Origin: Panopea generosa
Lineage: Eukaryota; Mollusca; Bivalvia; Adapedonta; Hiatellidae
Assembly (NCBI GenBank): GCA_029582155.1
Contig: CM055902.1
Coordinates: 15,946,086-16,010,085, forward strand
Length of the DNA stretch: 64,000 bases
Reading direction: 5' to 3'
Positions 1-64,000 of this stretch are shown piece by piece (position 1 is the stretch's first letter; each line of letters begins with the position of its first letter). The translations under genes and the position numbers were made by a program. A model generated the notes under the pieces. That model was not told the origin of the DNA. It did not search any database and saw only the letters and a program-made list of their open reading frames with translations.

Positions 1-370
1 AGATGTTCTTAACGTCATCATCGTATTTTGTCGGTCGTTTGTTTTTATCGTTGAATTTTCTACTAAATTTATTTCCTTTTATTATCCACCATCTTGAATT
101 TCGACCTGTACAAAATAAAAGCTATTAGATCCAATAAACTTCTACATATTGTACGGCCACGTGTCAACATCTGGGGTAGGTGATTGGCTATACACTTACA
201 GGTATAGAATATTTTTTTATATTGTAAAAAACACTGTTAAATAACCTTATATTACTCCTTCAATGAAATATATGTAACAGTTGCTCAGTCCACAAAACCA
301 TTTAATACGGCCTGCAGTTAACACGTATGCAATATTTGTGTCTGGTGGGAATGGTTATTCTTAAGAGACA
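1..370. other. AT-rich flank, no gene seen
   Basis: No exon-like or repeat structure was recognised here. The segment ends at the TTAA that borders the large hairpin element. Confidence 0.5.
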
Positions 371-1871
371 TTAAGGAGGAATATACCTTTTAAATTATTT
401 TCGAAATCAGTGGAATATTTGGTATGAAATGAAACAAGAAGTAATTTCCATTTGGATATGCTTTTTTTTCTACGGTAAATATAACACTTCTTTACCTATG
501 ACGTCGTAAACATGGCCATGTTTGGTCTTTCTGACGTCCCGATTTATAGCAGCAAAATCGCGTATTTGTCGACCGCAGTCAAGTTATTTCGAATGTACAG
601 AATCGAAACACATATCACCACGATCACATTCAAGGGATATATGAATTTACAGATGCAAAAATTACGACGAATGCCACATTTTGAAAATACTAACGAAAAA
701 CGGAAATTATTATTATCTCGATTTTTTCGAAAAAAATGCTTCAAATCAAATTTACCAAAAAACAAACCGAGCGATTTTGGAATAATTTTTATTTGATTTC
801 TAACAATATGCTTCACAGTGATTGTGAGATTTTTAGAACAATTGACAAACTAGATTTTTTTTTATTTTTAACTATTTAACCCCACCCTACGTCTAAAAAG
901 ACGTCAACATATTGCATAATTCTATACGTTTTCCATAAGATTTTCGGCAGTTGATTAAGGTTAAATTATTTTCTAAATCAGTGGTTCAATTAGTATATTA
1001 TTAAACTAGAAGAAATTTCCAATGTGAATATGTATTTTTTGCAGCGGTCAATAGAATATATATTTATATGTGACGTCGTAAACATGGCCATGTTCAGCCT
1101 TTTTGACGTCCCAATGTATAGCAGCAAAATCGCGTATTTTTTTCGACCTCAGTTGAGTTATTCCTAATACACAGAATAGAAACATATATCACCATGTACA
1201 CATTTGACGGATGTATGCATTTACAGATGCAAAAATTATGACGAACGCCACATTTTGAAAATACTAGCGAAAAACGGGAACTATTTTTTCTCTTGATTTT
1301 TTCGTAAAAACGGCTTCAAATCAAAATTACCAAAAATCAAACCAAGCGAATTTTGCATAATTTTTACATGTTTTCATACTATATATTGTTCAATAATTGT
1401 GAGGTTTTTAGAAAAATTGACAGACTAGATTTTTTATATAATTCAATTATTTAACCCTACCCTACGTCAAAAAAACGCTTTAAAGCAAACGTCAACGTCG
1501 GTAAAGCGCATGAGGTATACGTTTTGTGATAATTAAATAAGTTTGTTCTTACCATTATATTAGTATTTTGTGCACACTAGTTATATATACTCATGCTGTT
1601 TAGTGGCAACTAATTTGTCTATTGCATTTATGATAGCGTGTCTGTTTGGTGTACGTACAAACCCGTCATTTTTTTTCACTTACAGGGAACTGGATTCCAA
1701 AACAATATTCTCATTTCTGACTAGCTCCACGACTGCTAGTGAAATGTGGACATCACGGTTGTCAATTATTAGAACAACAGGTCTGGCTTTTCTAAAATTC
1801 GGAGCAAACTGTTACACATACATAAAATGGGCTTGAAACAGTACCGTCTATGATGAGCAGTGAAAAGCCAC
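371..1871 (+). repeat. Left arm of hairpin, with two tandem ~570-bp modules
   Basis: The arm holds two diverged direct copies of one module. The first starts near 387 (TTAAATTATTTTCGAAATCAG-like), the second near 961 (TTAAATTATTTTCTAAATCAG-like). Both contain the ACGTCGTAAACATGGCCATG segment (505 and 1075) and a shared TAACCC(C/T)ACCCTACGT segment (about 878 and 1451). About 365 bp of arm-specific core sequence follows up to the loop. Confidence 0.7.
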
Positions 1872-1926
1872 GATCCAGGTATATTGTCATTGAACGTACG
1901 TAGGAGCATGGGGCTGGGTGGAAGGG

Positions 1927-3427
1927 TGGCTTTTCATTGCTTTACTGGGTATTGTTTCAAGCTCATTTTATGAATGTGTACTGAACAGTTTGCTCCGAAC
2001 TTTAGAAAGGCCAGACCTGTTGTTCTAATAATTGACAACCGTGATGTCCACATTTCACTAGCAGTCGTGGAGCTAGTCAGAAATGAGAATATTGTTTTGG
2101 AATCCAGTTCCCTGTAAGTGAAAAAAAAATGACGGTTTTGTACGTGCTCCAAACAGACAGGCATTCATAAATGCTATAGACAAATTAGTTGCCACTAAAC
2201 AGCAGAAGTATATATAACTTGTGTGTACAAAATACTAATATAATGGTAAGAACAAACTTGTTTAAATATCACAAAACATATACCTCATGCGCTATACCGA
2301 CGTTGACGTTTGCTTTAAAGCGTTTTTTTGACGTAGGGTAGGGTTAAATAATTGAATATCATAAAAAATCTTGTTTGTAAATTTTTCTAAAAATCTCAAA
2401 ATAATTGTAAAATATATAGTTTAAAATCATATAAAAAATATGCAAAATTCGCTTGATTTGTTTTGTGGTAATTTTGATTTGAAGACGTTTTTCGAAAAAA
2501 ATCGAGAAAAAAATAGTTCCCGTTTTCCGCTAGTATTTTCAAAATGTGGGGTTAGTCATAATTTTTGCATTTGTAAATCCATACATCCGTCAAATGTGTA
2601 CATGGTGATATATGTTTCTATTCTGTGTATTAGGAATAATTCAACTGAGGTCGAAAAAAATATGCGATTTTGCTGCTATACATTGGGACGTCAAAAAGGC
2701 TGAACATGGCCATGTTTACGACGTCACATATAAATATATATTCTATTGACCGCTGCAAAAAATACATATTCACATTGGAAATTTCTTCTAGTTTAATAAT
2801 ATACTAATTGAACCACTGATTTAGAAAATAATTTAACCTTAATCAACTGCCGAAAATCTTATGGAAAACGTATAGAATTATGCAATATGTTGACGTCTTT
2901 TTAGACGTAGGGTGGGGTTAAATAATTAAAAATAAAAAAAAATCTAGTTTGTCAATTGTTCTAAAAATCTCACAATCACTGTGAAGCATATTGTTAGAAA
3001 TCAAATAAAAATTATTCCAAAATCGCTCGGTTTGTTTTTTGGTAAATTTGATTTGAAGCATTTTTTTCGAAAAAATCGAGATAATAATAATTTCCGTTTT
3101 TCGTTAGTATTTTCAAAATGTGGCATTCGTCGTAATTTTTGCATCTGTAAATTCATATATCCCTTGAATGTGATCGTGGTGATATGTGTTTCGATTCTGT
3201 ACATTCGGTATAACTTAACTGCGGTCGAAAAATACGCGAATTTGCTGCTATAAATCGGGACGTCAAAAAGACCAAACATGGCCATGTTTACGACGTCATA
3301 GGTAAAGAAGTGTTATATTTACCGCAGAAAAAAAACCATATCCAAATTGGAAATTACTTTTAGTTTCATTACATACCAAATATTCCCTTGTTTTCGAAAA
3401 TAATTTAAAAGGTATATTCCTCCTTAA
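1927..3427 (-). repeat. Right arm of hairpin, inverted copy of 371-1871
   Basis: This is the reverse complement of the left arm with scattered substitutions. It includes mirrored copies of both internal modules, so the whole element carries four copies of the ~570-bp module. The innermost pairing is GTGGCTTTTCATTGCTT (from about 1926) against the left-arm AGTGAAAAGCCAC (about 1859-1871). Confidence 0.7.
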
Positions 3428-4398
3428 TATAAATTAAAATGCATATTAAAGAAACAGAACGTACTAAATTCATTATCCATGATAGATACAACATTAATGG
3501 TTAAATTGACTTTATTCCAAACTATTAACCATTGAGTGGATATTAATACAATGTATATATTACAGAAACCGAACACAATGAATTTATAATTCATATATTA
3601 CAGAAACCGAACATAATGAATTCATATATATATGAATTATAAATTCTTTAAGTTCGGTTTCTGTAATACATACACTATAATAATATCCACACAATTGTTA
3701 ATATTTTGGATACGTATATAACACTAAATGACTAAACTGACTTTATTAGAAAGTATTTATTATTGTTTGAACATTGATACAATATATATATTAATAAAAC
3801 CAAATTAAATGAATTTATAATTCATATATTGTGTGGACAGAAATTTTGCAAATCATTTTCACCGACATGCGTGACTTTATATTAATTGCTTGATTCAATA
3901 CATTGTTTCTTTTTCTTTTTAAATTCATGCATGAGTAAGTTGCCATGCATGTCGTATAGTGTAAGTTGTGTATGATGAGAAACCATGTAACTTTTAATCT
4001 AATACACTGTTCTGTATTTTACTATCAAAGAGAGACAACTTGCGCTTACTAAATTTCACCAAAAAAAGGGGAAATAATCCTTACTCAAAACTTCATCTTC
4101 ACCTTAATAATAACATGACACACCAATACACTATTATAATATTGTTTGTTTTAATAACTACCAATGTTAATTCCACTACATTCTGTTAATCAATAAAAAA
4201 CACTATTTAAACTCCAACGAACTCTAAAAACAAACACTATCAAACTTGTCAACTTCAATTTGAAGAATGTGAATGTAAATAATAACTGAACAAAGGAAAC
4301 AATATGAATATCATTTTTTGATACTAAGAGTACACAATCTTTTATATTGCGGCTCGATTATCTATTAAAGATATTTAAAGTAAATCCTCCAAAATAAT
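3428..4398. other. AT-rich region with small direct and inverted repeats
   Basis: No gene was recognised. Several diverged copies of ATTACAGAAACCGAAC and AATTTATAATTCATAT lie between 3440 and 3840. The remainder to 4398 is featureless AT-rich sequence. Confidence 0.45.
3597..3668. repeat. 72-bp palindrome
   Basis: ATTACAGAAACCGAAC at the left is matched by its complement GTTCGGTTTCTGTAAT at the right, with an AT-rich centre containing ATATATAT. It would form an imperfect hairpin. It may be a minimal MITE or a decayed transposon end. Confidence 0.5.
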
Positions 4399-4564
4399 CA
4401 AGTCAAACCTGTCTTAAGCAACCACTCAAGAAATATAGTAATATGACCCTTTAATGCAGGTGGCTGTATAATACATATTGATTGTAAGTTTAAAATGTAA
4501 AAAATGGTAAATAGAAAATGTGTCTGTTTAAGACAAGTGGTGACCACTAATATAAGTTTGACTG
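4399..4564. mobile_element. MITE, CAGTCAAACC terminal family, copy 1
   Basis: The left end CAAGTCAAACCTGTCTTAAG and the right end ...AGTTTGACTG followed by TA are inverted. Internal ACTTGTCTTAA-type motifs match the copies at 35913 and 47637. TA borders and short TIRs suggest a Tc1/mariner-pogo type non-autonomous element. This copy is the most decayed of the three. Confidence 0.55.
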
Positions 4565-4649
4565 TACATGTATCTTAAATCACTGTTTACTAATAATCAC
4601 TACTTTCTGGTGATATTGTTGATCACCAGATATTAATAGAAAATCTCCC

Positions 4650-4915
4650 GTAGTCTGGTGGTTAAAGCGACCACCTCATAAGCGGGACGTCGAAGGTTGG
4701 AAACCTGGTGCAAGCGCTTGTTGTTTTTTTTCTGGTGCGGCTGGTTGCCCACCCAGCAGCTAGTTAAATCATCAGTAAATTGACGTGCTCTGAATGTCTA
4801 ACAACCTGACTCCTGGCAAGGATAGATTTTGAGATGTAACTGTGTACAACGTAATGATGTCTCATAAGACCAGTGTGACTGGCCCTTTCAATAAGGATGA
4901 TACTATAATAATAAA
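4650..4915 (+). mobile_element. tRNA-derived SINE-like element
   Basis: A tRNA-like head (TAGTCTGGTGGTTAAAGCG resembles an RNA polymerase III A box) is followed about 40 bp later by GGTTGGAAACC, a diverged B box. A unique body follows and ends in an AATAATAAAAAAAC-rich tail. It does not clearly belong to the other SINE families in this window. Confidence 0.5.
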
Positions 4916-5037
4916 AAAACACTTTTCTTTTTACACTTTAATATATAAGTCAAGTCTCAAGATAAAAAGATCAAATAATACTTCTCTGTTATATTCAGTA
5001 GCTATGTGCTGAACCAGCTATCAGCTATCAATTGGGG

Positions 5038-5250
5038 TCCTCCGTGGCCGAGTGGTCTAAAGCACCGTCTCAAGATCACTTACCTCTCACCGATAAGGTT
5101 ATAAGTTCGATCCTGCTCGAGTCTGTCAGTTACTTGCGGAAGTACGGTGGTTCTACTAATATAAACTATGAGTTCTTCTTTCACCAATAAAACTGGATAT
5201 GCCATATATGACCTTAAATGTAACGCCATATTAAACACAATTCAAAAATA
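5038..5250 (+). mobile_element. SINE family B, copy (+)
   Basis: The head CCTCCGTGGCCGAGTGGTCT resembles the 5' half of tRNA-Leu. GGTTATAAGTTCGATCC acts as a B box. The body carries CAGTTACTTGCGGAAGTACG and GGTGGTTCTACT, and the 3' part reads ACCAATAAAACTGGATATGCC. The same order is seen in the copies at 31610, 35537, 38166, 47170 and 62595. Confidence 0.75.
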
Positions 5251-6058
<808 letters not shown>

Positions 6059-6713
6059 CTCGTTGACAAGTAAGGTGTAAGTTTCATTTAGCGTCTGTGA
6101 AACTAAGAGCAAAATACACATTTATTCTGGTTTATATAACCAACCGAGATAAAGTATCACAGAAAAAGCATGTAACATGAAATTTACTGGAGAAAGTATA
6201 GCTAAACTTATTCGTTGTAGCTGTTTGGCATCTATATTTGTACTTTATAAGAAACAACCCTTTATAAGTAATAATAAATAAAAGTATACATTTAAACATA
6301 TTTATAATGAAACACAAAGAGAACATTGAAATATGTATGGTATAAAACTATAATTTGACCTTTAAATGTCCAAGATGTCAAGTGGACGGTTTATGCTGGC
6401 ACAACAACAGAAGTATATGTCTATAAATACTATTTAAGATAACGAAAAACCTTAAAGTAGTAAAATGTATCAAAGTGTATGAATACTGGAAAAATTGTAT
6501 ATTTGTTAATAGCTCAATTTAGATTTATAAAATTTGCAGAACTAACTAAAACATAATTCCCGCTACTTTACCAAAACTGACCTCTTTTTCAACTCCGGTG
6601 CTTTTAAAGTTGCAACATAACAACTATTCCTTGTATAACCGTAGATGTGCTATTTACCTATAAAGTCTATTTTCGAAGGGCACTATAACATCAAAGGGGT
6701 TATCAAAATGTCT
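6059..6713. other. No gene seen
   Basis: AT-rich unique sequence between the AG microsatellite and the 42-bp array. No exon was supported. Confidence 0.4.
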
Positions 6714-9700
6714 GCACCACATAACAAATTTGCCCCGTCATGTAACAAAACTATCGCACCACATTACAAACGTGCCCTGTCATGTAACAAAACTACCGCA
6801 CCACATTACAAACATGCCCCGTCATGTGACAAAACTACCGCACCACATTACAAACTAGCCACATCGTGTAACAAAACTACCACATCACATTACAAACGTG
6901 CCCGGTCATGTGACGAAACTACCGCACCACATTACAAACGTGCCCCATCATGTAACAAAACCACCGCATCACATAACAAACATGCCCCAATCATGTAACA
7001 AAACTATCGCACCACATTACAAACGTGGCCCGTCATGTAACAAAACTACCGCACCACATTACAAACTAGCCTCATCGTGTAACAAAACTACCGCACCACA
7101 TTACAAACTAGCCTCATCGTGTTCCAAAACTACCACATCAGATTACAAACGTGCCCCGTCATGTTACAAAACTACCGCACCACATTACAAACATGGCCCG
7201 TCATGTAACAAAACTATCACACCACATTACAAACGTGCCAAGTCTTGTAACAAAACTACCGCACCACGTTACAAAAGTGCCCCGTCATGTGACAAAACTA
7301 CCGCACAACATAACAAATTTGCCCCGTCATGTAACAAAACTATCGCACCACATTACAAACGTGCCCCGGCAGGTTACAAAACTATCACACCACATTACAA
7401 ACGTGCTCCGTCTTGTAACAAAACAACTGCACCACATTACAAACATGTCCCGTCATGTTATAAAACTATCGCACCACATAACAAACATGCCCCGTCATGT
7501 AACAAAACTACCGCACCACATTATCAAACGTGCCCCGTCATGTGACAAAACATCCGCACCACATTATCAAACGTGCCCCGTCATGTGACAAAACATCCGC
7601 ACCACATTACAAACATGCCCCGTCATGTAACAAAACTACAGCACCACATTACAAACGTGCCCCGTCATGTAACAAAACTACCACACCACATTACAAACAT
7701 GCCCCGTCATGTAACAAAACTATCGCACCACATTACAAACATGCCCCGTCATGTAACAAAACTACTGCACCACATTACAAACATTCCCCGTCATGTAATA
7801 AAACTACCGCACCACATTACAAACATGCCCCGTCATGTAACAAAACTACCGCACCACATTACAAACATGCCCCGTCATGTAACAAAACTACCGCACAACA
7901 TTACAAATGTGCCCCGTCATATAAGAAAACTACCACACCACATAACAAACGTGCCCCGTCTTGTAACAAAACAACCGCACCACATTACAAACATGCCCCG
8001 TCATGTAACGAAACTACTGCATCACATTACAAACAAGCCCCGTCATGTTACAAAACTACCGCACCAGATTACAAACGTGTCCCATCATGTAAAAAAACCA
8101 CCGCATCACATTACAAACTATCGACATCGTGTAACAAAACTACCGCACCACATTACAAACATGCCCCGTCATGTAACAAAACTACCGCACAACATTACAA
8201 ACGTGCCCCGTCATATAACAAAACTACCACACCACATAACAAACGTGCCCCGTCTTGTAACAAAACAACCGCACCACATTACAAACATGCCCCGTCATGT
8301 AACGAAACTACTGCATCACATTACAAACAAGCCCCGTCATGTAACAAAACTACCGCACCACATTACAAACGTGCCCCGTCTTGTAACAAAACTACCGCAC
8401 CACATTACAAACATGCCCCGTCATGTAACAAAACTACCGCACCACATTACAAACTAGCCTCAGCGTTTAACAACACTACCACATTACATTACAAACGTGC
8501 CCCGTCATGTGACGAAACTACCGCACCACATTACAAACGTGCCCCATCATGTAACAAAACCACCGCATCACATTACAAACATGCCCCATCATGTAACAAA
8601 ACTACCGCACCACATTACAAACATGCCCCGTCATGTAACAAAACTATCGCACCACATTACAAACTAGCCTAAGCGTGTAACAAAACTACCACATTACATT
8701 ACAAACGTGCCCCGTCATGTGACGAAACTACCGCACCACATTACAAACATGCCCCATGATGTAACAAAACTACCGCACCACATTACAAACATGCCCCATC
8801 ATGTAACAAAACTATCGCACCACATTACAAACTAGCCTCATCGTGTAACAAAACTACCGCAGCACATTACAAACTAGCCTCATCGTGTAACAAAACTATC
8901 ACACCACAAATCAAACATGCCCCGTCTTGTAACAAAACAACCGCGCCACATTACAAACATGCCCCGTCATGTAACAGAACTACCGCACCACATTACAAAC
9001 ATGCCCCGTCATGTAACAAAACTACCGCACCACATTACAAACTAGCCTCAGCGTTTAACAACACTACCACATTACATTACAAACGTGCCCCGTCATGTGA
9101 CGAAACTACCGCACCACATTACAAACGTGCCCCATCATGTAACAAAACCACCGCATCACATTACAAACATGCCCCATCATGTAACAAAACTACCGCACCA
9201 CATTACAAACATGCCCCGTCATGTAACAAAACTATCGCACCACATTACAAACTAGCCTAAGCGTGTAACAAAACTACCACATTACATTACAAACGTGCCC
9301 CGTCATGTGACGAAACTACCGCACCACATTACAAACATGCCCCATGATGTAACAAAACTACCGCACCACATTACAAACATGCCCCATCATGTAACAAAAC
9401 TATCGCACCACATTACAAACTAGCCTCATCGTGTAACAAAACTACCGCAGCACATTACAAACTAGCCTCATCGTGTAACAAAACTATCACACCACAAATC
9501 AAACATGCCCCGTCTTGTAACAAAACAACCGCGCCACATTACAAACATGCCCCGTCATGTAACAGAACTACCGCACCACATTACAAACATGCCCCGTCAT
9601 GTAACAAAACTACCGCACCACATTATCAAACGTGCCCCGTCATGTAACAAAACTACCGCACCACATTATCAAACGTGCCCCGTCATGTGACAAAACATCC

Positions 9701-10305
9701 GCACCACATTACAAACATGCCCCGTCATGTAACAAAACTACCGCACCCCGTTCAAAAGTGCCCCGTCATGTGACAAAACTACTGCACCACATAACAAATT
9801 TGCCCCGTCATGTAACAAAACTATCGCACCACATTACAAACGTGCCCCGTCATGTTACAAAACTATCACACCACATTTCAAACGTGCCCCGTCTTGTAAC
9901 AAAACAACGGCACCACAATACAAACAAGCCCCGTCATGTAACAGAACTACCGCACCACATTACAAACATGCCCCGTCATGTAACAAAACTACCGCACCGC
10001 ATTATCAAACATGCCCCGTCATGTAACAAAACTACCGCACCACATTATCAAACGTGCCCCGTCATGTGACAAAACATCCGCACCACATCACAAACATGCC
10101 CCGTCATGTGACAAAACTACAGCACCACATTACAAACGTGCCCCGTTATGTGACGAAACTACTGCACCACATTACAAACATGCCCCGTCATGTGACAAAA
10201 CTACTGCACCACATTACAAACGTGCCCCGTCATGTGACAAAACTACCGCACCACATAACAAACGTGCCCCGTCATGTAACGAAACAACCGCACAAAATAA
10301 CAAAT
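6714..10305 (+). repeat. Minisatellite, 42-bp unit, about 85 copies
   Basis: The unit contains CACCACATTACAAACATGCC followed by CCGTCATGTAACAAAACTAC and repeats with single-base variants. Because 42 is divisible by three, two plus-strand frames stay open for hundreds of codons, giving 14-residue peptide repeats such as HYKHAPSCNKTTAP. Occasional 43-bp units (for example around 7523 and 9625) shift the frame. There is no upstream exon, signal peptide or codon bias, and the frames switch freely, so it is treated as noncoding satellite. It ends about 1.07 kb before first exon 1A of the ammonium transporter. Confidence 0.93.
8400..9620 (+). repeat. 588-bp higher-order duplication inside the 42-bp array
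   Basis: About 630 bp starting near 8400 recurs at an offset of exactly 588 bp (14 units). Diagnostic variants recur at that spacing: CAGCGTTTAACAACACTACC at 8461 and 9049, CTAGCCTAAGCGTG near 8665 and 9253, and ATGTAACAGAACTACCGC near 8967 and 9555. By eye the copies look identical. Confidence 0.8.
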
Positions 10306-11373
10306 ATCATAATATCACTGCACATAAAGAAAAACGTATCACACAAGGTAGCCATGGTGTTCCATGAAAGTACGATAAAGTCAGTTGACTTACTAACAAC
10401 GTAACCTTATAAAGAATGTATAAACAGATTTCAAAAATCTTTCCAGTAAATAAGTAGATTTATACAATTTGAAAATCGAACTTTCTGGTCAACCCTCTTA
10501 TAATATGTAGCGTAATGAGGGTGGAAATACAAATTCACAAATAAGTTGATTTTACAAATGTTTATTATAAATTCAATCTAAAGTCATTACAAGCCTAATT
10601 TAAAGTTATAACGAATCCAATTTCTAAAGTTACTGTAAGTTCAATTTCTAAAGTTATCACTATTATAAATTCAATTCCTAAGTTGTCACAATCCTAAAGT
10701 AACAACAAGTTTAATTTCTAACTTAAATGTTCACGACGACTTATTCTAATTTAGTTTCGTCAACGTAACGAGTCCTAAAAGTATATCGAAATCCGACTCC
10801 CTGTACAGGTGAAAATGGGTCCTTTATATACCGTTGGTTTTACACGGCTGTCAAAGTTGTTTTGATCATTAACAACTTTTATTAATTGCTAATTGTTAGA
10901 TGCGCCCACGTTTTACTAGTAAGAACGACATCTACTTTAGCTAAGTGCATCATACGCTCATTATCCACCATTAGCTGTGACAATTTCTCCGCTTTGTTAA
11001 TTGCCATGACTGTGCGATTTGTACGGACTCGCCTGCCTTTCAGCTAATGATACATTTGACAAATGGGTCAGGTGAGCGGCGGTATAATTATCCCATATAA
11101 AGATATATATATGTGTATTTTTATGCGAGCTTTTATTTTTAATTTGTGTACGTTTTTGAATACTACAGATATCCAATTTATTCTTATAAATCCATATTGG
11201 ATTCCTGACTTTGTTACAAATCACAATTAAAGATATAACAAAAAATAAAAACTCATCGACGACCGTGACAATAATAGTTTACAAGAACCTCAATCATTTA
11301 CCTATCTAATTTACATACAGACACTATTTGTGTAGTGTGTATAATTATATTTTACCTATAAACACAATTTAAT
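10306..11373. other. Upstream region of AMT exon 1A
   Basis: Between about 10565 and 10735 there is a degenerate tandem motif (AATTCAATTTCTAAAGTTAT-like, roughly 25 bp). The segment around 10795-10850 is relatively GC-rich. No promoter element can be assigned with confidence. A transcription start for isoform A should lie in or just upstream of 11225-11373, because the coding ATG is at 11374. Confidence 0.4.
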
Positions 11374-11488
11374 ATGGCGGTGAATATATCAGTGGAACAG
11401 TTAAATGCACAATTTTCAGAATGGAGGCAGGTTACGGAAGATAACTTGAATCAATTTTTCTTGCTAACAATGGGCATACTAATATATC
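11374..11488 (+). CDS. Amt: AMT exon 1A (alternative first coding exon)
   Basis: Encodes residues 1-38 plus one base. An Asn-Ile-Ser sequon lies at residue 4, a hydrophilic segment follows, then helix 1 with the [15 protein letters not shown] block that AMT proteins carry before the [12 protein letters not shown] motif of exon 2. ATG context is AATATGGC. The donor is GTGAGT at 11489, phase 1. Joining C with TG of exon 2 gives CTG (Leu). The intron to exon 2 would be 12.1 kb. Confidence 0.85.
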
Positions 11489-14400
11489 GTGAGTACAACT
11501 TGTCTATTGAAAATCATTCATAATATTACGGTTGTAATGGAGATATTTTGCATATGTTTCTCTATACGCGTGTAATACACAGAAATTATTCCAATCTCAT
11601 TATCATATATGTATATAAAGCATTTTCATTGAACAACGCCAATTTTTTTAAAGACTTTCATTTTTCGATAAAACCCTTGAGCCGGACTACTTTTTCGTTT
11701 ATCGCGTAAACAAAGAAGCATCGACATTTTGATGTTGGTTTAACAATATACGAACTTAAATGATGTGCACAACGGTTCCACGTTTATTTTAATAATAAAG
11801 TACAAAAAACAAACAAATGTTAGTTCTAGTCCTAGCTGTTTTATTCGGTTTATTGTTTTATAGATTTTTTTGGTTCAGCGATTTAACCGGGCGCCACAAT
11901 CAGACCAGAAACAATGAATTAGGTCACATAATGTTCAGATTTGAGATGTACTTTGTACAATTGAGCACACTGTTTACCGAACGTGAATGCTAACCGTTGA
12001 CAAAAATTTCCACAGACCAATTTATTCAACAGGAAAAATGAAAAAAACAAACATGTACTACTAGTTGAAATTCAGAAGCAAACGATCGTGAGACGATGTA
12101 AATACACAAACATTGCACGTAAAAGTCGTTTAAAACATTCCAAATCCGGATTCTCCACCAACCAGCGTGGATTTATATGACCTAAGTTTAATTGACATAT
12201 TTTTAAACAATCGTGTAGACAAAAACTAAACAATAACGTCAGCGTCTACACTGTGTGGGTATTTCCTGGAATTATTGATTTATTTGTCTAAATCGAGAAA
12301 TAAGAGGCGGCTGTTAATTTTTTTTACCTCAAAATATTTCGTCATTTTACAATAAACCAACTAATGTTACAGAGTTCATCTGATAATGGAAATAGTAGCC
12401 GTTATGATATTATTGGATATTAGATATTGATGTCAACCAGGACAGAGGTGATGTATTCTTACGCGTTTACTTCGCAGCGTATAGTTTGTTGTTTTTTTCA
12501 TTCACTTGAGGAGTCTCAAATTAAATATAATCACCAGGAATGGAATTATAAGGATTTTTTTTCTTCTGTTTTTTACGCATGTGTAAAGAATGTCGAATCA
12601 CGCACAAATCAAATAAAGTCGAAAGGTCTTCCTCCACCAATAAAATGCCATATATAACCTGAAACGAGTTGAAAAGGACTTTAAACATCATTAAAAAATA
12701 GATAAAAAATGTCACATGTGTGCATGCGATTATTATATATAAAGTATCATGTCGACTATAATATGTGCACAACCATTTAAAAATAAATAACATTATTTTC
12801 GCAATGTTGAGACAAAGATAAATTTGACAGATACCAAATTTGAAATAATAAACAAAATACTACACAGTGTTAAAGCGGTATTATATTATCTCATAAGTAT
12901 ATTATGCTGTCTGGGTCTGTTCCCCAGTTTGTATGTCCCGAACAGTTCGTCTGTTTTTTTTTTCTCTTCCGTTCTGTAAATATTGTTAAAAATGAAGAAA
13001 AAGTAGGACAGACTGAAACTAGTTCGTAAATCGTGCTTCATCTTCCGGTGTTCCACAGAAAACCAGCCATAACCCTAACCTTCCGGTGTTCCACAGAAAA
13101 CCAGCCATAACTCTAACCTTCCGGTTTTCAATAGGAAACCAGCCATAACCCTAACCTTCTGGTATTTTACAGGAAACCAGCCATAACCCTAACCTTCGGG
13201 AATTCAACAGGAAACCTAACCTTCGGGTATTCAACAGGAAACCAGCCATAACCCTAACCTTCCGGTGTTCCACAGAAAATCAGCCATAACTCTAACGTTC
13301 CGGTATCCAATAGGAAACCAGCCATAACCCTAACCGTCCGGTAATATCCAGGAAACCAGCCATAACCCTAACCTTCTAGTATTTTACAGGAAACCAGCCA
13401 TTACCCTAACCTTCGGGTATTCAACAGGAAACCTAACCTTCGGGTATTCAACAGGAAACCATCCACAACCTTAACCTTCTGGTATTCTACAGGAAACCAG
13501 CCATAACCCTTACCTTCCGGTGTTCCACATAAAACCAGCCATAACTCTTACCTTCCGGTATTCAATAGGAAACCAGCCATAACCCTAACCGTCCGGTAAT
13601 CTCCAGGAAACTAGCCATATCCCTAACCTTCTGGTATTTTACAGGAAACCAGCCATAACCCAAACCTTCTGGTATTCTACAGGAAACCAGCCATAACCCT
13701 AACCTTCCGGTATTACAGGAAACCAGTCATAACCCTAACCTTCTGGTATTCTGCAGGAAACCAGTCATAACCCTAACCTTCTGGCATTCTACAGGAAACA
13801 AGCCATAACCCTAACCTTCGGGTATTCAACAGGAAACCAGTCATAACCCTAACCTTCGGGTATTCAACAGGACACCAGCCATAACCCTAACCTTCGGGTA
13901 TTCAACAGGAAACCAGTCATAACCCTAACCTTCTGGCATTTTACAGGAAACCAGCCATAACCCTAACCTTCGGGTATTCAAAAGGAAACCAGCCACAACC
14001 CTGATCTTCGGGTATTCAACAGGAAACCAGCCATAACCGTAACCTTCTGGTATTCTACAGAAAACCAGCCATAACCCTAACCTTCCGGTGTTCCACAGAA
14101 AACAAGCCATAACTCTAACCTCCCGGTATGCAATAGGAAACAAGCCATAACCCTAACTGTCAAGTAATCTCCAAGAAACCAGCAATAACCCTAACCTTCC
14201 GGTATTCCACAGGAAACAAGCCATAACCCCAACCTTTTCACTCTTGTACGCACTTTACGTTTAATTACACAGTTACGCCCCTTTCCCCCACGGTAACATG
14301 AGTCGTATGCTTAAAAAATGTACTGTATAATTTGGTTTGAACAATATTCAAAATGGTGCACAGTGGTTGTGATTTCCTGTTTCACTACACAGTTGCTCCC

Positions 14401-17400
14401 CTTTTTCCCCACGGTAACATGATTCGTACGCTTAAAAAATGTACTGTGTAATTTGGTTTGAACTATTTTCAAAATTGTGCACAGTGGTTGTGATTTCTTG
14501 CTGTAGATGAGTAGAGCAAAAACTGGCAAAGCATACACTGCAATAAGACATCACTGGTATTAAAAATGACTTTAATAAGATTTTAACATATGCATGCATT
14601 TATGAGCATTTGAGGACCTCTTTTTTTAAAAAAAAAATATTAGGTAGTCACTGCGCCCTCTTTAAAAAAGGCATTATGATCAACCTACCAGCATTTTTAT
14701 ATTGGGATACACTCCTGCTATGAAACAAAATATTATAAAAAATTCTATGTTGATTATTTCTCTTGGAAATCCATGACCTTATTTTATATCGAAAAAGAAC
14801 AAAATTCAACTGTGTAGTGAGACATATAATATCAAAAGACGAAAAACGAATATCAAACTATTTGTTTTTATTTTCATAACGTTTTAGCGACAAAAACACG
14901 TATTGTCGTATTCATTAAAACGAATAAAAGGTCAACATCTGAAAAACAAATTAAGTCTTAAATTTGTTGAAGATACGACATCGAATTAAAATTTATCTAA
15001 TAAAAAACTTTGATAATACAAATTATTAATTAACGAATGTCACGATTGCCGGGTAATTCTTCATATCGCTATAATCAACTGACTGCTGTCGTATTGAAGG
15101 ATATTATCATTTGAAATCTTACTGAAATCTTTTCATCTCATCGTACAGACCTCAGTAATTACGTACTGATTATTATTATAAATGGGTTCGTACCTTACAC
15201 CGGTTTAACTTGTTTCAAAAGAATCAATCACGGATACAAAGTACAAATGTCCTTAAGCTTCCGAAGAGACAATTATTACCTGCGCTAGGAGAAATGCTGG
15301 AAATGATAGTAAACATGTTTCACATGATAGCCTGATAGTAACCTTTTAAACTTGCGTTTATATCTAATACTTCGTTTTTTACACATCATTGTTCGTGTTG
15401 TACAGGTCTCACTACACAGTTTAGTTGTGTTTTTTGTCTATTAAATGTTATAAGTTATAAGTTGCTAGTTATAGATTGATAGTTAGGGATTGCAAGTAAT
15501 AGATAGCTAATTATAGAATGCTAGTTATAGATTGATAGTTAGGGATTGCTAGTTATAGATAGCTAATTATAGAATGATATTTATAGATTGATAGTTAGGG
15601 ATTGCAAGTTATAGATAGTTAATTATAGAATGCTAGTTATAGATTGATAGTTAGGGATTGCTAGTTATAGATAGCTAATAATAGAATGCTAGTTATAGAT
15701 TTATAGTTAGGGATTGCAAGTTATAGATAGCTAATTATAGAATGCTAGTTATAGATTGATAGTTAGGGATTGCAAGTTATAGATAGCTAATAATAGAATG
15801 CTAGTTATAGATTGATAGTTAGGGATTGCAAGTTATAGATAGCTAATTATAGAATGCTAGTTATAGATTGATAGTTAGGGATTGCAAGTTATAGATAGCT
15901 AATTATAGAATGCTAGTTATAAATTGATAGTTAGGGATTGCAAGTTATAGATAGCTAATAATAGAATGCTAGTTATAGATTGATAGTTAGGGATTGCAAG
16001 TTATAGATAGCTAATTATAGAATGCTAATTATAGATTGATAGTTAGGGATTGCAAGTTATAGATAGCTAACTATAGAATACTAGTTATAGATTGATAGTT
16101 AGGGATTGCAAGTTATAGATAGCTAATAATAGAATGCTAGTTATAGATTGATAGTTAAGGATTGCAAGTTATAGATAGCTAATTATAGAATGCTAGTTAT
16201 AGATTGATAGTTAGGGATTGCAAGTTATAGATAGCTAATTATAGAATGCTAGTTATAGATTGATAGTTAGGGATTGCAAGTTATAGATAGCTAATTATAG
16301 AATGCTAGTTATAGATTGATAGTTAGGGATTGCTAGTTATAGGCTGCTTATCATCGATTGCTAGTAACAGGTTGCTAGTTATAGATTTCTAGTTATAGGT
16401 TGCTAGTTTTAGATAGCTAGCTATAGATTGCTACTAATAGATAGCTAGTTATAAAATGCTAGTTATATGTTTATAAAGAGTGCATAGGCCAAAAAGGCCA
16501 ATAAGGCGATTAAGTTTATGACAGTTTTATACAAAACCTGTGTATTTCTCTTTTTTTCAGGATTTAATCTTAATGGTATTTCAGATATGTTTCACTTTAA
16601 CGGATGAGTTGCCAAGGAATATCGCGTTTCTGAATGTGTTTAACTATATGGCTTGCTTGTTTCTTGAATATAACAGTTTGGAATATGGCAGGTCTATACT
16701 TTTTCCGGGAGGCTGTTCCTTCTGTAAACCGGCCTATATGAAATGAATAAGTAAATCGCAACCTGTAAGAAAACAGAATAATTCGGACGGAAAACTAATC
16801 AAACTGTATATGACTGGTTCTTGGTTAAAATCAATACGGTAAAACGTCATCAAATGGTTGGGTCGATAAATGCCGCGGTCTAAAACGTCAATATCTCCAA
16901 ATCGCATTAAAAAGTATTAAACATGAAATTAAAAGGTTATTGGAAAAAATATCAAATTGAATGATATTTAGTTGAAAATAACATTTTGTATTGCAATATT
17001 TATAAAAGTAAAACTTAATTGCATAAAATGACGCTAAATATATAAACAAACAAAAATAAAATTTAATACCAAGTATTTAAAAAGTTGTCAGGCATATTTT
17101 TCAGGTCTAGGGCAGGTTTACACTACTACAAATATTGGGTCTGCATTGGTACATGTTCTTTTGGCAGTAAAGCAGTAGCGTGAAACAATGTCCAAACTAT
17201 TGATTCAGACCATGGTCAGAACATATAACAACACAAACTGAACGGAATAGGTTACCCGGTACTTTTGTATTTCTAATATGTTTGTCCAAATATTGAGTAT
17301 TATTATTAAAATATTTATAAGATATCAATAGCTTTGATTATTTAATTTTATCTAGACTTAATGTTCTTTCTTATTCCAGTCCAAATTTCAAGGAAATTGC

Positions 17401-20400
17401 GCCAATACTTTTTGCGAAAATACATAAAGTGTCAGGTACATAAAATGTCCGGTGGTGGGTTAGCTATTCCGTTCAGTATGCTATTGCTAGCATTCGTCTT
17501 TGGACCTACTGTAGATATTGTATACGAGTACCAAACTATGACCATCATGTTGCCATCGTCCATTGCCATCTTAAACCCCGTTGTCTCGGTGGCCTCTATA
17601 ACAGGTGAAATGTTATTAGCATATGGCAGGCCAACCGTTGCAATAGTGTATACGTAACTCTTTTTCTTGTTTAAACTTAACATTTGTTTTGTTAAACTAT
17701 ATATATGGTGTTAAAATTATATTTATGTTATTCCTTTTACATTCTTATTGTTAGTAGAGCCTGTGGTCCAGCGAATGAGCACCGAAACCATGATCAGAGG
17801 GTCTTTGGTCCGATCCAACGCCACGGCTATGTTCGGTGTCCTTGAGCAAGACACTTTTTCCGCATATGCTTTGTACTAGTTCTACACAGGAAGTCTTTGA
17901 GCATGATTTGTCTTAGTTGTAAGAACTTGTCTCACAATCAAAGTAAAACAAATAAGTTAAAAATATTATTAAACTAAGAACGTAAATATAAAAGAACTTA
18001 CAACAAACATATAAAATGAACAAACACAAATTAAGTTAAACACAATGTACAAGTTTACAACAATAATGTAAATTATGAACATAAATATAAAAAAAAACAT
18101 CAAACACAGACAGAACCTTAACAACACGAATAAAAAACACTGATAAGTTTTATATTGTTGTTCATCAATTAGCATTTTGGGTAAAGATACGTCACATGTT
18201 AAACTTGAAACGAGGTTTCTGATTGGATACACACAATTCAAAACATGGCTGTGCCCACTCATGGCGATTTTCAACACATGGCGTGTTTTGTTATGCTTAT
18301 GTTAAATTCCAGCATTGTGCAAATTCAACTACAGGAAGGTGGTATCAGTTGAGAGACACTTTTGTTACAACGCTCGGACGCAACAAGGTTACACTTCGAC
18401 GGCGTTGCAGTGAACAAGATGGATACTTTTTATAAAGACATTGCTTGAGGATGGGGCACCCGGCATACGACGTTCGTGAAGCACCAGAGTGACGACGCAA
18501 ATGACAATAACATACAACACCGATGATGATGATTATTTATCGTCACCACCGGTTTCAAACAAGGGCAACGCGTCGTGTAGAGTATTAGTAATTTGATGTT
18601 TTTGAAGGAAAGTGCTAACCACTAAACCGCTCCCCACAACAACGACGGCGATATTGACAGAGACGATATCAACTGCGACCGTGGAGCTCGTGGTCCAGTG
18701 GTATAACATTGGTCCATGATCGGATGTCTTAGGTTCGATCCTTAGCCACGGCTTTGTGTGGTGTCCTTCAGCAAGACACTTATTCCGCATATGCTGAGTA
18801 CTGATCCTACAAAGAAAGATTTCGAACGTGATTTGTATATCGCCAGGCCCGATTAGCTCAGTCGTTAGCGCGTCCGACTGTCAATCCAGAGGTCGTGAGT
18901 TCGAATTCCCGCTCGGCCAAAATCTCCGCCGTGCTGTTTGATATACGACATTGCGTCTCAAATTTATTCTCACCGCTGATTCAAGTGGGAATATTATCAG
19001 TTACTTGCGGAGATGGGGTATGCTCGAGTACTGGTTAACCTTCCATGACCCCAGGAAACCGTGGTTAGTTTAACTGATCGCCTGTTAGCCCTCGATGGCA
19101 TAAAAATGAGCTAAATATTCAATCAATCAATCAATCAATCAACCAATCAATGTGATTTGTATAAGCTGTCATATTAACTTGTTTCACAATCGAAGTAAAA
19201 TAATTAAGTTTAAGCTAACTGCGTCTGTAACAATGACATATTGACTCCGTCGACAAAGACCGGCAGTAAACCAGACAATATATTAAACGGTTGGCTTGGA
19301 AATTATACTACGAATACCTATTGCCTGCAATGAAACGTACACGAACAGATTACGCTCTGAGGAATTCTCTTACCGTGCAATCGATGATTTTAAAATCAGG
19401 TTACCATTAACGGTGTGTTAGCATAGCTTTGCATCGCAGGGAACGTTACCGCATTAATTGCAAGACTACATTATTGATAAGATCGTATAGTAAATTAAAA
19501 ATATGAGACAACAATCGGGATTTCGGGAAATGTCTATTCTTTGTTTCGTATGAAGCTTTCCATTCCGATTCTACAGAAATATTACAAAATGGAATAACTG
19601 ACAGTGTGAGAAAGAAAACTGTCAGTGTAGTGTTAAATATATATTTTAATAAATTTCTATATAAAAATGATCCGTATATAATTGATGTTTATAAGGTAAA
19701 ATGAATTACCACAAAGTGATACTTTATTTCAACAATGTCGTTTAGGACCTTTAGGCAATATTTAATTTAGTATACGGTATGTTAATTATGTGTGAAATAT
19801 ATGTGAAGGATATTAATTGAAAACAATTCAAAAACATGTTTGCGATGAATTTTCTTTTTTTATCGGTTATCTTTTATTAATTAGTGTATGTGTTGTAGCT
19901 TAATTTAAATCAATTACCATGCGATAAAAACAACAACACCAACAGCAACAAGAACAACAACAACGCAATGTGGTTATAAAGCATTTGATATTAAGATAAT
20001 AAGGCATTAGTCGAAAAACTTTTTGTTTACTATGTGTTTTCAACTAACATTCGAAGCCGAGGAATATTCGGTATACTGTGTTGTCAATTACATGCATTAT
20101 CCAGATAATGTAATCGAAAATTTTCGAAAATTACTATCGATTTGATTCGATAGTTGAAATCGGATTAAATTGTAATTAAAAATTGAAATTTATCACGTGT
20201 AATGCTTGGTTAAAAATAGACAGTCAAGATGCTGTTGAATAACTCGACCACTGCAATGGAGATGGCCATGTTGCTGTCGTGGAGAAAGAACACAAACGAA
20301 AACTTGAACCAGCTTTTCCTGATCATCATGGGAATACTTATATACTGTACGTTACCCCCAATTTAATATCATTTTACAGTTGTGGATCTAGAGGATGACA

Positions 20401-23400
20401 ATGGGGAAATTTCCTGAATAATAAAAAATGTACCTATTTCAATGAAAATGGTGAAAAATATATTTTTGGACCAACTGGCGTTACAGGATCTCCTCCGAGA
20501 GAGATTTACACAAAAGGCATTGTACCCCTCTGTCTTAAAAAGTCCAGGGGTGGTATTCACCAAACATTCTTATGAATTTTCTTAGACTTTAACTCAAGAA
20601 TGAATTTTGAAAAACACACTTAGAGACCGTTGTTTAAGATTAAAATATGCAAGCATGTAGAGACTTTTAATATATAGTAAAACTCCCACACTTATTATAT
20701 CTGTCATAGGAAACTAGATATTTAATGTTTAAATTTGGATTTTCAAGCTTAAGTCTAAGAATATTTTCAAGATTGGTTGGTGAATACGACCGCTGGATCC
20801 GGCTATCTTTATAATGAATTGAGTAAATACGGTATTGTAAGGCCTCCGGTTCGCATATGTCCACCAATATTAGCTTATTGATATATGAGGTAAACTTAGA
20901 TATTCGAATCCATATATCTGCGGCGTTAGAACCGGTTCTAGGGTTAGAGCGTCCACCTCGTTATGCGGAAGGTCATGGGTTCGATGCCCGGTCGGGTAAT
21001 ATCGAAGACTTGAAAAATAAAACATGTCGCTCAGCATTTTGAGGATAGTTTTCGGTCTAGTCGGCCCGGTGTCAGAATAATGCGACTGGATGGGGTATCA
21101 TACCATGTGTCTGCGGCATGATACTCCAGTGTGGCAGCACTTAAAATACTGTCTCAAGTATTCACCATTGTGATATAACTGGACAGTTGTTGGAAACGAC
21201 GCTAAACGCCATATGTATACATGTATAACAAAAACTCTGAGACGTTGCTAGGTAACACAAATCTGATTAGGATATGAAAGGAAAGGACTTGTATAGGTTC
21301 TTTAGATATTCCTTTATTAATAACATACTGAATTTTCAATCGTTGTGTCTCTTATATCATAATTATAGTTGGTATGTCATCAAACAAAGCTTATTTTAAT
21401 ATTGTTTTCTGAAGCTCTTTCGAAAAAAACACAACTTTATTTAACATAATTATGGTAATGGTCTTAACTCAATAATACTGTTTCAAAATAAAGGGTAATG
21501 AACATACTTCTTTATTTCAGTATAAAACCATTTTTCTTGTCGTCATGGAAACACATAATTATTGTATACTAATAATATTGAACAACACCAGAGGTCGCCA
21601 CATACTATTGCAGAATATGCGCCGAGCTTGTAAAGCAAAGTAAACCCGTGCCTCTGCAACTCATTTCTCGGCATCATTAATGTGGAAATAAGATGTATCT
21701 CCCAAACACATTTCATCTGATAAAATGGTAATAGAATACATAAATAATTAAGCAGTATACTTGCGCCATTTTTTTAGAAACTGTGTCGGATACGTTAACC
21801 TTATAAGGACAGTATCTCAAATAGTATCATGATATTATAAGTATCATATTTTATAAGTATATCATTTTCTCACGTGACTCCGGTCAGATGTGTTCACGTT
21901 TGCGACAGTGTGGCTTAGCATGTACAGAAAAGTTAAACATATTTTATTTCAAATATTTTGAAATTGAGTTGGGCCACAAGTTCTTCTAACTTAGATTCAG
22001 TCATCCCCCTACAAGTAGTAACAAATTACATGTTTTTACTAATATAAACATTGTTTGAGCTACCGTAAGGTTGCCCGTTTATTACCCCGTAATGGGTCTG
22101 CAGGGGTTGGGGTCATCCCGCTGCAAACCGCACAATAACAGCATTTATACAATTTTAGCAACATTTTGCAAAACATATATTATCATATAATATCAAAATC
22201 ACTAATACATTGATTTGTTGTTCGTTTTGACTTACATAGGTGCAAAAAATTAAACATACTTAGCTGTAAGAAAATCATATCTCACACACAGGATAGTAAT
22301 ACGTTAATATTCACTATATTTACTGGAATAAACAATTGTTAACATACAGTAGGTGATTGAGTGAGAGAACAAAAGAGTGAGGTGGTGAAAAAGATAGAGA
22401 GAGAAGAAGAATGAGAGTGCCAAGCTTACACCAAAAGCACACCCAGATATACAGGCAAGGTCACATTGCGGATTTTATTAACACCGTCCAGGGAAAACAA
22501 CTTTATTTAACCAATAACAACATTTTAAAGTAAACACTAGCCAGCTAAGACCGGTCCAGTAACTGGATAATAAAATAGTGGCGAAATTACAGCAACGTTT
22601 TATGTGTCAAAATTGGATGTTATTTAGAACTTAAACGTTCTGAACGGCTGTCTGTTATAAGCGTAACGACTTTTTAAAACATTGAAATATTATAAATAAG
22701 AAAGACGTATGATGAATATAATTTTACGATATTATTCTACAAAAACTATGATGATACAATAAATGGATAAAAATGATTTATTATATAGTTAATGATGTGT
22801 AGACTACGTAAACCGCCCTGTCATCGTATCTGCATATCTTTCTTTATAAATGTTAATAATAATTCAAGTTTAAACTGATTTATGTTTAAGTAAAGAGGGT
22901 TGCTGAGGTAGCCCCCCACCCCCCCCTCCCGCCCCCTGGTGGTGGTGTTTTGTCATTTTTTTAAAGATCCTAACTTTGTAAGATTTTTTTGTGATGGGAT
23001 TACTCTTGTATGCATCTAGATACATTCATAACATAAGGTCAAGGTCAATCAAGAATTGTGATTTTCTATATTTTATAAATTCTTGTTTCTGCAAACAAAC
23101 ATAATGATTTGTTGATTTAAACAATGTTTCACAATCGGCGTAAATATATAAGTTTAAACAACTATATTTAAACTGTACGCAGAAATTTTCATGGTGTAAA
23201 TCATATTTGACTCATATTTGGAGTACATTATATGTTAGGTTATACTTATTAATTTAGCTCGATCGCAAAAAACGTGTGAGCTTCATGGCTATAATCAGTA
23301 CTGAGTGTTGTTCTTTGAAGGTCATCGGGTCAAGCCTGACTCGAACCCACGACTGCTGGCACGAGCAGTCAAAACTCTTTCCTCTACACCACGGCTCCGC

Positions 23401-26400
23401 TTTGCAAATAACCCCCCCCCCCACAACTTTGTTAAAATATAGATTTAAGAAAAGCATGTAACACTCGTACCACACGAGTTGCCATTCATCAAACATTTGA
23501 ACAAATGTACCGGTCATTTTTTCATATCATATCATTTCAGTATCAAAGTACCTTGCGTGTCAGTTATAACGTGTTTGTATTAATCTTTGTTTCAGTGATG
23601 CAGGCGGGCTTTGCTTTCCTGGAGGCTGGGGCTGTCAGAAGTAAGAACACGGTCAATATCCTTATCAAGAATGCGCTTGACTCGTGTGAGTATATAAATA
23701 ATTAACACACATTATATTGAGCGGTGTGCCACTATATAATAAATCACGATTTTGATTGGATGTTATCTTTTATAGTTAAGAGGTTAAAACGCACCTTTAG
23801 TCCCCCATGGTTGTTATCGTCATTATGGGTCAAATTTGTTTGCGCAAGTTTTCTGTACGAGCGTCGTTTTTTGTCCAACATATATTCGCGCGTTACTTTT
23901 AGTCGGGAAGATATTCTCGTTATCTGTGATTTTGAATAGTTGTAAACTTTAAAATGGATGATTTTTATGGTGTAATAAGCAGAGTTTCATAGAAATATGG
24001 AACCCCCAAAATAAAATTCTGTCTTTTTAACCTTAGTATAAAAAGTGTTTGTTTAGTGGATCGTATAAAGGGAAACCCATCGGAAATACCCCAATAACCT
24101 GACAAGTCTCTCTTTTATCCGTAACAGACGCTGTTAACCACAGACACTGGTAGAAAACATTTTTTTTTTGTATTTATTAATTTATTTCCTGATGTTAGTT
24201 CTTAATCAAGGGGAATGTTCAATATGTTTAATGATTCAAGTTTCCACACGTGTAAATGCAGCAATACATAATGACATATGATTTTGTCATTACTCTTGCT
24301 ATATTTGACAGTATTTACATTGATTAGTCCGATGGTGAGAAATAAACATGTATACTGTTAGTTCATTTTCTACACAGGTATATTTCAATATATTCAGTTT
24401 ATATTAGTATATTTCCCTAGAGCTTGGTAACGTTCAAACAATGGCATAGTCTTTACCATAGGTAATACTGTTGTGTAAGTGCTAAAATGTAGAATATATT
24501 ATATATATAAGAAATATTTAATAATCTGTATTTAATAGGGATATATACAATTGCTACAGAGAGTTCATGGGAGATATTTTACTGGTTATTCGATAAAAGT
24601 ATTTAATACTTTCACATTGTTTTTTTTTTATAAAATACAAAAAAACACAAAACATTTGTTTACTCTTAAACTAGCTAAATGATTTTAAAATCCAATAAAT
24701 AAAAGAAAAATATTGATAATAAACACATGAAAAACAGATGATAAGTTATGTCTTATACATTTGCAGAAATTGAGATAGAAATTCCAGATACAACCATTTC
24801 GCACCAAGAAATAATTTGCAGTATTTTGGTGTGAAAGTGTTGTAATTTGGTCTTCATTAAGTATCTTCTTTTTAAGCTAAATGACTGTTTGCTGTCAGTC
24901 TCTATTAAAATCATCCACAAAATTGAAAATGATAGTCTTAAGACAATAATAACCATAAACAAAAAATAAAATAATGAACAAGTTTTTTGTCTTTCCTAAA
25001 CAATTTAGGAATATTGAGTTACAAACATTTCGCACCAAACCCTCGAGATAATGTATGTATAAATCAAATAAAATATATGTTCTGCTCTGCTCTGCTCTGC
25101 TCTGCTCTGTTCTGTTATAAAATGCCAGTTGGCAGATTATCTGTTGCGTTCAGTATATTTTGTATTTTTACATTCGAAAATGGTTAATCAGAAGTACGAA
25201 TATTTTCATTCATGCGGATTCTTTATGCGATGAAAACTCACAATAAACGTAGCTATATAGTTAATGCTTTAATGCTTCGGGCAAAAGGCTATGTGTACAA
25301 AACGTATCAGCTTACACATTGTCATTCTAGGTCCATATATTTTCTTTATTTTCCGTTTCATTGACAGGCTCTAAGCAAAAAATGTCTCTTGTGTATAGCC
25401 ATTAATGTATCCATCAAAGAAATTTAATGAGTTCGTGTATGAATTATGTTGTTTTTGTAATAGGACGTAAAATATATAAATAGTCTATATAAACGCGAGG
25501 TAGAGTAATTATTCTTGAATCCGTTTGGTTGTGGTTTAGAATAGAATCACTGTCGATCTCTGCAGAGGGTTAGGAATCCTCCGATTTTGTTCATTATTGT
25601 GGTTTAATTATCAACCCCTGTGTGGCTAATGAATGTCGTAGGAAGCGACAATTTAAGTGTTTGCAGTTCTGCAGGTATCAAGATTCTAGGTTCATTCTGG
25701 ATATTCAATTGTTAACTTCTAATGTGTTTGGTGCGCTGTAAATCAATATTCATTCATTCATTCATTCATTCATCCATCCATCCATCCATCCATCCATCCA
25801 TCCATCCATCCATCCATCCATCCATCCATCCATCCATTCATTCATTCATTCATTCATTCATTCACTCACTCACTCACTCACTCATTCATTCATTCATTCA
25901 TTCATTCATTCATTCATTCATTGTTCTGGAAGATAAGTAGTTTTGACCCAATATAATTACACGTACTAGTATATCAAAGATGATTGTCAATCTAGTTTAA
26001 TTTAAATATAGTTCATAAACAACGTGGTAACAAAACATTTATGTACAGTATGGCTTATCCAGTTTTATTGGTGAAGGAACATGTAATAGATGCATGTGCA
26101 TATAAAGTGTGCTTAAGACCGAACTTGGCTTGAACCCGCGACCACCTCATCACAATAAGAGATAAGTGATATTCAGACGGCGCCTTCGACCAATCTGCCA
26201 CTGAGGACCTTTCTGGATGAATCAACAAGTACTATTATCTGGTCAACTTTGTTACATAAAAGTTTTGTACTAAGTCGGTATCGAATGATTATAAAGAATT
26301 GGCCCAATGGCTCACACATGTCATAAAAGGCAACGCCATGGTCTTCCCTAGAACCTGATATCTCCTGAATCAGGTCAATATAAAACCCAAAATAAAAAAG

Positions 26401-28349
26401 AGGGGAAGTACATGCCTGTCCGTTAAACGCATATCCAACTGTGACATCATTCAGAGTTTCCCTGAAGCAAGCGACCTATCAGCGTGCTTTTTAAAAAACT
26501 ATGTAACGGACACAATCGGGAGAGCTGGTGCCTTTCTAGGCGATTCGTGCGTATGCCGTGTGAGCATCGTGTAACCTCACTCATGTTCATATGTCCTCGC
26601 ACGCGTGTCGTGCAGGTATCGTGTGCGTAAGTGACCTTGCTATACACACACCCCTCTCTCCGCAGGACACGGCTACTTGTATCACAAGAACAAGAAGATG
26701 GCGCTGATAATTTAAGTAACGGGTTTTTTATGTTTCAAATCAATAAAAAGGAGTGATAATCGCAATAGATTGTGATCAAACCTCACAGGAAAAGTGAAAG
26801 ATGTTATATTCTCTTATAAAATAAATTTCAAAAAAATCGATAAAGAATTCAATGTTTTATTACTGTTTATCCGAGTTGCGTTTCTAAAGATTCTCGGTGT
26901 ATTTTGTTCATATTTTTCCCCTCAACCGCGAACGTTGGTCCATTATTCTATACTCGCCGAGAAATGTAACATTAAAACTATTTATGGTCGCCAACATTTG
27001 TATTTATAGCAACACATCCACGTTTGAACTTTTAAAAACAAAAATTTAATTGAGTTATGAGCACATTTCCCATACAAACATATGATCAATTAGCTGTATA
27101 TGAGCATATAAACACAATCCCGAACAAAATGATGCCCAAATTATAATGCGTGACTAACACTTTATAAAATAAGCGTGTAACTCACCCGAGTCAAAAAATT
27201 TGTCAAAATGACTTTCAAGGCAGGTAAAGTACACTACGCACTAAAACGTGAAGTTTTTTAATACGACTCGCATAATTCAATTTCAAGCCAAGTTGGAATC
27301 CTCGGCAATTTAAAAATAATTTATAAAGCGTTTGTCACGCTTTATAATTTGAACATCTTTTTTTTATAATTCTAAAGCGTTCTGGATAGTGTTTGTTAGA
27401 ATAATACAGCTCACTGACCATATATTTATGTATGGGAAATGTGCTCACAACTCAATTGAAAAACTTTTTAAAAAAGTTTAAACGTGGATGTGTTGCTTTA
27501 AAGAAGTTTTATTAGTATCATAATAGGTTATCACATTTACAAACAAGTTATGATACAAAAAATTTACAACTCAAAGTCTGCGTTTTGATAGATTATTACT
27601 ACTCCCTAAAGAAATATCGATCGCCGGTGTAATATCAAATGGATAATATTTGCATTGAACTCTTCACCCAAAGGTCGTAAATAAACATTACAAAGGTACA
27701 CGTATACATACAACTTACAAATTTGTGAATGCAAGGTATATAATTTGATAGTGTCGCTTTATTATATGCGTCGGTTTTCAGTAGCTCAATCAGTTGATGT
27801 GTTTACCTTTTCATTTTGAACGAGCTGCCTTCGGTATTCAAATAAACCATCGTAAACCGGGACGGTATAAATAATTGTGTACACATACATATTTTACGAC
27901 TGATGTAAACTTTTACACTCAGGTAAATATGGTGGCTGATTTCTGCCATGTCGTGTTGGCAGGTGAAAAAACGATAACACGAAAATAAAGTATCTGTCGT
28001 GTTTTCGTGTCGGCGGGGCGAAGACGCGAAAACACGGCAGCACAACGAATAAAAGGCGCCAACACGACATATTCATACCCGTCAGTACGAAAACTCGACA
28101 AATAAATCTGTCATTTTGGCGCCCTCTGAACGTCGAGTTGTTTTCCCGTAGAATGAGCCGTGTTTTCGTATCTTCGCGCCGCCAATACGACAACTCGGAA
28201 AGTCGACAAATATGTATTTGTCCAGTTTTCGTGTTTTCGTGTTCCCCCCCCCCCCCGCTAACAAGCCAACACGACATGGCAGAAATCAGCCACCATATGT
28301 AATGTTCAAACGTTTTTAAGATAGAATATTTGTAGAATAATGTATGTTT

Positions 28350-28380
<31 letters not shown>

Positions 28381-31300
28381 GGGGGTAGTGGGGCTTACCG
28401 CTGCCTCTGCGCCAGCGTTGTTTTTCAGGTTAAAGTACATGTAGCATTGTACATTTCGCCATGCCAACTTAAGCTACTCTCATTGGTTATTTCAGTTTTT
28501 GGAGGCGTGTCATACTGGTTGGTTGGTTACGCGCTAGCGTTTGGCAAAGGGAATGCTTTCATTGGTTACACTTACTTTGCCCATAGCGACATGCCAGACA
28601 CAAGCTATGCTCATTGGTTCTTCCAGTTTGTCTTTGCCGCAACTGCTGCCACCATAGTATCGGGCGCTGTTGCCGAGAGGTGCGATTTTACTGCATACAT
28701 TATATACAGCACCTTAATAACAGGTAAGCTAACTAAATACGATATTAATATTCAGTTAAACTAGTCACTTAATTAATATAAGTATGTTAATATGTCTCTG
28801 GTTAAAATGACCCAAAATGAAAACTTTTAATCGACTTCAAACGTATTTTTTTTGCTGATAAATGTATATTTAGAGTTAAAAAGTTTTCATCGAAGTTTTA
28901 TGGTTATATTAATGTTCCTGTGTAATTTACTGGAAAAATCAGACATTGCATTTTTTCTAAACAATTAAGTGAAAAAGGACAAAATGAAAATTCCAGAGAA
29001 ATGAAAATGATCACAAAAGACAAAAAAAAAAAAGACAAAGTACTGACTGAGTGCAATAACTGCTTTTTTAAAAATGTCAGTAACTAGTGTGGACTCCGTT
29101 TTTACGAATGCATTTCTGAATACGTCATCTCTATGAATTTATGTAATGTTAAATGAGCGTGTTTGGAATACGTTGCCATTTCGACAGAAGTGAATTTGGA
29201 GGTCGTTTATGGTATCAATTTGATAATTTAACGCTCAGTCTGAATGGATATTGTATATTTTTATATACATATCGAGGGGTAAATACGAAAACGGTTTTAA
29301 TGCTTCTTTATGTATATGCACTTAGTCCTTTTATGCTTTTACCCCTCGATATACAGTGTTGTGGTCCCTGCTTGAAATTCATGGTACTGTATTATGTATT
29401 AAACTCGTGTATGTTCTAGGTTTTATATATCCAGTCGTGACACATTGGGCGTGGACCTCCGAGGGTTGGCTGTCTGTTGGGCAGACTTACACGATCGATG
29501 ATGTGCCCGTTGATATTGCCTATGTCGTAAGTGATGATATTGGTTAAGTCTGGTACATTTTGTTGAGAGAATGTGTCTACAGTAGAACCCCGATGGCTCG
29601 AGTACGATGGGACTGGACAAAATAGTTCGAGTTAAGGGTTATTCGAGCCAAGTAGTGTCCATAATCATACCATACATATACATGTGCATACAACGAAATA
29701 GGAATTTTTCCGGGCACCAAATAAATAGTTCGAGTATATGTGGTGTTCGAGCCATCCACGTTCGAGTTAACGAAGTTCTACTGTATTTGTTATATTGAAC
29801 AACGTTTACACAACAATAATGATTGATCTTAACTATAAGTTTTGTATTTGGTTTTATTTTTGTTTTAAATTTATCTTATTCGGTGTAAATAACTTATTGA
29901 CTTAAAATAATGATCAAACATTTTACTCTACTTACCTCATTCTAACGCCAGGCCCGGTTAGATTAGTCGGTAGCGCGTATGGTTATCGATCCAGGTGTCC
30001 TGAGTTCGAATTCCCCTCCGGTCACAGTCTTCTTCATGACTGATATACAACATAGGAGCTCATTGTCATTCATCTCTGAATTCAGTAGGAAAGATATCGG
30101 TTACTTGAGGAGATTGGTGTAATTAAGCACTGGTTAACCTTCCAGGGAAAGAGTGGTTTGTAACAGATAATTCATAAACTAATCAATTACTTTTTTCTCT
30201 TCTTCAGGATTTTGCCGGAAGTGGCGTTGTCCACATGGTTGGTGGTATAGCGGCATTCATAGCAGCCCTAGCCTTGGGACCAAGAATCGGGAGATTCGAT
30301 AAGGAGACAGGGGCCGCTATTGATATAAGGGGACACTCGATTCCAGTAATTACAATATTGCTATGTACCATCACGTTAATATTCTATGCCAAAAGAATGT
30401 AAGCTGTTATAACGAACTGTAAAATCACATTTTGTTATGGGTGTAGAAAACTTCATTAAGCAGTGGTTTGCCCGCCCAGAAAGGTCTTGGGTTACATACG
30501 AGTAAATCACAAATATATTTATCCTAAATTAAGGGAACATAACTATGATCACTTTTGTAACAATGCCGAATTCGAGTTGATCTCTAAATCAGAAGTAAGA
30601 AGAAATGCTAACTGTGTACCTTAAATGAAATTAGCTCGACTATTCGGAGTAAATAGAAAGCTATTCTACTCACCCGGGTTTCGGCGTCGGCGTAGGTGTC
30701 ACACCTTATTAAAGTTTTGCACGCAAGTCCCTATCTCAGTAACCATTGCATATACTGACTTGAAACTTTACGAAAGACACAACTGTCATTAAGCCTACTA
30801 CAATAACTATGTCATTTTAATCGTGCATGAATATAATGCAAATTATTGCCCTTGTTTGAATTAAAAATTCTGGTTAAAGTAATGCATGCAAGTACCATCA
30901 ATTTCATATCCCACCAACCACTCAATGTATTTGTAGACAACAAACTATTGTACTTTTTCAAGTGCTTTATTGATCTGCCCTCATTTCTATTTTCCATAAT
31001 CCAGTTATTCTTTTATAGACGACTCCCAATTCACATCTTTGTTGGTTACCTTTATAATTATTTATAAAACATCTTTTCATTAAGCTTGCATCTCTCGGAG
31101 GATTTATTCTCGTTTTCGGATTCTTCGCTTTCAACGGGTCATCGCAAGGCGCCATAACATCGGAAGGAGATGGCGCTGCTGTAGCCATTGCCGTAAAGAA
31201 TACTGTTTTAGCGGCAAGTGGCGGCGCGTTTACGACATTAATCATGAACAAGACAAAGTACTTTGGTGACAAGAAATGGAGTTTTCTAACAACTCTTAAT

Positions 31301-34300
31301 GGTTGTTTGACTGGAATGGTAAGATATGTCATTATTAAACTGACTGGAATGTACGATGTAAGAATATTAATTCGCACGAAAAGGGAATAGGGGCCGGTTT
31401 CAGTAATCATCTCAAGCTGCAATGTGACTCAACTCAAAATTCAAAATTTCTCTAAATCATATCTCGAACTCATTACACATTAAATGATCACACAGAATTT
31501 AAGTCGGAACACATCTCTACTCATCGGTAAAGTAAACTATGCAAAATGATCCATGCAAATACAATTACAATATTTCAAATATTTGAGTTGAAGAATTGGG
31601 GTTTAACTCAATTTTAACGCATATCAGATTATATATGGTATACCCAGTTTAACTGAGTCAGACTGAGTAGAACCACCGTCCTTCCGCAAGTAACTGCCAA
31701 ACTTTCTCACATAAAGGTTTTGGAGATAGCGGGACTTTAGCGGTGAGAAGTACATGTAAGTGATAATGAGGCGGTGCCTTAGACCACTCGGCCACGGGAG
31801 ACCCTCATTGAGTTGAACAAAATCTCATGTTTAGTGAAACTGGTGTCTGAACCGCATCCATGACCTCAATCTAAGAATAAAAACAGAGCGAACTTAGTTA
31901 CTTACTTTTTGTCTTTTGATATTCAAGTTATGTAACTCTTCCAGTATTCTGGGTAATTTAGATCAGTGTTAGGGTCAGTTCAAGTTGAATACCGAAATAC
32001 AAAAGATGATGAACAACGAACATTTTAGGTCTGTCGAAAATATTCATCGACTAGGAAACAAAGCATTTAAAGGGTACAATCACCACAGTAGTATAGACAT
32101 ACATGTAAGCAATACATGGAGCAATCAATTGAATTGAGTGAATATTTAGCGCCATTTTTATGTCATCGAGGTCTAACAGACGATCATTTTATCTAACCAC
32201 TGTTTTCTGGGATCCTGAAAGGTTAACTGGTACTCGAGCACATCCTATCTCCGCAAGTAACTGATACATTTCCCACTTGAATCAGCGGTGAGAGACGAAT
32301 GATAATGAGATACATTGTCGTGTATCAATCATCACGGAGACTGTTGCCGGGAGGGGAATCGAATTCACGGTCCCTGGATTAATAGTCAGACGCCTTACCG
32401 ACTGAGCTAATTGAGCCCGGCAAACAAATAAGATAAAAACATAGAAGAAGTGATGAAAGGGCTAGAGTAAACCCCGTCATTAGAGAGCTTACACTAGGTC
32501 TACAGATGCAATCATAGACACGTATTCTAACCCCGCCCGAGCCCCTTCCGTCGCAATACCACACAGGTAGGCCCTATAATTAATGAGGTAAAAAAACTAA
32601 GATAATATACTTTCTCTCTACAATAAACATGTATGTGTTTTGTTTTTATATATATATGTTTGGATGCAGCAAGTAATTATTGATTTGGTTGCAATTGTAG
32701 CTAAATGATGGCTTTGAAGGTCAAATGTATAAAAGTTAACTTGAATTGGATTTAATGCCAGTTTCAAAATACTATAAATACAACACTGTCTATGTATGGC
32801 AGCGAGTTATATATATATAAGCGATATACGCAAGGGCAACCTCAGAATGCAATGAACAGAACAACTTTCTTACAATTTTCTCACATAAATATTTGAATCA
32901 AGATGGACTCGAACCCGTAACCTAAATGACGTAAGTGGTAATATTGTGAGCGATCTTACGGACGTCCCATAGACCACTCGGTCATTCTGTTAAACAAATT
33001 TCATTTCCTTTCCAGGTTGCTATATGTGCAGGTTGTAACCAGTTCCACTCATACATGGCGTTCATCACCGGTATACTGGGTGGAGTATCATACATGGCAT
33101 TCACGTGGCTAGTCCTTAAGTTGCAGGTGGACGATCCACTGGACGCCACGGCTGGTTTGTATACTAACATATAATATATGGATTTAGACGAATGCACGTT
33201 TTGATTGAGATAGATTAACTGATAAAGTCCCCAGCATCAGTCTAGTTAGATCCGTACCGTCCTTTTAAAATTAACTAGGACACTTTTGGACGGAGCTGGC
33301 AACGAATACTTAACGTCACCAGATTTATAGTATTTTCAGATTGGAATTGGAATTACTATGTCACTTTTAAGATTTAAGAAATATATTCCATCTTTTTATG
33401 AAATACAAACTTTTTCACGACATTTAAAAAAAAAAAAAGGTATCACAGTATTCCTTGAATCTGTGTCATTCTGTTAATAGGCAAATGTTATGTATTATTC
33501 AATGTGCAGTTCTTGAATCAAACCAACTATGCAATAGGCGATGTCCAAATTTGCTACAGTCAGACGATGCCACTACTATAAGAAACATGTCCATTGCCAC
33601 ATTCCTGGTAAAGATGAACTTTTGTTTTGTCGAATAACATCCATAAAGTTTATAAAACATGCATAAACCGTCACCGGGCATCTAGTTTTCAATTTCTGAT
33701 GAGCGAGATGTCGAATGTAAAGTGTACAATTTTATAATGTACGGGACTAGCGAGTTGTCCGATGAGTTCAAGTTTTCGATGCTCGAATTATCGAAGTTTT
33801 CACTTTGTATTAATATATATTTTGTAGTGCATTTTGGTGGTGGTATCGTGGGCGTGGTGACCGTGCCGTTCTTCTCCAGCGACTACGGTATCGTCTACAA
33901 TTGGAATTTGAAATCTGCCTACGTACGTACTTTTAAAATATTGAGTAGATAAAAATGCGATCATGTGAGAAATATCCAGGGCTCGGACCGATCCACCACA
34001 ACTAATTTGTGAGTGCAAAATGCCTTCGGACACTTCTAGAGGCTCTCTTACTACACTGACCCATAATGAAAACTTTACATCGACTTTAAAAGTATCTCTT
34101 TTGCTGATAAATATTCAGGGATAAAACATGTTTTATTGAAGTTTTATGGCTATATTAATGTTTCTGAGTAATTTACTGGAAAAAATCAGACATCGCTTTT
34201 TTTTCTGATCAAATAAGTGAAGAAGGGTCAAAATGAAAATTCCAGAACAATGAAAATGATCACGTGACATTTGAAAAAGACATAAAGTGCTGACTAAGTG

Positions 34301-36468
34301 CAATTATTGTCAGTAACCAGCGTGGACTCTGTTTTTACTAATGCATTCTCGAATACGTCATCGTTGTGAACTTACGTAACGCCAAATGAGCGTGCTTGGA
34401 ATACGTTGCCATTCCAACAGAAGCCAATTTCGGAGATCGTGTATGGTATCAATTTGATGTTTAGACCTGACCCAGCGATCCGATTTATTTCATACGTGTT
34501 CTATGGGGTTCAGACTCGGGGATACAGAAGCTTTGCCACTGGTTTCGCGTGTATTGTAAATGACGTCGGGCCCATAACAGCTCGATGGCGCGCTGTCGGA
34601 ATCTGACCAGTGTCTGGCCGACGAGCACGAATTGGAACACGGTTTTATCCCTAACGGTTTACGATCGTCTGTGCATGAACACCGTTACGCCAAGGAGTAC
34701 GTGATGCAGGTAAGCAACGGTTACGTAGAAGAGTCAACGTAATTGCGCGATGAGTACGAAACGTTGTTGCACGTGTGCAACCGGGTCTGACTTGATCTCT
34801 GACATATCCAATAGTATTGTACCGGTTCGCAAGAATATAAATAGTATATCAGGAACAGCCGAAATGGAGTACAAGACCCGACCCGGAGTATACAAAGAGC
34901 ATGATTTCTCTCAGTTTCAGAAAGACATGGCATCGCTAAATTAAAGTGCTTTTATAAACAAATTTAAGATTTTTATCCGTGCTAAGCAATGAATGATTAC
35001 TTGTCAGTGTAAAAGCTGTAAGTGAAAAACGTGCAACGTATGAAAAACGTGCAAAGTATGAAAAACTTTTTTTATTGTTCTCGGACGCATGAATACTTCG
35101 GATATTTTGAGAGAAAAAAATGCATGTTGATTATCCGCAACTAAATCCTGATAGCCATGTATAACACGTGACGGAACATGCATGTTGATTATCCGCAATT
35201 AAATCCTGATAGCCATGTAAAACACGTGTCGGAACATGCATGTTGATTATCCACAATTAAATCCTGATAGCCATGTATTACACGTGACGGAACATGCATG
35301 TTGATTATCCGCAATTAAATCCTGATAGCCATGTATAACACGTATCGGAACATGCATGTTAATTATCCACAATTAAATCCTGATAGCCATGTATTTCACG
35401 TGACGGAACATGCATGTTGATTATCCGCAATTAAATCCTGATAGCCATGTATAACACGTGTCGGAACATGTATGTTAACAAAAAAATATATTCAAACATA
35501 TAAAATGTTAAGTTTACATTTTGGGTAAGTGTATGGGGTCCTCTGTGGTCAAGAGGTATAAGGCACGGTTGTCTAATACAACACCAAGGACATTTACTCT
35601 CTGATTATCTTTTGCATCCATTGTAGATCAAGCCCGGCCAGCCTATTACCGCTGAGGTCGTGAGTTTAAGCCAAGCTTAGTAAAAAAAAAATGAGAAAGT
35701 TTGTAAGTTACTTGTTGAAAGACAGTAGTTCTGCTAGATTCATTTTGAAGTATTCTTCAATCAGTAAAAACTAGATATGCCGTTTATAGGTATTGAAAAT
35801 TGCGTTAAACCCGATTGTTACTGGTATAACTGAGTTGATATATCAAAATGTATTCAGAACATAGAGAAATTCCTTATATAACTGAACGTTGGGTCCATAC
35901 ATTTTAAATATACAGTCAAATCTGCCTTAAGCAATCAGTCAAGTAAACGAGCAAAGGTAGCTTTTAAGACAGTTTGTTGCGTAATACAGATGAATTTGCA
36001 CTGAAAGTATGAACATGGGATATAGCAAATACGGCTGCTTAAGACAAGTGGCTGCTTAATAGAGGTGACTGTTTACACAGGTTTGGCTGTACTTGTCATT
36101 ATTATATACGCAACTTGGAGTTTAGATCTAACTGTATATCGCGTGTTTATAACAGCATCTGGCATGGCAGCTAGCAGGCCTGGTGTCAATAACGGTGTGG
36201 GCAGTGTTCCTGAGCCTAATCATGTTCTTCGGCCTCAAGTTTGCCCGTATTCTCAGGGTGTCATTCGATTACGAGATGAAAGGTAACACAGTTTCAATTA
36301 TTCAGGGTGTGCTTTAGATAATTTTGTATACAACTCAAAGAACTTGTTATTTTATATTTCCAAGGTACAGGATATTATTAGATTTATTTAATTTCTTTCT
36401 TTCATTTACCTTTATTGTTGAACGCGTACATGCATGTAAAGACTGCTTATAAATTTGGTATAATGATG

Positions 36469-36511
<43 letters not shown>

Positions 36512-38545
36512 TAATAACAAAATAAATAGTAATAATTATAATGATAGTAATAATGATTCAAATAAAAAATAATTAATTAATAATGGTTATAATAATATTT
36601 AATAAGAGCCATTAGTTTCTTATTAACGACATGTTATGGAATTTCGGATATGTGCAAAATATTTTGACGTTATACGTCATTCATTTAATGAACAGCAAAT
36701 GTTTAGTCTAAGGTATGAATTTTAATAATGGTGTTGTTTGCATCACTGGGCTTATTTTTGTACTTAAAGTATAGGAATTCTTTTTTATGCTGTTAATGTT
36801 TTTGTTTGTCGTGTAAATAATATATATATATATGTTTGCGGGCTTCGTAGAAGATTGACTTGTTTAAGTGAGTTCTCTCGTAAAATGATACTTTATTAAC
36901 ATTATGACTATGCCTGAGACACGATATTATCTAGCAGAATCGCATACTGGAAGAGCATATTGAACTATTTCATTCAGTAGCGAATAAAACAATTGTATTC
37001 TTTGATTGTGTAGAATTTGCTAAAACTCTGCAGTTGCAGGTATCAAGGTTCTAGGTTCCTTCCTGTTGGCGTCGAATAACCTACAATGTGTTGGCACGCC
37101 CTAAAACCACATTCATTCATTCATTCATTCATTCATTCATTCATTCATTCATTCATTCATTCATTCATTCATTCATTGTGCTTACAGTATGAAAAAGAGA
37201 GATTCTTTTTTAGAAAGAAAAGAATCTTTCTTCCTGCTGGCGTAGAATAACCTACAATGTGTTGGCACGCCGTAAAACCCCATTCATTCATTCATTCATT
37301 CATTCATTCATTCATTCATTCATTCATTCATTCATTCATTCATTCTTCATTCATTCATTCATTCATTCATTCAATCATTCATTCATTCATTCATTCATTC
37401 ATTCATTCATTCATTGTGCTTACAGTTTGAAAAAGAGAAATTCTGTTTCAGAAAGAAAAAACGTCCAAGGTGCTGACATGGGCTATTTTGTTCAATATGT
37501 GTGTGGAAATATACACTGACGATATTATACCGCTTTAAGATTCACATGAAGTTTGCGCTTTGTTTTTTGTTTCAGGATTAGACATACCCAAACACGGCGA
37601 GACAGCCTACCCTGCCGAGGCGTATGGACATGGGTGGGGGGAGAAAGGTGACACGTTAGCTGGTCTCATGAAGACTGCCGTCAAATCAAGTACAGCAGCC
37701 TTGAACAAAGGTAAATATCATTTGATAGGCGTTGTATACAGACCAGGATAGGATATAAACATTAAAGTAAAGTTTCTTGCCAAAAAATATAATAACCTAA
37801 TCATATTTTTTTAAATATTTATATATACATTTTTATAACGAATTATCTTTGAATTTCTGAGGGTCAGATACAACGTAAATGATACGTACATGTTTTTTAT
37901 ATCCGTAAAGTATGTGGCCAGGTTCATTGTATGTTCATTGTAAATTGTAAAAAAAAAATACACATACCCAATTTACACGCACAAGGTCGCCAATAACATA
38001 TTTTTCTTCTTTTAAATTAGCGAATTCAATTTATCACACACCAAGTTTTTTGTTTTTAAGACATATTTGTTAAATTAAGGATCAACGTATTTGTATTTGG
38101 AAGTAGAAGGTTTTTATTGTTGTTGTTTTTAATGTGGTGTATCTCCATTTTTAACACCTTGGGCTGAACATGAGTAGAACCACCGTCCTTTGGCAAATAA
38201 CAGGCAAACTCTCTCACATGCTTGGAGCGAGCGGGACTCGAACCTACGACCTTAGCGGTAAGTGATATTGAGACGATGCCTTAGACAACTGAGCCACGGA
38301 GGTTTATATTACCTGTTTTGTTTCTTAAAAATGTAGAAATTAAATTAACACAGTGTTGAATACGGTTATTTGTCAGTGAAACGACTGGTAGTCTATTTAT
38401 CAATGCAGATATCAAAATAAGCATGTCTGAACCAAAGAAGACCTTCGAGAGCCCAGAGGTCAAAGCGCTCCAGAATAACAACGGCCAGACTAACCTTGGA
38501 TATACACCAACGGAATCAACCCAAAACAACTCAACTCAACTGTAA
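11374..38545 (+). CDS. Amt: Ammonium transporter (AMT family), spliced gene with two alternative first exons
   Basis: Channel-like NH4+/NH3 transporter of the plasma membrane, AMT/MEP/Rh superfamily. The exons join in frame: 1A 11374-11488 or 1B 20229-20346, then 23596-23685, 28496-28723, 29420-29526, 30208-30345, 31085-31318, 33016-33154, 33828-33922, 36156-36282, 37576-37710 and 38409-38545. The protein is 514 residues with 1A and 515 with 1B, the usual family length with 11 helices. The family signature is present from D181 ([13 protein letters not shown]). By alignment from memory with E. coli AmtB, F115 matches the Phe gate F107, W156 matches W148, D181 matches D160, H189 and H352 match the twin histidines H168 and H318, and F242 and S246 match F215 and S219 (isoform A numbering). 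All introns are GT-AG. No key residue is missing, so the protein should be functional. A terminus 1A that belongs to a lost neighbouring copy is the main alternative to the two-isoform reading. Confidence 0.95.
11489..13040. other. AMT intron 1 (5' part), no further exon
   Basis: AT-rich intronic sequence. A 3' fragment of SINE family B (ACCAATAAAATGCCATATATAACC-type tail) lies at about 12623-12675 on the plus strand. Nothing else was recognised. Confidence 0.5.
13041..14236 (+). repeat. Minisatellite, 38-bp unit, about 31 copies
   Basis: The unit contains CCTTCCGGTATTCCACAGGA followed by AACCAGCCATAACCCTAA. Spacing of TTCCGGTG at 13043 and 13081 gives 38 bp. A few units are shortened. Each junction between units reads TAACCCTAACC, which contains the vertebrate/mollusc telomere hexamer CCCTAA. 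The array lies in the long intron between exons 1A and 2. Confidence 0.92.
14257..14512 (+). repeat. Tandem duplication, ~126-bp unit, two copies
   Basis: The second copy repeats the first with few changes, including ACGGTAACATGA, CTTAAAAAATGTACTGT, AATTTGGTTTGAAC and GTGCACAGTGGTTGTGATTT. A diverged third relative lies at 39352-39500. Confidence 0.75.
14382..15422. mobile_element. Cluster of inverted ACACAGTT-ended MITE termini
   Basis: TCACTACACAGTTG at 14382-14395 is the exact complement of CAACTGTGTAGTGA at 14807-14820. The extended end AACTGTGTAGTGAGAC (from 14808) is in turn exactly inverted at GTCTCACTACACAGTT ending about 15421. Either one ~440-bp or one ~615-bp element, or two abutting elements, would fit. 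No transposase is present. Confidence 0.5.
15463..16465 (+). repeat. Minisatellite, 56-bp unit, about 16-18 copies
   Basis: The unit contains TAGTTATAGATTGATAGTTA then GGGATTGCAAGTTATAGATA then GCTAATTATAGAATGC. TTAGGGATT recurs every 56 bp. The last ~120 bp is degenerate. It lies in the intron following AMT exon 1A. Stop codons in all frames exclude coding. Confidence 0.92.
16466..17754. other. AMT intron 1, unassigned; short two-strand open frames near 17361-17683
   Basis: Open frames of about 98 codons (plus, 17361-17657) and 83 codons (minus, 17432-17683) overlap. Neither matches a family I recognise, and neither has splice sites compatible with the transporter exons. They may be a fragment of an unrecognised repeat. 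The rest of the interval is AT-rich without features. Confidence 0.35.
17755..17965 (+). mobile_element. SINE family C, copy 1 (+)
   Basis: The tRNA-like head CCTGTGGTCCAGCGAATGAG is followed by GGTCCGATCCAACGCC (B-box-like), then TGTCCTTGAGCAAGACACTT and a 3' end ...CTCACAATCAAAGTAAAACAAATAAGTT. The same order recurs in the copy starting at 18680. Confidence 0.7.
17966..18679. other. AMT intron 1, no exon seen
   Basis: AT-rich up to about 18230, then mixed composition. No repeat family or exon was recognised. Confidence 0.35.
18680..19215 (+). mobile_element. SINE family C, copy 2 (+), split by a family A insertion
   Basis: The 5' part (18680-18839) carries the head GTGGTCCAGTGGTATAAC and the body AGCAAGACACTTATTCCGCA. 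The 3' part resumes at 19152 and ends ...CACAATCGAAGTAAAATAATTAAGTTT at about 19212. The family A SINE at 18840-19151 sits between, so family A inserted after family C here. Confidence 0.8.
18840..19151 (+). mobile_element. SINE family A, full copy with 12-bp target duplication
   Basis: The tRNA-like head CGATTAGCTCAGTCGTTAGC and the B box GAGTTCGAATTCCC are followed by a central CAGTTACTTGCGGAGATGGG and the 3' end TGTTAGCCCTCGATGGCATA, closing with an (AATC)n tail. GTGATTTGTATA flanks both sides (18828-18839, 19152-19163). The tRNA arms pair too poorly for a functional tRNA. Confidence 0.88.
19216..20228. other. Upstream region of AMT exon 1B
   Basis: This kilobase would hold the isoform B promoter if exon 1B is a true first exon. 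AT-rich; a palindromic stretch TCGAAAATTTTCGA is at about 20112 and a near-palindromic ATCGATTTGATTCGAT follows. CACGTG is at about 20193. No TATA box can be assigned with certainty. Confidence 0.35.
20229..20346 (+). CDS. Amt: AMT exon 1B (alternative first coding exon)
   Basis: Encodes residues 1-39 plus one base. Overlapping Asn-Asn-Ser and Asn-Ser-Thr sequons lie at residues 4-7, and helix 1 ends [15 protein letters not shown], closely matching the end of exon 1A. The donor is GTACGT at 20347, phase 1. T joined to TG of exon 2 gives TTG (Leu), so exon 2 accepts either first exon without changing the residue. Confidence 0.92.
20935..21230 (+). mobile_element. SINE family D (+)
   Basis: The head GGTTCTAGGGTTAGAGCGTC and B box GGGTTCGATGCCC are tRNA-like. 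A core follows with GTCGGCCCGGTGTCAGAATA and TGGGGTATCATACCATG, then GCGGCATGATACTCCAGTG, and the 3' part ACGACGCTAAACGCC. The long conserved core resembles core-SINE architecture. It is in AMT intron 1, 0.6 kb after exon 1B. Confidence 0.7.
21231..23276. other. AMT intron 1, no exon seen
   Basis: Mostly AT-rich unique sequence. A C-rich run lies near 22915-22940. A 3' fragment of SINE family C (TTTCACAATCGGCGTAAATATATAAGTTT-like) is at about 23128-23155. Confidence 0.4.
23277..23405 (-). mobile_element. tRNA-derived SINE head (-)
   Basis: Read on the minus strand, GCGGAGCCGTGGTGTAGAGG and GTGGGTTCGAGTCAGGC have the spacing of polymerase III A and B boxes. It lies about 190 bp before AMT exon 2. 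A homopolymer C run follows on the plus strand. Confidence 0.6.
23596..23685 (+). CDS. Amt: AMT exon 2
   Basis: Encodes residues 39-68 and starts with the conserved [18 protein letters not shown] motif, ending at NALDS. This is the end of helix 1, the turn and the start of helix 2. The acceptor TTTGTTTCAG and donor GTGAGT are strong. It enters in phase 1 and leaves in phase 1. Confidence 0.96.
23686..25500. other. AMT intron 2 (5' part), no exon seen
   Basis: AT-rich intronic sequence; a (CTCTG)n pentanucleotide microsatellite occupies about 25080-25110. No further exon or transposon was recognised. Confidence 0.45.
25501..25923 (+). mobile_element. CATT-tailed retroposon-like element, family F
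   Basis: A body with GCAGGTATCAAGATTCTAGG and GTGTTTGGTGCGCTGTAAA leads into a long (CATT)n/(CATC)n/(CACT)n tail at 25749-25921. The same 3' end precedes CATT runs at 37040 and 37220. A fragment of the same 5' body (TTAATTATCAACC region) is at about 42174-42265. Confidence 0.55.
26050..26225 (-). mobile_element. SINE family B, copy (-)
   Basis: The minus strand reads a decayed B-family head (AGGTCCTCAGTGGCAGATTG) and B box (GCGGGTTCAAGCCAAG), with the family 3' end TCACCAATAAAACTGGATAA at the low-coordinate side. It lies in AMT intron 2. Confidence 0.65.
26226..27007. other. AMT intron 2, no exon accepted
   Basis: The 26440-26715 stretch is more GC-rich and has an acceptor-like CTCTCTCCGCAG at about 26653-26664, but no exon compatible with the transporter follows it. 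Confidence 0.4.
27008..27497. mobile_element. 490-bp element with ~80-bp terminal inverted repeats
   Basis: The left end AGCAACACATCCACGTTT (27008) is inverted at AAACGTGGATGTGTTGCT (ending 27497). The inversion continues inward through GAGCACATTTCCCATAC on the left and GTATGGGAAATGTGCTC on the right. No transposase is encoded. Superfamily unknown. Confidence 0.75.
27930..28295. mobile_element. MITE with perfect 31-bp TIRs and TA flanks
   Basis: The left TIR (27930-27960) starts TGGTGGCTGATTTCTGCC and is the exact complement of 28265-28295. TA lies outside both ends. The interior is CG-rich with GTCGTGTTTTCGTGT-like motifs on both strands. Open frames inside it are byproducts of this composition. 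A shorter relative is at 38690-38913. It lies in AMT intron 2, 200 bp before exon 3. Confidence 0.88.
28349..28385 (+). repeat. (GT)n followed by a 22-base G run
   Basis: A short GT repeat runs into uninterrupted G at 28364-28385. This is about 110 bp upstream of AMT exon 3 and could form a G-quadruplex in the nascent transcript. Run length may be affected by sequencing error. Confidence 0.85.
28496..28723 (+). CDS. Amt: AMT exon 3
   Basis: Encodes residues 69-144: helix 2 ([15 protein letters not shown]), the NAFIGY segment, a loop, then helix 3 with [18 protein letters not shown] and the AER motif. F111 and F115 align with AmtB F103 and F107 of the outer Phe gate. Acceptor TTATTTCAG, donor GTAAGC. 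Phases 1 and 1. Confidence 0.96.
28796..29240 (-). pseudogene. Tc1-like transposon fragment (3' end), decayed
   Basis: The minus strand carries the end of a Tc1-like transposase with frameshifts: QIDTINDLQ and downstream remnants that align with the better copy at 34053-34940 ([16 protein letters not shown]). The sequence then matches the other copy through its 3' untranslated part to an end with GACCCAAAATGAAAACTTT near 28807. Only the last third of the element is left. It is in AMT intron 3, antisense to the gene. Confidence 0.7.
29270..29352. repeat. Small hairpin
   Basis: TATCGAGGGGTAAA at about 29270 is exactly complementary to TTTACCCCTCGATA ending about 29352. It lies 70 bp upstream of AMT exon 4 and may be a remnant of a MITE terminus. 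Confidence 0.6.
29420..29526 (+). CDS. Amt: AMT exon 4
   Basis: Encodes residues 145-180: helix 4 ([12 protein letters not shown]) and the loop to the signature. W156 aligns with AmtB W148 near the external ammonium site. Acceptor TGTTCTAG, strong donor GTAAGT. It enters in phase 1 and leaves in phase 0, immediately before the signature Asp. Confidence 0.95.
29580..29783. mobile_element. pogo/Tigger-like MITE with TA target duplication
   Basis: The ends CAGTAGAACCCCG (from 29580) and ...CGAAGTTCTACTG (to 29783) are inverted, and TA flanks both sides (29578-29579, 29784-29785). GTTCGAGTTA-type motifs recur internally in both directions. CAGT-starting termini with TA duplication are characteristic of pogo-related elements. 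It starts 53 bp after exon 4. Confidence 0.82.
29945..30165 (+). mobile_element. SINE family A, copy (+), diverged
   Basis: It begins CGCCAGGCCCGGTTAGATTA like the full copy at 18840, has the B box GAGTTCGAATTCCC and the central GGTTACTTGAGGAGATTGG, and breaks off near GAGTGGTTTGTAAC without the AATC tail. It lies directly before AMT exon 5. Confidence 0.78.
30208..30345 (+). CDS. Amt: AMT exon 5
   Basis: Encodes residues 181-226 and begins with the family signature D181-F-A-G-S-G-V-V-H189, continuing through helix 5 to GPRIGRF and ending IRGHSIP. The segment DFAGSG through GPR fits the published AMT signature pattern. Acceptor TCTTCTTCAG is good; the donor GTAATT at 30346 is weak but in phase 0, and the joined HSIP-LASLGG is the expected family sequence. 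Confidence 0.95.
30346..31084. other. AMT intron 5
   Basis: 739 bp of AT-rich intron. No mobile element could be assigned. Confidence 0.6.
31085..31318 (+). CDS. Amt: AMT exon 6
   Basis: Encodes residues 227-304: helix 6 [20 protein letters not shown], a loop, helix 7 [20 protein letters not shown] and the start of helix 8 [12 protein letters not shown]242 and S246 align with AmtB F215 and S219. It is exactly 78 codons, phase 0 on both sides, donor GTAAGA. Confidence 0.95.
31319..31609. other. AMT intron 6 (5' part)
   Basis: No feature seen before the SINE. Confidence 0.5.
31610..31810 (-). mobile_element. SINE family B, copy (-)
   Basis: Minus strand: head CCCGTGGCCGAGTGGTCTAA, then the central AGTTACTTGCGGAAGGACGG, then GTGGTTCTACTCAG and a 3' end near AAACTGGGTATACCATATA. 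It lies in AMT intron 6. Confidence 0.78.
32150..32422 (-). mobile_element. SINE family A, copy (-)
   Basis: Minus strand: head GCCGGGCTCAATTAGCTCAG, B box GAATTCGATTCCCC, central CAGTTACTTGCGGAGATAGG, then CTCGAGTACCAGTTAACC and the 3' end CTCGATGACATAAAAATGGC. The order matches the full copy at 18840. Confidence 0.82.
32423..32895. other. AMT intron 6, no feature
   Basis: AT-rich intron sequence, with nothing recognised. Confidence 0.45.
32896..32995 (-). mobile_element. SINE head (-), decayed
   Basis: Minus strand: GACCGAGTGGTCTATGGGAC followed by GGTTACGGGTTCGAGTCC, a tRNA-like A box and B box. It sits just upstream of AMT exon 7. Confidence 0.55.
33016..33154 (+). CDS. Amt: AMT exon 7
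   Basis: Encodes residues 305-350: [19 protein letters not shown] and [16 protein letters not shown], covering the end of helix 8 and helix 9, and ending DATA. Acceptor TTCCAG. The donor GTTTGT at 33155 is non-canonical beyond GT, but the phase-1 join to exon 8 gives the expected VHFGGG. Confidence 0.93.
33155..33827. other. AMT intron 7
   Basis: A poly-A run at about 33427-33438. The segment 33690-33805 has TCGA-rich motifs suggestive of a decayed TA-type MITE, but no clear termini. Confidence 0.4.
33828..33922 (+). CDS. Amt: AMT exon 8
   Basis: Encodes residues 351-382: [18 protein letters not shown], helix 10. H352 is the second pore histidine (AmtB H318). It ends NWNLKSAY. The GTACGTAC junction offers two donors; the one at 33923 keeps phase 0 with exon 9. 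Confidence 0.95.
34053..34940 (-). pseudogene. Tc1-like transposase, degraded copy
   Basis: Read on the minus strand from about 34933, remnants of a Tc1-like transposase follow in the correct order across several frames: an N-terminal helix-turn-helix start ([17 protein letters not shown]), a [20 protein letters not shown] segment, [24 protein letters not shown] and C-terminal [16 protein letters not shown]. In-frame stops, frameshifts and loss of the central catalytic block leave it dead. The 3' end carries GACCCATAATGAAAACTTT near 34061; no matching 5' terminus was found. It lies in AMT intron 8, antisense to the gene. Compare the fragment at 28796-29240. Confidence 0.82.
35121..35472 (+). 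repeat. Minisatellite, 58-bp unit, six copies
   Basis: Units start TGCATGTTGATTATCCGCAA at 35121, 35179, 35237, 35295, 35353 and 35411, with a broken seventh. Each has AACATGCATGTT, which is palindromic, and most have CACGTGAC or CACGTGTC, an E-box core. It lies in AMT intron 8. Confidence 0.92.
35537..35815 (+). mobile_element. SINE family B, copy (+), with internal expansion
   Basis: The head GGGGTCCTCTGTGGTCAAGA is followed by a longer head region than usual with a second tRNA-like GAGGTCGTGAGTTTAAGCC, then the family body AAGTTACTTGTTGAAAGAC, AGTAGTTCTGCTAG and 3' end AAAACTAGATATGCC. It may be a recombinant of two SINEs. Confidence 0.65.
35913..36089. mobile_element. MITE, CAGTCAAACC family, copy 2
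   Basis: CAGTCAAATCTGCCTTAAGC at the left and GGTTTGGCTG at the right are inverted, with TA on both sides (35911-35912, 36090-36091). Internal TTAAGACAAGTGGCTGCTTAA is shared with copies at 4399 and 47637. It ends 66 bp before AMT exon 9. Confidence 0.8.
36156..36282 (+). CDS. Amt: AMT exon 9
   Basis: Encodes residues 383-424: [20 protein letters not shown] and [16 protein letters not shown], helix 11 and the start of the cytosolic tail, ending SFDYEMK. Acceptor TTTATAACAG, donor GTAACA. Phase 0 in, phase 1 out. Confidence 0.95.
36283..37030. other. AMT intron 9 with an (ATA)n run
   Basis: An (ATA)n microsatellite occupies about 36466-36512. The rest is AT-rich without features. Confidence 0.6.
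37031..37470 (+). mobile_element. Tandem pair of CATT-tailed elements, family F
   Basis: Two copies of CCTACAATGTGTTGGCACGC followed by (CATT)n tails (about 37112-37178 and 37283-37416), each followed by TTGTGCTTACAGT(A/T)TGAAAAAGAG. The duplication of body, tail and flank together points to unequal exchange rather than two insertions. Confidence 0.7.
37576..37710 (+). CDS. Amt: AMT exon 10
   Basis: Encodes residues 425-469, the C-terminal regulatory tail: [20 protein letters not shown]. It matches the conserved D-x-x-x-H-G-x-x-A-Y motif of AMT tails that contact the neighbouring subunit. P429 occupies the place of the phosphorylatable Thr of plant AMT1. Acceptor TTGTTTCAG, donor GTAAAT. Confidence 0.95.
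37711..38165. other. AMT intron 10 (5' part)
   Basis: AT-rich; nothing recognised. Confidence 0.5.
38166..38310 (-). mobile_element. SINE family B, copy (-)
   Basis: Minus strand: CCTCCGTGGCTCAGTTGTCT head, GTAGGTTCGAGTCCCGC B box, GTTATTTGCCAAAGGACGG central motif and GTGGTTCTACTCA. It lies in AMT intron 10. Confidence 0.78.
38409..38545 (+). CDS. Amt: AMT exon 11 (last coding exon)
   Basis: Encodes residues 470-514 and TAA at 38543-38545. The tail is polar and low-complexity, rich in Asn, Gln and Thr, with no family motif, so this is the least certain exon. It is supported by the CAATGCAG acceptor, phase match with exon 10 and an open frame to a stop. Confidence 0.82.
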
Positions 38546-39170
38546 CCATGAGTGCCAATGGAGCCGACTGCCAAATAATTCTACTCAACTTTGACAAGAA
38601 TAATGCGTACTAATGCAATTATTTGACTCATCACTTAAATACTTAAAAATGTTTTTTTTTTTTAAATCCTGCGGGAATGCTCATACCTATGTTCGTTGAT
38701 TTTTGCCATGTTGTGCTTTGGTTTTGGCCAAGCGCCGACATGACGACACGAAAACATGACAGAACGACAAAACGACGGATTTCACGCGACAACACGGCGG
38801 CGTGCTGTCGTTTTGGCGCGTTGCGAGTTTTCGTTCCGGCACCCTATACTGTCGTTCCGTCGTGTCTGTACCCCGCCGAAACAACAACACGACATGGCAG
38901 AAATCAGCCATCATACCAGTTGATTTATGAAGTTCGTAAATACAGGTGCATCTTTTATCAATAAATGCTGTTTAAATCCCCACCTGGCCAAAGTTTCGGT
39001 GATGATTGGTCTTGAACTTTGTTTTACGTCCACGAGTCTCCTATCTCTGAATATGTGGGAAGGTAGTTAGAGAGTTGCTTACATAAGGTGTGTCCAGTAG
39101 TGCTTAACAGCCCCGTTGATCACAAGAATGATAATTAAGTACACTGTCCGTCGTCAAATAAATAAACTGA
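38546..39170 (+). promoter_or_regulatory. AMT 3' untranslated region and possible polyadenylation signals
   Basis: AATAAA occurs at 38960-38965 and again near 39158. The first lies just after a MITE (38690-38913). Which one is used cannot be told from sequence. Confidence 0.4.
38690..38913. mobile_element. MITE related to 27930-28295, shorter copy
   Basis: The left end TGTTCGTTGATTTTTGCC and right end GGCAGAAATCAGCCATCA are inverted, with TA at 38688-38689 and 38914-38915. The GACACGAAAAC-rich interior matches the larger copy. TIRs have decayed compared with 27930. Confidence 0.8.
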
Positions 39171-39351
39171 TAAACTGTTTAAAAAGGCGAAAAATCCCAT
39201 TGTAAACACAATTATAACTGCCAATTTTTACGACAAATAAGTATTTTAAATATTAACAAATATGTGTGATGTTTAGACTATTCAATTTTTTACTGTAAAC
39301 TAACATATATCAGGATATGTTATACAGACTCCATTCACTGCAAGTCTCCAT

Positions 39352-39505
39352 TACACAGTTGCTCCCCCTTCTTTGACGGTGACCTGATTATTGCGCTCGA
39401 AAAGAGTCCTATGTAATTCAGTTCGAAATATTTTCAAAATGGTTCATATAGATTGTGAGTTAATGCTCAGCTGCAAACGCTGGCATAGCATATTGTCCGG
39501 CAGAT
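39352..39505 (+). repeat. Dispersed copy of the 14257-14512 repeat
   Basis: ATTACACAGTTGCTCCCCC, then ACGGTGACCTGATT, TATGTAATTCAGTTCGAAAT and ATTTTCAAAATGG follow in the same order as in the 126-bp unit at 14257. Confidence 0.6.
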
Positions 39506-40087
39506 AATCCGGGTATTTTCACTGAACCTTGCATAAGAGTGTATAGTATTTTTTTTTTGCCAAAAAGGTAGTCTATGTATAGTTTTTTGATTTAACGTCG
39601 GATGACATTTTGTCATCATTGCGCATTTTGAAATAAACAAGATGGTGCCCAAAATGGCCGCCAATTTGCTCGAAATGCAATATTTGGATGAGAATTGCTA
39701 TAAGATATGATATTATTTATACTAAAGGACAGTTTTTTATGTTTTTGATGTTAAAATGACAAACTGTGACCATGATATTTTGTCATAATTTGATGGTGAT
39801 TTTAGTAATAAAGTATTCAAAGTTATGCATCGCCTACCAACTTTAGTGATAATTGAAGCCTCATATCTTTAAGACTATACCTTTTCAGATACCACAATAC
39901 CTTACCACGTTATTGCAACCAGACAGCCTATGGTCGTTATATTTATATCTCAGTTCCTTAACATGTGACCCCCTTGGCACAGATTTATGAAGGGTTTCCT
40001 GAAGATAATGATGAAGTTAAAGTACAAATACCAGGGGAAGGGGGGGGGGGGGGGGATTGGGGTTGCTTGGCTGAAAACGATGGGTAG
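39506..40087. other. Intergenic, no gene seen
   Basis: AT-rich, with a 16-base G run at 40040-40055. Confidence 0.4.
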
Positions 40088-40369
40088 GCACAGTTGTAAA
40101 CGATCCGGTGCATGCTCCCCCGAAACCTTTTTTTTTTAGCTAGGCTGCCGTATGTGCGTTTAGGCGTATATTTCTTATGTTTTTACGTGGCCCGTTTATC
40201 CTTAATATTAGCCTTACATTGAATTCACTGTTTTATATTCAAATTAACTGATAAAATAATGTTAAATATCTGGATCATAATCAATGATGTTTTTGTTACG
40301 ACTTTATAGTTAACTGAAAAAAAGTTTCGGGGGAGCATGAATAGGATCCCTTACAACTGTTCCAAAAAT
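40088..40369. repeat. Inverted repeat, ~50-bp arms
   Basis: CATGCTCCCCCGAAACCTTT (about 40111) is inverted at AAAGTTTCGGGGGAGCATG (about 40322), and the pairing extends outward through ACAGTTGTAA and TTACAACTGT. Possibly a MITE or the inner part of a larger element. Confidence 0.55.
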
Positions 40370-41904
40370 GTAATACAAAATTGATCCCTTGAGTATTATT
40401 ACATTTTTGGCATTTTTATTTTTTCAATTTCTCAGAATAAAAAGTGTAGGCACGTGCCTACAGTGCCTATAGGGAGCCACACCACTGAATACATCAGTAT
40501 CAATTGAAATTGCTGTTATACCTCTGTTTAGTTTATGTGCTATGATCACTTAAGCGAGGATATTGTCTGTGTATGTCTTTCATGGAACTATTTCTGTTAC
40601 TGTTAAATTATTTTCTGAGCTTGAATTGGCATAATTAGGTTAAGTTGGTGAATCCTGCATGCTTGTGTTTTCTCTACTAGAGCATGTGATACATTTTATG
40701 CTGAATGGCTAATATCCGTCTAAAACTAGGTAAACATCGTAGTTGCTATGTATAAGACCTTAAAGTTCTCAAAATAATCTTTCCAAGTACCATCTATTGG
40801 CCATTACAGAACAACAGACTTGTCTATGAATATACTTAGTTGTCTGTTAGTGTATTTGAGTTATGTCGCACCAATACTTCTTTCTGCAATTATGTCGTTG
40901 ATTTCGCGATTCTGAGATCTTAACAGATACATGAATGTGTGGGCATTTGAGGACTTTTTAAAGAAGTACTTAGGGAGGTCGCGACACCGTATAAATATAT
41001 ACAAGCATAGTTCAGAGTAACACTGTTGTCCTACTTAGTCACCCAGTAAAATCGATCAGATTTTTCAAAATATAAAATTCAATTTCTCATGACCGTCTGT
41101 AGATGTTGACTTACTTCCCCAGCCAATGATTCGTTTCAGAAACGAGAAAATAGACCAACTGCTAAGCCGGTTATAAGTTACATGGAATTTTCTACTTGCT
41201 ACACAACTCCAACCAATTCATGAAATTTATGATTTTCATATACTGTTTGATATACGTAATTTGTTATATATAACCCATAAACACATATGCCTACACATAT
41301 ATACACATATACACACATATGTATACACCTATATTTGGTTTCACAACAGTATAATGCACATACTTTTTTTAATTTTTTAATTTTTCAAATATATTTTTCG
41401 GATTTAATAAATAAAAACGACAATAACGCTGTTTTATCTAATCGATAAAACAGAGTGTCGTGGATGTTATTGTACTTATTTGAAGGCAACAGACGATTGT
41501 GCAAAATAATTGTTTGATATGTCACAAGCTTTCCTTTACCTGAAAGTCAAAAGAAAATATCATTATATTATATTGCAACTGATAAATTTAATCATTTTCC
41601 ATAATATATGTGTGTCTATTCAAGATATGTTCACTTTTTGACAATGTGTTGCTGTAAACTTACATAATTATACTAATTTATATCATATACTAGTAATTAT
41701 TGTTCTTTTATATATTTTATTTTACACTTTTAAATTGTCTAATAATATTGAAAACATGGATATATTATATACTAACATGTGAACATAAGGTGTAATACAA
41801 ATGTTTAAAACTTTTATTTCTTGTTGAATTGTAGAATTGTTAATTCCAAATTTAATATTCGTGTGATTCCCGGTAAGAATAGAAACATTGTCGAATTTGG
41901 CAAA
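40370..41904. other. Intergenic, no gene seen
   Basis: AT-rich. GTAGGCACGTGCCTACAGTG near 40446 has a diverged relative near 42684, suggesting a dispersed element. Nothing else was recognised. Confidence 0.4.
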
Positions 41905-42160
41905 ATGGTAGGGTAAGCGGGGTGGCAGTGCAGTGGATAAAATACTGGCCGCTCACGCTAGACGTTGCGGGTTAGTTTCCAAGCTCGACCCTGTGGGTTT
42001 TAAATACAGAGCACTCGGTACTGTGGTCTCTAAATACAGAACACTCGGTACTTGGCTTCTAAATACCGAACACTCGGTACTGTATCTATCCAGGAAGCGG
42101 TCTCGAATAAACGGTTCGTATAAACCATGGGCTCACATCGCAATTAGGCAAAAATAAATT
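41905..42160 (+). mobile_element. tRNA-derived SINE, family E (+)
   Basis: A tRNA-like head GGGTGGCAGTGCAGTGGATA is followed by a body holding three copies of AATAC(A/C)GA(A/G)CACTCGGTACT, a ~28-bp internal tandem repeat. The end is GCAAAAATAAAT. Confidence 0.55.
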
Positions 42161-43538
42161 ATTTTGAATCAAAGTGTTAGGAATCCTTGAAATGGGTGTC
42201 AGGTACATTCTATCAATTGTGATATCCCTTGTTATGGTTAATTATCAACCTCTGTATGGTTCAAAGGCACAAAAGAGTGAAGGCAATAATATGTTTTGTT
42301 TCATAAAATCCTATTCTATTCGTGTAGCTAGCGAATTCCGAGACAGGTTTAAGTAACTCGCTGCTGCACCGGCGACAATTCAACTGACATTATAGTACAT
42401 AACCATGCTTTAATCTTTTTTTTTCAAGAAAGTTTGATATTATAATTTGAATGATTTACATTAATGCAGCGTAGCATCAAAATTAAATTTGCATATTTAA
42501 GAAATTTTGTATTTGCTGTAGAAATGATATATGTTAAAAGATATATTATCAGAGGCATAGCTTTGCCAATTTAAAAACGAAGGCCTAGAAATGGTTTCAA
42601 GGGAAGGGTAGGCTGCTGAGGTGTTTAAAAATACCAGTTACTTCCGGGAATTTCATTAATTTTTTACTTTTCTTCGAAAAAGTGCAGGTCCGGGACTGCA
42701 GTGCCTACGCGTAAAGGCGCCGTTGCATATACATAGAAACTTTTATTTGCAATTCAATAGGTCATAGGGCAGTGTGGACATATACAAAACAGGAATAAAT
42801 TTACATACATGACGTAACACATACTGTATCTTATATTACAAAAAAAATGTAAAGAAGAAAGAGAAAATAATACGTATGCATAACGCAATGTGCATACATA
42901 TATATATACATAAAACATATATACCAGTTACATGTTAATCAATTGGTTTTATTTAATGAGGTTAAATTTAATAAAATCCATACATCAAAAATTTGTGGAA
43001 AATCATATAACATGAACAATATTTAGTTTTTAAAATCTTGAAATATCAACGGACGTTGAGCTAACTACATGGTACTGTAACATTTATCACTTTTTCTGCT
43101 TCTTGTATATTATAGAGCGATACTGATGTGAGAGTGACCTAAGAATGAATGTGATGAGTAGAAATACAGTCTTTCTCTATGTAACTGGCAAATGTTTCTG
43201 ATAAAAAGATGCATGGATCCCATTTCAATAATGGACAGAAACTATTTTTCGAACATTTTTTTTTACGATAAGTATGCAAAACCAAACCAGTAAATCAATA
43301 AAGCAGTTGGTCTGATGGTCTAAGCATTTGTATATCACAACTGAGGTCAGGGGTGTGAACTGTTGAAAATGCACCTGTGTGTGTGAGTGCTGCGCGTGTG
43401 CGTGCGGCGTGCGTATGTTTGTGTGTGTATGTGTGTGTATGTATGTGTGCGTGCATATGTGAGTGCGTGTTTGTGTGTGTGTTTGTGTGTGATAGTCTCT
43501 TAAAACTCCTTTATAAATAAGCTGTTTTGATAACAATG
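42161..43538. other. Intergenic, no gene seen
   Basis: Contains a family F body fragment at about 42174-42265 and a GT-rich microsatellite (about 43375-43490) whose minus-strand open frame of Thr-His repeats is an artefact. Confidence 0.45.
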
Positions 43539-44897
43539 TATAAGTAACATCCCTTAACTTTTGTAATAACCTCTGTATAAGTAACATCCTCTAGCTGATG
43601 TTACAGCCTCTGTATAGGTAACATCCTCTAGCTTTTATTAAAGCCCCTGTATATGTAACATCCTCTAGCTTTTGTTATAGCCCCTGTATATGTAACATCC
43701 TCTAGCTTTTGTTATAGCCCCTGTATATGTAACATCCTCTAGCTTTTGTTATAGCCCCTGTATATGTAACAACCTCTAGCTTTTGTTACAGCCCCTGTAT
43801 AAGTAACATCCTCTAGCTCTTGTTATAGCCCCTGTATAAGTAACATCATCTAGCTTTTGTTATCGCCCCTGTTTAAGTAACATCCTCTAGCTGATGTTAC
43901 AGCCCCTGTATATGTAACATCCTCTAGCTTTTGTTATAGCCCCTGTATAAGTAGCATCCTCTAGCTTTTGTTATAGCCTCTGTATAAGTAACATCCTCTA
44001 GCTGATGTTACAGCCCCTGTATATGTAACATCCTCTAGCTTTTGTTATAGCCCCTGTATAAGTAACACACTCTAGCTGATGTTACATCCCCTGTATATGT
44101 AACATCCTCTAGCTTTTGTTACAGCCCCTGTATATGTAACATCCTCTAGCTTTTGTTAAAGCCCCTGTATATGTAACATCCTCTAGCTTTTGTTACAGCC
44201 CCTGTATATGTAACATCCTCTAGCTTTTGTTAAAGCACCTGTATATGTAACATCCTCTAGCTTTTGTTATAACTCCTGTATAAGTAACATCCTCTAGCTG
44301 ATGGTACAGCCCATGTATATGTAACATCCTCTAGCTTTTGTTTAAGCCCCTGTATAAGTAACATCCTCTAGCTTATGCTACATCACCTGTATAAGTAACA
44401 TCCCTTAGTTTTTGTTATAGCCCCTGCATAAGTAACATCCTCTAGCTGATGTTACAGCACCTGTATATGTAACATCCTCTTGCTGTTGTTAGAGCCTTTG
44501 TGTGTGTGACATTCTCTATCTGCTTGTACAACCCGTGTGCGTGTAAGTTTCTCTAGCTGTTGTTACATCCCCTGTGCATGTAACATTTTCTAGTTGTTGT
44601 TATAGCCCCTGTGTGTCTAACATTATTAAGCTGTTGTTACAGTCCCTGTGTGTGTTACATTCTCTAGCTGTTGTTACAGTCCCTGTGTGTGTTACATTCT
44701 CTAGCTGTTGTTACAGTCCCTGTGCGTGTATTACATTCTCTAGATGTTTTACAGCCCCCGTGTGTGTTACATTCTCTAGCTGTTGTAACAGCCCCCATGT
44801 GTGTTACATTCTCTAGCTGTTGTTACAGTCCCCGTGTGTATTACATTCTCTAGCTGTTGTTACAGCCCCCATGTGTGTGTTACATTCTTTAGCTGTT
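43539..44897 (+). repeat. Minisatellite, 37-bp unit, about 36 copies
   Basis: The unit contains AACATCCTCTAGCTTTTGTT then ATAGCCCCTGTATATGT. From about 44490 the units change to a diverged form with TTACATTCTCTAGCTGTTG. The unit is not divisible by three and no long open frame is present in the main block. Confidence 0.93.
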
Positions 44898-45342
44898 GGT
44901 GAGTGTGCAGTATATTATGATAAACAATGCAAAATATACTTAGGTGCTTTTATGCACTTGCGGGTTTAAAGAAACCCTAACAATAATATTTGGAAGGAGG
45001 TTTAGCAAAATACCATATTTGCATAAATATACTGAATGGTAGATTTTTATATAATTTTATGTTTAAACAAGTTATTTCTCGGCAATAACGTCTTTAAATA
45101 AGAAATGTTAATCAAAATAAAATTCAGATGAAAGTTTTGCCAAACTACGTACTATAAAAATATGATTGTGTTTCAGGGATACAAAACACGTTAATAAATA
45201 ATCATGACTATATTTAATCCACACCATGTTGACGTTATAGCTGTTTTATTCAACTACAAAGGGACAGAAAAAGAAAATGCAAGAAACGTAGTGTCATTTA
45301 GACTTTAATATAACTATTTTTTGGCATAAAGAAAGGTAATGA
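44898..45342. other. Intergenic, no gene seen
   Basis: AT-rich unique sequence. Confidence 0.4.
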
Positions 45343-45634
45343 TTGATTTATTATTTAGCGTCATTTTTATGCCGTCGAGGGCTAACAGACAATCAGTTGA
45401 TCTAACCACTGTTTCCTGGGATCCTGAAAGGTTATCCAGAACTGGAGCACAACCCATCTCCGCAAGTCATTGGTAACTTCTCCACTTGAAACAACGATGA
45501 GAGACAAATGATAATGAGACATAAATGTCGTATATCAATAATCACGGAGACTGTTGCCAGGCAGAGATTCGAATTCACGACCCCTGGATTGATAGTCAGA
45601 CGCGTACCAGACAGAGCTAATCGGGCCCGGAAAG
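45343..45634 (-). mobile_element. SINE family A, copy (-)
   Basis: Minus strand: head GGGCCCGATTAGCTCTGTCT, B box GAATTCGAATCTCTG, central ATGACTTGCGGAGATGGG, CCAGTTCTGGATAACC and the 3' end CTCGACGGCATAAAAATG. It is nearly full length. Confidence 0.82.
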
Positions 45635-47169
45635 GTAAGAAAATACATGTAATTCTATAAAGTTGATTGCAAACTTAGTCATACTTTAACCCGGACACGG
45701 TGTTTAACATACAGTCAGCTAGCAAATGCTATTACCTTGACCAATAGACTTTTATAGCTATGATATAAACCGCTACCTCGTCATAAACCCCTCAAACTCT
45801 TTAATAAAAATGGAACTCGTTAGAATGTATAGTGTTTAACAATTGAATTTCATGGATTCAGAACTGTTATCAGTTGTATTAGTAATCTAGTAGAAATAGC
45901 AAATTCTATAACAAATGAACTTGCTGAAAACTACTGTTCCTTATCATCTAGACCCCGATGTCCAGAGTATTGTCCTAGTTTCTATGGTGTACGATCAGGG
46001 TCAAAAGCACCGGTACCACATTTATGTACACTGCTTATTTGTCACATCACATTGGATGTTGGGAATAGTAATACTGTATACTCAGTTGGAAGAATATATT
46101 CAGTCTTTAAATACCAGTTATGACAGGAACTCGTTTCCCTGACTCCGGTAGTTCTCGTGCTGAAATGATAAAGACCGAGCAAAGAGAAATTAATCGTGGG
46201 TGGGTCAAGGGATGGTAACAAATATATATTTATCCTGAGGTTATTATTTAAATCATTCTTGCTCCTTTAAATAATGTTATCTTACTGTATGCCATATGTC
46301 TTCAAAACTAATATGAGACAAATTACTTCCCTTTAGCAACCACCTCGTAGTTAACTCCCTTAGCTATATGTGAGACTATAGAAGGAGTCTGCCTTTTTGT
46401 TGAATAAAAATCTCAATTTTTATATACGGTTAATCCATATATCTAAATATTTTAAATGCATGCAAATATAAACCACTGAAAATAAGCCTGAAATTAAAAT
46501 GTTAAGTGTTCATGTTCATAAGGGTTTTTGAATTAAGACTGTTATAATAGGTTTACAGCCCCGTCATGAAAACAATACTTAATAAGTCTGATATTGTTTC
46601 ATTTTTATTGTCAACGCTCTATTTAAAATAACAAGAATTCATCTCTCCTGTGATATTTGTTCTTCAAAAAGTATTTTCCTTCTTAAATGTCTACACATAT
46701 TGATGGATATATTCTTCAAAGCATTATAATTATACCATTATAAATGTCTGTCATATACCTGTATAATATGTATGTGTGTGTTAATGTATGTTTATAGGCC
46801 ATGTTTGGCTTAAATAAACTCATAAACTCTATTGTAGAAAACGAGACTTGAGGGAACTAAGCGTTCTTTGTACACGACAAGGCAGATGTCACAAAATCGA
46901 TAATATCCAATTTTGTCATTAATTTGAAAGATGGAAAAAACACAACTGCTTTCAAATTTATTCGACCGTGACCTCCATCTGTTGCATAAGATCAATGTTT
47001 ATTTTGAGTCTGGTCTTTGTATGTTACATAGTGATACAAAAACGGTTATTTTACCGTCTCAAGAAACACATTTTACAACATGAGAGGATGATTCAATCAT
47101 CCAGTAAACATATACTTACATATATATATTAGTTACTTGAGAAACATGAATGGGATTTAACGTTATTTT
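45635..47169. other. Intergenic, no gene accepted
   Basis: A 75-codon open frame at 45915-46142 has no recognisable domain and no exon context. The rest is AT-rich. Confidence 0.4.
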
Positions 47170-47400
47170 TTTCAACACATTTCAGTTTATATATTGGTTA
47201 TCCAGTTTTACTGGTGGAGGAAGACTTTAGACTGAGCCAGACTGAGTAGAAACACCGTAAATCCTCAAGCAACTAGTAAGACTTGCTCACAGTAAGTTTT
47301 TGGAGCGAGTGGGACTCGAACCTACGACTTAGCGGTGAGCGGTAAGTGATTTTAAATTGTCTATATATCAATCGGTCACGGATTATCTCTTTGAGACAGA
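47170..47400 (-). mobile_element. SINE family B, copy (-)
   Basis: Minus strand: degraded head near ATCCGTGACCGATTGATAT, B box GTAGGTTCGAGTCCCAC, AGTTGCTTGAGGATTTACGG, and a 3' end CCTCCACCAGTAAAACTGG. Confidence 0.75.
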
Positions 47401-47636
47401 TAGCGTGTATAATGTCAACTACATGTAGTAAGTAATATAACGAAGAAATAAGCTGAATCAAAACATAATCGAATGTATCTTAACATGCATGTTTCCTATC
47501 AAACTGTGTAACATATAGGTTCATTTAAAATTATAGTTGACGTGCTTTTGCTGAATTGTTGTTTATATGTCTCTGAAAAATAACATGCACCTTATCGAAT
47601 CGAAATACATGTATACGGAAAAAAGAGTATTATATA

Positions 47637-47807
47637 CAGTCAACCCTGTGTAAACGGTCACCTCTATTAAGCAGCCACTTGTCTTAAACAGCCATATTTG
47701 CTATTTCCCATCTTTTTGCTTTGAGAACAAATTAACCTATATTAAATAACAACCTGTCTTAAAAGGTCATTTTGCTCCTTCCATTGACTTGCTGAAAGGT
47801 TCGACTG
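47637..47807. mobile_element. MITE, CAGTCAAACC family, copy 3
   Basis: CAGTCAACCCTGTGTAAACG at the left and AGGTTCGACTG at the right, TA on both sides (47635-47636, 47808-47809). Internal TTAAGCAGCCACTTGTCTTA and the CAACCTGTCTTAAAAGGTCA segment match the other copies in inverted orientation. Confidence 0.75.
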
Positions 47808-48289
47808 TATTCATTTATCAATGTTTGCATATAGTACATGAACGTGCATGTCAAAGATACTGTTGTCACATAGTTTAAAGTGCAAGGGTGCAATATTTAT
47901 CTCGATAACTACAAAACAAACATGCATCATATTTCACATAACTGGGACTCACTGGGTCAAGTGTGATATCTCTGTTTTAAGCCTGGGCAGAATTATAAAT
48001 TTTGATAAACTTGGTAACATTTTCAGTTAATTAACTTTCAATGAGACATGTAAGATAATCTATTCTTTGATAAAGGCAGAATAACGACCCCTTTTATACA
48101 AGTTGGTTAAACGTTTATTGTGAACTAATTTCTGAGTAACTACCCGTCAGAAATCAATGAAACTTCACATAAATCTTCAAATCAATTAAAGGTTAAAGAG
48201 AGATAATTCTATTATTATTTACAGATTGTTTGATAATGCAAAACATTTCCACAGCTGAATTGAATATAACGGAACACACTGACGCATTT
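47808..48289. other. Intergenic, no gene seen
   Basis: AT-rich unique sequence. Confidence 0.4.
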
Positions 48290-50060
48290 TTACACTAACG
48301 TGGTACTAAAGTTACGTTAACACAAACGTGGAACTGCAGTAACATTTACGCTAAAGCGGTACTACAGTTACATTAACACTGACCCAGAACTGCAGTAACA
48401 TTTACGCTAACACAGTACACCAGTTACATTAACACAAACGCGGTACTGCAGTAACATTTATGCTAACGCGGTACTACAGTTACGTTAACACTAACGCGGA
48501 ACTGCAGTAACATCTACGCTAATGCGTCACTACAGTTACGTTATCACTAACGTGGAACTGCAGTAACATTTATGCTAACGCGGTACTACAGTTACGTTAA
48601 CACTAACGCAGAACTGCAGTAACATTTACGCTAACACGGTACACCAGTTACGTTAACACAAACGCGGAACTGCAGTAACATTTACGCTAACTCAGTACTA
48701 CAGTTACGTTATCACTAACATGGAACTACAGTAATATCTACGCTAATGCGGCACTACAGTTATGTTATCACTAACGCAGAACTGCAGTAACATTTACCTA
48801 TGCGGTACTACAGTTACAATAACACTAACGCGGAACTTCAGTAACATCTACACTAATGCGGTACAACTGTTAAGTTTACAATAACGCGGAACTGCAGTAA
48901 TATTTACTCTAACGCGGTACTACTGTTACAGTAACAGTAACGTGAAACTGCAGTAACATTTATGCTTACGTGGTACTTCAGTTACGTTAACACTTACACG
49001 GTACTACAGTTACATTAACACTAGTGCAGAACTTCAGTAACATCTACGCTAATGCGGTACTACAGTTAGGTTAACACTAACGTGAAACTGCAGTAACATC
49101 TACGCTAACGCGGTACTACAGTTATGTTATCACCAACTCGGAACTGTAGTAACATCTACTCTAACGCGGTACTACAGTAACACCAACGCAGAGCTGCAGA
49201 AACATTTACGCTAACACGGTACTACAGTTACGTTATCACTAACGTGGAACTGTAGTAACATTTACAGTAACGTGGTACTACATATAGGTTTACACTAACG
49301 CATGTATTACAGTTACGTTTACACTAACGCAGTATTACATGGGCAATTACACTTACGCAGTTTTACCCTGGCGTTTACACATAAGCAGTATTACAATGGC
49401 ATTTAAACTAACGCAGTATAACAGTAACATTTACACTTACGCAGTATTACAGTAACGTTTACACTAACACAGTATTACAGTGGCGTTTACACTAACGTAG
49501 TTTAACAGCGGCATTTACACTAACATAGTATTACAGAAGAGTTTACACTGACGTGGTATAACAGTGACATTTACACTAACGCAGTATTACATGGAAGTTT
49601 ACACTAACGTAATATTACAGTGGCGTTTTGACTAACGCAGTATTACAGTGACATTTACACTTTCGCAGTATAACACTAACGTTTACACTAATGCAGTATT
49701 ACATAAACGTTTGCACTAACGCAGTATTACATTAACATTTACAATAACGCAGTGTTACAGAGGCATTTACACTAACGCTGTATTACAGTAACGTTTACAC
49801 TAACTTAGTATTACAGCGACAGTTTCACTAACGCAGTATTATAGCGGCGTTTACACTAACGCAGTATTACATGGACATTAACACTAACGTAGTATTACAG
49901 TGGCGTTTACACTAACGCAGTATTACAGCGGAATTTACACTAATGCAGTATTACACTAAGGTTTACACTAACGCGGTATTAGAGTACCATTTACACTAAC
50001 GCAGTATAACACTAACGTTTACACTAACGCAGTTTTACAAGGGCGTTTACACTAACGATG
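48290..50060 (+). repeat. Minisatellite, ~28-bp unit, about 60 copies
   Basis: The left half (to about 49290) alternates two 28-bp forms, CTAACGCGGTACTACAGTTA and CTAACGCGGAACTGCAGTAA, making a 56-bp pair. The right half is a simpler 28-bp unit with TTTACACTAACGCAGTATTA. The change of structure near 49290 suggests two amplification histories. Confidence 0.92.
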
Positions 50061-51015
50061 ATAAGGATAATAATAATAATGATAATGTATTTGTTTAGTG
50101 TGTGACGTTTATCCTTTTGCAGTTATAGTTAAGTTTACTACAACTCTGTATGACAGTAACGATTACACCGACGCAAGACTAATAGTTTACCAACCGACCG
50201 ACTGATCTAGCAGGCAGGCAGTTATACTTTTTACTATCAGACATACTTTTCACCATCGTTGTTTCGCCTTTACTAAATTTAATAAATATGCAGCGATGGC
50301 CCTTATGGGACACCGTATATATCTCAAGGCAGGTTATCACTGTATGTGCCATTGTCCTGTACAATTACATATAAAAACTATGGGAGATTTATCGATACCG
50401 GTTTTATATGTAATTGTACAATCAAATCTTTGGTCGAATTTCAACTTTATGGAAAATTGTTTGCTTTTTATGTAATACTTGAAAAATAGTATTAGAATCT
50501 TCCTCGCTTTTTGCTCAGCAAGTAGATACCGCCGCGATATGATTAAAAAAATGTTGAAAACCAAACTAAATAACATACACCGCTTATTACTGAATTTAAT
50601 TATTACAGCTTATGTTCATACATTATTCACATTATATCTTTTAATTGCCTCAAGAACAAAATTAACGACCCTTCTATTAGTTACTTTAGTGTAGTGTCGA
50701 AGCCAAACGACGTGTCACATAACTGGAGTACAGGGAGCAATTATACACGTTTGCAATAATTGTAAGTATTCATGTGACATTTCCTTTCTATCTTCTTTAC
50801 CACATTTTTTTCATGTGTCTGTTCATGTGTCTGTCCATTAAGAAAGTAGCGTAGTGTATATATATGCATGGATGTCGAGTACCAGTGTTATGAGTGTCCC
50901 GTCATACATTGTGACAATATGCTAAAAATAGAGCGAGAGTGTACATGATATATGACATATATAACAACTGTTATGAGGTGTAAACAATGTGTTGTTCCAA
51001 TTGTATACACATATG
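50061..51015. other. Intergenic, no gene seen
   Basis: AT-rich. An inverted pair, ACATATAAAA at about 50369 and TTTTATATGT at about 50401, is short. Confidence 0.4.
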
Positions 51016-51065
<50 letters not shown>

Positions 51066-51088
51066 AAGTGAGAGAGAGAGAGAGAAGG

Positions 51089-51126
<38 letters not shown>

Positions 51127-51164
51127 GTGAGAGAGAGAGAGAGAAGGGGGAGGGAGGGAGTGAG

Positions 51165-51211
<47 letters not shown>
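51016..51211 (+). repeat. (GA)n microsatellite with GGGGA and GGAAGTGA variants
   Basis: About 195 bp of purine-only sequence on the plus strand, including two repeats of an AGAAGGGGGAG block. Confidence 0.95.
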
Positions 51212-51215
<4 letters not shown>

Positions 51216-52028
51216 ATAACATAAATTATCTGTACCGCTTCTAGGGATGGCGACTATTTATTCGGTCTGTGTTGTGATATTGATTGGTTTTCAAATGGTG
51301 ACAATAGATAGATAATATAAATATAGATTTATAATAGCAAGGACTCATATAAAGATACAAGTCGCGTGATAACAGAAATTAATTTAATATTGTATTGAAG
51401 CGTGAACATGAATTTTTAATTAACTACGCTTTGACTTAAACGTATGGAAAGGCATCACCCGGCGCCATAATAATAATTCTGCAATTTGTGCAAAGAATGT
51501 CAAAGTTTCTTTCTTCTTAGTTCTTTGTGGGGAATGTAACATTTCACCTATTAAATTTGTAACGTTGCTATTTGTCTATCCTACTTTATCATATCATTGT
51601 AAAAGTTACTTACGTCTAGTCTCTTCGTGTCAATTAAACATTACTTGCAGCGTAAAATGTATTTTTAGAAAGTGATGTACGTTTCGATATGCATTGTTTA
51701 ACATTTGCAAATTTGAATCACGTCAATATGCTGAACTCGTTATAGTATGACAGGAAGTATGTAACTTTTACAATGATTGGATATAATAGGATAAACAAAT
51801 AACAAAGTTACAAAGATAAAATGTTCCATTCCCACAAAGAACAAAGAAAAAAGAACTTTTACATCTATTGCACAAAGAACAAACGAAAAATTGCAGATTA
51901 AGAATTATGGCGGTAATACCCCTTGCATTTAATACTTTGTTACACGGATGATTTAAACATACTATATTTCTCAATATATTATATAATATATATATACACA
52001 ATGTTAATCAAAACATTGGTGAACAATA
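51212..52028. other. Intergenic, no gene seen
   Basis: AT-rich unique sequence. Confidence 0.4.
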
Positions 52029-52366
52029 ACACCGTGTCCAATCGTTTCTGGAGGAGGCGGTGGAGGTAACGTTGGATAGCGGTGGGATAACGCTGAATGG
52101 CGGTGGGAATCGCGATCAGCGGTAAGAAAACTATTTTTCTTTAACTAATGTTGAACAAGATGATGCTGTAACATTTCTGACCACACGGCCATAATCGAAC
52201 TTGTACAGACTGTTTTCTTGATAATTCGGAAATACAAGGAATTTACTTTGTAAACATTGGAACGAGTGTTTTAAAAGTGCGAAAATTGTTGTTGTCTTAC
52301 CGCTGATCGCGAATCCCACCGCCATCCAACGTAACCTACACCTCCAAACACGTTTGGACACGGTGT
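52029..52366. mobile_element. 338-bp MITE with ACACCGTGTCC termini
   Basis: ACACCGTGTCCAA at 52029 is inverted at TTGGACACGGTGT ending 52366. ATA flanks both ends. Subterminal GCGATCAGCGGTAAGA is inverted at TCTTACCGCTGATCGC-like sequence near 52297. No coding capacity. Confidence 0.8.
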
Positions 52367-52496
52367 ATAACAGAAAAAGGGTAAGAACGAAAGCATAATT
52401 CTCATGCAGTTCTTCTCCTAGTCGTACTATAAATTACATATGGTAAAAGTAAACTAATAATGTGAAAATAAATCAGTGGTAATGAAAAGAGAAATA

Positions 52497-55400
52497 TGTG
52501 TTACAGGGATGATGATACATACAGGTATATAACATATTACAAAGATGATAACACATACAGGTATATAACATATCACACGGATGATAACACATACAAAATA
52601 TAACAAATAACAGGGATGGTGACACATACAGGTATATAACATATTACACGGATGATAACACACACATATAGATAACATATCACAAGGATGATAACACATA
52701 CAGATATATAACATATTACAAGGATCATTATACATAGATATATAACATATCACACGGATGGTAATGCATACAGATATATAACATATCACAAGGATGATAA
52801 CACATACAGATATATAACATATTACAAGGATCATTATACATAGATATATAACATATCACACGGATGGTAATGCATACAGGTATATAACATATCACAAGGA
52901 TGGTAATACATACAGATATATAACATATCACAAGTATGATAACACATACAGATATATAACATATCACAAGGATGATAATACATACAGATATATAACATAT
53001 CACAAGGATGATAATACATACAGATATATAACATATCACAAGGATGGTAATACATACAGATATATAACATATCACAAGGATGATAACACATACAGATATA
53101 TAACATATCACAAGGATGATAATACATACAGATATATAACATATCACAAGGATGATAACACATACAGATATATAACATATCACAAGGATGATAATACATA
53201 CAGATATATAACATATCACAAGGATGGTAACACATATAGATATATAACATATCACAAGGATGGTAATACATACAGATATATAACATATCACAAGGATGGT
53301 AATACATACAGGTATATAACATATCACAAGGATGATAACACATACAGATATATAACATATCACAAGGATGATAATACATACAGATATATAACATATCACA
53401 AGGATGGTAATACATACAGATATATAACATATCACAAGGATGGTAATACATACAGATATATAACATATCACAAGGATGGTAACACATACAGATATATAAC
53501 ATATCACAAGGATGATAATACATACAGATATATAACATATCACAAGGATGATAACACATACAGATATATAACATATCACAAGGATGGTAATGCATACAGA
53601 TATATAACATATCACACGGATGGTAATGCATACAGGTATATAACATATCACACGGATGGTAATGCATACAGGTATATAACATATCACACGGATGGTAATA
53701 CATACAGGTATATAACATATCACAAGGATGATAACACATACAGATATATAACATATCACAAGGATGGTAATACATACAGATATATAACATATCACACGGA
53801 TGATAATACATACAGGTATATAACATATCACAAGGATGATAACACATACAGATATATAACATATTACAAGGATCATTATACATAGATATATAACATATCA
53901 CACGGATGGTAATGCATACAGATATATAACATATCACACGGATGGTAATACATACAGATATATAACATATCACACGGATGGTAATGCATACAGATATATA
54001 ACATATCACAAGGATGATAATACATACAGGTATATAACATATCACACGGATGGTAATACATACAGGTATATAACATATCACACGGATGGTAATGCATACA
54101 GGTATATAACATATCACACGGATGGTAATGCATACAGATATATAACATATCACAAGGATGATAATGCATACAGGTATATAACATATCACACGGATGGTAA
54201 TGCATACAGATATATAACATATCACTCGGATGGTAATGCATACAGGTATATAACATATCACACGGATGGTAATGCATACAGGTATATAACATATCACACG
54301 GATGGTAATGCATACAGGTATATAACATATCACAAGGATGGTAATGCATACAGGTATATAACATATCACACGGATGGTAATGCATACAGATATATAACAT
54401 ATCACACGGATGGTAATGCATACAGGTATATAACATATCACACGGATGGTAATGCATACAGGTATATAACATATCACACGGATGGTAATGCATACAGGTA
54501 TATAACATATCACACGGATGGTAATACATACAGGTATATAACATATCACACGGATGGTAATACATACAGGTATATAACATATCACACGGATGGTAATGCA
54601 TACAGGTATATAACATATCACACGGATGGTAATGCATACAGGTATATAACATATCACACGGATGATAATACATACAGATATATAACATATCACACGGATG
54701 GTAATACATACAGATATATAACATATCACACGGATGGTAATACATACAGATATATAACATATCACACGGATGGTAATACATACAGGTATATAACATATCA
54801 CAAGAATCATATTATATACAGATATATAACATATCACAAGGATGATAACACATACAGATATCTATTATATCACAAGGATAATAACACATACAGGTATATA
54901 ACATATCACAAGGATGGTAACACATACAGGTATATAACATATCACAAGGATGCTAATACATACAGGTATATAACATATCACAAGGATGATAACACATACA
55001 GATATATAACATATCATGAGGAGGATAATACATACAGATATATAACATATCACAAGGAGGATAACACATACAGGTATATAAAATATCACAAGGTCGGTAA
55101 TACATACAGGTATAAAACATATCACAAGGATGGTAATACATATAGATATATAACATATCACGAGGATGATAATACATACAGGTATATAACATATCACACG
55201 GATGGTAACACATACAGGTATATAAAATATCACAAGGTCGGTAATACATACAGGTATATAACATATCACAAGGATGGTAATACATATAGATATATAACAT
55301 ATCACGAGGATGATAATACATACAGGTATATAACATATCACACGGATGGTAACACATACAGATGTATAACATATCACAAGGATGGTAATACATATAGATA

Positions 55401-57180
55401 TATAACATATCACGAGGATGATAATACATACAGGTATATAACATATCACACGGATGGTAATACATACAGGTATACAACATATCACAAGGATGATAACACA
55501 TACAGATATATAACATATCACGAGGAGGATAATACATACAGATATATAACATATCACAAGGATGGTAATACATACAGATATATAACATATCACGAGGATG
55601 ATAACACATACAGATATATAACATATCACACGGATGATAACACGATACAGGTATATAACATATCACGAGGATGGTAATACATACAGATATATAACATATC
55701 ACGAGGATGATACTACATACAGGTATATAACATATCACACGGATGATAACACGATACAGGTATATAACATAGCACAAGGATGATAACACATACAGATATA
55801 TAACATATCACGAGGAGGATAATACATACAGATATATAACATATCACACGGATGGTAATACATACAGATATATAACATATCAAAAGGATGATAATACATA
55901 CAGATATATAACATATCACACGGATGATAACACGATACAGGTATATAACATATCACAAGGATGGTAATACATACAGATATATAACATATCACGAGGATGA
56001 TACTACATACAGGTATATAACATAACACACGGATGATAACACGATACAGGTATATAACATAGAACACGGATGATAATACATACAGGTATATAACATATCA
56101 CACGGATGGTAACATATACAGGTATATAACATCAAAAGGATGGTAATACATACAGGTATATAACATATCACGAGGATGATAATACATACAGGTATATAAC
56201 ATAGCACACGGATGATAATACATACAGGTATATAACATAGCACACGGATGGTAACATATACAGGTATATAACATCAAAAGGATGGTAATACATACAGGTA
56301 TATAACATATCACGAGGATGATAATACATACAGGTATATAACATACATGTATCACACGGATGGTAATACATACAGGTATATAACATCAAAAGGATGGTAA
56401 TACATACAGGTATATAACATAGCACACGGATGATAATACATACAGGTATATAAAATACACACGGATGATAACACGATACAGGTATATAACATATCACAAG
56501 GATGATAATGCATACAAGTATATAACATCACAAGGATGGTAATACATACATATTTAAAACATATCACAAGGAGGATAACACATACAGATGTATTTATAAC
56601 GTATCACAAGGAGGATAATACATACAGATGTATAACATATCACAAGGAGGATAATACATACAGATATATAACGTATCACAAGGATGATAATACATACAGG
56701 TATATAACATAGCACACGGATGATAATACATACAGGTATATAACATATCACACGGATGATAACACGATACAGATATATAACATATCACAAGGATGATAAT
56801 GCATACAAGTATATAACATCACAAGGATGGTAATACATACATATTTAAAACATATCACAAGGAGGATAACACATACAGATGTATTTATAACGTATCACAA
56901 GGAGGATAACACATACAGATGTATAACATATCACAAGGAGGATAATACATACAGATATATAACGTATCACAAGGATGATGATACATACAGATATATAACG
57001 TATCACAAGGAGGATAATACATACAGATAAATAACGTATCACGAGGAGGATAATACATACAGATAAATAACGTATCACAAGGATGATTATAGATACAGAT
57101 TCATAACATGTCGTGCAAGGATGATTATACATACAGATTCATAACATATCACAAGGATGATACTTACAGATATACAGCAT
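52497..57180 (+). repeat. Minisatellite, 36-bp unit, about 130 copies
   Basis: The unit contains ACATATCACAAGGATGGT then AATACATACAGATATATA, with common A/C and G/A variants. As 36 is divisible by three and the unit lacks stops in two minus-strand frames, open frames up to 667 codons result, giving 12-residue repeats such as CYIPVCITIRVI or MLYICMHYHPCD. They overlap in different frames over the same DNA, lack any non-repeat domain and end wherever a unit changes length, so no gene is called. Regular in 52840-54840; more indels toward both ends. Confidence 0.94.
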
Positions 57181-58458
57181 ATGCAAATACATTGACTTTA
57201 TTTGTCTGTAGAGTAGTTAGCGTCCCTTATAACAATGTTAAGCTATCTGCTGTGCGCTGTCACACCGGAATATCATGACGCAGACAGCGGACACGACAGC
57301 TCAGTCAGTCATTTTATACTGACAACGGGCCGACCGGATCTAGAACTATTATATAAGCGTCTAGTACCATTTTTTTCAGGTCTTTGGTGCATTGTATGAC
57401 CCGGCGGGCGGTCGAACCCACGACCTTCCGCAAGCGAGGCTTAGACCACCGCTGCATTTCAAATTTAGCTACAGTTTATCAAAACATCTCATCACTGAAA
57501 TAAACAGTACATGGACTCCGTGTTTAAACTTTATTCTATATATTCATTTCTTTTCATATAACACATTGCCATCTTGAATAAATTATTTGCTCAAAGCAAA
57601 CGTATGAACAATTAAATGTGTACGTCAGCCTGGCGGATCCAGAGCTTGAGCAGCAGATCCCGACCCAATATTGGATTTCTGAAATTGTAATGAATGGCAG
57701 CATTTTGAAGTTTGCTTTTTTTGAATCTTGAACTCCAGCCTCTCACCGCCCCAACCCAACCCACGCTTACCACACAGTTCATGAATTGGTAGTCCATACT
57801 TGACAAAAATTACCGGATCCGCCTGTGCCCTACAATACACACTTGCTTGGTTTTATTTATAACGCGGCGTGTTTGTACTATGTACTATACCGTGCGCACT
57901 GAGGCTTGACTTTTGACTATTGCTGATTTAAACTACACAAGGGGACATTCAAAATGTCCACAGATGACACGAACACATTTAGATTAACCAGACCGTTTAA
58001 AAGCTGTACATCTCTACACTGATCTATCAGCAAGAAACATACAACTTCTTTAAAAAAAAAATGATGCTGTAAAGAATGACACTTGGCTACAGTAAATTAT
58101 CAGTTCCTAATGCACACTTACTTCTTTTTCGTGTAAACGTGTAAACGTATATAGAATAAAATAACAAACAACGAGTGCTAAATATGTGACAATATCGATT
58201 GCATATATGGACAAATCAGTTTTGGAACCTAATAGTGTTATAAAGGATAGTCGTTTATGGAATACTGTAAGATAAAAATATGGTTATTTGATATTTACTT
58301 TTCTTGTTTCCCCCAGATCGTTTAACAGGCTACTGTTTAATCCAGAAAAGAATAACAAGAACAACTTGACGAAATGCCGTTAGCCACACTGTTCGTCTAA
58401 TATAAGCAGCAACTGGGATTACCTTGACAGCGAACTCGTCTACCTATTTCACTAAGAT
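57181..58458. other. Upstream region of the second gene
   Basis: A minus-strand tRNA-like SINE fragment (GTGGGTTCGACCGCC on the minus strand) is at about 57390-57465. GGCGGATCC near 57633 and GGATCCGCC near 57815 are inverted and may bound a ~200-bp MITE. The 5' untranslated region of the gene at 58459 should lie in the last few hundred bases. Confidence 0.4.
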
Positions 58459-58562
58459 ATGTTCCGACAGATTTTGGGTAACTGTTGCCACAGGTTGTCA
58501 AGACGGAAGCTGCACGTGCTTCTCTTCTTGACGGCAGTTTTAGCTTTGGCATGGTTTAATAG
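58459..58562 (+). CDS. First coding exon of a putative type II membrane protein
   Basis: Encodes 34 residues plus two bases: a basic, Cys-containing cytoplasmic stretch (MFRQILGNCCHRLSRRK) followed by a hydrophobic anchor LHVLLFLTAVLALAWF at residues 18-33. This short tail plus single anchor is the N-terminal layout of Golgi glycosyltransferases and sulfotransferases. The donor GTAAGG at 58563 is in phase 2 and joins cleanly to 61053. The catalytic part is outside the window or was not found, so the product is unknown. The start was chosen as the only ATG giving the basic-then-hydrophobic pattern; an upstream exon is possible. Confidence 0.6.
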
Positions 58563-58789
58563 GTAAGGCATGTTTAGTACTACATCCATACGTAAAGTCC
58601 AGCGCACAGCTAGCCGTGATTTACACATTTTCCATCTATCCGCGCTTGATACTGATTGTTAATGTAGTTTTGTTTGTTCTTACATACAGTACTGGTGGAT
58701 AAAATGTAATGAAAAAGTATATGCCAGTTGTATGTATATAATATGTAAAGTTAGTGAATAACCATTGAAAACAATTTAAAGAAGAAGAC

Positions 58790-60720
58790 GGAGAGAAAAG
58801 GAATGCAGATGATGAAGAGGAGGCAGATGGGGAAGGGGATGGGGATGGGGAAGCGGAGGGGGAGGGAGAGGAGGTAGTCGGAAGAAGAGTAAGAAGAGGA
58901 AGATGAAAAGAAGAAAGATAAGAGGAGTATGAACAGGAGGATGGGGAGGGGAGGGACTGAAAGGAATGAGGAGGAGAAGTGTAGGAGGAACAGGGGAAGT
59001 CAGAAGCGGAAGATAAAAAGTATAAGAGGAGTATGAAGGGAAGGAGGATGGGGAGGGGGAGGGGCTGGAATGGATAAGGAGGGGGGAGGTAGGCGGACCA
59101 GGGGTAGTAAGAAGACGAAGATTAGAAGAATAAGAGGAGTATGAAGGGAAGGAGGATGGGGAGGGGGAGGGGCTGGAATGGATAAGGAGGGGGGAGGTAG
59201 GCGGACCAGGGGTAGTAAGAAGACGAAGATTAGAAGAATAAGAGGAGTATGAAGCGAAGGAGGATGGGGAGGGGCTGGAAGGGATGAGGAGGGGAGAGGT
59301 AGGAGGAACAGGGGTAGTAAGAAGAGGAAGAGAAGAAGAATAAGAGGAATATAAAGATGAAGAGGATGGGGGGTGGACTTGAAAGGATAAGGAGGGGAGG
59401 GTAGGAGGACCAGGGGAAGTAAGAAGAGGAAGAGAAGACGAATAAGAGGAATATAAAGAGGAAGAGGATTGGGAGGGGGTGGACTGAAAAGGATAAGGAG
59501 GGGAGGGGTAGAAGGATCAGGGGAAGTAAGAAGAGGAAGAGAAGACGAATAAGAGGAGTATAAAGAGGAGGAGGATGGTGAGGAACTGAACGGATGGACC
59601 AGGGGAAGTAAGAAGAGGAAGAGAAGACGAATAAGAGGAGTATAAAGAGGAGGAGGATGGTGAGGAACTGAAAGGATGAGGACGGGAGGGGTAGGAGGAC
59701 CAGGGGTAGTAAGAAGATGAAGAGGAGAAGAATAAGAGGAATTTAAAGAGGAGGAGGATGGGGATGGGGATGGACTTGAAGGGACACGGAGGGGAAGGTT
59801 AGGAGGACCAGGGGTAGTAGTAAGAAGAAGAGAAGACGAATAAGAGGCGTATAAAGAGGGTTAGGATGGGGAGGGACTGGAAGGATGAAAAAGGGAGGGA
59901 TAGAAGGACCAGGGATAGTAAGAAGATAAAGATTAGAAAAATAAGAGGAGTATGAAGCGAAGGAGGATTGGGAGGTGAGGGTAGGAGGGACAGGGGTAGT
60001 ATGAAGAGAAGGATAAGAATAATAAGAGGAGTATAAAGAGGAGGCGAATTGGGAGGGGATGAGCTGGAAGGGATGAGGAGGGAAGGGGTAGGGGGAACAG
60101 GGGTAGTAAGAAGAGGAGAAGAGGAAAAGAAGAAGAATAAAAGGAATATAAAGAGAAGGAGGATGGGAAGGGGGATGGACTGGAAGGAATAAGGAGAGGA
60201 GGGGTAGGAGGACCAGGGGTAGTAATAAGAGGAAGATAAGACTAATAAGAGGTGTATAAAGAGGAGGAGGATGGGGAGGGATTGGAAGGGATGAGGAAGG
60301 GAGGGATAAAAGGACCAGGGGTAGTAAGAAGATGAAGATTAGAAGAATGAGAGAAATATAAAGAGGAAGAGGATCGGGAGGCGGATGGACTGGAAAGGAT
60401 AAGGAGGGGAGGGGTAGGAGGACCAGGGGAAGTAAGAAGAGGAAGATTAGAAGAATAAGAGGAGTATGAAGCGAATGAGGAAGGGGAGGGGCTGAAAGGG
60501 ATGGGGAGGGGAGGGATAGGAGGAACAGGGATAGTAAGAAGAGGAAGATTAGAAGAATAAGAGGAGTATGAAGCGAATGAGGAAGGGGAGGGGCTGAAAG
60601 GGATGGGGAGGGGAGGGATAGGAGGAACAGAGGTAGTAAGAAGAGGAAGAGGTGGAAGATATGAAGAATAAGAGGAGTATGAAGAGGAGGAGGATGGGGG
60701 AAGGGAGGGTGAGAACAATA
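58790..60720 (+). repeat. Polypurine minisatellite, ~102-109-bp unit, about 17 copies
   Basis: The plus strand is almost entirely A and G for 1.9 kb. The unit contains GGGGTAGTAAGAAGACGAAG, AAGAATAAGAGGAGTATGAA and GGAGGATGGGGAGGGG, with ACCAGG as the main pyrimidine-containing interruption. GGGGTAGTAA at 59101, 59209 and 59311 gives spacings of 108 and 102. It sits in the intron between 58562 and 61053. Open Ser/Pro-rich frames on the minus strand reflect composition. Confidence 0.9.
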
Positions 60721-61052
60721 ATGACCAACTACACAAGAGGAAGAAACTATGGAAAAGAAAAGAAACCAACGATAAGGAAAGAATATGAAAAAAAGAGAAG
60801 GAAAGGGAGGAGAAGAAAGCTGAAAACAATAAAGTGGAAATGCGAAATAATATTTACTTAGTTATTCAGACTAATACTATTTACATTTATGCACAAAGTT
60901 AAGATAACCGAATTGTGGTGTGGTTTACAATGCATTTGCAATTCAATCAGATAATACTTTATCTAGGGAAATAGTTATTAAGATAACTTTTACGCAATAC
61001 TTAGTGTCGTAATACTTGCCGTAAACACGTACATCACTTAATTACATTTCAG

Positions 61053-61111
61053 ACGCTTGCACTACCCAGACACAGCATCGAAATATAGTTTTTATCTCCG
61101 AATATTTGGAG
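61053..61111 (+). CDS. Second coding exon of the putative type II membrane protein
   Basis: Acceptor TTACATTTCAG at 61042-61052 and donor GTAAGT at 61112. Joined in phase 2 to the first exon it encodes RRLHYPDTASKYSFYLRIFG and exits in phase 1. The sequence has no diagnostic motif. It would be the start of the luminal stem. No third exon was identified before 64000. Confidence 0.55.
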
Positions 61112-61177
61112 GTAAGTTTATGGCCATGCCAGCCTTGATTCTGTGCCCGGTCCCAATCTTAGATATAATTATAATAG

Positions 61178-62435
61178 GGCCTAAAAAAATAAATGTTGTG
61201 TTTACGGTTTCCCGACCGACCCATAGTAAAATGTCCCGACCGTACATTTTTTTTTCCAAAAAAAAAAAAATTAAAAAATTTCGCCGACTGTCGTGTTAGG
61301 GATGGTTCAGGTGCTCCAAGTATCGGGCGAAAACCAATATATAAAACTGTAAAACAAAGACGAAACTTTAAATTCGAAGCACAACTGTGCCTGAAGACCA
61401 AAAGTAAACAATCTGAAAAACTGTGAAAAAGAAATAATACAAATTCGTTTCTGAAATAGTTACATTATTTATTCTTTCTACATTTCAACGCAATTATAAT
61501 TATCAAATCATTTGCAAATTAGGCATTGAACGTTCCTCGGCAATAAGTTAAAAAACGAGGAAATTCTTGTTGAATCTCCAAGGAATCTGTTCATCGCGAA
61601 TCGTTCGCCATTTTTGTATAAGGTATCGAGGCGCGCATGTGCAACTTTCTAATCTCGGTTTAAACATCGGGCTAATTTCCGGTATTTGCCTTGTTTTTTA
61701 TTGGACGGGAACATCGCGGGATCAAAGCGGAAAGCACTTGTTAAGACTTATTAGGAAGTTAGAATGCTAGGTGTAAAAAAAAGGTTTCCCTCATTGCTTT
61801 CCAAAAAGGTTCACATGTATGAACATACCGCCGGCAAAAAGGTTATTCAGCCAATCAACTATTCATTCACCTTGGAACAGGTCTTTTTCTGTTCCACCCT
61901 GCACCTGAGGAAGGTCAAATAGGAAGCGTTTTTACATGTGAAATGAACACAAACACTGGCACAAACTTTGAAATTCAGGATTATGTCCAAGTGTCAAAAT
62001 TGGTTGGTAGTTTTGAAATATTTTCACAGATATATTAAATATACAAAATGAAATTCCTTTTATATATTTAATAATACTGTTTTTAACATATTCTGTTGAA
62101 TACCCAATCTAACCAATTGCAATATGGTGCACATGGTGCAGAACAAATGAGAATATATTGAAGTGGAAAGGAAAACATTCAAACTACAAAAGCAGACAAA
62201 CTACAAAAGTATACAATAATTATGTTGCCACCAAATGCTTTTGAAAAAAGGTGTAATTACTTTGCATGCAAAATTGAGTAACTGCGAGAGAAAATGAAGA
62301 AAAAAAATAACAAAAAAACACCGACCCTTCGATTTTGCACATAAAAAAATCAGCCAAAAAAAAAAATAGTCCTACCTACCGACCCAATTTTTTTTCAGCA
62401 CGAAACCTTAAACACAACCTTTATTTTTTTAGGCC
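61178..62435. mobile_element. 1.26-kb DNA transposon-like element with ~34-bp TIRs
   Basis: GGCCTAAAAAAATAAA (from 61178) and its complement ending 62435 are exact, and the inversion continues with two mismatches through TGTTGTGTTTACGGTTTC. TAG flanks both sides. Subterminal CCGACCGACCC on the left and CTACCTACCGACCC on the right are related motifs. An open frame of 67 codons at 61567-61770 has no recognised domain. Non-autonomous. Confidence 0.72.
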
Positions 62436-62594
62436 TAGGTAGGAAGTTGGTAACGGACAGAAATCATATAAACGAACCATTTGAAATTAAATGCTGCAAA
62501 AAAACACGTTTGGTATCTGTATTTTGATTGGTTAGAATGGAGAATATTAGGTAGATATTTTTTAATGCTTTAGTTCTAATATCATTTTGTGAAA

Positions 62595-62836
62595 GGAATT
62601 TAACGCCTTTTTCAACACATTTCGGGTTATATATGGTATATCCAGTTATATTGTTGGAGGAAGACCTCGAAATGAATCTGAGTAGAACCACCATCCTTCC
62701 GCAAGGAACTGGCAAACTTTATGATTTAAAGTTTTTTTGACCATGCGGGACTCGAACATACGAACTTTGATAGCGATGAGAGGTAAATGATCATGAGACG
62801 GCGTCTTAGACCACTCGGCCATAAAGGACCTTGATT
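62595..62836 (-). mobile_element. SINE family B, copy (-)
   Basis: Minus strand: GGTCCTTTATGGCCGAGTGG head, GTATGTTCGAGTCCCGC B box, AGTTCCTTGCGGAAGGATGG central motif, GTGGTTCTACTCAG, and the 3' end near ATATAACTGGATATACC. Confidence 0.78.
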
Positions 62837-63061
62837 AAGTAATAACTCAAATAGTATTGATTAAATGAATCCAACTAACTAATACAAAGGCGGGTTGTAA
62901 TTTATAAGAGTAAAGTTTTGAAACCGGGTCAATTTGTTGAAGAACAAATTTAATGTATTTATAATAACTTCTACACTTGTTAATGATAACTATATTCAAG
63001 TTTCTCAGTTTCACCTTTAAGCTGCATAAGTCATCTGTTATTTAACCCAGTTTATTGTTTG

Positions 63062-63187
63062 TTTGAATATTAATCGTCGTTTCTATGCCATCGGGGGCTA
63101 ACAGACAATCAACCTAATAACTCTTTCCTGGGATCCTGGAAGGTTAACCAGTACTCGAGCACGCCTATTTCCGCAAGTAACTGATAA
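63062..63187 (-). mobile_element. SINE family A, 5'-truncated copy (-)
   Basis: Only the body is present: minus-strand CAGTTACTTGCGGAAATAGG, CTCGAGTACTGGTTAACC and the 3' end TGTTAGCCCCCGATGGCATA. The tRNA head is missing. Confidence 0.75.
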
Positions 63188-64000
63188 CCATCTGTTATAT
63201 TATGGTAGTTAAGAATTCTTATAGTGTATACAATTCTTAAATTGTTCAATATTTTAAGATGGAGTTAAAGTAGAGTTAAGGAATTGATTGAATACATCAA
63301 AGGTCAACCATGTCGAATTAATGAGGTGATATATAACGTACAAAATATGGCGACACCGAAAGTGCAAAACAAAGTTAATAACAGTTTTGTCGTGTATTGT
63401 TATATTATAGTAGTTTAGAATTGTATCAACTTCTTAAATTGTGTTTTAGAAGTGGAGGAATTATTTGTATTCAGCAGGGTCAACCTTGTCACTACATATA
63501 CATATGACCGGTTTATAAGCTACTGGAGATAACTAATTGTCAGGTTTTGAATTTGAATTGACTAATCATAGCATAGTTAGTTATTCAATCAGAGCCAAAT
63601 TGGTATAGAAAAAGGTCAGTCAGTTAGAAAGTTGATGTGAATCTGGTAACATGTCAGTTTAGACTAGGTTAAGTTTAAACGAGCGAAAGTTTTGTGACTT
63701 TGAACTTATATGCGAACAATATAAATATGTGAGTAAAATTACTTACACAAAACAACCTTGTTGAGTCGGTTATGCCGCAGTATACATAGAGTGACCCTTA
63801 ATGAAGTTAACGGCATGCACGTATAGAGAAATGGGTTGTGTATATTATGGAACCCATTTTATGGGAAGCATCATCATTTTAATAATACGAATAAGAAACA
63901 GGCCAATATGAACAAGCTTAGCTTCAATTTAGAAAATTCAATATTTTTGCGACGATTTACAAGTCTCGGTGTTTTGTAGGTGAGATAGAATACAATAAAG
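63188..64000. other. Intron or intergenic, diverged tandem duplication
   Basis: GAATTCTTATAGTGTATACA with ...GGTCAACCATGTCG (about 63212-63315) has a diverged neighbour near 63418-63492 (TAGAATTGTATCAACTTC ... GGTCAACCTTGTC). No exon was accepted. Confidence 0.4.

What the first reader, a model, noticed from the sequence alone, without database searches (positions are those of the whole stretch)
11374..23685. Two interchangeable first coding exons for one ammonium transporter
Exons 1A (11374-11488) and 1B (20229-20346) both encode an extracellular N-terminus plus the complete start of helix 1. Their ends are near-identical ([15 protein letters not shown] versus [15 protein letters not shown]), and both leave in phase 1 into the same exon 2, restoring Leu either way (CTG or TTG). 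Only one copy of exons 2-11 exists. The simplest reading is two promoters 8.9 kb apart giving two isoforms, created by duplication of a first exon. Isoforms of metazoan AMTs that differ only in helix 1 are not something I know to be described.
Basis: partly seen in the sequence, partly recalled or inferred. Interest (0 to 1): 0.8.

Follow-up and report, generated by a model that had tools for sequence, protein, structure and literature searches.

The report
Swappable first exons in ammonium transporters
An animal ammonium-transporter gene appears to have at least three interchangeable starting exons rather than two, and its sister gene three more, so one transporter body could be built with different outer ends; this is predicted from DNA and no RNA has been seen.

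Summary
Exons 1A (11374-11488) and 1B (20229-20346) both read ATG, a polar tail and the first half of helix 1, end in phase 1 at good donors, and fit the same exon 2 (23596-23685). Exons 2-10, plus a tentative exon 11, give one intact AMT body.

The finding is larger than reported. In fetched flanks of the same 1.47 Gb genome a third first exon (1C, C9:15924414-15924549) lies 33 kb upstream of 1A. The closest paralog (C9:66.965-67.043 Mb) has one body and three first exons of its own (P1, P2, P3). A whole-genome pattern written to fit them found five of these and one chance match.

1A and 1B share 12 of 15 residues of the helix part, with 8 synonymous and 3 non-synonymous differences; their flanks share nothing significant. 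So the duplication is old and the coding ends are conserved. First exons resemble each other by locus.

Most likely these are variable-first-exon genes (UGT1-like layout) with separate promoters, swapping the extracellular N-tail and outer half of helix 1. Transcription and promoters are inferred: no RNA or other species' genome was available.

The parts
11374..11488 (+). First coding exon 1A: 26-residue N-tail with a sequon at Asn4, first half of helix 1, phase-1 donor
20229..20346 (+). First coding exon 1B: 27-residue N-tail with sequons at Asn4 and Asn5, first half of helix 1, phase-1 donor
23596..23685 (+). Shared exon 2: second half of helix 1 and start of loop 1
   Evidence: Pfam hit
28496..28723 (+). 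Shared exon 3
   Evidence: Pfam hit
29420..29526 (+). Shared exon 4
30208..30345 (+). Shared exon 5, with the first His of the twin-His pair (GVVHMVGG; motif assignment recalled)
   Evidence: Pfam hit
31085..31318 (+). Shared exon 6
   Evidence: Pfam hit
33016..33154 (+). Shared exon 7
   Evidence: Pfam hit
33828..33922 (+). Shared exon 8, with the second His of the twin-His pair (AVHFGGG; motif assignment recalled)
36156..36282 (+). Shared exon 9
37576..37710 (+). Shared exon 10
38409..38545 (+). Tentative last coding exon 11, ends in TAA
   Evidence: chosen by frame and look from a long list of candidates, no homology support

Best explanation
The gene is an AMT-type ammonium transporter with an array of variable first exons. 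Shown in the sequence: three homologous first coding exons (1C, 1A, 1B) lie 45.1, 12.1 and 3.2 kb upstream of one shared exon 2, all ending in phase 1 inside helix 1; the closest paralog has the same layout with three first exons. Inferred: each first exon has its own promoter, its donor joins the next usable acceptor, which is exon 2, and the exons between are skipped because they have no acceptor. The products would share the pore body and differ in the extracellular N-tail (length, charge, glycosylation site) and the outer half of helix 1. The likely use is tissue- or condition-specific expression, together with a changed extracellular vestibule, trimer contact or surface delivery.
For: Exons exact, in phase, with donors. 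A profile made from 1A and 1B alone found four further candidates in 290 kb at scores 62, 51, 43 and 37; the next was 27 and the best of 2 Mb of random sequence 33. With a profile from all six they score 68-74 (partly by construction), the next 34, random 1 Mb 37. Whole-genome pattern written to fit them: 6 exact matches, 5 of them these exons, reversed-pattern control 0. One body at each locus. Queries built on 1A, 1B and 1C hit only these exons and the exon-2 part of AMT-family genes. Purifying selection: 1A/1B 8 synonymous against 3 non-synonymous, P 0.0005; 1A/1C P 0.0002. Similarity stops at the exon ends. The joined protein matches PF00909, E 3.3e-109 and 1.4e-109 for the two forms.
Against: No transcript evidence. 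A copper amine oxidase gene on the other strand lies between 1C and 1A, so 1C could in principle be separated from this gene. P3 scored only just above random; it stands mainly as a sister of P2 (13 of 15 residues). Only 2 of 15 exon pairs pass a Bonferroni-corrected test for excess synonymous change, and none of nine between-locus pairs passes even 0.05. With one mismatch the pattern gives 56 matches against 24 in the control and only 6 are known first exons, so diverged first exons elsewhere are not excluded. Candidate upstream acceptors exist at about chance strength, so a shared 5' leader with alternative splicing is not excluded. The N-tails align poorly.
Confidence: 0.75

Rival explanations
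1. One promoter upstream with a non-coding leader, and mutually exclusive splicing chooses 1C, 1A or 1B as the second exon.
For: 1C has a candidate acceptor at -69 (score 6.1) and P1 one at -145 (score 8.7). 10 of 17 real acceptors of these genes score below 6 when left out, so weak sites can be real.
Against: The best site upstream of each of the six lies in the top 2-7% of all AGs, about what some 20 AGs in 400 nt give by chance. The nearest listed candidate of 1B is at -124 with score 5.7.
Confidence: 0.15
2. Some first exons, above all 1A or 1C, are remnants of tandem gene copies whose bodies were lost, or are rarely used, so there is in effect one isoform.
For: Duplication is seen in this family here: P2 and P3 are a tandem duplicate, and another AMT-family exon exists in two copies with the same translation at C9:62.94 and 62.97 Mb.
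Against: Frames, start codons and donors are intact in six of six, synonymous changes dominate between 1A and 1B and between 1A and 1C, and no AMT body fragment with a meaningful score lies near 1A or 1C.
Confidence: 0.12
3. Isoforms exist but differ only in expression pattern; the protein difference has no consequence. (Compatible with the array itself; it disputes only the functional step.)
For: [quoted passage not shown] Most changes between 1A and 1B in the helix part are hydrophobic for hydrophobic.
Against: Four of six tails carry a glycosylation sequon and the P2/P3 tails are only 8 residues long, so the extracellular parts differ in kind. The same paper says the N terminus builds the vestibule and likely stabilises the trimer.
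Confidence: 0.4
4. Assembly artefact or chance similarity.
For: The region is rich in tandem repeats, where assemblies can err.
Against: 1A and 1B differ by 11 of 45 bases in the conserved part, too many for haplotypes, and the flanks are unrelated. The mutual match is significant even against the whole genome for 1A to 1B (E 0.0036).
Confidence: 0.02

Closest known systems
UGT1 and GCNT2 variable-first-exon clusters of vertebrates (PMC1885805, abstract and outline seen; protocadherin clusters named there too)
   Same: Several homologous first exons in tandem, each joined to one set of shared exons; species-specific duplications of variable exons.
   Different: As recalled, there the variable exon encodes a whole domain and arrays are larger; here it encodes an N-tail and half a transmembrane helix of a transporter.
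DMT1/SLC11A2 exons 1A and 1B (recalled, no call)
   Same: Metal transporter with two 5' exons and two promoters giving different N-termini.
   Different: As recalled, those ends lie before the first helix and are not homologous to each other.
Anopheles gambiae AgAmt and AgRh50 (PMC4216128, passages)
   Same: Animal AMT/Rh genes; AgRh50 has two spliced forms.
Razor clam Sc-AMT1 (PMC10215384, passages)
   Same: Bivalve AMT, 550 residues, 11 helices, no signal peptide, raised in gill after ammonia exposure.
   Different: One cDNA; the word exon does not occur in the main text and isoform occurs once, about another transporter.
Yeast Mep2 (PMC4852598, passages)
   Same: N-tail 20-25 residues longer than in bacteria, outside the cell; Asn4 was replaced there to prevent glycosylation. 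1A also has a sequon at Asn4 and 1B at Asn4 and Asn5.
   Different: No alternative N-terminus mentioned in the passages; fungal.

Membership tests
Amt/Mep/Rh ammonium transporters, AMT branch (PF00909) | Full-length match to the family profile | tested here: met
   Isoform A residues 29-436, profile 2-399 of 399, E 3.3e-109; the 28 solved relatives of isoform A are named ammonium transporters, ammonia channels or MEP2
Amt/Mep/Rh ammonium transporters, AMT branch (PF00909) | Twin-His pore residues | tested here: met
   GVVHMVGG and ATAVHFGGG in the joined frame, His aligned with His in the two solved AMTs shown; that these are the twin His is recalled
Amt/Mep/Rh ammonium transporters, AMT branch (PF00909) | Transports ammonium | not testable with these tools
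   Needs an assay
Variable-first-exon genes (UGT1-like) | Two or more homologous first coding exons, same splice phase, one shared body | tested here: met
Variable-first-exon genes (UGT1-like) | A promoter for each first exon | tested here: inconclusive
   No strong upstream acceptor, but the scan has little power
Variable-first-exon genes (UGT1-like) | Transcripts joining each first exon to the shared exon | not testable with these tools
   No RNA data held

The most novel reading that the evidence does not exclude
In this animal two AMT genes each carry an array of three variable first exons, so that promoter choice sets the extracellular N-tail (with or without a glycan) and the outer half of helix 1, tuning vestibule, trimer stability or membrane sorting of an otherwise fixed ammonium transporter.
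Probability: 0.35. Interest if true: 0.65.

Novelty: new variant of a known kind. Interest (0 to 1): 0.55.

Why it matters
Ammonium transport underlies nitrogen excretion and ammonia tolerance in aquatic animals (general knowledge). If the isoforms are made, two bodies with three natural N-ends each are a ready experiment on what the N-tail and outer helix 1 of AMT proteins do, a point the Mep2 paper leaves open. It would also give a small, tractable variable-first-exon system in a transporter.

Tried and rejected
Tried without result. Repeat finding and blastn between the flanks of 1A and 1B gave nothing significant beyond the coding end (next best E 0.026, at non-corresponding places). A motif scan, a scored scan and an ATG-to-donor scan of about 28 kb upstream of the paralog's exon 2 gave only low-scoring or low-complexity candidates; P1-P3 lay further out and were found by profile. 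Rfam: no family of 4227 reaches its gathering score in the window. In one search, 56 matches are 5 exact known exons, P3, the C2 match with an in-frame TGA, and 49 others; I fetched and read 2 of these 49 (C16:47.80 Mb, C4:59.20 Mb) and rejected both, as no helix with a donor follows; the other 47 I saw only as matched letters. None of the 49 lies at either AMT locus.

Considered and rejected: exon 1A belonging to another AMT gene; chance. The idea that the arrays predate the split of the two AMT genes (1C and P1 share NMDQFF) is not favoured: exons group by locus, best of 10 partitions, but six short sequences cannot settle it. Structure prediction was not run, because the spliced protein is not read from the DNA letter for letter, which that tool requires. 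Related bivalve genomes: the tool descriptions offer none.

Literature: nine searches on AMT with isoforms, splice variants, first exons, promoters or giant clam, or on variable first exons listed no paper that by title or start of abstract describes alternative first exons of an animal AMT; I saw all rows except 2 of 21. Passages of one more paper, PMC12239484, proved unrelated. One further search concerned Mep2 (8 of 23 rows seen). RefSeq predicted isoforms were not checked and may already list some.
Full report
OBSERVATION. The coordinates are right to the base. Exon 1A (11374-11488) and exon 1B (20229-20346) each run from ATG to a phase-1 donor (gtgagt, gtacgt), and exon 2 starts TG at 23596. 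I joined exons 2-10 (23596-23685, 28496-28723, 29420-29526, 30208-30345, 31085-31318, 33016-33154, 33828-33922, 36156-36282, 37576-37710); with 1A or 1B in front the frame stays open for 469 or 470 residues. A tentative last exon 38409-38545 ending in TAA closes it, making about 514 or 515 residues (it was picked from a list of candidates and has no homology support). Both forms match PF00909 over profile 2-399 of 399 (E 3.3e-109 and 1.4e-109), and the 28 solved sequences matched by isoform A are AMT, AmtB and Mep2 proteins.

NOT CHANCE. 1A as query finds 1B at E 7.6e-5 in 144 kb and at 0.0036 in the whole genome; 1B finds 1A at 0.022. Beyond these scores, both end in the same phase at a donor and both fit exon 2.

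LARGER THAN REPORTED. The window lies at C9:15946086-16010085 of a 1.47 Gb genome in 39 contigs. I scanned 290 kb (the window and all loci then held) with a profile of the 15-residue end of 1A and 1B followed by a phase-1 GT. Besides 1A and 1B, four places stood out at 62, 51, 43 and 37; the next was 27, and the best in 2 Mb of random sequence was 33. So the first three stand clear, and the fourth (P3) only just; P3 is carried by being a close sister of the third (P2; 13 of 15 residues). With a profile from all six and no donor demanded, the six score 68-74 (partly by construction), the next is 34, and 1 Mb of random sequence reaches 37. They are 1C at C9:15924414-15924549, upstream of this gene on the same strand, and P1 (C9:67014942-67015047), P3 (67038814-67038874) and P2 (67043267-67043327) on the minus strand upstream of the closest paralog. 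All four have gtaagt donors.

UNIQUENESS. A 29-place degenerate pattern, written so as to fit five of the six, has 6 exact matches in the whole genome: 1A, 1B, 1C, P1, P2 and one on C2 with an in-frame TGA; the reversed control has 0. With one mismatch there are 56 matches against 24 in the control. Six are the known first exons, one is the C2 match, 49 are others, none of them at either AMT locus. Many look like AT-rich repeats, but I fetched only two; both fail. So this motif is confined to the two loci at the strict level, and diverged first exons elsewhere are not excluded. Protein queries of 1A, 1B or 1C with exon 2 hit only these exons and the exon-2 part of AMT-family genes (6, 6 and 3 matches at E up to 10); the 1C query did not recover 1A or 1B. 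The P1 and P2 queries did not complete.

ONE BODY PER ARRAY. In 144 kb around the window gene each of exons 2-10 matches once at its place; the only other matches are 1A itself, 1B (E 7.6e-5), 1C (0.23) and two at E 0.78 and 7.9. At the paralog, counterparts of exons 2-10 are found once each between 66979.4 and 66965.0 kb, with the same exon 2 phase; the rest are P1 (0.43) and four matches at E 6.5-9.4. From exon 2 the first exons lie 3.2 (1B), 12.1 (1A) and 45.1 kb (1C) upstream in the window gene, and 35.5 (P1), 59.4 (P3) and 63.8 kb (P2) in the paralog.

SELECTION AND ORIGIN. In the last 15 codons 1A and 1B differ by 8 synonymous and 3 non-synonymous changes (binomial P 0.0005); 1A/1C P 0.0002; 1B/1C 0.012; P1/P2 0.027; P2/P3 0.019; P1/P3 0.30. 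That is 5 of 15 pairs below 0.05 and 2 of 15 after Bonferroni correction; the nine between-locus pairs are all above 0.05, with synonymous sites largely saturated. Outside the coding end 1A and 1B share nothing significant. P2 and P3 still share about 228 nt of exon and following intron at 78%, so this duplication is younger. The exons group by locus (best of 10 ways to split six into three and three). This means duplication within each gene after the two genes split, or later homogenisation; six short sequences cannot tell these apart.

WHAT THE SWAP CHANGES. The exons encode the N-tail and about the first half of helix 1 (the hydrophobic peaks straddle the exon junction). Tails are 26 (1A), 27 (1B), 33 (1C), 23 (P1), 8 (P2) and 8 (P3) residues. 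Four of six carry an N-glycosylation sequon (1A Asn4, 1B Asn4 and Asn5, 1C Asn15, P1 Asn6); shuffling the four long tails gives four of four with probability 0.018, a post hoc test that leaves out P2 and P3. In Mep2 of yeast the tail is extracellular, the authors replaced Asn4 to prevent glycosylation, the tail touches the neighbouring monomer and likely stabilises the trimer, yet deleting residues 2-27 did not impair growth (PMC4852598, passages). So a structural role is plausible and unproven.

MECHANISM. The simplest model is one promoter per first exon, each donor joining exon 2. It needs no acceptor upstream of 1A or 1B. A weight matrix from 17 acceptors of the two genes finds best candidates within 400 nt of each ATG at 4.6-8.7, in the top 2-7% of all AGs; but 10 of 17 real acceptors score below 6 when left out, so the test is inconclusive. 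A copper amine oxidase gene lies on the opposite strand between 1C and 1A: two of three frames given to Pfam match PF01179 (E 5e-30 and 5e-23; C9:15930058-15933035), and the third, up to 15935249, matches nothing. If 1C is used, that gene is nested in its intron. It also makes 1C the least certain member at this locus.

NOVELTY. Variable-first-exon clusters are known (UGT1, GCNT2, protocadherins; PMC1885805, abstract). The alternative forms in the AMT/Rh family that I could read about are C-terminal (AgRh50, PMC4216128, passages); AgAmt is said to appear to encode one transcript, and razor clam AMT1 is reported as one cDNA. Nine searches of the open library listed no report of alternative first exons in an animal AMT; subscription papers and RefSeq models were not seen. 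I file it as a new variant of a known kind: a known gene layout in a transporter family where I found no report of it, present in two paralogs.

Noticed in passing
L009 1415-4919 minus (C9:66979414-66982918), just upstream of exon 2 of the paralogous AMT gene: Two blocks of a 28-bp tandem repeat (about 40 and 45 copies) whose unit resembles the exon-2 3' splice site plus about 9 bases of exon 2; the genuine splice site is the last copy. 52 matches to TTTTCAGTNATGCAAT with up to one mismatch, the real site included, mean 0.00 in 200 shuffles. How the spliceosome picks the true site among dozens of look-alikes is unexplained; no tandem repeat was reported at exon 2 of the window gene.
   Followed up: partly
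C9:15930058-15933035 minus, perhaps to 15935249 (L023, upstream of the window): Copper amine oxidase gene (PF01179 in two of three frames scanned) between first exons 1C and 1A; this class of enzyme releases ammonia (recalled), next to an ammonium transporter.
   Followed up: partly
L037 and L038 (C9:62.972 and 62.938 Mb, minus): Another AMT-family exon (QDFGGSGVVHVVGGAAAL) present twice, 33.8 kb apart, with the same translation in both: a recent tandem copy or an assembly duplicate.
   Followed up: partly
window 6714-10304, 43537-44869, 52503-57162: Long minisatellites (42-, 37- and 36-bp units, up to about 129 copies); the first and third stay open in several frames and give false long ORFs.
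   Followed up: no
C13:1129618-1130196 and 49204333-49205198: Further AMT-family genes with longer exons (profile 12-202 in one open stretch in the first). Their matches begin at profile 12-15, about where exon 2 begins in the window gene, so they may share the helix-1 intron; their first exons were not looked for.
   Followed up: no
L012 about 6490-7140, minus strand, between the paralog's exon 2 and P1: A reverse-transcriptase-like frame (FIDAKKAFDT), resembling a LINE by recalled motif, in the long paralog intron.
   Followed up: no
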